64,000 nt of DNA from Neocallimastix lanati (nom. inval.) (taxonomy: Eukaryota > Neocallimastigomycota > Neocallimastigomycetes > Neocallimastigales > Neocallimastigaceae): assembly GCA_016946835.1 (NCBI GenBank), contig JACVTC010000005.1:1-64000 (forward strand), written 5' to 3'. Within the stretch, counting starts at the first letter, position 1. Each line of letters begins with the position of its first letter. Below, piece after piece: positions 1-64,000 of the stretch. The notes under the pieces were generated by a model, which was given only the letters and a program-made list of their open reading frames with translations, searched no databases and was not told the origin of the DNA. Position numbers and translations under genes: made by a program.

Positions 1-750
1 ATACTATGGATTTATTATTATATTATCATAATTATAGAAAAAATAATAATAATAATAACTGTCAACTCTTTCTTAATGGTTTTATTATTTATTTATTCCA
101 TATTAAACTATTCAAAGAGATCCATGGTAAATATGAAAAAATTAATTTCAATGGTTATGGTTTTTATAATAAAAATAAAATTATATATATATATATATTT
201 TTCAATTCATAAAATATTTATATTTTATATTTCAATTTTTTTTTTTTTTTTAAATTTCAATTATTAAATTTAAATTTAAAAAAAAAATAAATATATAATT
301 TATAATTCAAAAAAGTTAATAATTTTATTATTATAATAATAATATATTTATGTATATTTTTTTTTTATAGTTTTTATTTAATAAAAAAATAAAAAATATA
401 TCAGACAATTTTATGTATAAATCAAGAAATATATAAAATTATTTTAAAGTATATTAAAAATAAATAATAATAATAATAAATATAAAAAAAAAAAAAAATA
501 AAAATTAAAAATTAATATTACATCAATATGGATACCTACTGCTATTATTTATTTTCTATTATTTTTTTATAATTCATTATTATTTGTTATTTACTATTTA
601 ATATACACCACACTGTTTATTAACTTTTTTTTTTTTTTAAAATATAAAATCTATATTATTGTTTCCATTTAGTTATATTAAATGTATCATTAATATATTA
701 TTTATTAAATAATATGATGATGATTTACTTTTACTATTATAATTTTAAAT
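1..750. other. AT-rich intergenic DNA, no gene seen
   Basis: Only short A/T-dominated open frames, poly-A/T runs and TA repeats are present. I see no splice-bounded coding exon, RNA gene or element end here. Confidence 0.6.
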
Positions 751-1096
751 AGAGAATTAGACTTAATAAAAAAAAAAGGTTATTCTACCTCAATTAACAA
801 GGATAATAGCGATAGTAGTCACAATAATAACAGCAACAATAGTAGTAATAGTAATAATGGTAATATTACTATTAATAACAATGATATCAACAACGGTGAC
901 AACAATGACAACAATAGCGGCAGTAATTATTATTATGATAAGAATTCCTCAAATAAAATTGTTATAATTATATCGCTATTATTCTTATTGTCTTAATTGC
1001 TATTTTAGATTTATATTTTGGATGATATAAAAAAACGCAATGAAAATGAAAATAATGATCCTTTAGAAACCAAGAATGATTGGACCGTTTAAACTA
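751..1096 (+). pseudogene. Remnant of the 3' end of an Asn/Ser-rich single-pass membrane protein
   Basis: From about 778 the plus strand reads an Asn/Ser/Asp-rich stretch (SNSNNGNITINNNDINNG, then NYYYDKNSSN) followed by a hydrophobic segment, KIVIIISLLFLLS, that hits a stop at 994. Codon use in the Asn/Ser part is unlike the surrounding A/T-only DNA, with C- and G-ending codons. After the stop, a charged stretch with Lys, Asn, Glu and Asp is still recognisable in another frame to about 1093. This order (low-complexity stalk, transmembrane helix, short charged tail) is common at the C-terminus of surface proteins in anaerobic fungi. I see no start and no upstream domain, so I read it as a decayed gene end. 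It could also be a last exon with a frameshift. Confidence 0.35.
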
Positions 1097-1099
1097 TCA

Positions 1100-2240
1100 G
1101 AAAGAGGGTCATTGAACATGTAGGACTTTTTCTATAAGTAGAAAAGAGAACTTAAAATGATTGAAATGTGTTTCATTTTCAAAAAAAAAAAAAAAAAAAA
1201 AAAAAAAGTGTAATATTAAAAATATAGGGAATATTTTCCATTGGATCAATGAATGATAAAAATTAGAATAATCAAAATCAATCAAGGGGCTGCTAATTTA
1301 AATGAATCTATACTACCTATAGTAATTTATTTAGAACTATATAATTCTAAATAAATTACTATAGGAAAAATATTTATCCTTTATCTTTAATCTTTTTTTT
1401 TCTTTTAGATTTGTTTTGTTTTGGTTTTGTTTTTAAGAAGTAAAAAAAAAAAAAAAAATATTATATTATATTATATTACTTTTTTCATTATCTTATCAAA
1501 ATAAAATTTTCTTGATGGAATGGTTACAGATTTGGATATCATTGATTATTTTTCTTAGTTTTCTTTAATTAGTTTTATTTTATTTTATTTTTTTTTTTCA
1601 CATACAATAAAAGAAAAAAGAAAAAAGAAAAGGGATCAATTTATTTAATCATTTAATTATATGTTTTATATTTAAACAGAGATACATTGAATATAAAAAA
1701 AAAAAATAAAAATAAAAATAATTATATATATATTAATATTATGGTAAATTGAATACAATTATAATATTTATAATTAGAAAAAAAATGTACACAAAACAAA
1801 GCAAAACAAAAAAATAAAGATCAATAATACAAAATTAAAAAATTTTATAATTTAATAATTTTATAATTTTATAATTTTATTAGTTATTTCACTAAAAAAA
1901 AAAAAAAATCTCTTAAATCATTAATAAATTATAATATTTTAATATTAATTACTAATAACTATTTTTATATAAGTTAATATTTCTTTTTTTAAAGTTATAA
2001 TAATTCATATAATATATTTCAAAATGTTAATGATAAATTTAATTAATTTAAAAAAAAAAAATTTTATTACTTAATTTTAAATAAATGTAAAATTATAATA
2101 ATAGATTAACTATGAATTGAAATTTTACCACCAAATTTTAATATATATATATATTTTATTTTTATAAAAGATTTTGAATTTTGAATTAAGGCTATTAACT
2201 GTAATAATATTTTTTTTATATACTTTTAAATTTTATGTTA
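1100..2240. other. AT-rich intergenic DNA
   Basis: Apart from the hairpin at 1316-1365, this stretch holds poly-A runs (for example 1181-1207) and short A/T repeats. It probably contains the 3' UTR of the minus-strand gene ending at 2261. No coding signal was seen. Confidence 0.6.
1316..1365. repeat. Perfect inverted repeat, 21-bp arms with 8-bp spacer
   Basis: The arm at 1316-1336 is the exact reverse complement of 1345-1365, separated by 8 bases, so a transcript of either strand would fold into a 21-bp hairpin. It lies about 900 bp beyond the stop codon of the CBM18 gene, probably too far to be its terminator. It may be the core of a tiny palindromic transposon relic. Confidence 0.8.
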
Positions 2241-2260
2241 TTTTTTTTTAATTAATAGAT

Positions 2261-5200
2261 TTACCAACATGCACCATAATTGGATTGACATCCAGAACTC
2301 TTTTCACAGTACTTTTTGGAAGTACCACAGTAACCATACTTACTACAGCATTCACCATGAAGACATTTGCCATACTTTTCACCACATCTTCCATTTAAAG
2401 ATTTTCTAATAGTTCTCATAGTGGTGGTCTCAGTAATAGTCTTCTTAGTTTTGCAGTTTCCAAATTCTGATTGACAACCTTCACTTATATTACAGTATTT
2501 ACTAGAAATTCCACACCAACCATATTTACTACAACATTCACCTTCTGGACATTTACCATACTTACTACCACATCTTCCATTAGTATTAATAACTTCATTA
2601 CATTTTCCAAATTCAGATTGACATCCTTGGTTTACATCACAGTATTTTTGACTCTTTCCACACCAGCCATACTTACTACAACAGTATCCCTTTGCACATT
2701 TACCATATCCTTTACCACATCTCTCAGTACTTCCTTCAGTTTTTCCTGTACTATTACATTGACCAAATTCGGACTGACATCCTTGGTTTACATCACAGTA
2801 CTTTTCACTCTTTCCACACCATCCGTGCTTACTACAACAATATCCCTTCTTACAAACTCCGAATCCTTTACCGCATCTATCATTTTCAGATACCTTTGCA
2901 GTCTTTGGACTTTCATTATCATCTTCAGTTGGAATTCCGGCAATTTCGGCATCAGATTGCTTTCCATTTCCGTTGTTTTTATTACATTCACCAAATTCAG
3001 ATTGACATCCTTGGTTTACATCACAGTACACTTCACTCTTTCCACACCATCCGTACTTACTACAACAATATCCCTTCTTACAAACTCCGAATCCTTTACC
3101 GCATCTATCATTTTCAGATACCTTTGCATTCTTTGGACTTTCTTCATCATCTTCAGATTCATTATCATCTTCAACTGGGGCTCCAGTAATTTCATCATCG
3201 TCATCAGATTTTTCATCATCTTCAACTATACCATTACATTTTCCATATTTGGATTGACATCCTTGGTTTACATCACAGTACTTCTCACTTTTTCCACACC
3301 ATCCGTACTTACTACAACAATATCCTTCAGCACATTTACCATATCCTTCACCACATTTATCATTATTGTTATTTGTTTCTCTTGAAGTACTAGTTTTCGT
3401 ACTAGTTTGAATTTTATTTGTAGTAGTAGTCACAGTAGCAGATTGAGAGTCAGTAGCAGTAGCACTACCAGTTACAGTAGCAGATTGAGAGTCAGTAGCA
3501 GTAGCACTATCAGTTACAGTAGCAGATTGAGAGTCAGTAGCAGTAGCACTATCAGTTACAGTAGCAGATTGAGAGTCAGTAGCAGTAGCACTACCAGTTA
3601 CAGTAGCAGATTGAGAGTCAGTAGCAGTAGCACTACCAGTTACAGTAGCAGATTGAGAGTCAGTAGCAGTAGCACTATCAGTTACAGTAGCACTATCAGT
3701 TACAGTAGCACTATCAGTTACAGTAGCACTATCAGTTACAGTAGCACTATCAGTTACAGTAGCACTATCAGTTACAGTAGCACTATCAGTTACAGTAGCA
3801 CTATCAGTTACAGTAGTAATTGTAAATTCACGTGGTGTTTCTTCTTCACCATTATTTTCTTCTTCTCCATCATTATTTTCTTCTTCTCCATCATTATTTT
3901 CTTCTTCTCCATCATTATTTTCTTCTTCTCCATCATTCATTTCTTCCTCTTTTTCTTCTTCTTCATTTTCTTCTTCTTCTTCTTCTTCATTTTCTTCTTC
4001 TGCTTCAATTGCTTCTTCTTCATTTTCTTCTTCTTCTTCATTTTCTTCTTTTTCTTCATTTTCTTCTTCATCATTCTCTTCTTCATTATTTTCTTCTTCT
4101 TCTTCTTCTTCTTCTTCTTTTTCTTCATTTTCTTCTTCATTATTTTCTTTTTCATCATTCTCTACTTCATCATTTTCTTCTCCATCATTCTTTTCTTCCT
4201 CATTTTCTTCTTCTTCATTACAACCAACACACTCTTCTTCTTCATTTTCTTCTTCTTCATTTTCTTCTTCTGCTTCAATATCTCTTTCTTCCGCTTCAAT
4301 TGCTTCTTCATTTTCTTCTTCTTTTTCATTTTCTTCTTTTTCTTCATTTTCTTCTTCATTTTCATTTTCTTCTTTTTCTTCATTTTCTTCTTCATTATTC
4401 TCTTCTTCATTATTTTCTTCTTCTTCTTCTTCTTCTTCTTCTTCTTCATTTTCTTCTTCTTCTTCCTCTTCATTCTCTTCTTCTTCATTTTCTTCATTTT
4501 CTTCTTCTTCATTTTCTTCTTCGTTCTCTTCTTCTTCTTCTTGATTTTCTTGATTTTCTTCTTCATTTTCTTCTTCTTCTTTTTCATTTTCTTCTTCCTC
4601 ATTTTCTTCTTCTTCTCCTTCTTCATTTTCTTCTTCATTCTCTTCTTCCTCATTCATTTCTTCCTCTTCTTCTTCTTCTTCATTTTCTTCTTCTTCTTCT
4701 TCCTCTTTATTCTCTTCTTCTTCTTCTTCATTTTCTTCTTCATTATTTTCTTCATTCTCTTCTTCTTCTTCTTCATTTTCTTCTTCATTATTTTCTTCAT
4801 TCTCTTCTTCTTCTTCTTCTTCATTTTCTTTATTTTCTTCTTCTTCTTCTTCATTTTCTTCTTTTTCTTCATTTTCTTCTTCATCATTTTCTTCTTCATT
4901 ATTTTCTTCTTCTTCTTCTTCTTCTTCTTCTTCTTCTTCTTTTTCTTCATTTTCTTCTTCATTATTTTCTTCTTCATCATTTTCTTCTTCATCATTCTCT
5001 TCTTCATCATTTTCTTCTTCTTCATTACAACCAACACACTCTTCTTCATTTTCTTCTTCTTCATTTTCTTCCTCATTCTCTTCTTCATTCTCTTCTTCTT
5101 CATTTTCTTCATTTTCTTCATTTTCTTCTTCTTCTTCCTCTTCATTATTTTCTTCTTCTTCTTCTTCATTTTCTTTATTTTCTTCTTCTTCTTCTTCTTC

Positions 5201-8200
5201 ATTTTCTTTATTTTCTTCTTCTTCTTCTTCATTTTCTTCTTTTTCTTCATTTTCTTCTTCATCATTTTCTTCTTCATTATTTTCTTCTTCTTCTTCTTCT
5301 TCTTCTTCTTCTTCTTCTTCATTTTCTTCTTCATCATTCTCTTCTTCATCATTTTCTTCTTCTTCATTACAACCAACACACTCTTCTTCATTTTCTTCTT
5401 CATCATTTTCTTCTTCTTCTTCTTCAACTGTTTCTTCTTCTTCAATATTTTCTTCTTCTTCTTCTTCTTCAACTGTTTCTTCTTCTTCAATATTTTCTTC
5501 TTCTTCTTCAATATTTTCTTCTTCTTCATCATCAATATTTTCTTCTTCTTCTTCTTCAATATTTTCTTCTTCTTCTTCTTCAATATTTTCTTCTTCTTCT
5601 TCCTCTTCTTCATTTTCTTCTTCTTTTTCTTCTTCTTCATTATTTTCTTCTTCCTCTTCATTATTTTCTTCTTCTTCTTCTTCTTCTTCATTTTCTTCTT
5701 CTTCTTCATTATTTTCTTCTTCCTCTTCATTATTTTCTTCCTCTTCTTCTTCTTCTTCATTTTCCTCTTCCTCTTCATTATTTTCTTCTTCTTCTTCTTC
5801 TTCATTTTCTTCTTCTTCTTCCTCTTCTTCATTTTCTTCTTCCTCTTCCTCTTCTTCATTTTCTTCTTCTTCTTCTTCTTCTTCTTCATTTTCTTTATTT
5901 TCTTCTTCATTTTCTTCTTCTTCTTCCTCTTCTTCATTTTCTTCTTCTTCTTCTTCTTCTTTATTTTCTTCTTCTTCTTCATTATTTTCTTCCTCTTCTT
6001 CTTCTTCATTTTCTTCTTCCTCTTCATTTTCTTCTTCCTCTTCATTATTTTCTTCCTCTTCTTCTTCTTCATTTTCTTCTTCCTCTTCTTCTTCCTCTTC
6101 ATTATTTTCTTCTTCTTCTTCTTCTTCATTTTCTTCTTCTTCTTCATTATTTTCTTCCTCTTCTTCTTCTTCTTCATTTTCCTCTTCCTCTTCATTATTT
6201 TCTTCTTCTTCTTCTTCTTCTTCATTTTCTTCTTCTTCTTCCTCTTCTTCATTTTCTTCTTCCTCTTCCTCTTCTTCATTTTCTTCTTCTTCTTCTTCTT
6301 CTTCATTTTCTTTATTTTCTTCTTCATTTTCTTCTTCTTCTTCTTCTTCTTTATTTTCTTCTTCCTCTTCATTATTTTCTTCCTCTTCTTCTTCTTCATT
6401 TTCTTCTTCCTCTTCATTTTCTTCTTCCTCTTCATTATTTTCTTCCTCTTCTTCTTCTTCTTCATTTTCTTCTTCCTCTTCTTCTTCCTCTTCATTATTT
6501 TCTTCTTCTTCTTCATTTTCTTTATTTTCTTCTTCCTCTTCTTCATTTTCTTCTTCCTTTTCTTCTTCTTCATTTTCTTCTTCTTCTTCATTATTTTCTT
6601 CTTCCTCTTCATTATTTTCTTCCTCTTCTTCTTCTTCTTCATTTTCTTCTTCCTCTTCTTCTTCCTCTTCATTATTTTCTTCTTCTTCTTCTTCATTTTC
6701 TTTATTTTCTTCTTCTTCTTCATTATTTTCTTCTTCCTCTTCATTATTTTCTTCCTCTTCTTCTTCTTCTTCATTTTCCTCTTCCTCTTCATTATTTTCT
6801 TCTTCTTCTTCTTCTTCTTCTTCATTTTCTTCTTCCTCTTCCTCTTCTTCATTTTCTTCTTCCTTTTCTTCTTCTTCATTTTCTTCTTCTTCTTCATTAT
6901 TTTCTTCTTCCTCTTCATTATTTTCTTCTTCTTCTTCTTCATTTTCTTTATTTTCTTCTTCTTCTTCATTATTTTCTTCTTCCTCTTCATTATTTTCTTC
7001 CTCTTCTTCTTCTTCTTCATTTTCCTCTTCCTCTTCATTATTTTCTTCTTCTTCTTCTTCTTCTTCATTTTCTTCTTCCTCTTCCTCTTCTTCATTTTCT
7101 TCTTCCTTTTCTTCTTCTTCATTTTCTTCTTCTTCTTCATTATTTTCTTCTTCCTCTTCATTATTTTCTTCCTCTTCTTCTTCTTCTTCATTTTCTTCTT
7201 CCTCTTCCTCTTCTTCATTTTCTTCTTCCTCTTCATTATTTTCTTCTTCTTCTTCTTCATTTTCTTTATTTTCTTCTTCTTCTTCTTCATTTTCCTCTTC
7301 CTCTTCATTATTTTCTTCTTCTTCTTCTTCTTCTTCATTTTCTTCTTCCTCTTCCTCTTCTTCATTTTCTTCTTCCTTTTCTTCTTCTTCATTTTCTTCT
7401 TCTTCTTCATTATTTTCTTCTTCCTCTTCATTATTTTCTTCCTCTTCTTCTTCTTCTTCATTTTCTTCTTCCTCTTCTTCTTCCTCTTCATTATTTTCTT
7501 CTTCTTCTTCTTCATTTTCTTTATTTTCTTCTTCTTCTTCATTATTTTCTTCTTCCTCTTCATTATTTTCTTCTTCTTCTTCTTCTTCTTCATTTTCTTC
7601 TTCCTCTTCCTCTTCTTCATTTTCTTCTTCCTCTTCCTCTTCTTCATTTTCTTCTTCTTCTTCTTCTTCTTTATTTTCTTCTTCCTCTTCATTATTTTCT
7701 TCCTCTTCTTCTTCTTCTTCTTTATTTTCTTCTTCCTCTTCATTATTTTCTTCCTCTTCTTCTTCTTCTTCATTTTCCTCTTCCTCTTCATTATTTTCTT
7801 CTTCTTCTTCTTCTTCTTCTTCATTTTCTTTATTTTCTTCTTCCTCTTCTTCATTTTCTTCTTCCTCTTCATTATTTTCTTCTTCTTCTTCTTCTTCATT
7901 TTCTTCTTCCTCTTCATTATTTTCTTCCTCTTCTTCTTCTTCTTCTTCATTTTCTTCTTCCTCTTCCTCTTCTTCATTTTCTTCTTCTTTTTCTTCTTCT
8001 TCATTTTCTTCTTCTTCTTCTTCTTCTTCATTTTCTTCTTCTTCTTCTTCTTCCTCTTCATTTTCTTCTTCCTCTTCATTATTTTCTTCTTTTTCTTCTT
8101 CTTCATTTTCTTCTTCCTCTTCCTCTTCTTCATTTTCTTCTTCCTCTTCATTATTTTCTTCTTCTTCTTCTTCTTCTTCATTTTCTTTATTTTCTTCTTC

Positions 8201-8421
8201 CTCTTCTTCATTTTCTTCTTCTTCTTCTTCTTTATTTTCTTCTTCCTCTTCATTATTTTCTTCCTCTTCTTCTTCTTCATTTTCCTCTTCCTCTTCATTA
8301 TTTTCTTCTTCTTCTTCTTCTTCTTCATTTTCTTCTTCCTCTTCCTCTTCTTCATTTTCTTCTTCCTCTTTATTATTTTCTTCTTCTTCTTCTTCCTCAT
8401 TTTCTTCTTCCTCTTCCTCTT
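2261..8421 (-). CDS. Last exon: poly-Glu/Asn, Thr-Ser-Asp repeat and six CBM18 domains
   Basis: The exon opens after acceptor TTATAG at 8422-8427 and stays in one frame for 2,053 codons to the stop at 2261. Because this frame has no Met before 4657, a Met-based call would lose 1,254 codons. Residues from 8421 to about 3845 are Glu/Asn/Asp/Lys-rich, with three copies of ECVGCN (near 4217-4234, 5024-5042, 5366-5384) and several NNDGEEE repeats. From about 3830 to 3420 comes a TVTDSA hexamer repeated about eight times, then about six 14-residue TATDSQSATVT units, probably an O-glycosylated linker. Six CBM18 (hevein-like) domains follow, near 3365-3230, 3115-2985, 2880-2755, 2735-2595, 2585-2450 and 2400-2264. 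Each has the CCSKYGWCG-type core with aromatic sugar-binding residues (YGYCG in the sixth) and eight Cys. The protein ends ACW. Confidence 0.9.
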
Positions 8422-10379
8422 CTATAATTGTAAATTATAAGGGAAATAACGTAAAAAATAAATAAAAATAATTGTTTAAATTTTAAAATATGTGTTAATA
8501 ATAATAATTAATAAAACTGATAATTTTTTTTTATTTATATATATAATGATTAAAATATTACTGAATATATTTAACATTTTTTTTTTTTTTGATAAAAAAT
8601 ATTATTAATAATTTTTAATATTAATAATTATTATGAGTATTATTATTTATTACTAATATGTTTTAAATGAAACAATAATTATTTTAATATTTATTTACCT
8701 TTAGAATCAATAGTACAATCACTCCATACTTATAAACGTATATAATAAGTACATACATTATTATATTTTTATAGAAACAGATTAATTATTATTTATATCT
8801 TAGAGAATTATATTAAATAATTATAAATATTTATATTTGTTATTTTTACCTATTCTACAGACTTTTTGTATTAAAAAATATTTTATTTTATAAATTTAAT
8901 ATATTATAATTAAATAATATAGTTTTATTTTATATAATTATGAGTAACATATATTGATAAAAATATGTCAATAATAATATTAATTTAATATAAATATTTA
9001 TTTATAAATTTATATTTAAATATTTAAAATCATTATAATGTATTAAAATAAAAAAAAATATTTATTAATTTTATATTAAAATTTGTTATTGTATGATTTT
9101 AATAAACAGCTTACCTTTTTTTTATTTATTTTTTTTTTATAAATTTATTAATATTAATCATATTAAATATAAAATAATATATATATTAATAAATATTTTG
9201 TTTTTAATTTAATAAACATTTATAATACTTACAATGATAGCAATTAGCTCTACTTGATAAATTATTATTTAAATTTTCTATATTTATATATATATATATA
9301 TATTTTTTTTTACAATTAAAAAACATAATAATATATAATTTTTAATTTTTATCATATTAAAATATAGATATATATATAATTAATAATATTATATTTGTTA
9401 ACATTAAAAATTCATTTTAATTTTTATACTATTTATTTTATTTTTTATTTTTTATTTTTTTATTTCTTATTATATAATTATTTATTTATACCTTTGAATT
9501 TATCAAGTCCTAAAAATAATTTGTTAATATAATTTTTAAAGAGATAATAGATGAAAAAAATTAATAAATGTTTAAATTTTTATTATATTATATTATTAAT
9601 ATTAATTTAATAAAAGATCATTTACCATAATTACAAGCTTTTCATTTAAATAAAAAATATTAAATTATAAAGAAATTTTTTATATTTTTATTTTAGATAT
9701 GTGTTAACGGAAAAAATAAATAAAGTTTTTAATAATTTTACAATTTTTAATTTATTTATTAATTTTAATCGAGAGTAATGTTTTTATCAAAAATTTTATA
9801 AAATATCATTTATTGTATAAATGTTTTTATTTTTTATTTTATTTTATTTTATTTTTTTTTTTTTTTTTTTTTTTTTATTATAAATAATTTTTTTTATATT
9901 TCATTAGATTTATTAATTTAATAAATATATATATATATATATAAATATTTAATATTTATTAATATGTATCTTTAAAAAATTATTTTTTACTTATTTATTA
10001 ATATATATTAATTTAATTACCAGATGTGCACTCTTTTTATGTTTTAAATGAAAATTTTATTTAAAATATATGAAGAAAAGTATATTAAAATTACATATAA
10101 AATAATTGAAAATAAATTGTTATATTGTTATTATTTAATATGAATAACATAAATTTTTTTTTTTTAAAAAAATATAAATTTTTTTATTATAAATACCTTT
10201 TAGACAAGTATCATCACCTATTAAGAATATTTTATAAATTATTTATAATGATAAAAACAAAATGAATAATAAAAATAAACATAATTTAATTAAATAAATA
10301 AAAATTAAATTTTCAATACTAAAAAATTTATCATTTATATATTTTAATTTATTTATTAAATAATTAATAATATATAATT

Positions 10380-10423
<44 letters not shown>

Positions 10424-11105
10424 AAAACTACTTACTTTCACAACTTCCTAAATAATTTATGAATTTAGAAGTTCAATAAAAATAAGTATAAAAATCAGTA
10501 AATATTTTTAATTAAATAGAAAAAAATTTATAAATATTTTTTGTTCAAATTACCAGAGCATTCTTTATATTATATATTTAAGGATTATATCACAATATTT
10601 TAATGTATTAAAAAAAAAAATTATTAATTTATAATTATAATATTTTCAATTAATTTTGGTATTTATATTATATAATTCAATATTTATTTAATTAATTTTT
10701 TATTAATAAATTTATTTAAATATATTATACATATGAATTTTTAATTACCATTAATACATGCATTGTATCCTTTATATTAAAATAAATAATCATCATTTTT
10801 AAAATACCAAATTTAAATATTAGTATAAATTTTATTTTTTTTTTTTTTTGTATAATTTTAATAATTATATATTTATAAAAATTTTTATAATTGATACATT
10901 TATTTATTTAAAAGTAATACTAATATATTTACCACTTTTTTCAGCTTATTAATGATATTATGTTATATAAGTAAGAAAAAAATCATATATTTATAAAATA
11001 TTTAAAATAGGAATTTAAATATTTATTTAATTTGATTAATTTTGATAGAAATTCTAATATTAATATTTACCAACTATAAATGTAAATTCAATTAGTGACA
11101 TAAAA

Positions 11106-11149
<44 letters not shown>

Positions 11150-14100
11150 ATAAAAAATAATTTTAATATATAAAAAAATTATGAAAGGCTTTATTTAAAT
11201 ATTTGATATAATTATATTTAATAATGCTTAAATATATTATATATCCTTACAATCTATTTATATTTTATAAAATAATATTAAAAATAAAAAAAAATTAAAT
11301 AAATATATATTTTATTAATTATTAATTATAACAATTTTGGGCTTTTATAATGGTTTTTTTTTTTTTTTCATATATATAGAATAAATTTGATTTATTGTAA
11401 AATTTAAAAAACAAATTGGTTTTAATTTTTATAGTAAATGTAATTATATAATTACCCTGACTTTCTATTCCTGTTTTTCGGTAAAAAAAATTATTGTGAT
11501 TTAAAATAATATATTTTATATACAATTTAATTTAAAGATTATATAAATATATATATTTTTATAGTATTTATATTTAAAAATATATAATTTTTTTCTTTAT
11601 TGTCAATCCATATTTACCACCATCTATTAATGAAAAATTAAATTTTAAATAAAATTAAAAATATATATATGCGTTTAAAATATTTATAACGATATAGTTT
11701 ATGAATAATTAATTTTAATTAATTTTAAATCATTAATTATGATATTTATTATATATATTTATACTTACAAACTATTTTTTAGTAATAATAAATAATATAT
11801 ATATATTTAAAATATATTTTTATATATGTATTTTAATTATAATTAATTCGAATAATTTTTATTAACTTAATTACATATTTATACTTACTTTCTATTTATA
11901 CAGAATGATTTATAACATAATATTAAATTTAATTATTTTAAAAATATTTATAATATATATTTTTCAATAATTTATATGATATTTAATATATTTTTAAATT
12001 GGTATACTTACCACCTTTTATATGAAATAATTAACAACATAAAATTAAAAATATAAAATTATCATTATATTAATTATATTTTCATTTATCAACAATTAAT
12101 TCTAATAACATCTATATTATTTAATATATATTATTTAATATATTATTAAATTTTTATTTATACTTACCAACTTTTCATTTAAAGCATTTTATTGTACAGT
12201 CAAAAACATACAAGTAATAATGATAAATGTTAAATATTTTAAATATCTTTAATACTGATATTAATAATACTTAAAATAATATAATAAATATATATTTATA
12301 CGTACCAGCTATTTTATATAAAATAATTTATAACATTAAATTTATAATTAAATATTTGAATGATTGATAATAAATATATTTATTTTAAAATTAATATCAA
12401 GAATTTTTAATAATATAGTTAAATGTATATACTTATACTTACTAGCTATTTGTATGAAACAATTTGCAGTATAAAATTTATAATAATTACATATTTAAAT
12501 AATTGATTATTAATTTTTGGTATTTACAATTAATATTATGATTTTTTAATAATAAAGTTAAATGTATATTTTGGCTTACCTGCTATTTTTGTAAAGCAAT
12601 TTGTGGTATAAAATTTAAAATAATTAAATATTTAAATGATTTGTAATAAATATATCTTATTAATAAATTATTTTAAAAATTTTAAATTATATCTAAATAT
12701 AAAATTATACTTACACTTTGTTTCTGTGAAGCAATTTGTAGTATAAAATTTAAAATTATTATATATTTGAACGATTAATTATAAATGTATGTTAATTACT
12801 ATTAATTTCAACAATTTTGATAATATATTTAAATGTATATTTGTACTTACGTCCTATTAATATAAAATAATTCGTAATATAAATTAATATTATAATTAAA
12901 TATTTAAAATAAATATATTACATACAATTAAATGCAAATATTTTTAACAATATATTTAAATATATATTTATATTTACTTTCTATTTATATGAAGCAATTT
13001 GTTTTAAATAATTTATGAAAATTAAATAATTAAATTTTTATAATATAAGTTATAATTAATTTTAAAAATTTAATTAACACACGTAGACATATATTAATAT
13101 ATACTTCCTTTTTATATAAAATATTTTATAATATAAAATTTATAAAAATTAAAAATTTGAATTATTGATAATAAATTTATATTATATACAATAAATAAAA
13201 AGAATATTTTTTTAATATATTTAAATACATATTTTTACTTACTCCCTATTTATAAGAAATTATTTGCAATAAAAAATTAACAAATATATATTTAATTTTT
13301 TTTTAATAAATATATGTTTTTATAATTATTTGAATATAATTTTATAATATATAATTGCATATTTATATTTACAAGCTATTTACATAAAGTAATTTGTAAT
13401 ATATAATTTAATATTTTCATATTTAAAAGATCAATAATAATCATATTTTATTTACAATTAATAAAAAGAATAATTTATAATATATTTAATTATATAATTA
13501 TACTTACGACCTATTTATATGAAATTATTTAATATAGAATATTAATAGATAATTATTTAAAATATATTTATTAATTTTTTTTTATTTTCATTTAATTTTA
13601 AGAATATTTTATAATATATTTAATTGTATATTAATACTTACCAACTATTTATATAAAATTATTTGTAATAAAAAATTTATATATAAATATAATTAAAATA
13701 TTTTTATTGAATACATTTTATTTTCAATTAATAAATTAGTATTTTATAATAGTTTTAATTGTATATTTATACTTACTAACTATTTATATTAAGTAATTTG
13801 TAATACATAATTTTATATTTAAATATTTAAATGATTAATAATAAATATATGTTATATAAAATTAATTAAATGAATATTATATAACATATTTAAATGTACA
13901 TCTATACTTACAATCTATTTATTTGAAATTATTTGTAATAAAAAAATTATATATAAATAAAATTAAAATAATTTTATTAGATATATTTTATTTTCAATTA
14001 TTAAATTAGCATTTTATAATAGTTTTAATTGTATATTAATACTTACCATCTATTTATATAAAATTATTTGTAATAAAAATTTTATATATAAATATAATTA

Positions 14101-17100
14101 AAACATTTTTATTAAATACATTTTATTTTCAATTAATAAATTAGTATTTTATAATAGTTTTAATTGCATATTTATACTTACCATCTATTTATATGAAATT
14201 ATTTATAAAAGAATATTAATAGATAATTATTTAAAATATATTTAGTAAACTTTTTTTATTTTCATTTAATTAAGATTATTCTATTATATATTTAATTGTA
14301 TATTAATACTTACTATCTATTTATATGAAATTATTTGTAATAAAAAATTATATATAAATATAATTAAAATAATTTTATTAGATATATTTTATTTTCAATT
14401 AATAAATTAGTATTTTATAATAGTTTTAATTGCATATTTATACTTACTAACTATTTATATTAAGTAATTAGTAATATATAATTTTATATTTTAATATTTA
14501 AATGATTAATAATAAATATATGTTATATACAATTAATTAAAAGAATATTTTATAATATATTTAAATGCATATCTATACTTACAATCTATTTATTTAAAAT
14601 TATTTATAATAGAATATTAATAGATAATTATTTTAAATATATTTATTAATTTTTTTTTTATTTTCATTTAATTTTAAGAATATTTTATAATATATTTAAT
14701 TGTATATTAATACTTACCATCTATTTATATGAAATTATTTTAATAAAAAAATTATATATAAATATGATTAAAACATTTTTATTAAATACATTTTATTTTC
14801 AGTTAATAATAAAGTATTTTATAATAGTTTTAATTGCATATTTATACTTACCAACTATTTATATTGAGTAATTTGTAATACATAATTTTATATTTAAATA
14901 TTTAAATAATTAATAATAAATATATGTTATATACAATTAATTAAAAGAATATTTTATAATATATTTAAATGCATATCTATACTTACAATCTATTTATTTA
15001 AAATTATTTATAATAGAATATTAATAGATAATTATTTAAAATATATTTATTAATTTCTTTTTTATTTTCATTTAATTTTAAGATTATTCTATTATATATT
15101 TAATTGTATATTAATACTTACCATCTATTTATATGAAATTATTTGTAATAAAAAATTTATATATAAATATGATTAAAACATTTTTATTAAATACATTTTA
15201 TTTTCAGTTAATAAAAAAGTATTTTATAATAGTTTTAATTGCATATTTATACTTACCAACTATTTATATTGAGTAATTTTTAAAAAATAATTTTATATTT
15301 AAATATTTAAATGATTAATAATAAATATATGTTATATACAATTTATAATAGAATATTTTATAATATATTTAAATGAATATATATACTTACAATCTATTTA
15401 TTTGAAATTATTTATAATAAATTATTTATAGATAATTATTTAAAATGTATTTAGTAAATTTTTTTTTATTTTCATTTAATTTTAAGAATATTTTATAATA
15501 TATTTAATTGTATACTAATACTTACCATCTATTTATATGAAATTATTTGTAATAAAAAATTTATATATAAATATAATTAAAATATTTTTATTAAATACAT
15601 TTTATTTTCAATTAATAAATTAGTATTTTATAATAGTTTTAATTGTATATTTATACTTACCAACTATTTATATTATGTAATTTGTAAAAAATAATTTTAT
15701 ATTTAAATATTTAAATGATTAATAATAAATATATATTATATACAATTAATTAAAAGAATATTTTATTATATATTTAAATGTATATCTTTGCTTACAATCT
15801 GTTTATTTGAAATTATTTGTAATAAAAAAATTATATATAAATAAAATTAAAATAATTTTATTAGATATATTTCATTTTCAATTATTAAATTAGTATTTTA
15901 TAATAGTTTTAATTGTATATTAATACTTACCATCTATTTATATAAAATTATTTGTAATAAAAATTTTATATATAAATATAATTAAAACATTTTTATTAAA
16001 TACACTTTATTTTCAGTCAATAAAAAAGTATTTTATAATAGTTTTAATTTCATATTTATACTTACCAACTATTTATATTATGTAATTTGTAAAAAATAAT
16101 TTTATATTTAAATATTTAAATGATTAATAATAAATATATGTTATATACAATTAATTAAAAGAATATTTTATTATATATTTAAATGTATATCTTTACTTAC
16201 AATCTATTTATTTGAAATTATTTATAATAGATTATTAATAGATAATTATTAAAATGTATTTAGTAAATTTTTTTTTTTTTATTTTCTTTTAATTTTAAGA
16301 TTATTCTATTATATATTTAATTGTATATTAATACTTACCATCTATTTATATGAAATTATTTGTAATAAAAATTTTATATATAAATATTATTAAAACATTT
16401 TTATTAAATACATTTTATTTTCAGTTAATAAAAAAGTATTTTATAATAGTTTTAATTGCATATTTATACTTACCAACTATTTATATTATGTAATTTGTAA
16501 TAAATAATTTTATATTTAAATATTTAAATGATTAATAATAAATATATATTATATACAATTAATTAAAAGAATATTTTATTATATATTTAAATGTATATCT
16601 TTACTTACAATCTATTTATTTTAAATTATTTATAATAGATTATTTATAGATAATTATTTAAAATGTATTTAGTAATTTTTTTTTATTTTCATTTAATTTT
16701 AAGAATATTTTATAATATATTTAATTGTATATTTATACTTACCATCTATTTATATGAAATTATTTGTAATAAAAAATTTATATATAAATATAATTAAAAT
16801 ATTTTTATTAAATACATTTTATTTTCAATTAATAAAAAAGTATTTTATAATAGTTTTAATTGTATATTTATACTTACCAACTATTTATATTATGTAATTT
16901 GTAAAAAATAATTTTATATTTAAATATTTAAATGATTAATAGTAAATATATGTTATATACAATTAATTAAAAGAATATTTTATTATATATTCAAATGTAT
17001 ATCTTTACTTACAATCTGTTTATTTGAAATTATTTATAATAGATTATTAATAGATAATTATTTAAAATATATTTATTAATTTTTTTTTAATTTCATTTAA

Positions 17101-20100
17101 TTTTAAGAATATTTTATAATATATTTAATTGTATATTAATACTTACTCTCTATTTATATGAAATTATTTTAATAAAAAAATTATATATAAATATGATTAA
17201 AACATTTTTATTAAATACATTTTATTTTCAATTAATAAATTAGTATTTTATAATAGTTTTAATTGTATATTTATACTTACCAACTATTTATATTAAGTAG
17301 TTTGTAATGCATAATTTTATATTTAAATATTTAAATGATTAATAATAAATATATGTTATATACAATTTATAATAGAATATTTTATAATATATTTAAATGA
17401 ATATATATACTTACAATCTATTTATTTGAAATTATTTATAATAGATTATTAATAGATAATTATTTAAAATGTATTTAGTAAATTTTTTTTTTATTTTCAT
17501 TTAATTTTAAGAATATTTTATAATATATTTAATTGTATATTAATACTTACCATCTATTTATATGAAATTATTTGTAATAAAAAATTTATATATAAATATG
17601 ATTAAAATATTTTTATTGAATACATTTTATTTTCAATTAATAAATTAGTATTTTATAATAGTTTTAATTGTATATTTATACTTACCAACTATTTATATTA
17701 TGTAATTTGTAAAAAATAATTTTATATTTAAATATTTAAATGATTAATAATAAATATATATTATATACAATTAATTAAAAGAATATTTTATTATATATTT
17801 AAATGTATATCTTTGCTTACAATCTGTTTATTTGAAATTATTTATAATAGATTATTAATAGATAATTATTTAAAATATATTTATTAATTTTTTTTAATTT
17901 CATTTAATTTTAAGAATATTTTATAATATATTTAATTGTATATTAATACTTACCATCTATTTATATGAAATTATTTTAATAAAAAAAATTATATATAAAT
18001 ATGATTAAAACATTTTTATTAAATACATTTTATTTTCAATTAATAAATTAGTATTTTATAATAGTTTTAATTGTATATTTATACTTACCAACTATTTATA
18101 TTAAGTAGTTTGTAATGCATAATTTTATATTTAAATATTTAAATGATTAATAATAAATATATGTTATATACAATTTATAATAGAATATTTTATAATATAT
18201 TTAAATGAATATATAAACTTACAATCTATTTATTTGAAATTATTTATAATAGATTATTAATAGATAATTATTTAAAATGTATTTAGTAAATTTTTTTTTT
18301 TATTTTCATTTAATTTTAAGAATATTTTATAATATATTTAATTGTATATTTATACTTACCATCTATTTATATGAAATTATTTGTAATAAAAAATTTATAT
18401 ATAAATATGATTAAAACATTTTTATTAAATACATTTTATTTTCAGTTAATAAAAAGGTATTTTATAATAGTTTTAATTGCATATTTATACTTACCAACTA
18501 TTTATATTATGTAATTTGTAAAAAATAATTTTATATTTAAATATTTAAATGATTAATAATAAATATATATATATTATATACAATTAATTAAAAGAATATT
18601 TTATTATATATTTAAATGTATATCTTTACTTACAATCTGTTTATTTGAAATTATTTATAATAGATTATTAATAGATAATTATTTAAAATATATTTATTAA
18701 TTTTTTTTTAATTTCATTTAATTTTAAGAATATTTTATAATATATTTAATTGTATACTAATACTTACCATCTATTTATATGAAATTATTTGTAATAAAAA
18801 ATTTATATATAAATATAATTAAAATATTTTTATTGAATACATTTTATTTTCAATTAATAAATTAGTATTTTATAATAGTTTTAATTGTATATTTATACTT
18901 ACTAACTATTTATATTAAGTAATTTGTAATACATAATTTAATATTTAAATATTTAAATGATTAATAATAAATATATGTTATATAAAATTAATTAAATGAA
19001 TATTATATAACATATTTAAATGTACATCTATACTTACAATCTATTTATTTGAAATTATTTGTAATAAAAAAATTATATATAAATAAAATTAAAATAATTT
19101 TATTAGATATATTTTATTTTCAATTATTAAATTAGTATTTTATAATAGTTTTAATTGTATATTAATACTTACCATCTATTTATATAAAATTATTTGTAAT
19201 AAAAATTTTATATATAAATATAATTAAAACATTTTTATTAAATACATTTTATTTTCAATTAATAAATTAGTATTTTATAATAGTTTTAATTGCATATTTA
19301 TACTTACCATCTATTTATATGAAATTATTTATAAAAGAATATTAATAGATAATTATTTAAAATATATTTAGTAAACTTTTTTTATTTCCATTTAATTAAG
19401 ATTATTCTATTATATATTTAATTGTATATTAATACTTACTATCTATTTATATGAAATTATTTGTAATAAAAAATTATATATAAATATAATTAAAATAATT
19501 TTATTAGATATATTTTATTTAAATATTTAAATGATTAATAATAAATATATGTTATATAAAAGTAATTAAATGAATATTTTAAAACATATTTAAATGTATA
19601 TCTATACTTATAATCTATTTATTTGAAATTATTTATAATAGATTATTCATAGATAATTATTTAAAATATATTTAGTAAATTTTTTTTTAATTTAAATTAA
19701 TTTTAAGAATATATTTAATTATATATTTAAACTAACTATCCCTTTATAAATTATTAGATAAATATTTATAATTTTTTTTATTAAATATATGTTATTTATA
19801 ATTAAAAGAAGAGTATTTTATAAAAGATTTGATTTTATATTTATACTTACCAGCTATATAGATGAAATAATTTGTAATATAAAATTTAATATTTATATAT
19901 TTAAGCAATTATAATAAATATATGTTTTATACAATTAAAAAAAAATAATATTTTATAATGTATTCAATTATATAATTATACTTACGTGCTATTTATTTGA
20001 AATTATTTGTAATAGAAAAGTAATAGATAAATATTTAAATTATTTTTATTATATATAAATATGTTATTTTCAAATAATAAAAAAAATATTTTATAATATA

Positions 20101-20534
20101 TTCAAATATATATTTATACTTACGGACTATTTATATTGAGTAATTTATATTATAAAATCAATAATAATTAAATATTGTAATAATTGATGTTTAGTATATG
20201 TTTTTTATTATCAAATTTTATATTTATATTATTAAATATAATTTATTATAAAAGCATTATATATAGTGTTTATACAAAAAAAAAGACAAATTTTATAATA
20301 ATATTATTAAATATATTATTATTAATTATAAAAAATAAAAACTTTAAAATTATGAAATGCCTACAATAATCTTCACAAGCTTTATTTTTTTATTATTTAT
20401 TTTAAATTATATTTTATATATTTTATAATATTAAAATAAATATTTTTTAAAAAAAAAAATATTAAATATTAATAATTAGATTATTATAATAAATTAAATT
20501 TTACTTTAATAATATATATTCCATATAAATTAAT

Positions 20535-20569
<35 letters not shown>

Positions 20570-21352
20570 TTTATTTTATTTTATTTTATTAATTCTGTAC
20601 TTTATATACATATTCTACTATTTATTTTATTTTATTTTATTTTATTTTATGTTATTTTATTTTATTTTATTTTATTATTAAATATTTTTTAATAATTATA
20701 TAAATATATATTAAATAATAATTTATTTTGTTTTATTTATTTATTAAAAATGATATTTACTTTTAGCACATATATTCGCCCCTATATCAATTTTAAGTAT
20801 AATGGAAAAAAAAAAAAAAAAGTAATAATTTTAATATAAAGTTATACATAAAGATATTAGGTTTATTATATAATATATATATCCAATTTACCATAATCAC
20901 AAGCTAAAGGAGAATTATAAATTTATTATATAATTTTTTAGTATTTTAGTATAAAAATTTATAAATTTTACATCAGTAATTAAAATTTATTAAATCTAAT
21001 ATTTCTAATATCTTTATTACTTTTTTTTTTTAAAAAAATATATATATATATATATATATTTATGAAAAAAAAAAAATTTATATAAATAAATAAATAAATA
21101 AATACATTTAAAACAAAAAAAGCCTTTATGATTTTTATTTCTAAACTAATAATATAACTAATATATTTTATAAAACATTTTATTTTTTTTTTCATACCTT
21201 GAGTTACATCTAATAATTGTTTTTTTATTTAATATATGATAATAGCATATTGATTTGCATTAAATATTTATTATATATATATGATAATATATAAATACTT
21301 TTTTTGTTAATATATTTGATTAATTTAAAATAATATATTCTAAATAAAAATG

Positions 21353-21396
<44 letters not shown>

Positions 21397-21465
21397 AATT
21401 TAAAATATATATTCTAAATAAAAATGAAAAAAAAAAAAAAAAAAAAATTAAAATATATATTCTAA

Positions 21466-21504
<39 letters not shown>

Positions 21505-21564
21505 AAGAGTAATAAATATTATGGGTGATATTTGAAATTTATATATAAGATAATTTACCGATGG
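2261..21564 (-). CDS. Micro-exon gene: Cys-rich / (DDF)n / poly-Glu / six-CBM18 protein
   Basis: I infer one gene made of at least 83 micro-exons (3-30 nt) plus a 6,161-nt last exon. Each micro-exon is framed by an acceptor ending AG (usually ATAAATAG) and a donor (usually GTAAGTAT). Every exon length is a multiple of three, and every junction splits a codon after its first base (phase 1). The joined frame has no stop across all 83 junctions and enters the last exon in its open Glu/Asn frame at 8421. The predicted product, from its N-terminal side, is: a Cys-bearing segment (ACDYGANICAKTCEDY), a long Asp-Asp-Phe repeat, a basic stretch (GPWRKRQTKSATVGEIYG), a second Cys-rich segment (CINECSGSCESDDTCLKEC ... 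ANCYHFCRIVWSDC), about 1,500 Glu/Asn residues, a Thr/Ser/Asp linker and six CBM18 domains. CBM18 binds chitin; acidic and Cys-rich parts suggest a secreted or wall protein. The 5' end with start codon and signal peptide is not identified. Splicing is inferred from motifs and frame, not from RNA. Confidence 0.75.
3845..8421. repeat. 4.6-kb homopyrimidine/homopurine CTT-GAA tract
   Basis: The plus strand is almost purely C and T (CTT, TTC, ATT codon-sized units) for about 4.6 kb. The minus strand encodes Glu and Asn. Such polypurine tracts can form triplex DNA and are prone to length change. The long Phe/Ile and Leu/His open frames on the plus strand and the Lys/Met frames on the minus strand are by-products of this composition. 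Confidence 0.9.
8699..11470 (-). CDS. Micro-exon cluster encoding the second Cys-rich domain (6-30 nt exons)
   Basis: Exons in transcription order, with residues assigned in phase 1: 11456-11470 (GIESQ), 11251-11253 (D), 11071-11073 (F), 10933-10944 (AEKS), 10749-10769 (GYNACIN), 10554-10562 (ECS), 10436-10447 (GSCE), 10197-10217 (SDDTCLK), 10021-10032 (ECTS), 9626-9637 (ACNY), 9492-9509 (GLDKFK), 9233-9247 (ANCYH), 8850-8861 (FCRI), 8699-8728 (VWSDCTIDSK). The next exon starts at 8421 with Glu. All donors are GTAAGT, GTAAAT, GTAATT or GTAT types. Nine of the 14 exons carry exactly one Cys, so the exon structure places one Cys per exon through the domain. Spacing CINEC, CSGSC, CLKEC looks like a real disulfide-rich domain rather than chance. 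I do not recognise the family. Confidence 0.75.
11618..20126 (-). CDS. Array of 62 three-nucleotide exons (plus one 6-nt and one 9-nt exon)
   Basis: Start positions of the exons (3 nt each unless stated), in transcription order: 20124, 19986, 19851, 19733, 19612, 19440, 19308, 19173, 19038, 18903, 18768, 18634, 18495, 18360, 18223, 18089, 17954, 17821, 17686, 17551, 17415, 17281, 17147, 17013, 16878, 16743, 16609, 16474, 16339, 16201, 16066, 15931, 15796, 15661, 15526, 15391, 15257, 15122, 14987, 14852, 14718, 14583, 14448, 14314, 14182, 14047, 13912, 13777, 13642, 13508, 13373, 13243, 13105, 12978, 12851, 12715 (9 nt), 12580, 12443, 12306, 12168, 12012, 11889, 11769, 11618 (6 nt). Most contexts read ATAAATAG, exon, GTAAGTAT. 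In the core, exons ATG, ATT and TTG rotate, so phase 1 yields D-D-F over and over. Exons from 13508 down to 11889 each add one residue of a non-repetitive basic stretch. Weak sites: 19612 has AT instead of the donor GT, and 19733 has donor GTTTAA. Confidence 0.75.
11760..20160. repeat. Tandem array, about 134-bp units in a three-unit (about 404-bp) higher-order period
   Basis: The motif ACTTACC-ATC/AAC-TATTTATAT (plus strand) recurs every 133-137 bp about 62 times. Between 13.6 and 19.4 kb three unit types alternate (exon ATG, ATT, TTG), each with its own spacer, so the real duplicating unit is about 404 bp. Copies in 14.7-18.7 kb are nearly identical, while both flanks are more diverged, the usual pattern of an array that expands in the middle. 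Confidence 0.9.
20365..21564 (-). CDS. 5' micro-exons encoding the first Cys-rich segment
   Basis: Five exons precede the 3-nt array: 21559-21564 (last residue I), 21198-21209 (DVTQ), 20892-20903 (ACDY), 20761-20781 (GANICAK) and 20365-20379 (TCEDY). All are multiples of three and phase 1, and the donors are GTAAAT, GTATGA, GTAAAT, GTAAAT and GTAGGC. The exon contents resemble those of the second cluster: ACDY here and ACNY at 9626 come from near-identical 12-nt exons, which suggests the two Cys-rich clusters share ancestry. The exon that supplies the start codon lies further upstream and was not found with confidence. Confidence 0.65.
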
Positions 21565-21569
21565 CTTTT

Positions 21570-23675
21570 ACAAAATTCGTTAAAAATTTTAATAGTAAAA
21601 TATTATATAAAATGCTACATTTATATTGAAGAATTATAAATTAAATTTAAAAATTTTGAATAATATTAAGATATCATATCCTAAACAACTAAATAATGTA
21701 TAAAATATTATATAATAATCGTTTTTTATACTATATATTACCTATAATATTTCAGTAACATTTTTTAAAAGTTTTTTTATGATATTAAAATAAAAATAAA
21801 AAAAAAAGTAAAGAAAAAAAAATTATTTCCACTTTACAAGTTTTATTTCTTGGATATATGAATCATATATAGTGTTATAATGTATTATTTATTAAAATAA
21901 TAAATATATAATACATATATGGATTTAAATATAAAAAAAAAAAAAAAAAAAAAAAGTTAAATTAATTATTGAATTAATTAAAAATGTTTTTAATTAACTC
22001 TAAAAATTTTAATTTAGATTTAACTTTTTAATTTAAAAATAAAATTTTTTAATTTCCTTTTTCATTTATTATTTTAAAAAAAGTGGCGAAGTCAATAATA
22101 TATATATTTAATCCATTATACCGTAAAAAAATTAACTCTGATTTAAATCAATAGATAGTTTTTGTATCTTTTAATTCTAAAACTAATAAATAGATATATT
22201 TATTATTAATTAACATTTCTGCCTATATGGAAGTGTTGTGACTACTTCAATATTCTGCATAAGGCTGTACACATCGGAAATAAATAATAAATAAGAAACA
22301 TCAATAATAAATTATTTTAAAATAAATAAAATATATTTATATATTATAATAATAATTGTTTTTTATTAATATTAATTTGAAACATCTTTTTCTATAGAAT
22401 ATAATATGTATAATTTATTATTAAATAAAAAATTTTTGATACTTCATAATTAAATATTTTAATTTATCATAATTTGAATTTTTTTTTATTATATAATCGT
22501 ATCTCTTAATTAAAAAAAAAATAAATATAAATATATAAATTTTTAATTTATGATTATATTCTATAAATATATAAATACATATAATAAAATTACAATAATA
22601 ATTAATGTTATTATAAAAGTAAATAAATTGAATAAATATATTATACTATTTATAATTAATTTCATAAATTAATGTAGATTACATAAATATTTGTAATGAA
22701 ATTTTATTGTGTAACAAATGAATAATCACATGATTGAATATGTGACTTTTATGTCCTATATATTTTTAATAGTATTAATTGTATTTTATTAATATTAATA
22801 TCTTTTCCTGAAATTATACCCAAGATAACTTCGCTATATTCAATAGAAAAAAAAAATGAATGATTTATTATTAGGATTATTTACATATAAAAATTATATA
22901 TAATAATAATATATAATATAATATATAATAAATATTAATATAATAAATAATATCAACTATATATTTAATTATAATTAAAATAACTACATCTATTTCATTA
23001 TATTAATAAAATATTTAAAACTTTAAAATAAAATGGCACATATAATTTCTTTGAAAAATAATTATTAAAATATAAAATGTGATATATTTCAAAAAAATTG
23101 ATGATTTACAAATATATTTAATTCGCCATCTTCTGAAAATTTTTATTTATTTATTAGTTTATTTATTTATTTAATAATAATATTTAATAATATTTTTTTT
23201 TTATAATAATATTATTATATATATTTAGAAGAAATTAACTATTTAATATATTTAATATTATAATTAATAATATATATGAATACTGAATAATATATGAATA
23301 AGAAGAGATATTAAATTTCAATATTTAATAATTATTATTAAATATACAGAATATGTTAACTACATAACTACACATATTTGTTTTATATATATAAAATGTA
23401 TTAATCATTAATGAATTACAATATAATAAAGTGTAATTAAATAAAAACTAAGTGTAATTAACAGCTAATAATTAATAACTCTATTTATATTAAAAATTTT
23501 CCACTTTTTGAAAAACTAATTATATCAATATAATATATAATAAAAATTTTTTATTTTTATAAATTTCAATTAAATAAATATTGCTTATTATTAAAACTTG
23601 GAAAATATATAATAAGCCTTAATAATAAAATATAAATATCAATAATAAGTATAAAATTTTATTTAATTTTTTTTA

Positions 23676-23721
<46 letters not shown>

Positions 23722-24470
23722 CAATAATATTATTATTTAGAAGATATATTCATATATTCATATAATACATTTTTAGAATATTTATTAATATTCTTTATTA
23801 TACATTATATATTGTTCATATCAATTCATTTTTTTAACATATCTACTATATTTTTTTTTATTAAAAAATAATTTATATAAATTAAATTCTTTGAAATTAA
23901 AATTTTAAAGTAGTGATTCATAGTGGTTATGAAGTTCTTTTAAAAGAGTGACAAACTCTAAACTACTTTATATATATATTCAATATTAAACTTATAAATA
24001 TAAAAAAATAAAAATTTTTAATTTAATAAATATTAGATAATTAATAAGAGTAAATAATTATTGATAAAAGGAAGGAATTCTCCATTAATGATTTTCATAT
24101 TATATATATATAAACTGAGAAGTAATGATACAATTAATATGATGCATTTCGGAAAGTCGCATTATAGTGTTTCTAAGTTGTAATTTAGAATCATAATTTT
24201 TTAATATAATTATAAATAAATAATTAAATAATAAATAAATAATAATTTAAATATGAATGTGTTAATTATATTAAAATATTAATTATTAAAGAATACACCG
24301 TTAATTGAAGTTAACTTGTATAAATGTCCATATCTTGTATAATGAAGAGAGAAGTAACTCTGATCTTACTCCGTCTGCAATAATATATATATTAGTGGTA
24401 AATGGCTAATATATTTATTTATTAGAAAAATCTAATATCAATTATTAAATGTCGTAACCCTTTTATTTTT
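21570..24470. other. AT-rich stretch, long intron or upstream region
   Basis: No sustained coding signal. It contains A-runs, an (ATT)n block near 23672-23720 and a few less AT-rich patches (22215-22285, 24290-24380) that may be worn element ends. It is either upstream DNA or large 5' introns of the micro-exon gene. Confidence 0.5.
22820..22833 (-). CDS. Possible further 5' exon of the micro-exon gene (14 nt)
   Basis: AATATAG precedes and GTATAATTT follows a 14-nt segment. Together with another candidate at 24369-24373 (5 nt, between TTGCAG and GTAAGATC) it would join to the exon at 21559 in frame, giving TDEVILAI before DVTQ. Each site alone could be chance; the joint phase agreement is the only support. 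Confidence 0.25.
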
Positions 24471-24482
24471 ATAGCAATAATT

Positions 24483-24832
24483 GGGTGTGGGGCATTTCGC
24501 CAAATTGCATTTCGCCAGATTGCATTTCGCCAATTTTTTTGAAAGCATGTGGCGTATTAAAAAAATGTGGCATTTCGCCAAATTGAAAATTATTAAATAA
24601 ACAAATAAATCAATAAATAAAATTAAATATTATTAATATTGCATAAAAACAATTTTAAAAAAAATATATTTTGAATTAATATTTATTTATTTATTCATTT
24701 ATTTATATCAATACTCTACTTGTCGAAATGCAACCTGACGAAAAGCAACTTGGGGAAATGCAACTTGGGGAATTGCAACATTTTAATACTACGCCACTTG
24801 GCGAAATGCAACATGGCGAAATGCAACTCTCC
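24483..24832. mobile_element. 350-bp MITE of the MULE family, 10-bp target duplication
   Basis: The left end starts GGGTGTGGGGCATTTCGCC and the right end is GGCGAAATGCAACTCTCC, imperfect inverted repeats of each other. AGCAATAATT flanks it on both sides (24473-24482 and 24833-24842), a 10-bp target duplication. Inside each end GCATTTCGCCA-like motifs are repeated several times, pointing inwards. It has no coding capacity. The ends match those of the MULE at 26700-29048 (GGGAGTATTGCATTTCG), so it is probably mobilised by such a transposase. Confidence 0.85.
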
Positions 24833-25098
24833 AGCAATAATTATTTCAAACTTTAACATTATTTATTTATTTTTTCATAAATAAATTATGTAAATATTTT
24901 TTTTTAATAAAAACAAACATTTAATAAAAAAAAAATAGATATTATTTGTCCAATAAGAAAACAATAATATTTTAAATAGTAATATAAAATAAAAGTAATA
25001 TTCAAAATAAGATACATAAATAAATTCAGAAAAATGTCAAAATACAATGAAATCTCACCTCCATATTATAAGATTCCTGTTTATAAAAATTCTTATTA

Positions 25099-25212
25099 CG
25101 GATTAGGGTTTGAATTAACGATCTGAAAGAAATTATAGTTTTCTCCTTCAGAAGCATTGCCCCTCCTGGCCTTTAATTCATTATATATAGGAACTGAGTC
25201 ATACCCTTTTTT
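25099..25212 (-). pseudogene. Short coding-like remnant, unknown
   Basis: A 38-codon minus-strand frame between stops reads GYDSVPIYNELKARRGNASE and then GENYNFFQIVNSNPNP, with mixed codons unlike the local A/T noise. An acceptor-like run of A then AG lies just upstream. The opposite strand at 25034-25123 also has a Met-started frame (MSKYNEISPPYYKIPVYKNS...). I recognise neither. One is likely the shadow of a decayed gene. Confidence 0.25.
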
Positions 25213-25219
25213 TTAGGTC

Positions 25220-25847
25220 CAAAAAATGTAAAGTATGTATCTTTATTTTCAAATTTATGTTGTTAACATATAATTCTTTATGAAGTGTAAACACTTACAC
25301 ACACTTCTTAATAATTTGTAACCATAGATTTTCAACAACAAAAATAAAAAATATATATATAGATATATAAATTAACAATAAATAAACAATTATTAACTAA
25401 TTACATGATTAAATTATAAAAATATCATTAATTTTATATTTAAATTTATTAATTCATAAATATATATTTTTTCAATAATTTTTTTATTTTTTAAAAAAAA
25501 TTGTATTACAATATTGTTGAAGTTATTTGATTAAAAAATTTAAAATATTTCTAAATAAAAAATAAATTTGATTAACTTAATATATATATTTTTTTTTATA
25601 TTAGAAAAAAACTTTAATATATTAATATTTGATATTATAAATTATGTTTAAATTTTTTTCATCTTATTTTTTTTATATTAAAATATAAAATATTTTAAAA
25701 TTTAATAAAACAAAACAGCAGATTTAATATAATAAATAAATAGACTTGAAATTATACTAAATATTATAATATACAAATCAACAAAAATATACTAAAAAAA
25801 TATTATTCTATTGTTCTTTATATTTCGATTTTTGTTCATATGTATTA

Positions 25848-25919
<72 letters not shown>

Positions 25920-26690
25920 TTACTTTATTATATTAAATCTGTATTTTAATTATATTAATATTCTACAATTTATTTTATTCAATATGTATTTTACATATAT
26001 ATCTAATTTATCTTATATTTTATTTTATTCAATCTGTACTTTAATTATATTCATTAGAAATAATAAAAGAAAATGAGAGAAAAATGAAAGTAATGCCAAT
26101 AAAAAGGTTCAAATCTTTTATTATAAATGATATAATGGATAAAATGACAAACTATTTAGTTAAAGGATATTATTATTTATAGCAACAATCGCGTTGATAC
26201 CAAACGAAAAATTAGGAATTATAGATACAAAAGAAAATAAAATTTTAAAAATTATTATTTATATTAATTAGACCTTATATTTTCTTTTATAAAAAAAATA
26301 TATATATATATAGTTTAATTTTTAGCAAGGGCATTTCTGATATAAAACAAATATGTGTAGTAACATATTTGTATATTTAATAATAATTATTAAATATTAA
26401 ATTTATATCTTTTTGATAATAATTATTTTATTTTATTTTATTTCAATATATATTATTATAATTATAATAATTATAATACTTTAATTCATGTAAAATTAAT
26501 ATAGTTCTATATATTAGAATATATAATTAATATATAACCTATTTCTTATAAATAGATTAGATTATTTATATTAGAAATAGAGAACTCTCTTGTAAATTTT
26601 TAGGAATTAGAATTAATATTTTAATTGTACGAATATTATAATTTTATTAATAAAATTTACTAAACTACCATTATTTAAAACCCACTGCTT
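25220..26690. other. AT-rich intergenic DNA with (ATT)n microsatellite
   Basis: Contains an (ATT)n run at about 25847-25920 and TTTTA-type repeats. No gene was seen. Confidence 0.6.
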
Positions 26691-27116
26691 ATAAATTATG
26701 GGAGTATTGCATTTCGACATAATTTATGTATAATCATTTATTCATGTATTACAATGTGGCTTGTAAAAATAAATGAATAGGATAGGGTTAAATTTTTTTT
26801 TTTTTTTTTTATTTTATAACATTTATAGTAAAAAAAAAAAAAAAATAAATAATAAAGTAAAATAAAAATAATAAAAAAAAATAATAAAAAAAAAATAATA
26901 ATAAAATAAAATAAAAAATAAAAAAAAAAAAAAGAATAAAAATATAAGATAAAAAATATAGATTAAAACAAAAAATTTAAAAAATAAAACTTTTAATTTA
27001 AAATAAAATAAAATAAAAAAAAAAAAAAAAAAGAATGAAAATATAAGATAAAAAAAAATAGATTAAAACAAAAAAAATTAAAAAATAAAACTTTTAATTT
27101 AATATATTTATAATAA

Positions 27117-28540
27117 ATGGATGATCAATTAGAAATAAGTGAAACTAATAAAGAAAAAAACCAAATAATTGTAAACAAAAAATATAAATTTAATTTATGG
27201 TATATAACGAATAATACAAAAGTATTTAAATGTACTGAATATAAAATTGTTAAAAAATGTAAATCATACATTATTCTAAATGATAATAATAAAGTAATAA
27301 AATATGAAAACAAACATACTCATCCAGGAAAAGAATATGATGCATCTGTATCAATAGTAAAACATAAAATGAAAAATGAAATTGGAAAAACCTCAATCCC
27401 ATTTGATATAAATCCAATACATATATATAATGAAATATCTGAAGAAATTGGATTGATATGCCCTGAATATAATTCAATTAAATCTCAAATATCAAGATAT
27501 ATAAAAAAACAACTACCTCCTGATATATCAAAATTTAATAAAATTCCAGATGAATCTGAATATTATATAAACGAAAGAGATGAAAATTTTATGATATTCA
27601 AAAATTCTAATATTATAATTTTTCAATCACCATTCCAAACAGAATTGTTTATTAAATACAACGAAAATATGTTTGCTGATGGTACATTTTATATTGCACC
27701 AATATTTAGTTATCAAGTGTTTATAACAAGAGTATATGCTCCAGAAATAAATAGTTTTTACACTACATCATTATCTATATTAAATAATAAAGAACAAGCA
27801 ACCTATGAATTGTTATTTGAAGAATTAAAAAAGAATGCAAGTAAATATAATAATAATATTATAGTTACACCAAAAATTTTGCATTGTAATTTTGAAAAAG
27901 GTATATCCAATGCTGCCATTAAAATATTTCATAATATTACTATTAAATATTGTGTATGGCATTATAAAAGATCGTTAGAAGTTCAAAAAAACAGATTATG
28001 TTATAATGAAGTTGAAAGTAATCATAAAATTTATTTGTTTTATAAAGCTATTACAAATTTTCCTTTTATAAATCCTGAATATATATTTGATATTTATAAT
28101 TATATTAAAATTATATGTCAAATATATAATTATTTCCATTTTTTAAATTTTTTGGAATATTTTAATAAGACTTATTTATATAAATATGATATTCAATATT
28201 GGAATTATTATAACGATATAAACCACATAACAAATAATGCTTCAGAATCTTTTAACAATTACTTAAATAAAATTGTTTTACAAAAAACCTTCTTTCTATG
28301 AATTGATTTATCATTTAAAAAGAGAAGAATCTTTATCTTACAATAATTACAAAAGGAAAATTGAAGGAGTTTGGAAAAAAAAAAGAAGAATATTAGCAAA
28401 AACTGATGAAATCAATGATTTAATTAAAAAATACAAAAAAAAAGGAAAAAAGGAATCCGAATTAATTGAAAAAAAAATGTGATAAAAATGATATCATTGA
28501 TTTATGGTATAAATGTTTATTAGAATTAAACAAGCTCTAA
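27117..28540 (+). pseudogene. MULE transposase with FLYWCH-like N-terminus, frameshifted
   Basis: The first 394 codons run intact from ATG at 27117. Residues about 25-65 (KFNLWYITNN...KCTEYK...HTHPG) resemble a FLYWCH/WRKY-GCM zinc-binding domain. The MULE DDE domain follows: FADGTFYIAP carries the first Asp, and the segment ILHCNFEKGISNAA is where families normally have Asp-Phe-Glu; here it is Asn, while the second copy in this window keeps CDFEQG. The C-terminal ASESFNNYLN motif is present. The frame breaks near 28270-28300 and continues in another frame (FYELIYHLKREESLSYNNY). It breaks again at an A-run near 28475, with the end ...LWYKCLLELNKL at 28540. Two breaks plus the Asn make it probably inactive. 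Confidence 0.85.
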
Positions 28541-28574
28541 ATTTATAAATAATAATAATTAACTAGAATATATA

Positions 28575-28705
28575 TAGTTTAAATTATATTAATATCAACA
28601 TCAATATATTTTATTAATATCAATATCATTATATTTTATTAATATCAATATCATTATATTTCATTAATATCAATATCTTTATATTTTATTAATATCAATA
28701 TCAAT
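28575..28705. repeat. 25-bp tandem repeat, about five copies
   Basis: Units of ATTAATATCAATATCATTAT plus TATTT repeat five times with a few changes, between the transposase end and the right terminal repeat of the MULE. Confidence 0.8.
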
Positions 28706-29125
28706 ATTTAAATTTTATTAATAATAAATATTTAATATTAAAATAAATTTTATTTTATTATTTAATTAACCTAATAATAAAATATTAAATATTTAATAAT
28801 AAAATATAATAATAAAATGAAAATTAATTAAATAATTGAAAATAAATAAAATAAAATAAAATTCTTAACAGAAAACTTATTTATTCTTTTATTTATTATT
28901 TTTTTTTAGTTTTTATTTTATTTTTTTAATGCTAAATTACAATAAATAAAAATATACGTTGAAAGTTGTGGCGTATTACATAATTTATACGCATTGTACA
29001 AATATTTATGCTGATTATACATAAATTATGTCGAAATGCTTCACATCCATAAATTATTGCATATAAAAGTCCCGCATATCACATTTTATATCACATTACT
29101 AAAGTAAAAATTATTATAATGTACT

Positions 29126-30513
29126 TTAACCAATAGCAATTTCTTTAAGAAGTCCTATTTTATCCAAATTTGCTGGATAATAAATTTGATTTGCATTTTT
29201 AAATATAAGTTCTAAATCAATTTTATTATAAGATTTTGTGGTTTTAGGTATAATATAATTGAAGTGATTTTTATATTTATTATAGGCAACCTTTGAAATA
29301 TTAAAAGTTGATCTTATAATATCTTTTTTTGGTTTGGACATAATTGAAGTAATTTCTTTGTCTCCTGTCCTTACCGCATACATAGAAGGAGTAAAACCTT
29401 CTTTATTTTTAAGATTATAATTTGCTTTTTTAGAACAAATCAAATTAATTAAATATTTATCGCCTATAGTAATAGCATAATGAAGTGCGGTATTACCTAA
29501 ATTATCTTGTTGATTTACATTAATAATATGATATTTAAGTAATAATTTAACACAGTCAACACATCCAACTTCAGTAGCAATAATTAATGCATTTTCGTTG
29601 TTATTGTTCAATTCATTAATTTTATTTTTCATTATTTTCATATTTAATAATTGATCTAAAATGTTTGCTTGTGAAATAGCACAAAGCATAATTAAATTAT
29701 TACTATTTTCAAAGTCTTTATAATTATAATCAAAGTTTAAATTATTTATTAAATTTAAAAGTAATACTTGATTGTTTAATTTAATTAATAAAGAAGTTGC
29801 ATTTTCCTGAAATTTGTTTTTAATGCAAAAATCAATATTTTTAATTTTTTTTACAATATTTATTATCTCAGAAGGTAAAAAAAAAGAATTAAGTAAGAGT
29901 AAAGCCATAAAAGCTGTATTTTCATCTTCATCAACAATAATATTGAAATTACAATTAAATTGATTTAAAATATTTATTATATATTTAGCATCATTAACTG
30001 AAATTTTTTTTGAATTTATTTTATCAATTATAATAGAAAGAACGGATTCATTATTTTTATTTTTTAAATTTACATTTGCGCCATTTCTTATTAAAAGTTC
30101 CATTTCGTTTATTTTCCCATTTAATGCTAAATACATACATGATGTTCTGTCATGGTTTCATCAGTCAAATCAACATTTATATTCATTGATAAAAGCCAAT
30201 TTATTAATTTGACATTTGTTTCTTCTTCATTTTTACATACTTTAATTAAAATATCACTAGATTTAAATTCGTTATATACATCTTTTAATTCACTCTGCTT
30301 TAAAACTTTTTCAAAAAAAGCAAAGTTTAATTTAGATTGAATAATGATATTATTAATTTTATCGACAAAAGACTTCAATAAATCTTTATTGTGATAAGTA
30401 TCAATGATAAAAGATTTATTTTTTTCAATAATTTCAATACATTTTTCATCATTTTTGTTTAAACAATCCAAAAATGATGTTTCAAAATTTTCAATTGTTT
30501 TATTATTATTCAT
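29126..30513 (-). pseudogene. Ankyrin-repeat protein gene with one frame break
   Basis: An N-terminal part (30513 to about 30130, starting MNNNKTIENFETSFLDCLNK) and a C-terminal part (about 30136 to 29126) overlap by a few bases in different frames. Together they span about 460 residues. The C-terminal part has clear ankyrin units: LIRNGANVNLKNKNNESVL, NALIIATEVGCVDCVKLLLK, NTALHYAITIGDKYLINLIC and GFTPSMYAVRTGD. The N-terminal part is helical and looks like degenerate repeats. The switch occurs at ...TMTEHH with no usable intron, so a single-base frameshift or sequencing error is likely. Ankyrin proteins are abundant in anaerobic fungi; the partner is unknown. The 3' end lies 77 bp from the right end of the MULE. 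Confidence 0.8.
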
Positions 30514-30754
30514 TTTTTTTTCTTTATTTTTATTTTATTTTATTTTATTTTATTTTTTTTTCGAAAAAAAAAAAATTTTAGGCAAAAATTGTTATTTATA
30601 TATAAAAATATTATAGAATTAATTAAATGTTAAAAAAATTTTATAAATTCGTATTTATATATTTAAATAAATTATTCAGATGTAATAATTTTTTTTATTA
30701 AATTATTAAACATTTTAAATATTTAAAACTATTTAAAATATTATTTATTTTAAA

Positions 30755-30925
30755 TATTATTTATTTATTTATTTATTTATTTATTATTTATTATTTATTA
30801 TTTATTATTTATTATTTATTTATTTATTATTTATTTATTATTTATTATTTATTATATATTATTTATTTATTTATTTATTTATTTATTATTTATTATTTAT
30901 TATTTATTATTTATTATTCAATTAT
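30755..30925. repeat. (TTTA)n / (TTATTTA)n simple repeat
   Basis: Continuous ATTT/ATTATTT repeats fill this stretch inside the terminal-inverted-repeat element. Confidence 0.85.
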
Positions 30926-31465
30926 TTATTTTATTTATTCTATAGAAATATCTAAACTAAATCCATTGATTCTAATCGAAATTTATTGATTCTAATCGAA
31001 ATATCCAAACTTAAATTGAATATTAATTTTTAATTTTTATTCGTTATTAATTCTTTAATCATTAAATATAAAACTTTTTTTTTTTCACATACCAGTCAAT
31101 AAAGTTTTGAACCGTCCTCCTCCTTTTTTTTTTTTTTTTCTATAAGTCTGCCTTTCCTCCCTCTTCTATTATGAATTAAAATAAAAGTAAAATGGTTAAA
31201 AGTTAAATGCTTAAAATTTATTACCTTTAAATATTTATTATTTGTACTTCTAATAATAATAATAATAATTTAAAAAAGTAATATATCTTTAAAAAACTAA
31301 TTCATTATATTTTAATCATTTTTATTATTGCTTCAGGTCCTATTCATTTATTGAATTATTAATACTAATTATATTTTGATAATTTCTAACCCAATATTTT
31401 AAATTTTTCTTGGATCTTGGTAAATTTTTTTTTTTTCATTGTAAGTTTTAATACTATTTGCCCTT

Positions 31466-31503
<38 letters not shown>

Positions 31504-31639
31504 AATTATTTTGACTACTATTATTATTTTGTGCAAAAATAATTTTGATTCAACGCTATATATTTTCTTGAGCTACTTTTTTTTTTTTCTATCTTTCAAA
31601 TGTTTTAATATTTGAGCAGTTATAATTATATTTATTTAT

Positions 31640-31725
31640 GAGTCAAATTGAGACTCTTAATCTGTTGTTTTTTCGTAGTAGTTTATTAAATTATATTATA
31701 TTTTTGAGAAGAATATTTCTTATAT
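31640..31725 (-). mobile_element. Copia LTR end plus primer-binding region scrap
   Basis: GAGACTCTTAATC precedes TGTTGTTTTTTCGTAG; on the minus strand this is an LTR end in ACA followed by GATTAAGAGTCTCA. The same junction is seen at the 5' LTR of the element at 49259-54891. The LTR part matches, inverted, the sequence near 34235-34285. A fossil fragment. Confidence 0.6.
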
Positions 31726-31919
31726 TATTACATTATTAAATCGAAAAAATGTGACTTTTAGAATCAATAAATTTAGTTTGAGTATTTCGATAGAATCAAT
31801 CAATCAATCAATCAATCATTCAATAAATAAATATAAAATATTATTTTTTTTTCATATTTAAATAGTTTTAAATATTTAAAATGTTTAATAATTTAATAAA
31901 AAAAAATTATTAAATGGCT

Positions 31920-34285
31920 GATGTCTTCAATGCATTTCTTTCGCTGTACAACATCATTAAAAAAAATGTTTTCAATAAAAAAAAATATCAAACACTTGAG
32001 AACAGATAATGGATCAGAATTTTCAAATTTAAAAATGTTTGATTTCTGCTAAAAGTAATGGCATAGTTCATGAATTCTCTGTTCCTTATGAATCCCTCAA
32101 CAAAAACAAAAATTGTAGAATTGAACGTTTGCATGGTTCATTACTTCCAAATACATGCTAGAGCAATGCTAGAAAGAAAGATACCTAATGCAATAAAGTT
32201 TTTTGGGAAGATGCTATCAACACAGATAACTATATACATAACAGAAATAATAATTCAAAAAAAAAAAAAAAAAATTTTATGAAGAAGAATTTGATGAAAA
32301 CTTTTAAGAAGTTCAAGGTTAGTAATTACTTTAATTAAGTTGCATTGAGTAGTGAGGGATGAGGACCACCCAAAAACTTATAAAGATATTTTTAAATAGA
32401 CCAGACAAATTAAAATGGTCAAAAAGCGGTTGAAAATGAGTTATTCAATATGAAAAATAAAAAAAAAAAAAAAGTTTATAAATTTGTTTAAAGAAGTACC
32501 AAAAGGCAAGAATATAATTTCAGTTAAATAGGTTTTCACTTTCACTTATAAAAAGAAATGATGTTGGAACTATTATTAAGTATAATGTAAGACTTGTCGT
32601 CCTGTGGCTTTTACACAAATATACGGTGTCGACTATATTGAAACATTTTTCACCCACATTAAAACAAAACTCACTATGAATTATTATCTCTATTGCAAAC
32701 TTATTATGATTTCAACATTTATCAAATTGACATCAAGATTGTATATTTAAATGCAGATTTAGAAGAAGAATTATATAGGGAAATATATGAAAGAAGTGAG
32801 GATTATGGAAAGATAGTTTTTTGGAAATTGGAAAAGGTAATTTATGGATTGAAATGGATTGAACAAAGCAGTCAAAATATAGAACAACAAATTAAATGAT
32901 GTATTAATAGATTTAGGTTCTGAAAGATCATTTAGTAAACCATACATATACAAAATAAAAAAAAAAAAAAAAAAAAAAAGGATGAAAATAATAACATTAA
33001 TTGTATAATTTGCTATTTACGTAGATGATATATTAAGAGCATGTAAGAAAAATAATATTAATGAGATAAAATCTGAAATTAAAAAAACAATTTGATTTAA
33101 GTGATTTAGGAATGATGGATTACATAATAGGAATTAAATTTTATTAAATGCCAAGATGGTTATATCATCCATCAACTACAATATTTAAATGAGATTTTAG
33201 AGAGATTTGAAGATAGAAAAATATCATGAGGTAACCAATATGATGCATATTGAAGATAAAAAAAAAAATTGAGAGAAAGAAAATTTAATAAACCAATATA
33301 TATGCAGGCAGTGGGTTGTTTGCTGTATTTAGCTATTGGAATTAGACCAGATATAATGTAGGTTACAGGTAAAACGTCTAGAGAAGAATCAGGATCCAAG
33401 ATATGAGGATTGGATGTTTGTATTAAAAAAAAAAATTTAGATATCTGAAAGGTACTAAATATTATGGATTAAAAATTAATAAAGATATTACCTTAAGAGT
33501 AGATATCGAATGCTGATCTAGGGAATGATAGTAAAACAAAGAGATCCACAACTGGTTTTATAATTTTATGGGTTCCGCTCCAATATCCTGGTATTCAAAA
33601 TTATAGCACACTGTAGCTATATCAACAGCAAAGAGCTAGTACTCTAGGTTAAATGAATGTGCTTTAAAAAGTATGTGGTTAAGAAAATTTATTAAATGAA
33701 TTAGAAATAAAAGTAAACTGTATAACTATAGATGTTGACAACAAAGCTGCTATCTATAATAGCAAAAATGAAACAATAAATCCAAAATCAAAACATAATG
33801 ATTTAAGATTTCATAAATTAAGAGAATTAATAAAAGAAAAAAAAAAAAAAAAAAAAAAAAAAGGATATAAAAAAATATTAAATCACATTATAATCTTGCA
33901 GATGATTTCATGAAATATTTGAATGAACCTCTAATAAAAAAAGGTTTAAAAATGCCTTGTTATTTGAAATAAGAGACATTAAACTTATGGGGGAATGTCA
34001 GAAATACAAGTTTAATATTATTTAATAAATTAATAAATAAAAAATACATAAAATAAACTTTATTATAAATAGTATTTAGTATAAGATGTATGTAGTATAA
34101 TATAATCAATGATCTAGTATACACGTAGTCGTGGCGCATAAAATATTGCATGTTGTTACATATAATAAATATATGTAAAATATTATGTGTATGTAATATA
34201 AAATAATTTAATAATATAATAATTTTAAAAATGATCTTCTCAAAAATTTAATATAATTAAATAAACTACTATTAAGAACAATAAT
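31920..34285 (+). mobile_element. Decayed Ty1/Copia fragment (integrase to 3' LTR)
   Basis: Plus-strand fossil. Recognisable in order: the end of the integrase core (about 31920-32280), reverse transcriptase with the YVDDIL motif (about 32400-33350), RNase H (about 33470-33950), a polypurine tract TGGGGGAA and a 3' LTR starting TGTCAG at 33996 and ending near 34283. There are many breaks throughout, and the 5' half is missing. It is clearly older than the copy at 49259. Confidence 0.8.
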
Positions 34286-34380
34286 TATTCCTTAATTATA
34301 TAATATATTAAAAATATAATTAAATAAACTACTATTAAAAACAATAATTATTCCTTAATTATATAATATATTAAGAATAT
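34262..34380. repeat. Tandem duplication of about 57 bp
   Basis: AATTAAATAAACTACTATTA followed by A/GAACAATAATTATTCC occurs twice in direct orientation at the end of the LTR. Confidence 0.75.
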
Positions 34381-34569
34381 AATATAATTTTATAAATATT
34401 TAAAATTACTCCTTTTAATATTATTATAATAATAAAGTAAAATAAAAAAATTATTTATTTTACCTTTAATTTTCAAATTGTTAATATTTAATTTTATTAA
34501 GGTTAATCCCTTTTATTACATTTTATTTATTTATTATATTTATTTTATTTTAGTATATTTATAAAGTAA

Positions 34570-34677
34570 TTAATAATAATAATAATAATAATAATAATTA
34601 TAATAATATAATAATAATAATATAATAATAATAATAATAATTATAATAATATAATAATAATAATAATAATTATAATA

Positions 34678-34714
<37 letters not shown>

Positions 34715-34724
34715 TATAATAATA

Positions 34725-34755
<31 letters not shown>

Positions 34756-34796
34756 TATAATAATAATAATTATAATAATAATAATAATAATAAAAT
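34570..34796. repeat. (AAT)n microsatellite with regular TATAAT interruptions
   Basis: About 225 bp of AAT/ATA repeats, interrupted at intervals by ATTATAAT. Confidence 0.9.
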
Positions 34797-36526
34797 GAAA
34801 TTTGGTATTTATCAAAAAATTATAAAAAAAAATTTTTTTTATATTAGTTCCGTAAAATTTTAAAAAAAATTTCTTTTTATTTGTATATCGAAATTCGTTA
34901 TTAAATAATTATTAGTTAGGGCATTTTTATAATATTTTATTTTTATTTTTATTTTTATTTTTATTTTTATTTTTTTTAACTTAGATGAAAGATTAACAAT
35001 TCATATTATATTTTAACGAGATCTCTTATATGATGATATTTTATATCAATATGTTTTGATTTCGCATTAATAGAATGATTCTGACAATTATATATTGTTG
35101 CCTTATTATCAACATTTATTATTACATAGTTAAGATTGATATTTAGCTCATTTAAAAGGTTCATATATCAAAAACTATGCTTAGCGCATTCGCTTACGCT
35201 ATAGTATTCTGATTCTGCCGTTGAAGTTGCAACACAATGTTGTAATTTGGAATACCAGCTAGTAGGTGCATCTTCCATCATCATCAGAAAACCGGAGGTT
35301 GATTTTCTTGTATTAATGTCTCCAGCATAATCGGCGTCCACAAATATTTTTAATGAGCTATTCTTTGAGAATTTAATTCCATAATTTTCAGTACCCTTTA
35401 GGTATTTGAAAATCTTTTCTACGTTAAACCAGTCCTCCAAAGTAGGATTTTTGCTTTTTCTTGCTGCTTGATTTACTGAAAATAATATGTCTGGTCTTGT
35501 ACAAATTGCAAGGTATAGGAGGTTCCCGATGGCACTTCTGTAAAAGGTTTCATTAAATTTTTTGTTTCTTAATTCCTTATTTTCCGATGGCTTCATATTT
35601 CTTACAGGTGCGCAATTAGTCAGTCTAAACTTATTTAGTAATTCTCTTAAATATTCTCTTTGATGTATAATATAGCCATCACTTTGTCTTTCGAATTTTA
35701 TCCCAATGACGAAATCTACTTCACTTATATATTTAATGTTATAATTCATTTTAATTCGTTCCTTAATATTTATTATTACATTCTCCTTGCCTATTAAAAG
35801 TATATCATCAACATATACCGTAATAATACATACTATTTCCTTCAATTTATTTTCCTTCACATAGATACAAGGTTCACTATTTAATCTTCTAAATTTCATT
35901 TCTAATAGTGTAGAGTCCAATTTTTCGTTCCATTCCCTGCCGGCTTGCTTTAAACCATATAAAGCTTTGTTTAATTTAAAATAAACTTTGTTGTATAATG
36001 GGTGACCTTGAGGTGGCCTCATATAAATGTCTTCGCTCAAGTCGGCATTTAGGTATGCTGCATTAATATCTAATTGAAAAATTTTTAAGTTTTTCTGTAC
36101 TGCGATTGCTATAATTATTCTCAGTGAATCATGTTTTAAAGTAGGCGAGAAGGTAAGTAAGTAGTCTATGCCAAACTTTTGTGTGAATCCCCTTGCGACT
36201 AAACGTGCTTTGTGTACAAGGATATTTCCGTTGAAATCCCGCTTATATTTGAAAACCCATTTACAGGAAACTATGTTTACTCCCTTTGGAATGGATTTTA
36301 TTGGTTTGAACACGTTAAGTTGTTCCATATTTTCTAGTTCTTTGTTATCGGCATCCAACCATTCATCCTTATCTGGTAGATTGAATATATCATAAAAATC
36401 TTTTGGTTCTTTTAAGTTTGTATTATTGTGAGTTTTTGGTGTAGATGATTTGTGATTTGTTAGTTTTGGTCTTTTGTCATTTATTGAATTGTTGTATATT
36501 GCATTTATTACTTCGTTATTTTTATT

Positions 36527-36808
36527 GATATTATTATTATTAATGTTATTGTTATTGTTAATGTTATTATTATTATTAATGTTATTGTTATTGTTAATGT
36601 TATTATTATTATTAATGTTATTGTTATTGTTATTGTTATTGTTATTGTTATTGTTATTGTTATTGTTATTGTTATTGTTATTGTTATTGTTATTGTTATT
36701 GTTATTGTTATTGTTATTGTTATTGTTATTGTTATTGTTATTGTTATTGTTATTGTTATTGTTATTGTTATTGTTATTGTTATTGTTGTTGTTATTGTTA
36801 TTATTAAA
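36527..36808. repeat. Poly-Asn-coding AAC/AAT repeat inside the Copia element
   Basis: About 90 Asn/Ile codons in a row on the minus strand, with alternating AAC and AAT. The near-perfect 6-bp period shows recent slippage expansion. Confidence 0.9.
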
Positions 36809-39800
36809 AAAGTTATAATGGTTGAATCTTTTGGAATCATTATTACTAAGTAAGTCGCTCCCCCTGATTTCGGAATTGGGAATAAAATAGTAGAAATCCT
36901 TGGGGATGGAAGAAGTGATTTTAGAATTGCCAGGGTTATTTTCAAAAAATTCAACAGAGCGGGAAAGAATAATTTTATTAGAAGACAAATTAAGAATTTT
37001 ATAAGCTAAAGAATACGGATGATAACCCAGGAAAATGCCTGGTAAAGCATTATTGTCAAATTTATTTCGAAAAGATTTTGAAACATAGAAAAATACGCAG
37101 CATCCAAAAACCTTAAAGTGAGAATAATCAACTTTTGATTTAAATATAATTTCGTAAGGTATTTTGTTATGGATACCAGAATGTGGTATTCTATTATGTA
37201 TATAGTTAGCTGTATCAACAGCATATTCCCAGAATTCGTGACTTAATTGAGCCTCGTTTAATATGGCTTTAGCAGAATTTATAAGGATACCATTAAAGCG
37301 TTCCGCACGACCATTTTGTTGGGGAGAATATGGGATAGTAAATTGTTGAACAATCCCATTATTGGTACAGAATGTTTTGAATTTTCTACTGTTGAATTCC
37401 GTACCATTATCGGTACGAATAAAAGATATAGATTTATTGAAAATATTATTGATTTCTTTATACCAAGAGTGAAATTTATCAAACGTTTCACTTTTGTTGT
37501 CAAGAAAGAGGACCCATCCATAACGTGAAAAATCATCTAGAATTGAGAGGAAATACTTACATACTTACTTCCATGAATTGATTCATTGACTGGCCCAACA
37601 AGGTCCATGTGGATTAATTCGAAAATGGATTTAGATTTATTTATAGATCTTTTATATGGAAAATTTTTTAATTTTGAATTAGAACAAATAGGACATTTTG
37701 ATTTAATATCAATTTTTAATAATTTGTTTTTGATGGGATTAATATAAAAATGCCCTAATCTCCTATGCCATAATTTTATTTTATCGGGGATAGATAGTCT
37801 TGATAAGTGAAATAGATGTATAGGTGTATTATTTGGTTTATTATAAATTATGAGATTGGTTGATAACCAAATAATGAAAGTATTTTGTTCGTTTGAAAAT
37901 AGATTAATTATTCTGTTTCCATATTGATCATAGATGGTTGCACATAAATGATTTTTGTTATTAAAAGAAAATGACCTTATAATATTGTTGGATGAGTTTA
38001 GTGACTGAAATTATATTTTTAGTTATATGTGGTACAAAATGGACGTTTCTTAATACAAATTTATTATTATTTAAATATCCAATGAAATCACCACATTTAT
38101 GTGATGTGACTATGTTACCATTTGGGAGTACAATATTTTCATTGCAATACTTTAAGTTTTTGAGGGAACTGATGGAATTAGTGATATGTAATGAAGCTCC
38201 AGAATCTAAAATCCAAGATTAAATTTTATTGTTTTGTTCAAGTTTTGTTTCCGAATCATTTTGATATTCAGTTGTGATACAGTTTAATAAATCGTCATTT
38301 TCTAAATTGTAATCTTCTGAAAAAATACCAGAATTATGGTTTTTATTATTTGAACTAACATAGTTTATTTGTTTATTTGTATTTCTAAATGTTTTGTTTT
38401 TAAACTGGTTATTTCTGGTATTTTTATAGTGTTGTTTTTTGAATTTAAAGTAATTTTTATGTTTGTTCTTAAGTTTGTTATTGTGCCAACAATCCCTTGA
38501 AAAGTGACCGAATTTTCCACAGGTATGACATTTTCCGTTATTTGATTTTCTTTTGGCATTGTGTTTTTTGTTATTAGTTCGAAATCTAGTTTTCTGTTCA
38601 ATATGGAATATCTGTTTATCTGATCCTTCTTGTTTTATTGATTCCTTCATGTTAGAGAATATAATGTCAGGAATGACATTTTTAATGTAGGAACATAGTT
38701 TATTCCAATCATCTTTGTATTGGAAAACATTTATAAATCTCAGGTTTTCGGGTAGAGATCTGTTGAGTATTCCAGCTTTTATATTATCACTAATATCGTG
38801 ATCTAGGTTTTCAAGCTCTTCTATGGCATTTTGTAGTTTTGCCATAAAGATATTTATGTCTTGGTCTTCATTGTATTTTAGATTGTTTATTTTATTTTGT
38901 ATTTCTAATTTTCTTCGTTCTGGACTTCTTGTGAAGGAATGTTCTAAGATTTTCCATGTTTGGAAAGCTGTTTTTCCTTGCCCCTCGATTATTTTCCTAG
39001 TTTCTTCTCCTAAACTATTAATGATGATCCATTTTACCATGACATCATTTTTAATGTCTAGAAGGTTGGTGTCTTTATCATACACTAAATTATTATCGAA
39101 TTTATCTTCCATGTAATCGCTGAGGTCATCTTTAACATTCCTTTTTCTTATCTTCTTCACCTTTTCAGAAACAACGAATCCTTCAAGGTTATTTATCATT
39201 AATAAGTAAAGGATACTAGTTCTCCAGCTGTTGTAATTTTCTGGAGTGAGATCAATTACTCTATTGAAATTTTCAGAGTAACTGAAAGTGATACCCTTTG
39301 TTTGGGGATCGTTAATCACAATAGGTTGATTAATATTTCCTTGTCTTGTCATATTATTTTGATTGTTAATACTGCTTTATTTAAGGGATTAGTTGTATTT
39401 CGTAATATAAATTTAATATTGTTATAGAATAATTTTTTATTTTATTATTTGTTTTATTTATATTTATATTTTTAATTTAAATTTTGATTAAAGAATGGTT
39501 TATGATTTATATTGAATTGTTTATATTATTTTAATATGCCGAATACTGATTTTGTCCTGTTTTATTGGGTATATTTTAGTTATAGATATCATCTGATTAT
39601 TAAATGTTGATTTTTGTGATTGGTTATTTATATTATTTTTATTGTTTAAATTGTTTATTTTTGATTCATTGAAATTTTATTTTGATCTTTAGTTTTGTCA
39701 AATAAGATGATTATATTTTGTTATTCATTTGATTGAATGATTTCTTTGATAAAAAAAAATTTTTTTTATTCTTATTTTTATTTTTATTATTTTTTTTTAT

Positions 39801-39814
39801 ATTTATATTTATGT

Positions 39815-39935
39815 AATCAGCTCAGATTATTTGGCTGACTTTACTCAGCTCAAAATATTATTATTCATTTGGCTGACTATATTCAACTCAGAGTATTTTT
39901 ATCCATTTGGCTGACTTTACTCCGCTCAAAGTATT
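39815..39935 (-). repeat. Repeated hairpin motif in the Copia leader
   Basis: AGTCAGCCAAAT followed about 10-20 bases later by GAGCTGA or GAGTTGA (minus strand) occurs three times between the gag start and the 5' LTR. The TCAGC/GCTGA halves can pair. Comparable units occur in the leader of the element at 49259. Confidence 0.6.
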
Positions 39936-40481
39936 TTTGCTATTATTTTTATTTGTATTTTATTATAAATGATATTTATATTTGTTTATTTAATTTTTTA
40001 ATTCATCTAAATTTAATATCACATTATGTTGTAAGATTTCTTGAAAAAAAATTAATATATATCATTGAAATATGTTTCTTATTTTGAACACATTGGATTA
40101 AGTTATAGTTTTTTTTAAGTTATATGTTATAGATTTATATAAGAGTAAATGTTAAAAAAAAAAACTCCCTTTTTTTTTAATTTTAAAACTTTTGAACATT
40201 TATGACAAAAAAAATATCATTGTTTATATGATCTAAAAAAAATATAAATATTTATCTTTTGTTATAGCTCAATCTGAGGAGATTGAGACTCTTAATCTTT
40301 TAACTTAGATGAAAGATTAACAATTCATATTATATTTTCGTATTTATTTTATTATAAAAGTGTTAAGTAAATAAAAATAAAAATACATCATGCTTATTTT
40401 ATATATTTAAATAATTAATTCTATTGGTTAAATATATTAAATATTAATTCTTATATTTGATATTTATCTCATTTCACAATT

Positions 40482-40690
40482 TTTATTTTTATTTTTATTT
40501 TTATGTTTATTTTTATTTTTATTTTTATTTTTATTTTTATTTTTATTTTTAATTTTATTTTTATTTTTATTTTTATTTTTATTTTTATTTTTATTTTTAT
40601 TTTTATTTTTATTTTTATTTTTATTTTTATTTTTATTTTTATTTTTATTTTTATTTTTATTTTTATTTTTATTTTTATTTTTATTTTTAA
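40482..40690. repeat. (TTTTTA)n hexanucleotide repeat
   Basis: About 34 near-perfect copies of ATTTTT; a plus-strand Phe-Ile frame over it is a by-product. Confidence 0.95.
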
Positions 40691-41241
40691 AATTGGATTT
40701 ATTTGAACAAAAAAAAAAAAAAGTTATAATTAAAACAAATTATTTTATATATATAAAGAAGTTTCTTTATATAAAGAAATTACTTTTTTTTTTATATATA
40801 TATACTTTTTTTTTTTTTTTTTTTAATATTCATTTTTAATTTTTTTTTTGTTTAAAAAAAAAAAAAGATTTAAATCTATTAAAAATTTATTTACTATTTG
40901 TGTATTGTAATTAAAAATATTTATATTTATATATTCCATTAATTATAAGTATTTCGAAATTTTTTATCTTTTATTTTATTTTAAAATACTTATAAATAAT
41001 AAATATAACTATACAATTATATATAAATATATATATATATCTATTTATTTATTTATTTTTTTCACTTTTTTTTTTATTTTATTTTATTAATATAAATATA
41101 TTATTAATTACTTTTTTTGGATATTATATTTATATATATAGAAATTAAAACAAAATTTTCTTTTATTTTTTTTTTTTTTTTTATTTAAAGAAAGAATAAA
41201 TAATTTCAACTTTATTATTTTATCTAGTTCTAAAACTAAAA

Positions 41242-41286
<45 letters not shown>

Positions 41287-41326
41287 ATTATTATTTTTCT
41301 AATGGTGAGATTATTTTTGTTTTATT

Positions 41327-42829
41327 TTAATTACTTAAAAGCTTAATAAAGGCTTCTTTAGCTTTTTCATTACCATCCATGACACCCTCAGTAAGACCTG
41401 TATGATCGAAACCTTGGACGGTGTAAAGTTCAGCAGAAGTATCCCCTACTCTTTTCATTTGAGTGAATAAGCCAATACCAATACTTTCTGGTACAGTTTT
41501 ATCTTCAGAAAGGAGAGTAATGGTGATACGTTCGGCACCAAGATAAGAAATAGAATTATCCTCATATTCCTTCAAAATATCAGTTGGACATGATTGTTCT
41601 GAACCTAAGACATAGGAAGCAAAAGCTTCAAATTTACTATTTTCAATTTCTTTACCTAAAACTCTACTATGGAAGGAGAAAGCATCAAAATCGTAGGGTC
41701 CACCTAATAAAATAGCTCTTTTAATAGGTGGGTAGGGTTTGGTAATAGAATTTTCACCGATACCTTTTAATCTAAGAGTAGATTTGAAAAGACCAAGGGC
41801 CATAATATGAGCTCCAGAGGAATGACCAATAACAATAATGTTTTCATTATCCCCACCATATTCAGAAATGTTATTGTAAATCCAAGAAAGCGAATTACCA
41901 ACATCATATACCATATCATCTATGTGACCATATGGGAACTGAACATAATTTGGAACAGCAGCAACAAAACCTATATCATTAGCGAATTCAGCAAGCTTTG
42001 TATAGAAGGTTTTTTCACCTTTCAATGTTTATATAAATATTTATATATAAAAATGATATATTTGTAATGTAAATACGTATTAATATTTTAAATAATTAAT
42101 ATAAATACATATTTTAAATAATTTATGTTCTTCCTTCCATTAGTTAATCTTTTTACAAATTTTATTTTATTTATCATTTTACTCTAATATATATATATAT
42201 TTTTTTTTTTTTAATTTTATTATTATATAAATAAATATCAATAAATAGAATTCTTACCTAAAAACCAAATACCACCATATATATAAACTATAACTGGTTT
42301 TTTAGTATTAGTATCGTTTTTATCATAATAGATATCCATGTACTTGTTTTTATCATAACTGACATTACGCCTATATAGTTATAGTATTAGTATTATTATT
42401 GCGTTTAAAAATTTTATAAAATATGTAAAAAAAAAAAAAAAAAATCATTGAATTGTTTTAATATTATTTATTACTAGAATAATGTTAATTTATTTTAAAA
42501 TAAGTTTAAAATCTGTCTACCTATCTATCTATCTATATTAATATTAATATTTATATATTAATATATATATATATATAAACTTTTTATTGCTTATTATTTT
42601 TTTTTTTTTTTTTAAAAATAATTTAAATTTATTATTTATAAAACTCTTATCTATACAATAATACATACGCAATTCCTTTTTTTTTAAATATATAATTTGT
42701 AATAGAAGAAGCGTAAGTACCAAGATCTCTTTTTTCCAAGTTTTTTTCTTCAGTATTGACAATTGGGTTACAGGTAACCCATGTTATAAAAATAAATAAT
42801 AGAATACTATGTATATTAAATAATTTCAT
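41327..42829 (-). CDS. Secreted alpha/beta-hydrolase (ICME/carboxylesterase-like), three exons
   Basis: Exons 42669-42829, 42258-42370 and 41327-42018 are joined by introns of 298 and 239 bp with donors GTATGT and GTAAGA and acceptors ATAG and AAAG. The junction phases agree and give 321 residues. A signal peptide (MKLFNIHSILLFIFITWVTC) opens the protein. The oxyanion segment PVIVYIYGGIWFLGEK follows at about residues 80-95, with Tyr where the family usually has His (HGG). The nucleophile elbow is GHSSGAH at about residue 160, the acid is probably Asp in LLSEDKTVP, and the base is His in GFDHTGL. VPNYVQFPYGHIDDMVYDVG and WIYNNISEYGGD resemble isoprenylcysteine methylesterase-like and bacterial feruloyl-esterase-like hydrolases. 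A secreted esterase acting on plant wall esters is plausible, but the substrate is unknown. Confidence 0.85.
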
Positions 42830-42839
42830 TTTGATATGA

Positions 42840-43730
42840 AATATATTTTTGCTGCTTTCAAAGAAATTAAATTAAATTATTTTTATTTTTTTTTTTTTGT
42901 TATTTTATTTTAAATAATTTTTTTTTTTTAAATATCCAAATAAATATATATATATATATATATTTAAAAGTTTTTATTGAAGAAGATATTTTTTATTTGG
43001 ATAATCATTTTATACTGTATTTCTCCATTCTATTAATTTTATTTTTATCAAAAATTTAAATAAATATGAAACAGATAAGATAAAAACACAAAAAAAAAAA
43101 AAAATAATAATAATAATATTTAATGAATCATATACAAATAACTCAAAAAATAATAATAATTATAATTTTGAAGATAAGAATAGTTAAATAAATAATAAAT
43201 AATTAAATAAATAATAAATAATTAAATAAATAAAAGTTTATTAAATAATAAAAAATAATTAAATAAATAATAGTTTATTAAATAATAGTTTATTAAATAA
43301 TAATAGTTTATTAAATAATTAAATGAATAATAGTTTATTAAATAATAGTTTATTAAGTAATAGTTTACTAAATAATTAAATAAATAATAGTTTAATATTA
43401 CTAATAAATGATGATATTAATAATAAATAAAATTTATTTATTTTTTTTTTTTTTTTTTAAAATCTTATCTATAATATTTTGAAAGTATATTCAAAGAAAT
43501 TATTATTGTGTAATGTTTTATTATATATTTTTTTTTATTAGCGTTACTCTAATCTTCAAATTTTATTTATTTTAAATAAATGAATTATTTAGATTTAATT
43601 TACTTCCATAGATTGCATCATATTAAATATTTGGAAAAAAAAAAAAAAAAAAGAAAATCATTAAGTAGTGAGTGGTTGTGTAACAAAGAGAGTTTAGATC
43701 ATTTTGGGGCAGTTACATATTAAATAGAAA

Positions 43731-43797
<67 letters not shown>

Positions 43798-44770
43798 AAT
43801 ATATTTAATTAAAACATTTGGATTATATATAAAATAAAAAAATTACAATTATTTTTTTTTATATTATATTATATTTTATATTTTATATTTTAATTTATTT
43901 TAATTTTCTTTTATTTAATGCTAAAATAAATGAGCCAAAAGAGATGAAAAATATGACTATAGAGCACATAAATAGTTATATTCAAAATAAAATAAAAATA
44001 ATCTGTTCTCTAAAGTTTATATGATGGATGGATGAAATTAATTTGTATTTTGACTTTTTGGCAATTTGACTACTTTTTAAAAATAATTTTTTTTTTTTTT
44101 TCTATTTTTATGGTGACAGTGATATAATAATAGAAATATAAAGTTATATGAGATGTACTCATCAATTTATATAAATAGAAATTATTTGGATGAGTAAATA
44201 TTAATAATTTCATTACTAAAGTACAAAAATTTATTTTGTCATTAGTATAAAATACAACTGTTCAAACCTTAATTAATATAAAATAGTTTTTATTATTCCA
44301 ACATAAATTAATGTCATAAATCAAATGATTTTATAATATTCTTAATGTGTGGCTCGAATTCTAAACATTAATTATACTTATAATTAATAATAAAGTTTAT
44401 AACATAAATCAATGGTTTAAATTACATTCTTATTATTTTATTTTTTTCTTTATAATAGTTATTATTTTATAATTATCATTATATAGCTGTTAACTATTTC
44501 CTTTTAAATAATAATTATTAATATTTAATAATACTTTGACTAAAAAATTCATTAAATATTTTATTTTAATCACAATAAACAACTAATTAAATGGTTAATT
44601 GTAACTAAATAACATAAAAAATAAAACATTTCTCTGAATTAGGAAAAGTGTGTGAGAAAGTTGTTGGGTGGTTTTAATATATAATCAAGCATAATTATTT
44701 TTACTTGAATAAATATAGATAAGAATAATAATAAAATTAAATAAATAAATTAGTAAAACTTTAATAAAAT
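42840..44770. other. AT-rich intergenic DNA with AAAT and TTTATTAAATAA repeats
   Basis: Holds tandem TTTATTAAATAATAG-like repeats (about 43190-43400), an (AAAT)n run (43730-43800) and poly-T tracts. It probably contains the promoter of the hydrolase gene near 42840-42990. No other gene was seen. Confidence 0.6.
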
Positions 44771-44784
44771 TTAATAAAATAATC

Positions 44785-45330
44785 CCTATCCCAACAATGG
44801 GATAGTTGCATTTCACATTGTTGCTTTTCGCCAAGTGGCGTATAATATAAATGAATGAATGAATAAATAAATAAAAATTCAATAAATGTTTTTTTAAAAA
44901 AATTTTTTTTTTTTATAATATTTATTTAATGATCCATATTTTAATATTAATTTGAAAAAAAAAAATTTTTTTAATATTTAACTTTTTTACTTTGAAAAAT
45001 TAAATTGGGGATAGTGCATTTCCCAATGGTGCATTTTCCAATGTGGCATATTTTCGTATGTAGCTTATTTTTTTTTATAATTAAATAAATAATATTCAAT
45101 TGTGAAAGTATTTTTTTATAATTCTTTTTTAAAAGAATATAATATTATTTCTTTTGAAATAATTATTTAATAATATTAATTAAATGTATGGCTTTATTTT
45201 AATATTTTATAAGCCACATTGAGTAATCCATGTTGACAAAATGGGGGGTGTGTCATTTCGAAAATTTTTATTACATAAATTTGTATTTTGTTGTAGTGCA
45301 TTTCGGAAAACATGGCGTATTATAATGTAA
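44785..45330. mobile_element. Cluster of MULE-family MITE ends and fragments
   Basis: Ends resembling GGG(A)TAGTTGCATTTC start near 44800, 45005 and 45243. Each is followed by GTGGCGTAT or GTGGCATAT, as in the element at 24483. The segment about 45005-45240 is matched, inverted, by 56760-56900 (shared AAAATAAAGCCATACATTT). The copies look nested or truncated, and I could not assign target duplications. Confidence 0.5.
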
Positions 45331-45672
45331 TAAATAAATAAATGAATAAATAAATTATAAATGAATAAAAAAATTTTTAAATGATAAAAAATAATTAAGA
45401 CGACAAACGTTTATTATTACTAAAAAAATTTTTTATAGAAAATTAAATAAAAAAATATATATATAATTACTACATATATAAAATAATTATTATATTTTTT
45501 TTTATTTTATTTTAAATATTATTAATTATTATTAATACCTTGTTTATATTATCAACAGAATTACATATATAATTACATAATTGAATAATTAAAAAAAAAT
45601 TAATATATAAATAGGTTTACAATTAGTTTTTTTTTATAAAATTATATTAAAGTATTAATTTTATAAATTAAA

Positions 45673-46121
45673 ATGTTTAAAAATTATTAACTGCTTTATT
45701 AATTGTTATTGCATGCATTACTTATGTTTGTGGTATAAAATTGGTTGGACCAGCTATATATTCAGATATATCTCATCTATATTTCCTTAATTCTAGAGAT
45801 TGCAAAAATACATATATATGTAAAGGTTATGGTATTATAAAAAATAGTAATCGTGGATTTTATGACTGTTTCCTCCGTAATTCAGTAGCTAATTATAGAG
45901 AAATTCCTGTTGGAGCATATCTTAGAGATACACAATATAAAAATCCAGATAAATGTAAATGGATTACTAGACATATAAGTACCAAAAATGGATGTTATTA
46001 CACACCAAATAACACAAGAGGTGGATTTTCATGGAGAAGTTATATTAATCATGATGCTCATGTTTATGATATAGTTGGTAAATACTGTCTTACTGAATAT
46101 GATTGGTGTTGGCGTGGTTAA
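45673..46121 (+). pseudogene. Small secreted Cys-rich protein, frame broken in the signal peptide
   Basis: The frame from about 45681 to 46121 reads KLLTALLIVIACITYVCG, a good signal-peptide core, then a mature region of about 130 residues with eight Cys (CKNTYIC, YDCFLRN, DKCKW, NGCYY, KYCLTEYDWCW). The only suitable start, ATGTTTAAA at 45673, lies one base out of frame across the run of five A at 45679-45683. The gene is therefore broken by one missing A, or the run was mis-sequenced, or a start upstream is spliced in. The intact 126-codon body argues for a recent break. I do not recognise the family; small Cys-rich secreted proteins often act outside the cell. Confidence 0.6.
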
Positions 46122-46129
46122 ATAAATAA

Positions 46130-46330
46130 AAAATAGATTTTTTATAGATTAATTTTAAATTTATTATTAAACTAAATATTATTTTTTTTTTTTAAAAATT
46201 AAGATAATATATAAACCATATAAATATATATATATGTTTAACATATATAAAAATATTAAATAATAAAGTATAGGTGAAGTAAATATAAAATAAAATTTAA
46301 TTAAAATAAAATAAAAATATAATAATTATT

Positions 46331-46366
<36 letters not shown>

Positions 46367-47015
46367 TCATTTATTTTTCTAAAAAAAAAAATTTAGTTAT
46401 AATAACGTTTGTCTTTTAATTATTATATTTTATTATAGTAAATAAAAAAAATTAAATGAAAAGTAAATAATTTTAATTATTTATAATTCATATTTTCATA
46501 AACGATGTATATATATTAATTTAAATAATATAAGAATTAAAAATTAAAACAATAAGAGTTGAATAATTGATCCTATTAAAATAATTAATTATTTGCATAG
46601 TAATATTTATAATGTTTGATCAATATGAATCAATTATTATTAAAATATAATAATAAGAATTAGAATTTTAATAAAATAATAAAAATCTTTTATTGAATTT
46701 AATATTTTTAATAATATAATTAATTTTGAAAAGTATATTGATATTAATAAATTTTATAATAATATAATATTGATATTGATATTAATAAAATTTTAACTAG
46801 TATCAAATAAATCGGTTTTAGTTATAAATTACTTAATAAAAATAACTAAAAGATAATTTCTATTAATATTATTAAATAAACACAATAAGTAAATAAATTT
46901 GTATTTTTCTAGCATTTTTTTAAATTAAGATTATTTAATTATTATTTAAACGATTATAAATATAAATTTAAAATAAATAAATTTGTATTTTTCTAGCATT
47001 TTTTTTAAATTAAGA
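46130..47015. other. AT-rich intergenic DNA with an 82-bp tandem duplication
   Basis: AAATTTGTATTTTTCTAGCA with its flank occurs twice (about 46894 and 46978), and AT dinucleotide runs lie near 46331. No gene was seen. Confidence 0.6.
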
Positions 47016-47019
47016 TTAT

Positions 47020-48473
47020 TTATTTTAAATTAATATTTATATCGTTTAAATCAATTAAACAATCTTTCCATAATTTAACTAATTCATTTCTGTTGCATCC
47101 ATTATAAAATAAATTTATTTCCTTACTTTTGTAATTTTCAATTAAAATTTTAATTTCATCAGTTGCACTAAATATTTTTTGCTTTTTTTTTTTTTCCAAT
47201 TTCCTTTAGTTCTCCTTAGGTAATCATTATAAGATAAGTTTTCTTCTTCTTTTAATATATATATTAATTTATAAAATAAAGGTTTATTTGGAAATATATT
47301 ATTTAAGTAGCTATTATAAGATTCTGATGCATTGTTTGTTAAATGCTCTATATTTTCATAATAATTCCAATTATTAACATTATACATAAGTAAATAATTT
47401 TTATTAAAATATTCTAAAAATTGTAGAAAATTATTATACTTTTTTTTTTTTGACAAATTCTTTTTATTATAATATAAATATCAAATATATAGTTAGGGTT
47501 TATAAACGGTAAGTTCGAAATAGCTTTATAATAAATATATACATCATTATTATTCTTCACTTCATGATAACATAATATATTTTTTTGTTTTTCTAATGAT
47601 CTTTTGTAATGCCAAACACAATATTTAATATTTATATTGGAAAAAACTTTTTTGGCGGCATTAGATATACCTTGTTCAAAATCACAATGAAAATTAATTG
47701 TAGTAATTAATGTATTACTCCTAAATTTATTATCATTTTTTTTTATTTCTTTAAATAATGTTTCATATGTAGATTGTTTTTTATTTTTTAATATAGAAAT
47801 GGAAATAGTGTAAAGCATATTAAATTCCCCAACATAAATTCTTGTTATAAAAAACTGATAACTAAATTTCGGTGCTGCATAAAATGTACCGTCCGCAAAT
47901 ATATTTTTATGATAATTCGAAAATATATATGCTTGGAATGGTGATTGAAAGATTATTAGATCAGTATTTTTAAATATCATAAAATTTTCATTTCTTTTCG
48001 TTTTATAATATTTTGATTCAATGGGAATATCATCAAAACTTTTTATGTTTGGAGGAAATTGTTTATTTATATTTCTTATTATTTGGGATCTAATTGCACT
48101 ATATTCGGGACATATAAGTCCCATTTTTTGAGAAACGGCATTAAATATATGTTTAGGTTTTATATCCATAGGAATTGAATTTTTCTTAATTTCTTCCTTA
48201 ATTTTATGCTTTGCTACTGATATAGACACATCAATTTCTATTTCGAGATGGTTATGTAAACTTTCATATTTTAAAACCTCCTTTTTATCATTTAAAATAA
48301 TTAAAGATTTACATTTATTTAAAGTCTTATATTCAGTGTATCTATAAATTTTTGATTTATCTTTCCTTTGAAATGAAAAATTAAATTTGTGTTTTTTATT
48401 AATAATAATTTGTTCATTTCCTCGATTTGTTTCACTTATTTCAATTTCTATATTGTCTTCTATTGATAATTAA
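47020..48473 (-). pseudogene. Second MULE transposase copy, frameshifted
   Basis: Homologous along its length to the transposase at 27117. The zinc-binding-like N-terminus (HKFNFSFQRKDK...YTEYKTLNKCKSLIILND) is open from about 48470 but has no ATG where the other copy starts. The DDE domain follows with FADGTFYAAPKFSYQFFITR and CDFEQGISNAAKK, keeping the catalytic Asp that the first copy lacks. The frame breaks near 47430 at a run of A/T, resumes with FLEYFNKNYLLMYNVNNWNY and ASESYNSYLN, breaks again near 47170, and ends ...LVKLWKDCLIDLNDININLK at 47020. I found no matching terminal repeats around it. An inactive copy. Confidence 0.8.
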
Positions 48474-48949
48474 AATTTTTTAATAAAATATTTCAATAAA
48501 TATATTTTTAAATGCTTTGAAACTTTTTTTTTATTTAATATTTAAAACAATAAACCTTTTTTCAATTAATTATATAATTATTTAAATAATTATTTAATTA
48601 TTAATTATTTATTATTTCTTTATTTACTATTTTATTTATTTATTTTTATTTTTATTTTTTATTTTTTATTTTATTTTATTTTTTTTATTTTTTAATGCTT
48701 AAAAAATAAATTTTTATTTATTTTTATTTTATTTTTTAATGTTTAAAAAAAAAAGTTTTCTTATGTCTTTTTTTTTTTTTTTTTTTTTATTTTTATTTTA
48801 TTTTTTAAGCATTAAAAAATAAAATGTGTATTTATTTTTATTTTATTATATTTTTCAATATTTAAAAAAAAAGTTTTCTTATTTCTTATTTTTATTTTAT
48901 TTTTTAATGTTAAATAGAAATACCTAACCTAATTATTATTTATTGAAGT

Positions 48950-49015
48950 GTTGTATTTCGCCAAAAGTTGAATTTCGTCCAGTTGAATTTCGCCAAATTT
49001 TTGGTGGCTTATAAT
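48950..49015. mobile_element. MULE-family MITE end with repeated ATTTCGCC motifs
   Basis: GTATTTCGCC, GAATTTCGTCC and GAATTTCGCC lie in tandem, followed by GGTGGCTTATAAT, as at the ends of the element at 24483. No partner end was identified; it may be the remaining right flank of the MULE copy at 47020-48473. Confidence 0.4.
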
Positions 49016-49258
49016 ATTTCGTCATAAAATATCACCACATTTATTATTCACGCCATATTGTGAATATATGGCTTTTAAAATATTGTAGAAAAAAGTCACA
49101 AAACTATGATACAATTAGATATACGCCCCACATAAGATTACGTGTTTGAAAATTTTTGAGAATTGTAATTTTATTTATTTAATTAATTAATTATTATTCA
49201 TTAAAATTTTAATAAAATTAAGTGGCTTAAATACATCATTAGTTGTAATATTTAATTT

Positions 49259-49529
49259 TGTTAAAAATAATGATTCGTCATACAATAAATAAATTAAAAT
49301 AAAATATAAATTAATATAAATAATGAAATAATTTCATTGTATAAAAAAAATATAAATACAAAAGGATAAATTTTGTTTTTAAAAAAATATAGATATAACC
49401 ATAATAATATATATAAAAAAAATAGAATGCGATAATAAAATATATTAAATTAAAAAACATGTCTTTAACAAAACTCTTAAATATCTTTTTAATAAAATTT
49501 GAGTGTCATCTAATTTTGTTCTTTTAACA
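49259..49529 (+). repeat. 5' LTR of the Copia element
   Basis: Direct repeat of 54621-54891, TG...CA ended, about 98% identical by eye. Confidence 0.92.
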
Positions 49530-49856
49530 GATTAAGAGTCTCAGTCATAACGATTGAGAATTTCATAAAAGTTAAGTTTTAAATTTTCATTATACTTGCC
49601 TATTAATAAATAAACATAAATAAATAAATATATAAACAATATCTTACAAATACTAATTTTTTTTTATTTTTCTATTCTTTGAACATATACACATGAGAAA
49701 TTACTCAATTTTGAAAATTATAAATAAACAGTAATTCTTCAAACGGATAAGTATTGAATATTAAAAACACATAAATCATTGAAAGATAAAAATCATAAAA
49801 AAAAAGTAAAAAAAAATAATAATAAAATAAAATAAATAAAACATAGTAAAGATAAG

Positions 49857-50056
49857 TCAGCTATAATATTTAAGCTGAAGTTTAAAAGATAAAGGAAACA
49901 AAAATAAACAAATAATGTTTTTCACATTTAAGCTAAAATGCATATAAAGAAAGAATAAAAAAAAAAAATAAAGTCAGCTCTATAATTTTAAGCTGAAGGA
50001 TAAAATAAAGAAATAAATAATATCCAAGGTCAGCTATTAATGTTTAAGCTGAAGGT
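49857..50056 (+). repeat. Repeated TCAGCT...AGCTGA hairpins in the Copia leader
   Basis: Three units read GTCAGCT, 9-12 A/T bases, then AAGCTGAAG (near 49857, 49972 and 50029), with partial units between. Each can form a 6-bp stem. Analogous repeats are in the leader of the other Copia element at 39815-39935. Confidence 0.65.
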
Positions 50057-53000
50057 TATAAATTAAAGGAGTATGAAATTAAACTAAAAATAGACATTTA
50101 AACAAAAAAATATAAACTTCAAATTAAATAATAAATTAAAAAGGGAAATAATAATATAAATCGTTCAATATAATAATATTTTAATATAAATAAAAGCACT
50201 AAAAATAGAATTTTAATTATAAAATTGTTATCATTAATACTAACAATATAACGAACCAATACAATAAAATTAATCATATAAATAATATCATTTATAATGT
50301 ATTGTAACAAATCTTAATGTTACTTAAGATTGTTAAGGTTTTTTACACAAAAGGTTCTCGACACTAAAGTAATTCAAAATATGTTTTATTAAAATAAGTT
50401 TTTTTATTAGTAAAAAATGTAAATTATTATTTTGTTAATTAATCATTGTAATATTTTAAATTACTTTAAAATTAATTAATAAAAGCACAAGTAAAAATTT
50501 TTTATTATGAAATTTTACACCTTTTTATAGTTTTTCAGGAAAATTAATTATTTTAAGTTATCAGTTGTTATTAGTAATTATTAGAAATAAAAGAAAATTA
50601 AAGAAAATTAAAGAAAATTAAAGAAAACGAGTTTTCTTTCTAGAAAATGAATCTTAGATAAAAAATAATAAAAAATATTAATAAAATAGATTTTTCTAGT
50701 TTTATCGGTTCAATTGTTTAACCGATAAACAGTAGTAATTTCTTTAATATTCTAATTATAATAAATAAAAAGTTATTAAAATTTGGAAAGAGTGGGTGTC
50801 AAACCCTAAGGGCGCGATATCACGGACAATATAGAAAACTATATAATAGACAACTTTGATGGGTCTTTAGTGTATGCTCCAAACACTACTAAGGAAGACA
50901 TAAAGAAAGATATTCTCGTCAAGTGGATCATTACCAACAGTCTCGGCGAGAAAACAAAAGCACTACTTAAGAGCCACAACAAAACCGCCTACCAAATGTG
51001 ACAATTTCTTCAAGAGTCTTTCACTTTAGGCGTTGAACATAAAAAGATGATCCTAAAACAAAAACTAAATTTATTAAAGTTCAATATGGAGGATGATATT
51101 TATATTTTTATCGCAAACCTCCAAAACATGATAGAGGAATTAGAGAATATAGATTCCACAATGGCAGACAATGTAAAGGTAGGAATCTTAGCCAGGGCCC
51201 TTCCAGAAGATTTAAAATGGATCAATGTTTTTCAGTTTAATAATAATTGGAAAGAATGCTGTGCCTATGTGAAAAGACTGATTCCGGATATCGTATATTC
51301 GAGGTTAAAAGAAAAAGAGATACTAGAATTAAAGCCAAAAAAAGTTTTCAACCTTCAAACCAAAAACAACCATATCCATAATAAATTAAACCACAAATTA
51401 AGACGAAGAAGGAATGGAAGATGCTTTCTTTGTGGAAAATACGGCCATTATCAAAAAGAGTGTTTCAAAAACAAAAGAAGTAAAACTAAAAGGTTTGGTA
51501 AAAATAAATTAAACAAAAACAAAGAAAGAAAATGTAATCCTAACCCTTCAAGCAACAAACCAGTATATTCAATAGATGCTTCTAATAATTACAAAGATAA
51601 TTATCAAGAGGATTTTATAAAAGATTATAACTCGGAAAGTGCAATAGAAATTAATAGCATCGAGACTGATAATAATTACAACAAATTAACATGAGAAATA
51701 AATAATAACAATTTCATGATTTGGATCCTCGATTCTGGTGCTTCAATAAGCACTACCAATGATATTAATTCCCTTATCAACCTCAAAAAGTACAACACAA
51801 ATATTATACTTGCCGATGGAAAAGAAATACGTTCAAGTTATATTGGAGACTTTGTTGGTTACATAGACGAACATAAATTTATCCTAAAGGATGTTTTTTA
51901 CTTAAAATTTATCAAAAGAAACCTAATATCAATAAATCAATTGATTAAACAAAATTACAAAATAATATTCAACAACAATAATAATTCAACTCAAGCTATC
52001 ATTTATAATGAAGATGGAAAAAGAATTTATAATTCAATATCGGACAACAAAAACATTTTTAAACTTTTTATCTCAAAAAACCCATCTAAATTTACATATG
52101 ATAATCAAAACAATAAATATGAAATCAACAAAGTGAAAATCAACAATTATAAAATGATGAACCTGTGGCATAGACGTCTTGGCCACTATGATATTTCAAA
52201 AATTAAAGACAAATTAAGCAACATCAACATTAAAAATAACAAATGTTCCATTTGCATTAATTCAAAAATGAAAAATAAACCCTACAAACTTTCAACTAAT
52301 AAAACTAATCAAATATTTGATCTAATACATTTAGATTTGGTTGGTCCGATCACACCCTCTATTAACAATAATAAATATTTTCTATCCATCCTTGATGATT
52401 TTTCTCGCTTTGCATGGGTTATATTTTCTGAAAATAAAACAGACATATTCAACAAATTTATTATCTGGCACAACAACATATATAATACATTTAATATTAA
52501 CGTCAAATCAATCAAGTCAGATAATGGTAAAGAATTTAGCAATACTAATTTCCAAACATTTTGTCAAGAGAATGGAATAATCCATAACTTCACAGTTCCA
52601 TATAATCCTTCCCAAAATGGAAAAGTCGAAAGACTTAATGGTATCCTTATCTCTTCTGCAAAAGCTCTGTTAAATGAAGCGAAACTTAGTCGCCATTTTT
52701 GGGAGTACGCAGTAGATACAGTTAACTTTATCCATAATAGACTCCCTCATCAAGGCAATGAAAACAAAGTCCCTTACGAGATACTTTACAAAAAATCCGT
52801 TAATTATAATATATTTCGTGTTTTTGGATGCCGTGTGTACTTTTATGTTCCAAAAGAACTTCGGTCGAAATTCGACAACAACGCCCATCCTGGTGTCTTT
52901 ATTGGTTACTGCAATAATACTAATGCATATAAAATTTTCTATTTAATATATAACAAAATTGTTACCGCCCGTACTGTTGAATTCATGGAAAACGAACCCG

Positions 53001-54620
53001 GAAATCTGCTTTTATATCACTTCCCTACCAATAACGAATTCAGGGAGAGCAGTCATATAAAATTTTTAAAACAATATCCACATAGCAATCAATCAATTTA
53101 CTTAGATAATAAATCGGATATTAATATAAAATCAAAAGAAAATAAAATGAATAACAACATAGCAAATAATAATCAAATTTTTCACATACCTGACAATACA
53201 AGAAATAATAATATGAATAATAATATTAGCAACAATATCAACAATAAAACCAAAAATAAAACCAAAAATAACACCAACAATAATACCAACAATAATATCA
53301 ATAACATTATCAACAACAACGACGACAGTAACATATACATTAATATTGACAACAAAAATAATTACAATAATAAAAGAAAATTAAATAAACAAAATAATAC
53401 AATAATAAAACGAAAAAAGATTAACAATACGAAAACACCAAACTCAAAAACAAATAATCTAGTTGAACCATACAATTATAGAGATATATTCAAATTAAAC
53501 GATAAAATACAATGGTTAAATTCGGTAAAAGAAGAACTAAACAATATGAGAAAACTTAATGTTTATACAATAGTAAAATCAGTACCCAATGGATCCAATG
53601 TTATTTCATCACGTTGGGTTTTCAAATATAAGAGAGATCCAAATGGCAACATTACAAAGAGAAAGGCTAGACTCGTTGCTAAAGAATATACTCAAGAATA
53701 CGGAGTGGATTATAAGGAAACCTTCGCTCTAACTCTCAAACAAGACACAATCCGAATAATAACCGTGTTAGCCGTACAAAACAATTTTAATATTAAACAA
53801 ATCCAGAATTAAGAAATAAACCTTTCGATGATACAAAATATAGAAGTGCAGTCGGGAGCTTATTATATTTAGCAATCTGTACGCGTTCTGATATATTATT
53901 TGCAGTCAGTAAAGCTTCTAGGAAGTCCAGTAAACCAACATTGGAAGATTGGAGCAATGTGATAAGAATATTTAGATATTTAAAATACACAAGGAATTAT
54001 GGAATTAAAATTGAAAAAGGAATGAGTTTAAAAGTTTATGTAGACGCCGACTATGCTGGTGATCCTGGCACAAGAAAATCAACATCTGGTTTTCTTATAA
54101 TGATGGGAAACACTCCAACAAGTTGGTTCTCAAAGTTACAACATTGTGTTTCCACTTCTACAACAGAAGCGGAATATTACAGCTTAAGTGAATGTGCAAA
54201 GCACACACTTTAGTATAGAAACTTTTTAAATGAACTAAATATAAAATCAAACAACATCACAATTTATGTAGACAACAAAGCAACAATTTACAATAGTGAA
54301 AATCAATCAATCAATCCAAAATCAAAACACATAGATATCCGATACCACCATGTCAGAGATTTAGTTAATAAACAACTAATAAAACTAAAATATATTAAAT
54401 CCAAAGATAACTTAGCAGATGGGTTTACTAAATATTTAAACAACACTCTTATGAATAAATTTAGAGACTCTATATTATCGAAATATTAATATGAATTTTT
54501 TTTTCTCATTTTTGAGTTTTTTTTTTTTAAAAAAAGTTTCATCATAATCTTTAAGTGAATGTTTAAAATCTAACTTTTTTTCTTATTATTAAGTTTTTTT
54601 TAGTTAGATTTTTGGGGGAA

Positions 54621-54891
54621 TGTTAAAAATAATGATTCGTCATACAATAAATAAATTAAAATAAAATATAAATTAATATAAATAATGAAATTATTTCATT
54701 GTATAAAAAAATATAAATACAAAAGGATATATTTTGTTTTTAAAAAAATATAGATATAACCATAATAATATATATAAAAAAAAATAGAATGCGATAATAA
54801 AATATATTAAATTAAAAAACATGTCTTTAACAAAACTCTTAAATATCTTTTTAATAAAATTTGAGTGTCATCTAATTTTGTTCTTTTAACA
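54621..54891 (+). repeat. 3' LTR of the Copia element
   Basis: Direct repeat of 49259-49529, directly after a purine-rich TTTTTGGGGGAA tract and followed by the AATTT target duplication. Confidence 0.92.
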
Positions 54892-54939
54892 AATTTATCT
54901 ATTTATTTATTTAATAATTTTCATTTGGAGAAATGTATT

Positions 54940-55010
54940 ATTTTATAATACATCAAATGCTTTCAAAAGTAACCTGGCGAAATGCTTCACTCTTCCTTCA
55001 CAATACTTCC
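54940..55010. mobile_element. MULE-family MITE right-end fragment
   Basis: ACCTGGCGAAATGCTTCACTC resembles the right ends at 24832 and 29048. It lies just outside the 3' LTR, so the Copia element may have inserted near or into a MITE. Confidence 0.4.
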
Positions 55011-55139
55011 TCGAATCAAGGTTATATCAATCATTAATATAAAAAAAAAATTATTTTTTTAGACTCCTAGGAAGAGAATACACTTCCATTACTTTATTTA
55101 TTAATTAATAAAATTTTAATATATTATATGTATTATAAA

Positions 55140-55171
<32 letters not shown>

Positions 55172-55379
55172 CATAGTAAATATACTAAAGTAAAATATAT
55201 ATATATATATAATATCTCAAAAAAAAAATATTAAAAATGATATTTAATAAAAAATAAAAGTTAATTCAATACAATAAAAGTAAAAGAAATTTAAAGGATA
55301 TTTTAATGTTATAAAACTAATCATGATCATTTCTACCAAAAAAATATTTAATAAAAAAAAAAAAACAAAGAAGTCACAT

Positions 55380-55915
55380 CTATAAAGTAGATAGTTAAAT
55401 TATTAGTACCTTATTATTCATAAGAAAATTGAAAAATAAGAATGGAGATTTCTTCACTTTAGATTGAATATTAGAAATACAAGGTTGAAATGATAGATCA
55501 TCGCTAAATAGAAATTACGAGATAAATATAACATGAAATCTTAGGAATAGAGTCCATACCAAGATGGAAAGTTGGATCTTTAAAAGAATGAGATTGAACA
55601 AAGCTAAAAAGTTTTATTATCATAGTTACATATTTATTTAATTTGAAATGACACTTTCTTCTTTTTAACTCATTTAAAGACATGATGAAAAAGTGAAGTC
55701 ATTTTTACTTTATTGGATGCAATTAAAACAATATCATCTTCAAATAAACCTCCACAGCAATTTTTATTTCCATTACTGACCTCATATTTATAAGATGATC
55801 TATTACAATTGAACGTTAAACTCATCTTAAAGTAGATAAGAAAAACGAGTACGAGCTTTAGAAGATAAATGTATATTAGAAAGAAAATTAAAGTTATTAT
55901 CACGAATATCGAGAT
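55380..55915 (-). pseudogene. LINE (non-LTR) reverse-transcriptase remnant
   Basis: The minus strand reads SNGNKNCCGGLFEDDIVLIA, a LINE-type reverse-transcriptase motif where Phe/Tyr-Ala-Asp-Asp is usual and Ala is here Glu. It then reads, in shifted frames, NKYVTMIIKLFSF, DPTFHLGMDSIPKISCYIYL and DDLSFQPCISNIQSKVKK. Together this covers the palm and thumb part of a LINE ORF2. At least three frame changes and stops are present, and the endonuclease and N-terminal half are not found. A decayed 5'-truncated or fragmented copy. Confidence 0.7.
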
Positions 55916-56269
55916 AAAATAATTTATTTAAAATGTTAAAAATAGTGTAATGAATCATAAGCCTTTTTATCCAAGAAGACTAAATATGTGTTAATTAAAA
56001 AATAATTTTTCATTGTGCTTTTATTAATCAATTAGACAATAAGTAATTCGAAACATTACAATAACTAATAAATAACTAATAATATTTTATATTTAATAAA
56101 AATTAATAAAACCAATTTTTTTATAAAAAAAAAAAAAAACAGAAAAAAAACAAATTATTATTCAATGTATTACAAACCTATTGTGTAACCAACTTATCAC
56201 AATAAAAAAAAATTATTATAATTATTAATATACCTTTTTTTTTTTTTTTTTTTTTTTTTTAGATTTGTA

Positions 56270-56620
56270 TTACTTTCATTGAATTCTTTGTTCTTCCTTT
56301 TCCGCCTTGAAACGGACCTCTCTCTAAAGCAAGGCTAAAATGAAAGTCATTCCTTATATGCCGCTTCATACGACAGACTTTTTTTTAAAAAAATGATGTC
56401 TTAAATCATTATCGTCGAAGGAAGAACAGATCAAATGCTCTTTGAACTAGCAATTACATAGTCAAGCAACAAGAATACTTTGACATGACGAGCAAACATC
56501 CAATTTCATATATAGTGAAAAACACCCTGGAAGGATGAAAATTTCTCCATATAAATTCAGGGAGTAGTCATGGATTCGATTCAGAAACCTTATATGTTAG
56601 TACAGAGTACTACAATTTAC
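56270..56620. other. Less AT-rich patch, origin unknown
   Basis: About 350 bp with clearly more G and C than its surroundings, no frame open for more than about 30 codons. It may be more of the LINE remnant or a decayed gene. Confidence 0.3.
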
Positions 56621-56757
56621 ATAATTTATATTATGTAATGCGTTTTGATGATTTGTATACATTCTGTATTTGTTTTTATATATATATATTTTTTAAAAAC
56701 TTTTTTACAATACTTGATCATTTTTTATCAAAAAAAATATAATTAAAATAATAAAAT

Positions 56758-56900
56758 AAGGGGATCCTGCATTTCACAATTGTGCATTTAACAATGTGGC
56801 GTATAAAGATTTTTAAAATAAAGCCATACATTTTTAAGATATTCTATACAATCCTAAACAAATATATAAATAATTATTATTTTAAAAGAAATAATAATTG
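56758..56900. mobile_element. MULE-family MITE fragment
   Basis: Starts GGGGATCCTGCATTTCACAA, then GTGCATTTAACAATGTGGCGTAT. It shares AAAATAAAGCCATACATTT with the inverted fragment at 45180-45215. Confidence 0.5.
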
Positions 56901-57562
56901 ATCTTTCATTTCTACGAAGTAAGAGAGTCAATTTATGAAAAAAGAATAAAAAAAAAAAAAAAAAAAAAAAAAGAAGCTTCTATGATGACTTCGGATTTCA
57001 GTAAATATTTAAAGAAATAGTAAAATAGTTAAGGCATTGAAAGATACTATTGGGTTATTGTATTTGTTATACTACCCTCAGAGGATATTTTCTAAAATTT
57101 TATTATATATCAATAAATCAAAAAAATTAAAATAAAAAAATAAAATACAAAGAATTTTTAAAAATTTAAATGAACGGTACTAACCAAAATATTAATATTA
57201 TTTTATTTATTAAAATTTATTTATTATACATTAAAAAAAAAAAAAAAAGTATATATATATATATATATATAATTTTATTAATCATATTTTCTAATAAAAA
57301 GAATGATTATGATAAATATATAATTAAATAATATTTTTAGTTCAAAATAAATAAAAAAAAATTTTATGTAAAAAGAAATATAATATATAATCAATAAAAT
57401 TTTTGGTCATTTGGTTTTATTTAATAAAAATAGTATTTATATTATATTTTCTCCAAATCTATTGAAAAACTATTTTTAATGATTAAAGTATTTTTTTTTT
57501 TTTTTTTTTTTAATATCAAATTAAAATTTTATATTGCTAATTATTTTTAAAGGAATTTTAAT

Positions 57563-57608
<46 letters not shown>

Positions 57609-58150
57609 AATTATTATATGATGTAGTATTGAGGCTAATATTAGTAAATATTAATTATATATCAATGAATATAAAATTATAATAATTATTTTGAAATATA
57701 AACAAAAAATAATAATTAACAATTATTTATTCAATTACATTATTAAAATTATGATTTATATATTTTTAGATTAATTATTAATTAATATTAATATTAACGT
57801 TGTTGACTTTATTCATTTTTTTTTTATTTATTTTTATTTATATTGAAAAATTCTTGTACATAAAATTATAATTAGTAAATATTATAATTTATGAAATAAT
57901 AAAAAATTGATATAGTATAATTTATTTTAATAAAAAATATTAATAATATACAATATAAAATATATTTATTTAATTGTTTATTTAGTAATTCTTCAATATT
58001 GTTTTTTTAATTATTTTAATATTTAAAAAAAAAGTTTAATACTCATATATATCAATATAAGATACAACGATATAATATACAATTTATATATATATATATT
58101 TTATAAATTTATTTTTAATATTGTTATTATTTTTATCATTGTTTTTATTA
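56900..58150. other. AT-rich intergenic DNA
   Basis: Poly-A/T runs (for example about 57480-57510 and 57568-57600). From about 57600 onward it is the 3' flank of the first xylanase and matches 61690 onward. Confidence 0.6.
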
Positions 58151-60370
58151 TTACAAAAGTTCTTATTTTATGTAAACATTGGCATAAGGGAAATCAACGG
58201 ATCCACTAGCTCCGGATCCAGTACTACCCGCTTCTCCTAAAATTTTGGCTTCATATAAATTACCTAATCTCATTCCAAGTCTTTCCCATTGATTGAAATG
58301 GGCTGTAATATCAATGGTACCACAACTTTTAGGATTGTCACGAATACTAAAGAATTGTTTAAAAGTTGTATCACCATCAATAGAAGGTCCATAACGAGTA
58401 TTTTCATAAACCGTGTAATAAGCGCCATCAATTACATAATTACCATGTTTCACATTACCAACCCAATCTCCTGGACGATAATCACTAAGCCAATTATCAA
58501 CAATGTAATATTCAACTAATGGATATCTACTCCAACCATAAACTCCAATAAATGAATAATTAACACCTGAAACTCCTCCTTTAATTACTTTATAATCTGC
58601 ATAGAGATGACCAATTTGATTATGAGTTTTGGTACTGTCAAAAGAAAGACCACTTCGACATAAATAATCCATGGCTTGATAGAATTTACATGAAAATGAA
58701 CCATCAGAATAGAAAGTTGCAGTATTATAACCTGAATCAGCCCACATAGCATAACTTTTTCCACCAATGCTACCAATTTGATTACTACTATAAGTATCAA
58801 TATCTACCTTTGAACCGGAATGATAAGCATTATTGCAAAAGTTTTGAGCCAAAGAAAAAGATACAAAAGAAGAAGCTAATGAAATAAATTTTAATAATTT
58901 CATGATGTATAATATATTCTTATTTATAAATAAAAAAAAAAAAAAGATCGATATAAAGTAAAACTTATAATAGAATACTGTAATAAAAAGAAACTTTTAT
59001 ATATATATATATATATTATGAGAATTAAAAATAATTTAAAGAATAATTTTTTTACCTTTTATACTTTTTTTATAAAAGAAAGTTTATTATTAATATTAAA
59101 ATATATATATACATATATATACATATATATATAAATTTATATTAAATTACATTAATTAATTTAAATATAAAATAAAAATATTAAATTCTTGATAATATAA
59201 TGTCAATAATATTTGGTAAATTTTAATGATTGCTATTACTCATCTTATTATTTTAAATTAATAAAGATTCATATGTATATTTTTTAATAAATAATTTTAT
59301 ATTAAAGTAATTATATATAAGATATTTAATGGTATGGCTAAGATGTACTATAATATTTTATTGAGTAATATGGGTTCCTTTTCATTTCATTTCATTTATT
59401 TCAATTTATTTTTTAAACTAAATAATTAATTATATATCTAAATGAAATTGTAAAATGCAAAAGTAAACAATTTAATAAATTAATTTAAAAAGGTATCCCA
59501 AAAAAAAATAATAATAAAATTAAATAATTTTTTATTATTATTTTTTTATTTTTTTATTTCAAAAATATAAATAAATTATATAAATAAAATTTTAGATACT
59601 TTTTAAAGAATTAATACTATTGGTTTAAAAAATATTATTTTTACTATATCAATATAGTATTCATAATTTTGAAACAAATTCTTAATTTTTTATTATATAT
59701 TATATATAATATTTGAAAATAATATAAAATTTATTTATTAAATAATAAATACAATTATCTCGTTTATCAAAAATGATAATATGATATTAAAAATATATTG
59801 TAAATTTTGATGATAGCTATTATTCATCTTATTATTTTAAATTAATATGTGAATCATAATTATATTTTTTAATAAATAATTTTATATTAAAGAAATTATA
59901 TATAAGATATTTAATGGTATGGCTAAGATGTACTATAATATTTTATAGTGTAATATGGGTTCCTTTTCATTTCATTTCATTTATTTTAATTTATTTTTTG
60001 AATTAAATATTTAATTATATATCTAAATAAAATTGAAAAATACAAAAGTTAACAATTTTATAATTTAATTTAGTAAGGTATCCCAAAAAAATAATAATGA
60101 GATTAAAAAATTTTATTTTATTTTTAATTTTTTATTATTTTATTTCAAAAATTTAAATAAATTATATAAAAAAAATATTTATATACTTTATATAAAATTA
60201 ATACTATTGTTTTAATAAATATTATCTTTACTATATCAATATAGTATTCATAATTTTGAAACAAATTCTTAATTTTTTATTATATATTATTTATAATATT
60301 TGAAAATAATTTTAAATTTAATTAAAAAATAATATATACAATTATCTCGTTTATCAAAAATGAAATAATT
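57600..60370. repeat. First copy of the xylanase duplication
   Basis: From about 57600 to at least 59915 this matches 61690-64000 in direct orientation with an offset of about 4,085 bp, including gene, promoter and both flanks. The second copy runs off the window, so the full unit length cannot be seen. Inside, a further direct duplication of about 600 bp is present (about 59200-59770 and 59800-60370; shared GGGTTCCTTTTCATTTCATT). Confidence 0.9.
58163..58903 (-). CDS. Secreted GH11 endo-1,4-beta-xylanase, copy 1
   Basis: 246 residues. A signal peptide (MKLLKFISLASSFVSFSLA) is followed by a single glycoside hydrolase family 11 domain; there is no dockerin, CBM or linker, so the enzyme is free rather than cellulosomal. 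The GH11 hallmarks are VEYYIVDNW, with the nucleophile Glu (about residue 134), and YGPSIDGDTTFKQFFSIR, the thumb region (PSIDG). GEAGSTGSGASGSV carries the acid/base Glu, about 24 residues from the end. Such enzymes cleave xylan backbones by retention. In anaerobic fungi GH11 genes are widely considered to have come from bacteria by transfer; the intronless frame agrees. The start Met matches that of copy 2. The sequence reads SRYPLVEYY where copy 2 has SRNPLVEYY. Confidence 0.95.
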   Translation of the reverse strand: MKLLKFISLASSFVSFSLAQNFCNNAYHSGSKVDIDTYSSNQIGSIGGKSYAMWADSGYNTATFYSDGSFSCKFYQAMDYLCRSGLSFDSTKTHNQIGHLYADYKVIKGGVSGVNYSFIGVYGWSRYPLVEYYIVDNWLSDYRPGDWVGNVKHGNYVIDGAYYTVYENTRYGPSIDGDTTFKQFFSIRDNPKSCGTIDITAHFNQWERLGMRLGNLYEAKILGEAGSTGSGASGSVDFPYANVYIK

Positions 60371-60374
60371 TACT

Positions 60375-61481
60375 CCTATTTTTACGGTACATTAATATTA
60401 TTATTGATTTTAATATGTATTGTTAAAATAATAACAAAATAGAAATAATAAAGTATAAAATATTTATTTTTAATATTCAATATAACTATATAAGATGAAA
60501 TTTTAAAATAATGATTAATATTAAATTTAAATTATTACTCAAAAAATAAAATATTATATAATACCAAGAAAAATAAATATGTAAATTTTTAAAAAATTTA
60601 AAAAAAGTAATATTAATAAAAATATAGAATTATATATTATTTATTAAAAGTTATTATTTATACAATAAAAAATGAAAACAAAAAATGTTGACAATATATA
60701 ATTAAATAATAATACTTTTTTTGTCAAATAATTAAATTTTATTTAAAAAAAATATTAACATAATAATAAATAAATTTATGATCATTTGGTTCTTATTTAT
60801 ATTATTATCTCTCAAATATGTTTATGAAATAAAACTTTAATTATTAAAATTTTTTATATATTAAAATTACATGACGTAGTACAAGAAAAGAAAAAATTTT
60901 TTTAAATAATGAATAAACATCAATAACTAAAAAAACATTGAAATTAAAAATTAAGGTATTATTATTATTTTTATTATTATTATTATTATTTTAATAATAA
61001 ATATCAATATTATTATTTTAATAATAAATATCAATATTATTATTTTATTGTTAAATATCACAATTATGTGTTTAATTGCATTATGCATTATACTATATTA
61101 TAATGTGTAAAATATTTTAATTCAATAATATAATACAGTGTTAAATGGTATTAATAATGCTAGAATACAATTGAAAATACTTATAAATAACATGTAATGA
61201 CATATTCTTAAATGAAGAAAGTCTTTCTTAATGTAAAACAATAAAATAATTAAATAAACCCATTGTAAAATATAAATATCATTTCTGATTTTAATGTTAT
61301 ATCTAACATAACATTATTATTATTGTATCTTTGTAATATTATAAATTTAATTATTTATTAAAATTAATAAAATATTTTGTATAATTTTCTGATATTAAAT
61401 ATACTTTAATTAATAAATTAAAATTCAACATATTAAAAAAAAAAATGTAAAATATATAAAAATATAATTATTAAATTTTTT

Positions 61482-61520
<39 letters not shown>

Positions 61521-61560
61521 AAGTTTTAATAAATAAAAAAATTTAAATATATATATATTT
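60375..61560. other. AT-rich DNA between the two xylanase copies
   Basis: Contains a 27-bp repeat, about three copies, near 60975-61060 (TTTTAATAATAAATATCAAT core), and poly-A at 61488-61518. No gene was seen. Confidence 0.6.
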
Positions 61561-61565
61561 TTTTA

Positions 61566-61610
61566 TGTGTCTACGGATGTACAGCTGGGGAGAAATCCTG
61601 TACGGTCGTT
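61566..61610. ncRNA. GC-rich hairpin island, possible structured RNA or ribozyme remnant
   Basis: In a setting of almost pure A/T, 45 bp have about half G+C. GTACAG (61579-61584) pairs with CTGTAC (61598-61603) across the loop CTGGGGAGAAATC, and flanking ACGG/GUCGU bases can extend the stem. The shape and the phrase TGTACGGTCG recall conserved hairpins of group II introns, but no other intron part is visible. It lies about 80-120 bp from the duplication junction and is absent from copy 1. Confidence 0.3.
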
Positions 61611-61611
61611 A

Positions 61612-61642
<31 letters not shown>

Positions 61643-61689
61643 TATTTAATTATTATTAAAGAAATTAGATTACACATTTGAATATTATT

Positions 61690-64000
61690 TTTTTTTAAAA
61701 AAATATTATTATATTACGGAGTATTAAGGCTAATATTAGTAAATATTAATTATATATCAATGAATATAAAATTATAATAACTATTTTGAAATATAAACAA
61801 AAATTAATATTTAACAATTATTTATTCAATTACATTATTAAAATTATGATTTATATATTTTTAGATTAATTAATTAATATTAATATTATCGTTGTTGCCT
61901 TTATTCATTTTTTATTTATTTATATTTAAAAATTCTTTTATATAAAATTATATTTATTAAAATTTATATTTTATATAATTATAAAAAATTGATATAGTAT
62001 AATTTATTTTAATTATAAACTTTAATAATATACAATATAAAATATATTTATTTATTTATTTGGTAATTCTTCAATATCGTTTTTTTAATTACTTTTTATA
62101 ATATTTAAAAAAAAAAGTTTAATACTCATATATATCAATATAAGATACAACGATATAATATACAATTTATATATATACATATATTTTATAATTTTTTTTT
62201 AATATTATTATTTTTTTTATCATTGTTTTTATTATTACAAAAGTTCTTATTTTATGTAAACATTGGCATAAGGGAAATCAACGGATCCACTAGCTCCGGA
62301 TCCAGTACTACCCGCTTCTCCTAAAATTTTGGCTTCATATAAATTACCTAATCTCATTCCAAGTCTTTCCCATTGATTAAAATGGGCTGTAATATCAATG
62401 GTACCACAACTTTTAGGATTGTCACGAATACTAAAGAATTGTTTAAAAGTTGTATCACCATCAATAGAAGGTCCATAACGAGTATTTTCATAAACCGTGT
62501 AATAAGCGCCATCAATCACATAATTACCATGTTTCACATTACCAACCCAATCTCCTGGACGATAATCACTAAGCCAATTATCAACAATGTAATATTCAAC
62601 TAATGGATTTCTACTCCAACCATAAACTCCAATAAATGAATAATTAACACCTGAAACTCCTCCTTTAATTACTTTATAATCTGCATAGAGATGACCAATT
62701 TGATTATGAGTTTTGGTACTGTCAAAAGAAAGACCACTTCGACATAAATAATCCATGGCTTGATAGAATTTACATGAAAATGAACCATCAGAATAGAAAG
62801 TTGCAGTATTATAACCTGAATCGGCCCACATAGCATAACTTTTTCCACCAATGCTACCAATTTGATTACTACTATAAGTATCAATATCTACTTTTGAACC
62901 AGAATGATAAGCATTATTACAAAAGTTTTGAGCCAAAGAAAAAGATACAAAAGAAGAAGCTAATGAAATAAATTTTATTAATTTCATGATGTATAATATA
63001 TTCTTATTTATAAACAAAAAAAAAAAAAAAAAAAGATCGATATAAAGTAAAACTTATAATAGAATACTGTAATAAAAAGAAACTTTTATATATATATATA
63101 TTATAAGAATTAAAAATAATTTAAAGATTAATTTTTTTACCTTTTATACTTTTTTTATAAAAGAAAGTTTATTATTAATATTAAAATATATATATATACA
63201 TATATATACATATATATATAAATTTATATTAAATTACATTAATTAATTTAAATATAAAATAAAAATATTAAATTCTTGATAATATAATGTCAATAATATT
63301 TGGTAAATTTTAATGATTGCTATTACTCATCTTATTATTTTAAATTAATAAAGATTCATATGTATATTTTTTAATAAATAATTTTATATTAAAGTAATTA
63401 TATATAAGATATTTAATGGTATGGCTAAGATGTACTATAATATTTTATTGAGTAATATGGGTTCCTTTTCATTTCATTTCATTTATTTCAATTTATTTTT
63501 TAAACTAAATAATTAATTATATATCTAAATGAAATTGTAAAATGCAAAAGTAAACAATTTAATAAATTAATTTAAAAAGGTATCCCAAAAAAAAATAATA
63601 ATAAAATTAAATAATTTTTTATTATTATTTTTTTATTTTTTTATTTCAAAAATATAAATAAATTATATAAATAAAATTTTAGATACTTTTTAAAGAATTA
63701 ATACTATTGGTTTAAAAAATATTATTTTTACTATATCAATATAGTATTCATAATTTTGAAACAAATTCTTAATTTTTTATTATATATTATATATAATATT
63801 TGAAAATAATATAAAATTTATTTATTAAATAATAAATACAATTATCTCGTTTATCAAAAATGATAATATGATATTAAAAATATATTGTAAATTTTGATGA
63901 TAGCTATTATTCATCTTATTATTTTAAATTAATATGTGAATCATAATTATATTTTTTAATAAATAATTTTATATTAAAGAAATTATATATAAGATATTTA
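61690..64000. repeat. Second copy of the xylanase duplication (truncated by window end)
   Basis: Matches 57600-59915 throughout, mostly differing in poly-A/T length and scattered bases. Homology is still running at the last base of the window. Confidence 0.9.
62247..62987 (-). CDS. Secreted GH11 endo-1,4-beta-xylanase, copy 2
   Basis: 246 residues from the Met at 62987. An upstream in-frame Met would add ten residues, MFINKNILYI, but copy 1 has no equivalent and the shorter start gives the normal signal peptide (MKLIKFISLASSFVSFSLA). Identical to copy 1 except Ile for Leu at residue 3 of the signal peptide and Asn for Tyr in SRNPLVEYY; SRNP with the nucleophile Glu three residues on is the more usual GH11 form. 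Both catalytic Glu are present. Promoter sequences are also duplicated, so both copies are probably expressed together, in effect doubling dosage. Confidence 0.95.
   Translation of the reverse strand: MKLIKFISLASSFVSFSLAQNFCNNAYHSGSKVDIDTYSSNQIGSIGGKSYAMWADSGYNTATFYSDGSFSCKFYQAMDYLCRSGLSFDSTKTHNQIGHLYADYKVIKGGVSGVNYSFIGVYGWSRNPLVEYYIVDNWLSDYRPGDWVGNVKHGNYVIDGAYYTVYENTRYGPSIDGDTTFKQFFSIRDNPKSCGTIDITAHFNQWERLGMRLGNLYEAKILGEAGSTGSGASGSVDFPYANVYIK

Follow-up and report, generated by a model that had tools for sequence, protein, structure and literature searches.

A gene family of Neocallimastix lanati whose cysteine-rich N-terminal module is very probably spliced together one codon at a time

In this study we find that Neocallimastix cells very probably splice a protein together codon by codon, since proteins in databases, derived from short contigs, agree almost letter for letter with what long micro-exon arrays yield when joined. 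One such array lies in the first 64,000 nucleotides of contig JACVTC010000005.1 of Neocallimastix lanati (the window), and similar arrays are found at other loci of the same genome. The explanation that we hold, as a whole, with considerable confidence is that the window gene belongs to a Neocallimastix family of secreted or cell-wall proteins, in which a Cys-rich N-terminal module is written as runs of single-codon exons.

An earlier note on the window had reported about 83 micro-exons at 8699..21564, 64 of them of three nucleotides. The recurring minus-strand series behind this claim, an acceptor AG, 3-30 nt and a GTAAGT-like donor, is indeed present. Our model of the gene runs from 21761 to 2261 on the minus strand and has 83 exons in all, 62 of them of exactly 3 nt (a looser parse gives 64), with 82 of 82 introns GT-AG, a median intron of 132 nt and no stop other than the terminal one. 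It consists of a start exon, a signal-peptide-like exon, 80 micro-exons of 3-30 nt and a 6.2-kb poly-Glu/CBM18 exon, so that 81 of the 83 exons, including the 20-nt start exon, are no longer than 30 nt. The gene starts farther upstream than had been proposed, and what had been taken for the most upstream exon (21564) forms the tail of an exon of 56 nt. The start exon (21742..21761, MLLKYY) carries the start codon and ends in phase 2, which accounts for the 56 nt of the second exon (21559..21614), whose sequence SILYNILLLKFLTNFVKAI resembles a signal peptide as judged by eye. The statement that all exon lengths are multiples of three holds from exon 3 to the penultimate exon. Scans for first exons failed to single out the start exon, which was located after the TTL proteins had revealed a phase-2 first intron; its motif recurs in paralogs, and the N-terminus of the annotated protein P0123 reads MLLKYYSILYNILLLKFLTNFVKAIDVTQ.

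Downstream, again on the minus strand, lies a 12-nt exon DVTQ (21198..21209), which matches P0123 and whose counterpart at 7949 in the paralogous array C268 is used by the database protein P0121. The Cys exons that follow are ACDY (12 nt, 20892..20903; C268 counterpart at 8239, used by P0121) and, from the parse, GANICAK (21 nt, 20761..20781; C268 counterpart at 8408) and TCEDY (15 nt, 20365..20379; C268 counterpart at 8623). An 18-nt exon at 21123-21106 in one parse was dropped; P0121 skips the interval between the C268 counterparts of its neighbours. The array itself (11071..20126) has 62 three-nt exons plus one each of 9, 6 and 15 nt, separated by introns of about 132 nt and encoding mostly (DDF)n, and its longest consecutive run of three-nt exons is 53 (20126 to 12851). 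Its body (12275..20136) is satellite-like, with tandem periods of a 135-nt unit and a 404-nt higher-order unit. Beyond the array, the parse gives AEKS (12 nt, 10933..10944; DNKS at 16211 in C268), the Cys exon GYNACIN (21 nt, 10749..10769; GYNDCVN in P0121), ECS (9 nt, 10554..10562), GSCE (12 nt, 10436..10447), SDDTCLK (21 nt, 10197..10217), ECTS (12 nt, 10021..10032), ANCYH (15 nt, 9233..9247) and FCRI (12 nt, 8850..8861; FCTE in C268). Three further exons were placed by hand: ACNY (12 nt, 9626..9637; ACEE in C268), GLDKFK (18 nt, 9492..9509; GLKSFNK in C268) and VWSDCTIDSK (30 nt, 8699..8728; EWNGCENYFN in C268). The last exon (2261..8421) opens in phase 1 right after an AG with no Met ahead, as had been observed, and it contains a poly-Glu tract and six stretches of CBM18 (Chitin_bind_1, PF00187), for which the Pfam score is 147 bits (cut-off 27.8).

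The regularity of exon lengths in the arrays is not due to chance. With a chain finder that places no constraint on length, all 59 exons found in the window have 3 nt, and 193 of 196 exons over nine arrays are divisible by three, a count that leaves out C351 (14/15) and C70 (6/6) as copies of the array C104a. Under a looser site model the divisible exons are 70/76 in the window, 51/53 in C268, 27/28 in C235 and 10/14 in C135a. Genome-wide, AAATAG and GTAAGTAT separated by three bases give 146 matches, versus 13 for a reversed-pattern control. The same pattern at all eleven spacings from 4 to 14 gives 100 matches (control 199), 34 of them one repeated sequence, and at spacings 0-2 it gives 78 (control 35), of which 70 belong to two repeated motifs. 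Joining the window triplets of a chain free of frame and length constraints gives stops at 0/61 positions in phase 1, 0/62 in phase 0 and 30/61 in phase 2; phases 0 and 2 are rejected because only phase 1 fits the last exon, the Cys-bearing exons and the proteins found in databases. This chain agrees with the claim of stop-free joining in phase 1; the full model was itself selected as stop-free in phase 1, so that its open frame alone is no test. Since the window array has grown by tandem duplication of 135-nt and 404-nt units, its 62 exons are not independent, and the independence of the evidence comes from the paralogous arrays and the database proteins. The architecture found is that of a micro-exon gene: ahead of the last exon the coding region consists of short exons in series, most of them a multiple of three in length, with GT-AG introns.

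Such regularity alone requires no splicing. The tandem periods of the window could also belong to a non-coding, AT-rich 135-nt minisatellite, in which AG-N3-GTAAGT is inherited by descent and the triplets stay unspliced, and the database protein searches found no transcript of the window array. We consider this extremely unlikely. The joined triplets are present in the database proteins P0121, P0002 and P0003, which contradicts it for C268, C135a and C135b, respectively. The decisive case is P0121, a JGI protein whose source contig has just 1132 nt: its threading onto C268 passes through 65 exons, of which 46 have 3 nt, over about 12 kb, and 147 of the 149 residues match. The threading, which by construction admits only AG-GT exons, begins after residue 8 of P0121 and ends 65 residues before its C-terminus. 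Among 12 shuffled proteins the best reaches 22 matches over 49 aligned residues, and reversed P0121 reaches 0/4. On other arrays P0121 itself aligns with 20/33 on C104b, 16/64 on the window and 1/4 on C235. A search of the assembly for a contiguous genomic copy of P0121 found none. It has 19 matches with E up to 10: three are to single exons, in C268 and C104b, and the other 16 are weak and concern its acidic C-terminal part (best E 0.003). P0002 threads onto C135a through 15 exons (10 of 3 nt) and P0003 onto C135b through 17 exons (10 of 3 nt), with 39/39 and 48/48 threaded residues matching. P0002 may be a chimeric assembly, because its N-terminal part resembles C135a and the rest C135b, and the two differ from each other in the first exon (MFA in P0002, MFT in C135a).

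We infer from their short length relative to the genomic span that the JGI contigs are cDNA, which would place the joined triplets of C268, C135a and C135b in mature RNA. At the level of sequence, these threadings show the units of three paralogous arrays joined in order, in phase 1 and in an open frame, from a conserved start exon and signal-peptide-like exon to a large last exon. Further features speak against a non-coding satellite: the triplets are richer in G+C (26-53%, versus 8-11% in intron interiors) and more diverged than their flanks, and in the 5' block of C268 and C104b the exons have 0 gap columns versus 122 in the introns. The claim of codon-by-codon joining is in this way supported, to the extent that database proteins allow, in three paralogous arrays; for the window gene itself the database protein searches found no transcript.

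The window gene and its paralogs have in common the start exon, the signal-peptide-like exon, the flanking Cys exons, the phase and the last-exon boundary. The start motif AAAATG...KYF/KYY ahead of GTAA is also found in C268, C104b, C112, C235, C135a and C135b. Start and signal-peptide-like exons are common to seven genes, and the hydrophobic N-terminus is conserved in four aligned sequences and in these seven genes. In C268, 523 coding nt in 67 exons are spread over 11,936 nt of genomic sequence, counted from the start codon through the last micro-exon. The module is carried by two different kinds of gene, with a large last exon that is either poly-Glu (with CBM18 in the window) or a TTL-domain enzyme, as in C135a (PF03133, Pfam score 233.6 bits, cut-off 20.1). 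The joined C235 module matches no Pfam family. NCBIfam likewise yields nothing for the window module, P0121 or P0002, and PDB has no match for P0121; the joined C235 protein as a query returns no database protein.

A second alternative accepts splicing in the paralogs and takes the window copy to be decayed or unexpressed after a runaway tandem expansion of (DDF)n. No transcript of the window gene is found among database proteins; a profile search, in which the best 8000 candidates were scored, gave three proteins. The window triplets are largely alike, and another copy, C104a (the same as C351 and C431), looks broken, with a 10-nt G run where its relatives have GGG and a disrupted poly-Glu frame, so that not every array is intact. 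Against this, the window copy has an open frame through all 83 exons, the 6.2-kb last one among them, with every intron GT-AG (the array model having been built stop-free), and a GTAAGT donor is retained in 53 of the 62 three-nt exons. We regard a decayed or unexpressed window copy as unlikely. A nearly identical copy, C571 (1 difference in 2209 aligned positions, 52 gap columns), ends inside the array and is thus uninformative on copy number.

The comparison of C268 with C104b, two intact paralogs, suggests that the residues of the arrays are diversifying. At the two collinear ends, to which the counts are limited, exon differences are 18/154 and 38/261 and intron differences 88/2096 and 248/4544 (odds ratio 3.0 with p 0.0002 at one end, 2.95 with p 2e-7 at the other), and the codon changes comprise 36 nonsynonymous and 3 synonymous ones. 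Exons that outpace introns and an excess of nonsynonymous changes are as expected of a positively selected, effector-like family. The 5' flank differs at 32/466 positions (6.9%, versus 4.2-5.5% for the introns), and the introns may be somewhat constrained. Exons also change faster than introns between C268 and C431 (p 0.0065); between C104b and C431 the difference is not significant (3/54 versus 49/1715, p 0.21). The arrays could also be explained by a neutral ratchet of constructive neutral evolution, in which duplicated units do no harm, as only a single residue is gained in frame each time, and the variation is without function. The unit structure with its satellite-like growth, the low-complexity (DDF)n product and the TTL paralogs C666 and C212, which lack the module and whose frame is open from a Met of their own (the two other TTL paralogs whose N-terminus was read), are in keeping with such a ratchet. 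Neutrality does not predict exons that outdiverge introns with so strong a nonsynonymous bias, nor does a module on two kinds of gene favour it, and we find this explanation rather doubtful. A targeted hypermutation of the three-nt exons, acting instead of selection as an active diversification system, might be read from one triplet, TTC in C268 and GGG in C104b, where all three bases differ within 120 flanking bases that are 99% identical (0.8% diverged). We judge it very unlikely, as the longer exons of the same genes are likewise more diverged and nonsynonymous-biased.

How codon-by-codon splicing might proceed is suggested by the repeat unit, which is one intron of about 132 nt plus one codon; in the window this gives the 135-nt unit, and the 404-nt unit holds three codons (ATG, ATT, TTG). 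Three-nt exons in C268 have stronger splice sites than exons longer than 6 nt, with GTAAGT donors at 35/46 versus 6/19 and AAATAG acceptors at 34/46 versus 1/19. A scan for branch points finds CTAAY 6 times in 66 introns. Micro-exons had been described as hard for exon definition to handle, but exon definition need not be violated, because introns of this length suit intron definition or stepwise splicing. We propose that splicing would proceed by intron definition, most simply from 5' to 3', each step lengthening the exon already built by one codon, so that it again ends at a strong GTAAGT donor, in a manner resembling recursive splicing with three bases retained. Tandem duplication of units could then gain or lose one residue at a time with the frame intact, and selection would diversify the array residues, as the roughly threefold higher divergence of exons and the nearly exclusively amino-acid-altering changes suggest. 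From the signal-peptide-like exon and CBM18 we infer a secreted or wall protein, which would be a diversifying one; the module is likely to be a variable outward-facing domain on an acidic, partly chitin-binding stalk, and its opponents in an arms race would be gut organisms or the host.

Several known systems share parts of this organization. The Schistosoma micro-exon genes (MEGs) reportedly undergo accelerated evolution. By architecture they resemble the Neocallimastix genes in a secreted-looking product and consecutive short exons mostly in multiples of three; unlike them, the window family is fungal and has up to 62 exons of 3 nt, introns of about 132 nt and a satellite-like unit of intron plus codon. 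Ratchet points are not known to leave bases in the mRNA, whereas the Neocallimastix arrays would keep three bases, or one codon, per step. MEGs encode secreted proteins and have 10-20 very short exons (6-81 bp, or 3-81 bp by another statement of the same source, mostly 15 bp), many of them consecutive and mostly multiples of three, with alternatively spliced central exons and introns of up to almost 5 kb (PMC10526429), and recursive splicing at ratchet points or RS-exons proceeds by stepwise removal at an acceptor directly followed by a donor (PMC8605326, PMC6224609). Aphid bicycle genes, with about 17 exons on average, many micro-exons nearly all of one phase and rapid, positively selected evolution, and the megacycle gene, with >100 microexons and about 2000 aa (PMC9168663), are similar in architecture; the megacycle exons are far longer on average, and single-codon arrays are not among the features described in the available text. 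Plant microexons of 1-15 nt (APC11, VPS55) show that exons down to 1 nt can be spliced, with a conserved GTRAGT donor in VPS55 (PMC8831610). They share the very short exons but are, as described there, single or two adjacent and conserved, whereas the Neocallimastix arrays are long and vary between paralogs. The novel element is the long run of single-codon exons and not the gene-wide number of micro-exons, since megacycle already exceeds 83. Our literature search, with thin coverage of subscription journals, found no account of micro-exons in anaerobic fungi or Neocallimastigomycota, and an earlier description is possible.

On balance we favour the view that these genes represent a new gene organization, a coding satellite with a unit of intron plus codon, in which a hypervariable segment is written, lengthened, shortened and diversified residue by residue in DNA and assembled codon by codon by the spliceosome, as a portable phase-1 N-terminal module on at least two unrelated kinds of gene (poly-Glu/CBM18 and TTL-domain). 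The arrays take spliceosomal splicing into a regime regarded as nearly unusable, with 46 three-nt exons, mostly consecutive, joined in frame in one product, and they provide a natural system in which to study intron definition and stepwise splicing, as well as a new route to hypervariable proteins. They also call for caution in annotation. Among the database gene models, P0122 and P0123 stop after the first exons, P0123 reading from the third exon of the window gene on into an intron, and P0001 omits the greater part of the array; gut-fungus protein families built from micro-exons may therefore be absent from databases. Our blind parse of C268, compared with P0121, missed five longer exons (16211, 16645, 17652, 17856 and 19421), read the 6-nt exon at 10568 as 3 nt and placed three wrong exons upstream of the start. 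Two 2-nt exons of the unconstrained C268 chain were rejected: the one at 16221 is the end of the 12-nt exon at 16211 according to P0121, and the one at 15690 is unused by P0121. Pattern hits also occur on C643, and single hits on C1, C31 and C423.

The series of acceptor, micro-exon and donor that an earlier note had claimed for this DNA of Neocallimastix lanati, an anaerobic gut fungus (Neocallimastigomycota) with an assembly of 199 Mb in 762 contigs, was found again on the minus strand of the window. Our final gene model runs from 21761 to 2261 (-) and comprises 83 exons: a start exon of 20 nt, a signal-peptide-like exon of 56 nt, 80 micro-exons of 3-30 nt and a last exon of 6.2 kb (2261-8421). 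Exactly 62 exons are 3 nt long, including an uninterrupted run of 53 from 20126 to 12851; the 64 such exons counted earlier are recovered under a looser parse, but not in the final model. All 82 introns are GT-AG, with a median of 132 nt. The only stop in the frame is the final codon. The array exons come from a search that disallowed phase-1 stops; exons 1-5, together with nine that follow the array, were placed by hand using the sequence and its paralogs. The last exon encodes a Thr/Ser-rich, CBM18-bearing end and a very long Glu/Asn-rich tract, and several frames are open on both strands of its poly-Glu stretch because of its codon make-up.

Database proteins carry the predicted joins. A paralogous array, C268, was joined from genomic DNA before the protein search, and its predicted product lies near P0121, a JGI protein of 248 residues from a 1132-nt contig, which reads MLLKYFKILYIVLFQEFLINFVKAQ...SFFEVHPWTSYVHGIGGWTPWPINSLASLRNCNGRGPCVRGPYKKSVELIFGTDGLDNKSGYNDCVN.... 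Judged against P0121, five longer exons were absent from this blind parse and one 6-nt exon had been taken as 3 nt. Apart from the 8 residues ahead of MLLKYF and the 65 residues of poly-Glu at its end, P0121 threads through C268 without skipping a residue, 147 of 149 being identical, and uses 65 exons beyond the first two, 46 of them 3 nt long, which supports in this paralog the codon-by-codon joining proposed for the window. The best of 12 shuffled versions of P0121 gave 22 matches over 49 aligned residues, and its reversed sequence matched at 0 of 4. The 523 coding nt of C268 from its ATG through its final micro-exon are spread over 11,936 nt of genomic DNA, a stretch that the P0121 contig therefore cannot represent. 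Among the best candidates scored (E up to 10), P0121 had 19 matches in the assembly: three hit individual exons of C268 and C104b, and the other 16 are weak and involve the acidic end (residues 128-247). The same joining holds in two further arrays, with P0002 threading 15 exons of C135a (10 of 3 nt; 39 residues) and P0003 threading 17 exons of C135b (10 of 3 nt; 48 residues), both with no mismatch. P0002 lacks one 18-nt exon present in the C135a genomic sequence. Its exon 1 reads MFA in place of MFT and C135b-like sequence follows, so it may be a chimeric assembly. The contigs of P0002, P0003 and P0004 measure 1662, 1753 and 1683 nt; judged by their length, these and the contig of P0121 would be cDNA, and a processed copy in genomic DNA would likewise require a spliced mRNA. 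For the window gene the sole protein match, the annotated N. lanati product P0123, covers exons 1-3 before reading on into an intron.

The arrays also depart from chance in their sequence. Without any constraint on exon length, the best chain of splice-like sites in the window has 59 exons, all 59 of 3 nt. In nine arrays, leaving out C351 and C70 as copies of C104a, 193 of the 196 exons have a length that is a multiple of three. The site model behind these counts was trained on AG-N3-GTAAG sites of seven of the scanned arrays and thus favours such sites, but in the scan it favours no particular length; under a looser model the counts are 70/76 (window), 51/53 (C268), 27/28 (C235) and 10/14 (C135a). 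Genome-wide, AAATAG-N3-GTAAGTAT gives 146 matches against 13 for a reversed-pattern control. Spacings 4-14 together give 100 against 199 (34 of the 100 being one repeated sequence), and spacings 0-2 give 78 against 35 (70 of the 78 being two repeated motifs). Triplets are 26-53% G+C, compared with 8-11% in introns. Their middle base, which phase 1 makes the third codon position, has the lowest G+C of the three in five of ten arrays (the window, at 0.05, C235, C90, C135a and C135b), is tied for lowest in C104b, and is not the lowest in C268, C104a, C431 and C112. Joined without constraint, the window triplets give stops at 0/61 positions in phase 1, 0/62 in phase 0 and 30/61 in phase 2; joining triplets only, with the longer exons between them omitted, gives one phase-1 stop each in C268, C104b, C104a and C431.

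The same architecture occurs on C268, C104 (two arrays), C235, C90, C112 and C135 (two arrays), and one C104 array has copies on C351, C431 and C70. The start and signal-peptide-like exons are common to the window, C268, C104b, C112, C235, C135a and C135b. The order of the flanking Cys exons is conserved, as in ICAK-TCEDYF ... GYNACIN (window), TCTE-SCKSFF ... GYNDCVN (C268) and ICSN-TCNNYF ... GYNACID (C235). The last exons after this module differ in kind, encoding poly-Glu and six CBM18 stretches in the window, poly-Glu over the fetched part of C268 and C104b, and a TTL-domain enzyme in C135b and in C135a, where Pfam was run. The TTL paralog C666, open from its own Met, passes from a short hydrophobic N-terminus directly into ECK, and in C135a the module lies between these two. 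The C135 stretch (L028, L024, L031) holds three TTL-domain genes, the third match beginning part-way into the domain. TTL-family enzymes can add Glu chains, and because of this a module common to secreted-looking TTL proteins and poly-Glu proteins is an odd pairing. The duplicated array gene of C104a, C351 and C431 (L009, L019, L020) has a 10-nt G run against GGG in its relatives, with broken poly-Glu frames seen in C431, and is probably a decayed copy.

Each repeat unit of the arrays consists of an intron and a single codon. In the window, Tandem Repeats Finder reports one unit of 135 nt, in 50.8 copies with 69% matches, and one of 404 nt that holds three codons, in 16.6 copies with 87% matches. 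When a unit is gained or lost, the protein grows or shrinks by one residue and stays in frame, barring a stop formed at the new junction. Introns between 3-nt exons have a median of 132 nt in the window (n=59) and 134 nt in C268 (n=42; middle half 131-138, range 111-280), and such tight sizing suits recognition across the intron. In C268, GTAAGT donors follow 35/46 of the 3-nt exons against 6/19 of those above 6 nt, and AAATAG acceptors precede 34/46 against 1/19, although common descent of the units could also be the cause of these stronger sites. The simplest scheme would be stepwise intron removal from the 5' side, in which each 3-nt exon would be joined onto an exon of ordinary length as its end, followed by a new donor. 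This would resemble recursive splicing, except that one codon is kept.

Exons appear to change faster than introns. Where C268 and C104b are collinear, at both array ends with the middle left out, exons differ at 18/154 and 38/261 positions and introns at 88/2096 and 248/4544 (odds ratios 3.0 and 2.95; p 0.0002 and 2e-7); the 5' flank differs at 32/466, slightly above the introns. Differing codons are 36 nonsynonymous and 3 synonymous. With predicted exons the excess is significant for C268/C431 (p 0.0065) and not for C104b/C431 (p 0.21); C431 looks broken. Among pairs of units with flank divergence below 2.5%, which are not independent, triplet divergence is 9% for 37 pairs inside the window and 16% for 15 others. 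These patterns probably mark diversifying selection, perhaps aided by some intron constraint; indels in the introns (122 and 351 gap columns, against 0 and 6 in exons) argue against strong constraint. The signal-peptide-like N-terminus, fast-evolving Cys-rich module, acidic stalk and chitin-binding domains together suggest an outward-facing wall or secreted protein, possibly in a gut arms race.

The architecture is that of a micro-exon gene, as in the MEGs of Schistosoma, with 10-20 short exons of 6-81 bp, mostly 15 (PMC10526429), and in the aphid bicycle and megacycle genes, with one exon phase, positive selection and, in megacycle, more than 100 microexons (PMC9168663). Unlike these, the N. 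lanati genes have runs of single-codon exons and a satellite-like intron-plus-codon unit, of which we found no prior account in the literature searched, a coverage outside which most subscription journals lie.

Elsewhere in the window, two near-identical GH11 xylanase-like genes lie about 4 kb apart at 58163-58996 (-) and 62247-63053 (-), the first identified by Pfam GH11 and the second by the close identity of its translation to the first. Two Copia-like retroelements (35168-39376, -; 51002-53812, +) show gag zinc knuckle, integrase and reverse transcriptase by eye. Two related transposase-like open frames of MULE/FLYWCH appearance lie at 27117-28301 (+) and 47414-48469 (-), and a relative adjoins the C104a array (around 2453 of the fetched stretch L009). 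C571 (L041), a contig of 15,209 bases, ends within the same array as the window with 1 difference in 2209 aligned bases, and represents either a haplotig or a place where the assembly broke within the satellite. Additional pattern hits at C643:669214-672487 suggest another array. A dispersed repeat of some 30 copies on many contigs pairs AAATAGGTAAGTAT with AAATAGTCGTAAGTAT; the two frequently lie on opposite strands with about 3.3 kb between them, and the repeat resembles a mobile element whose ends are splice-like.
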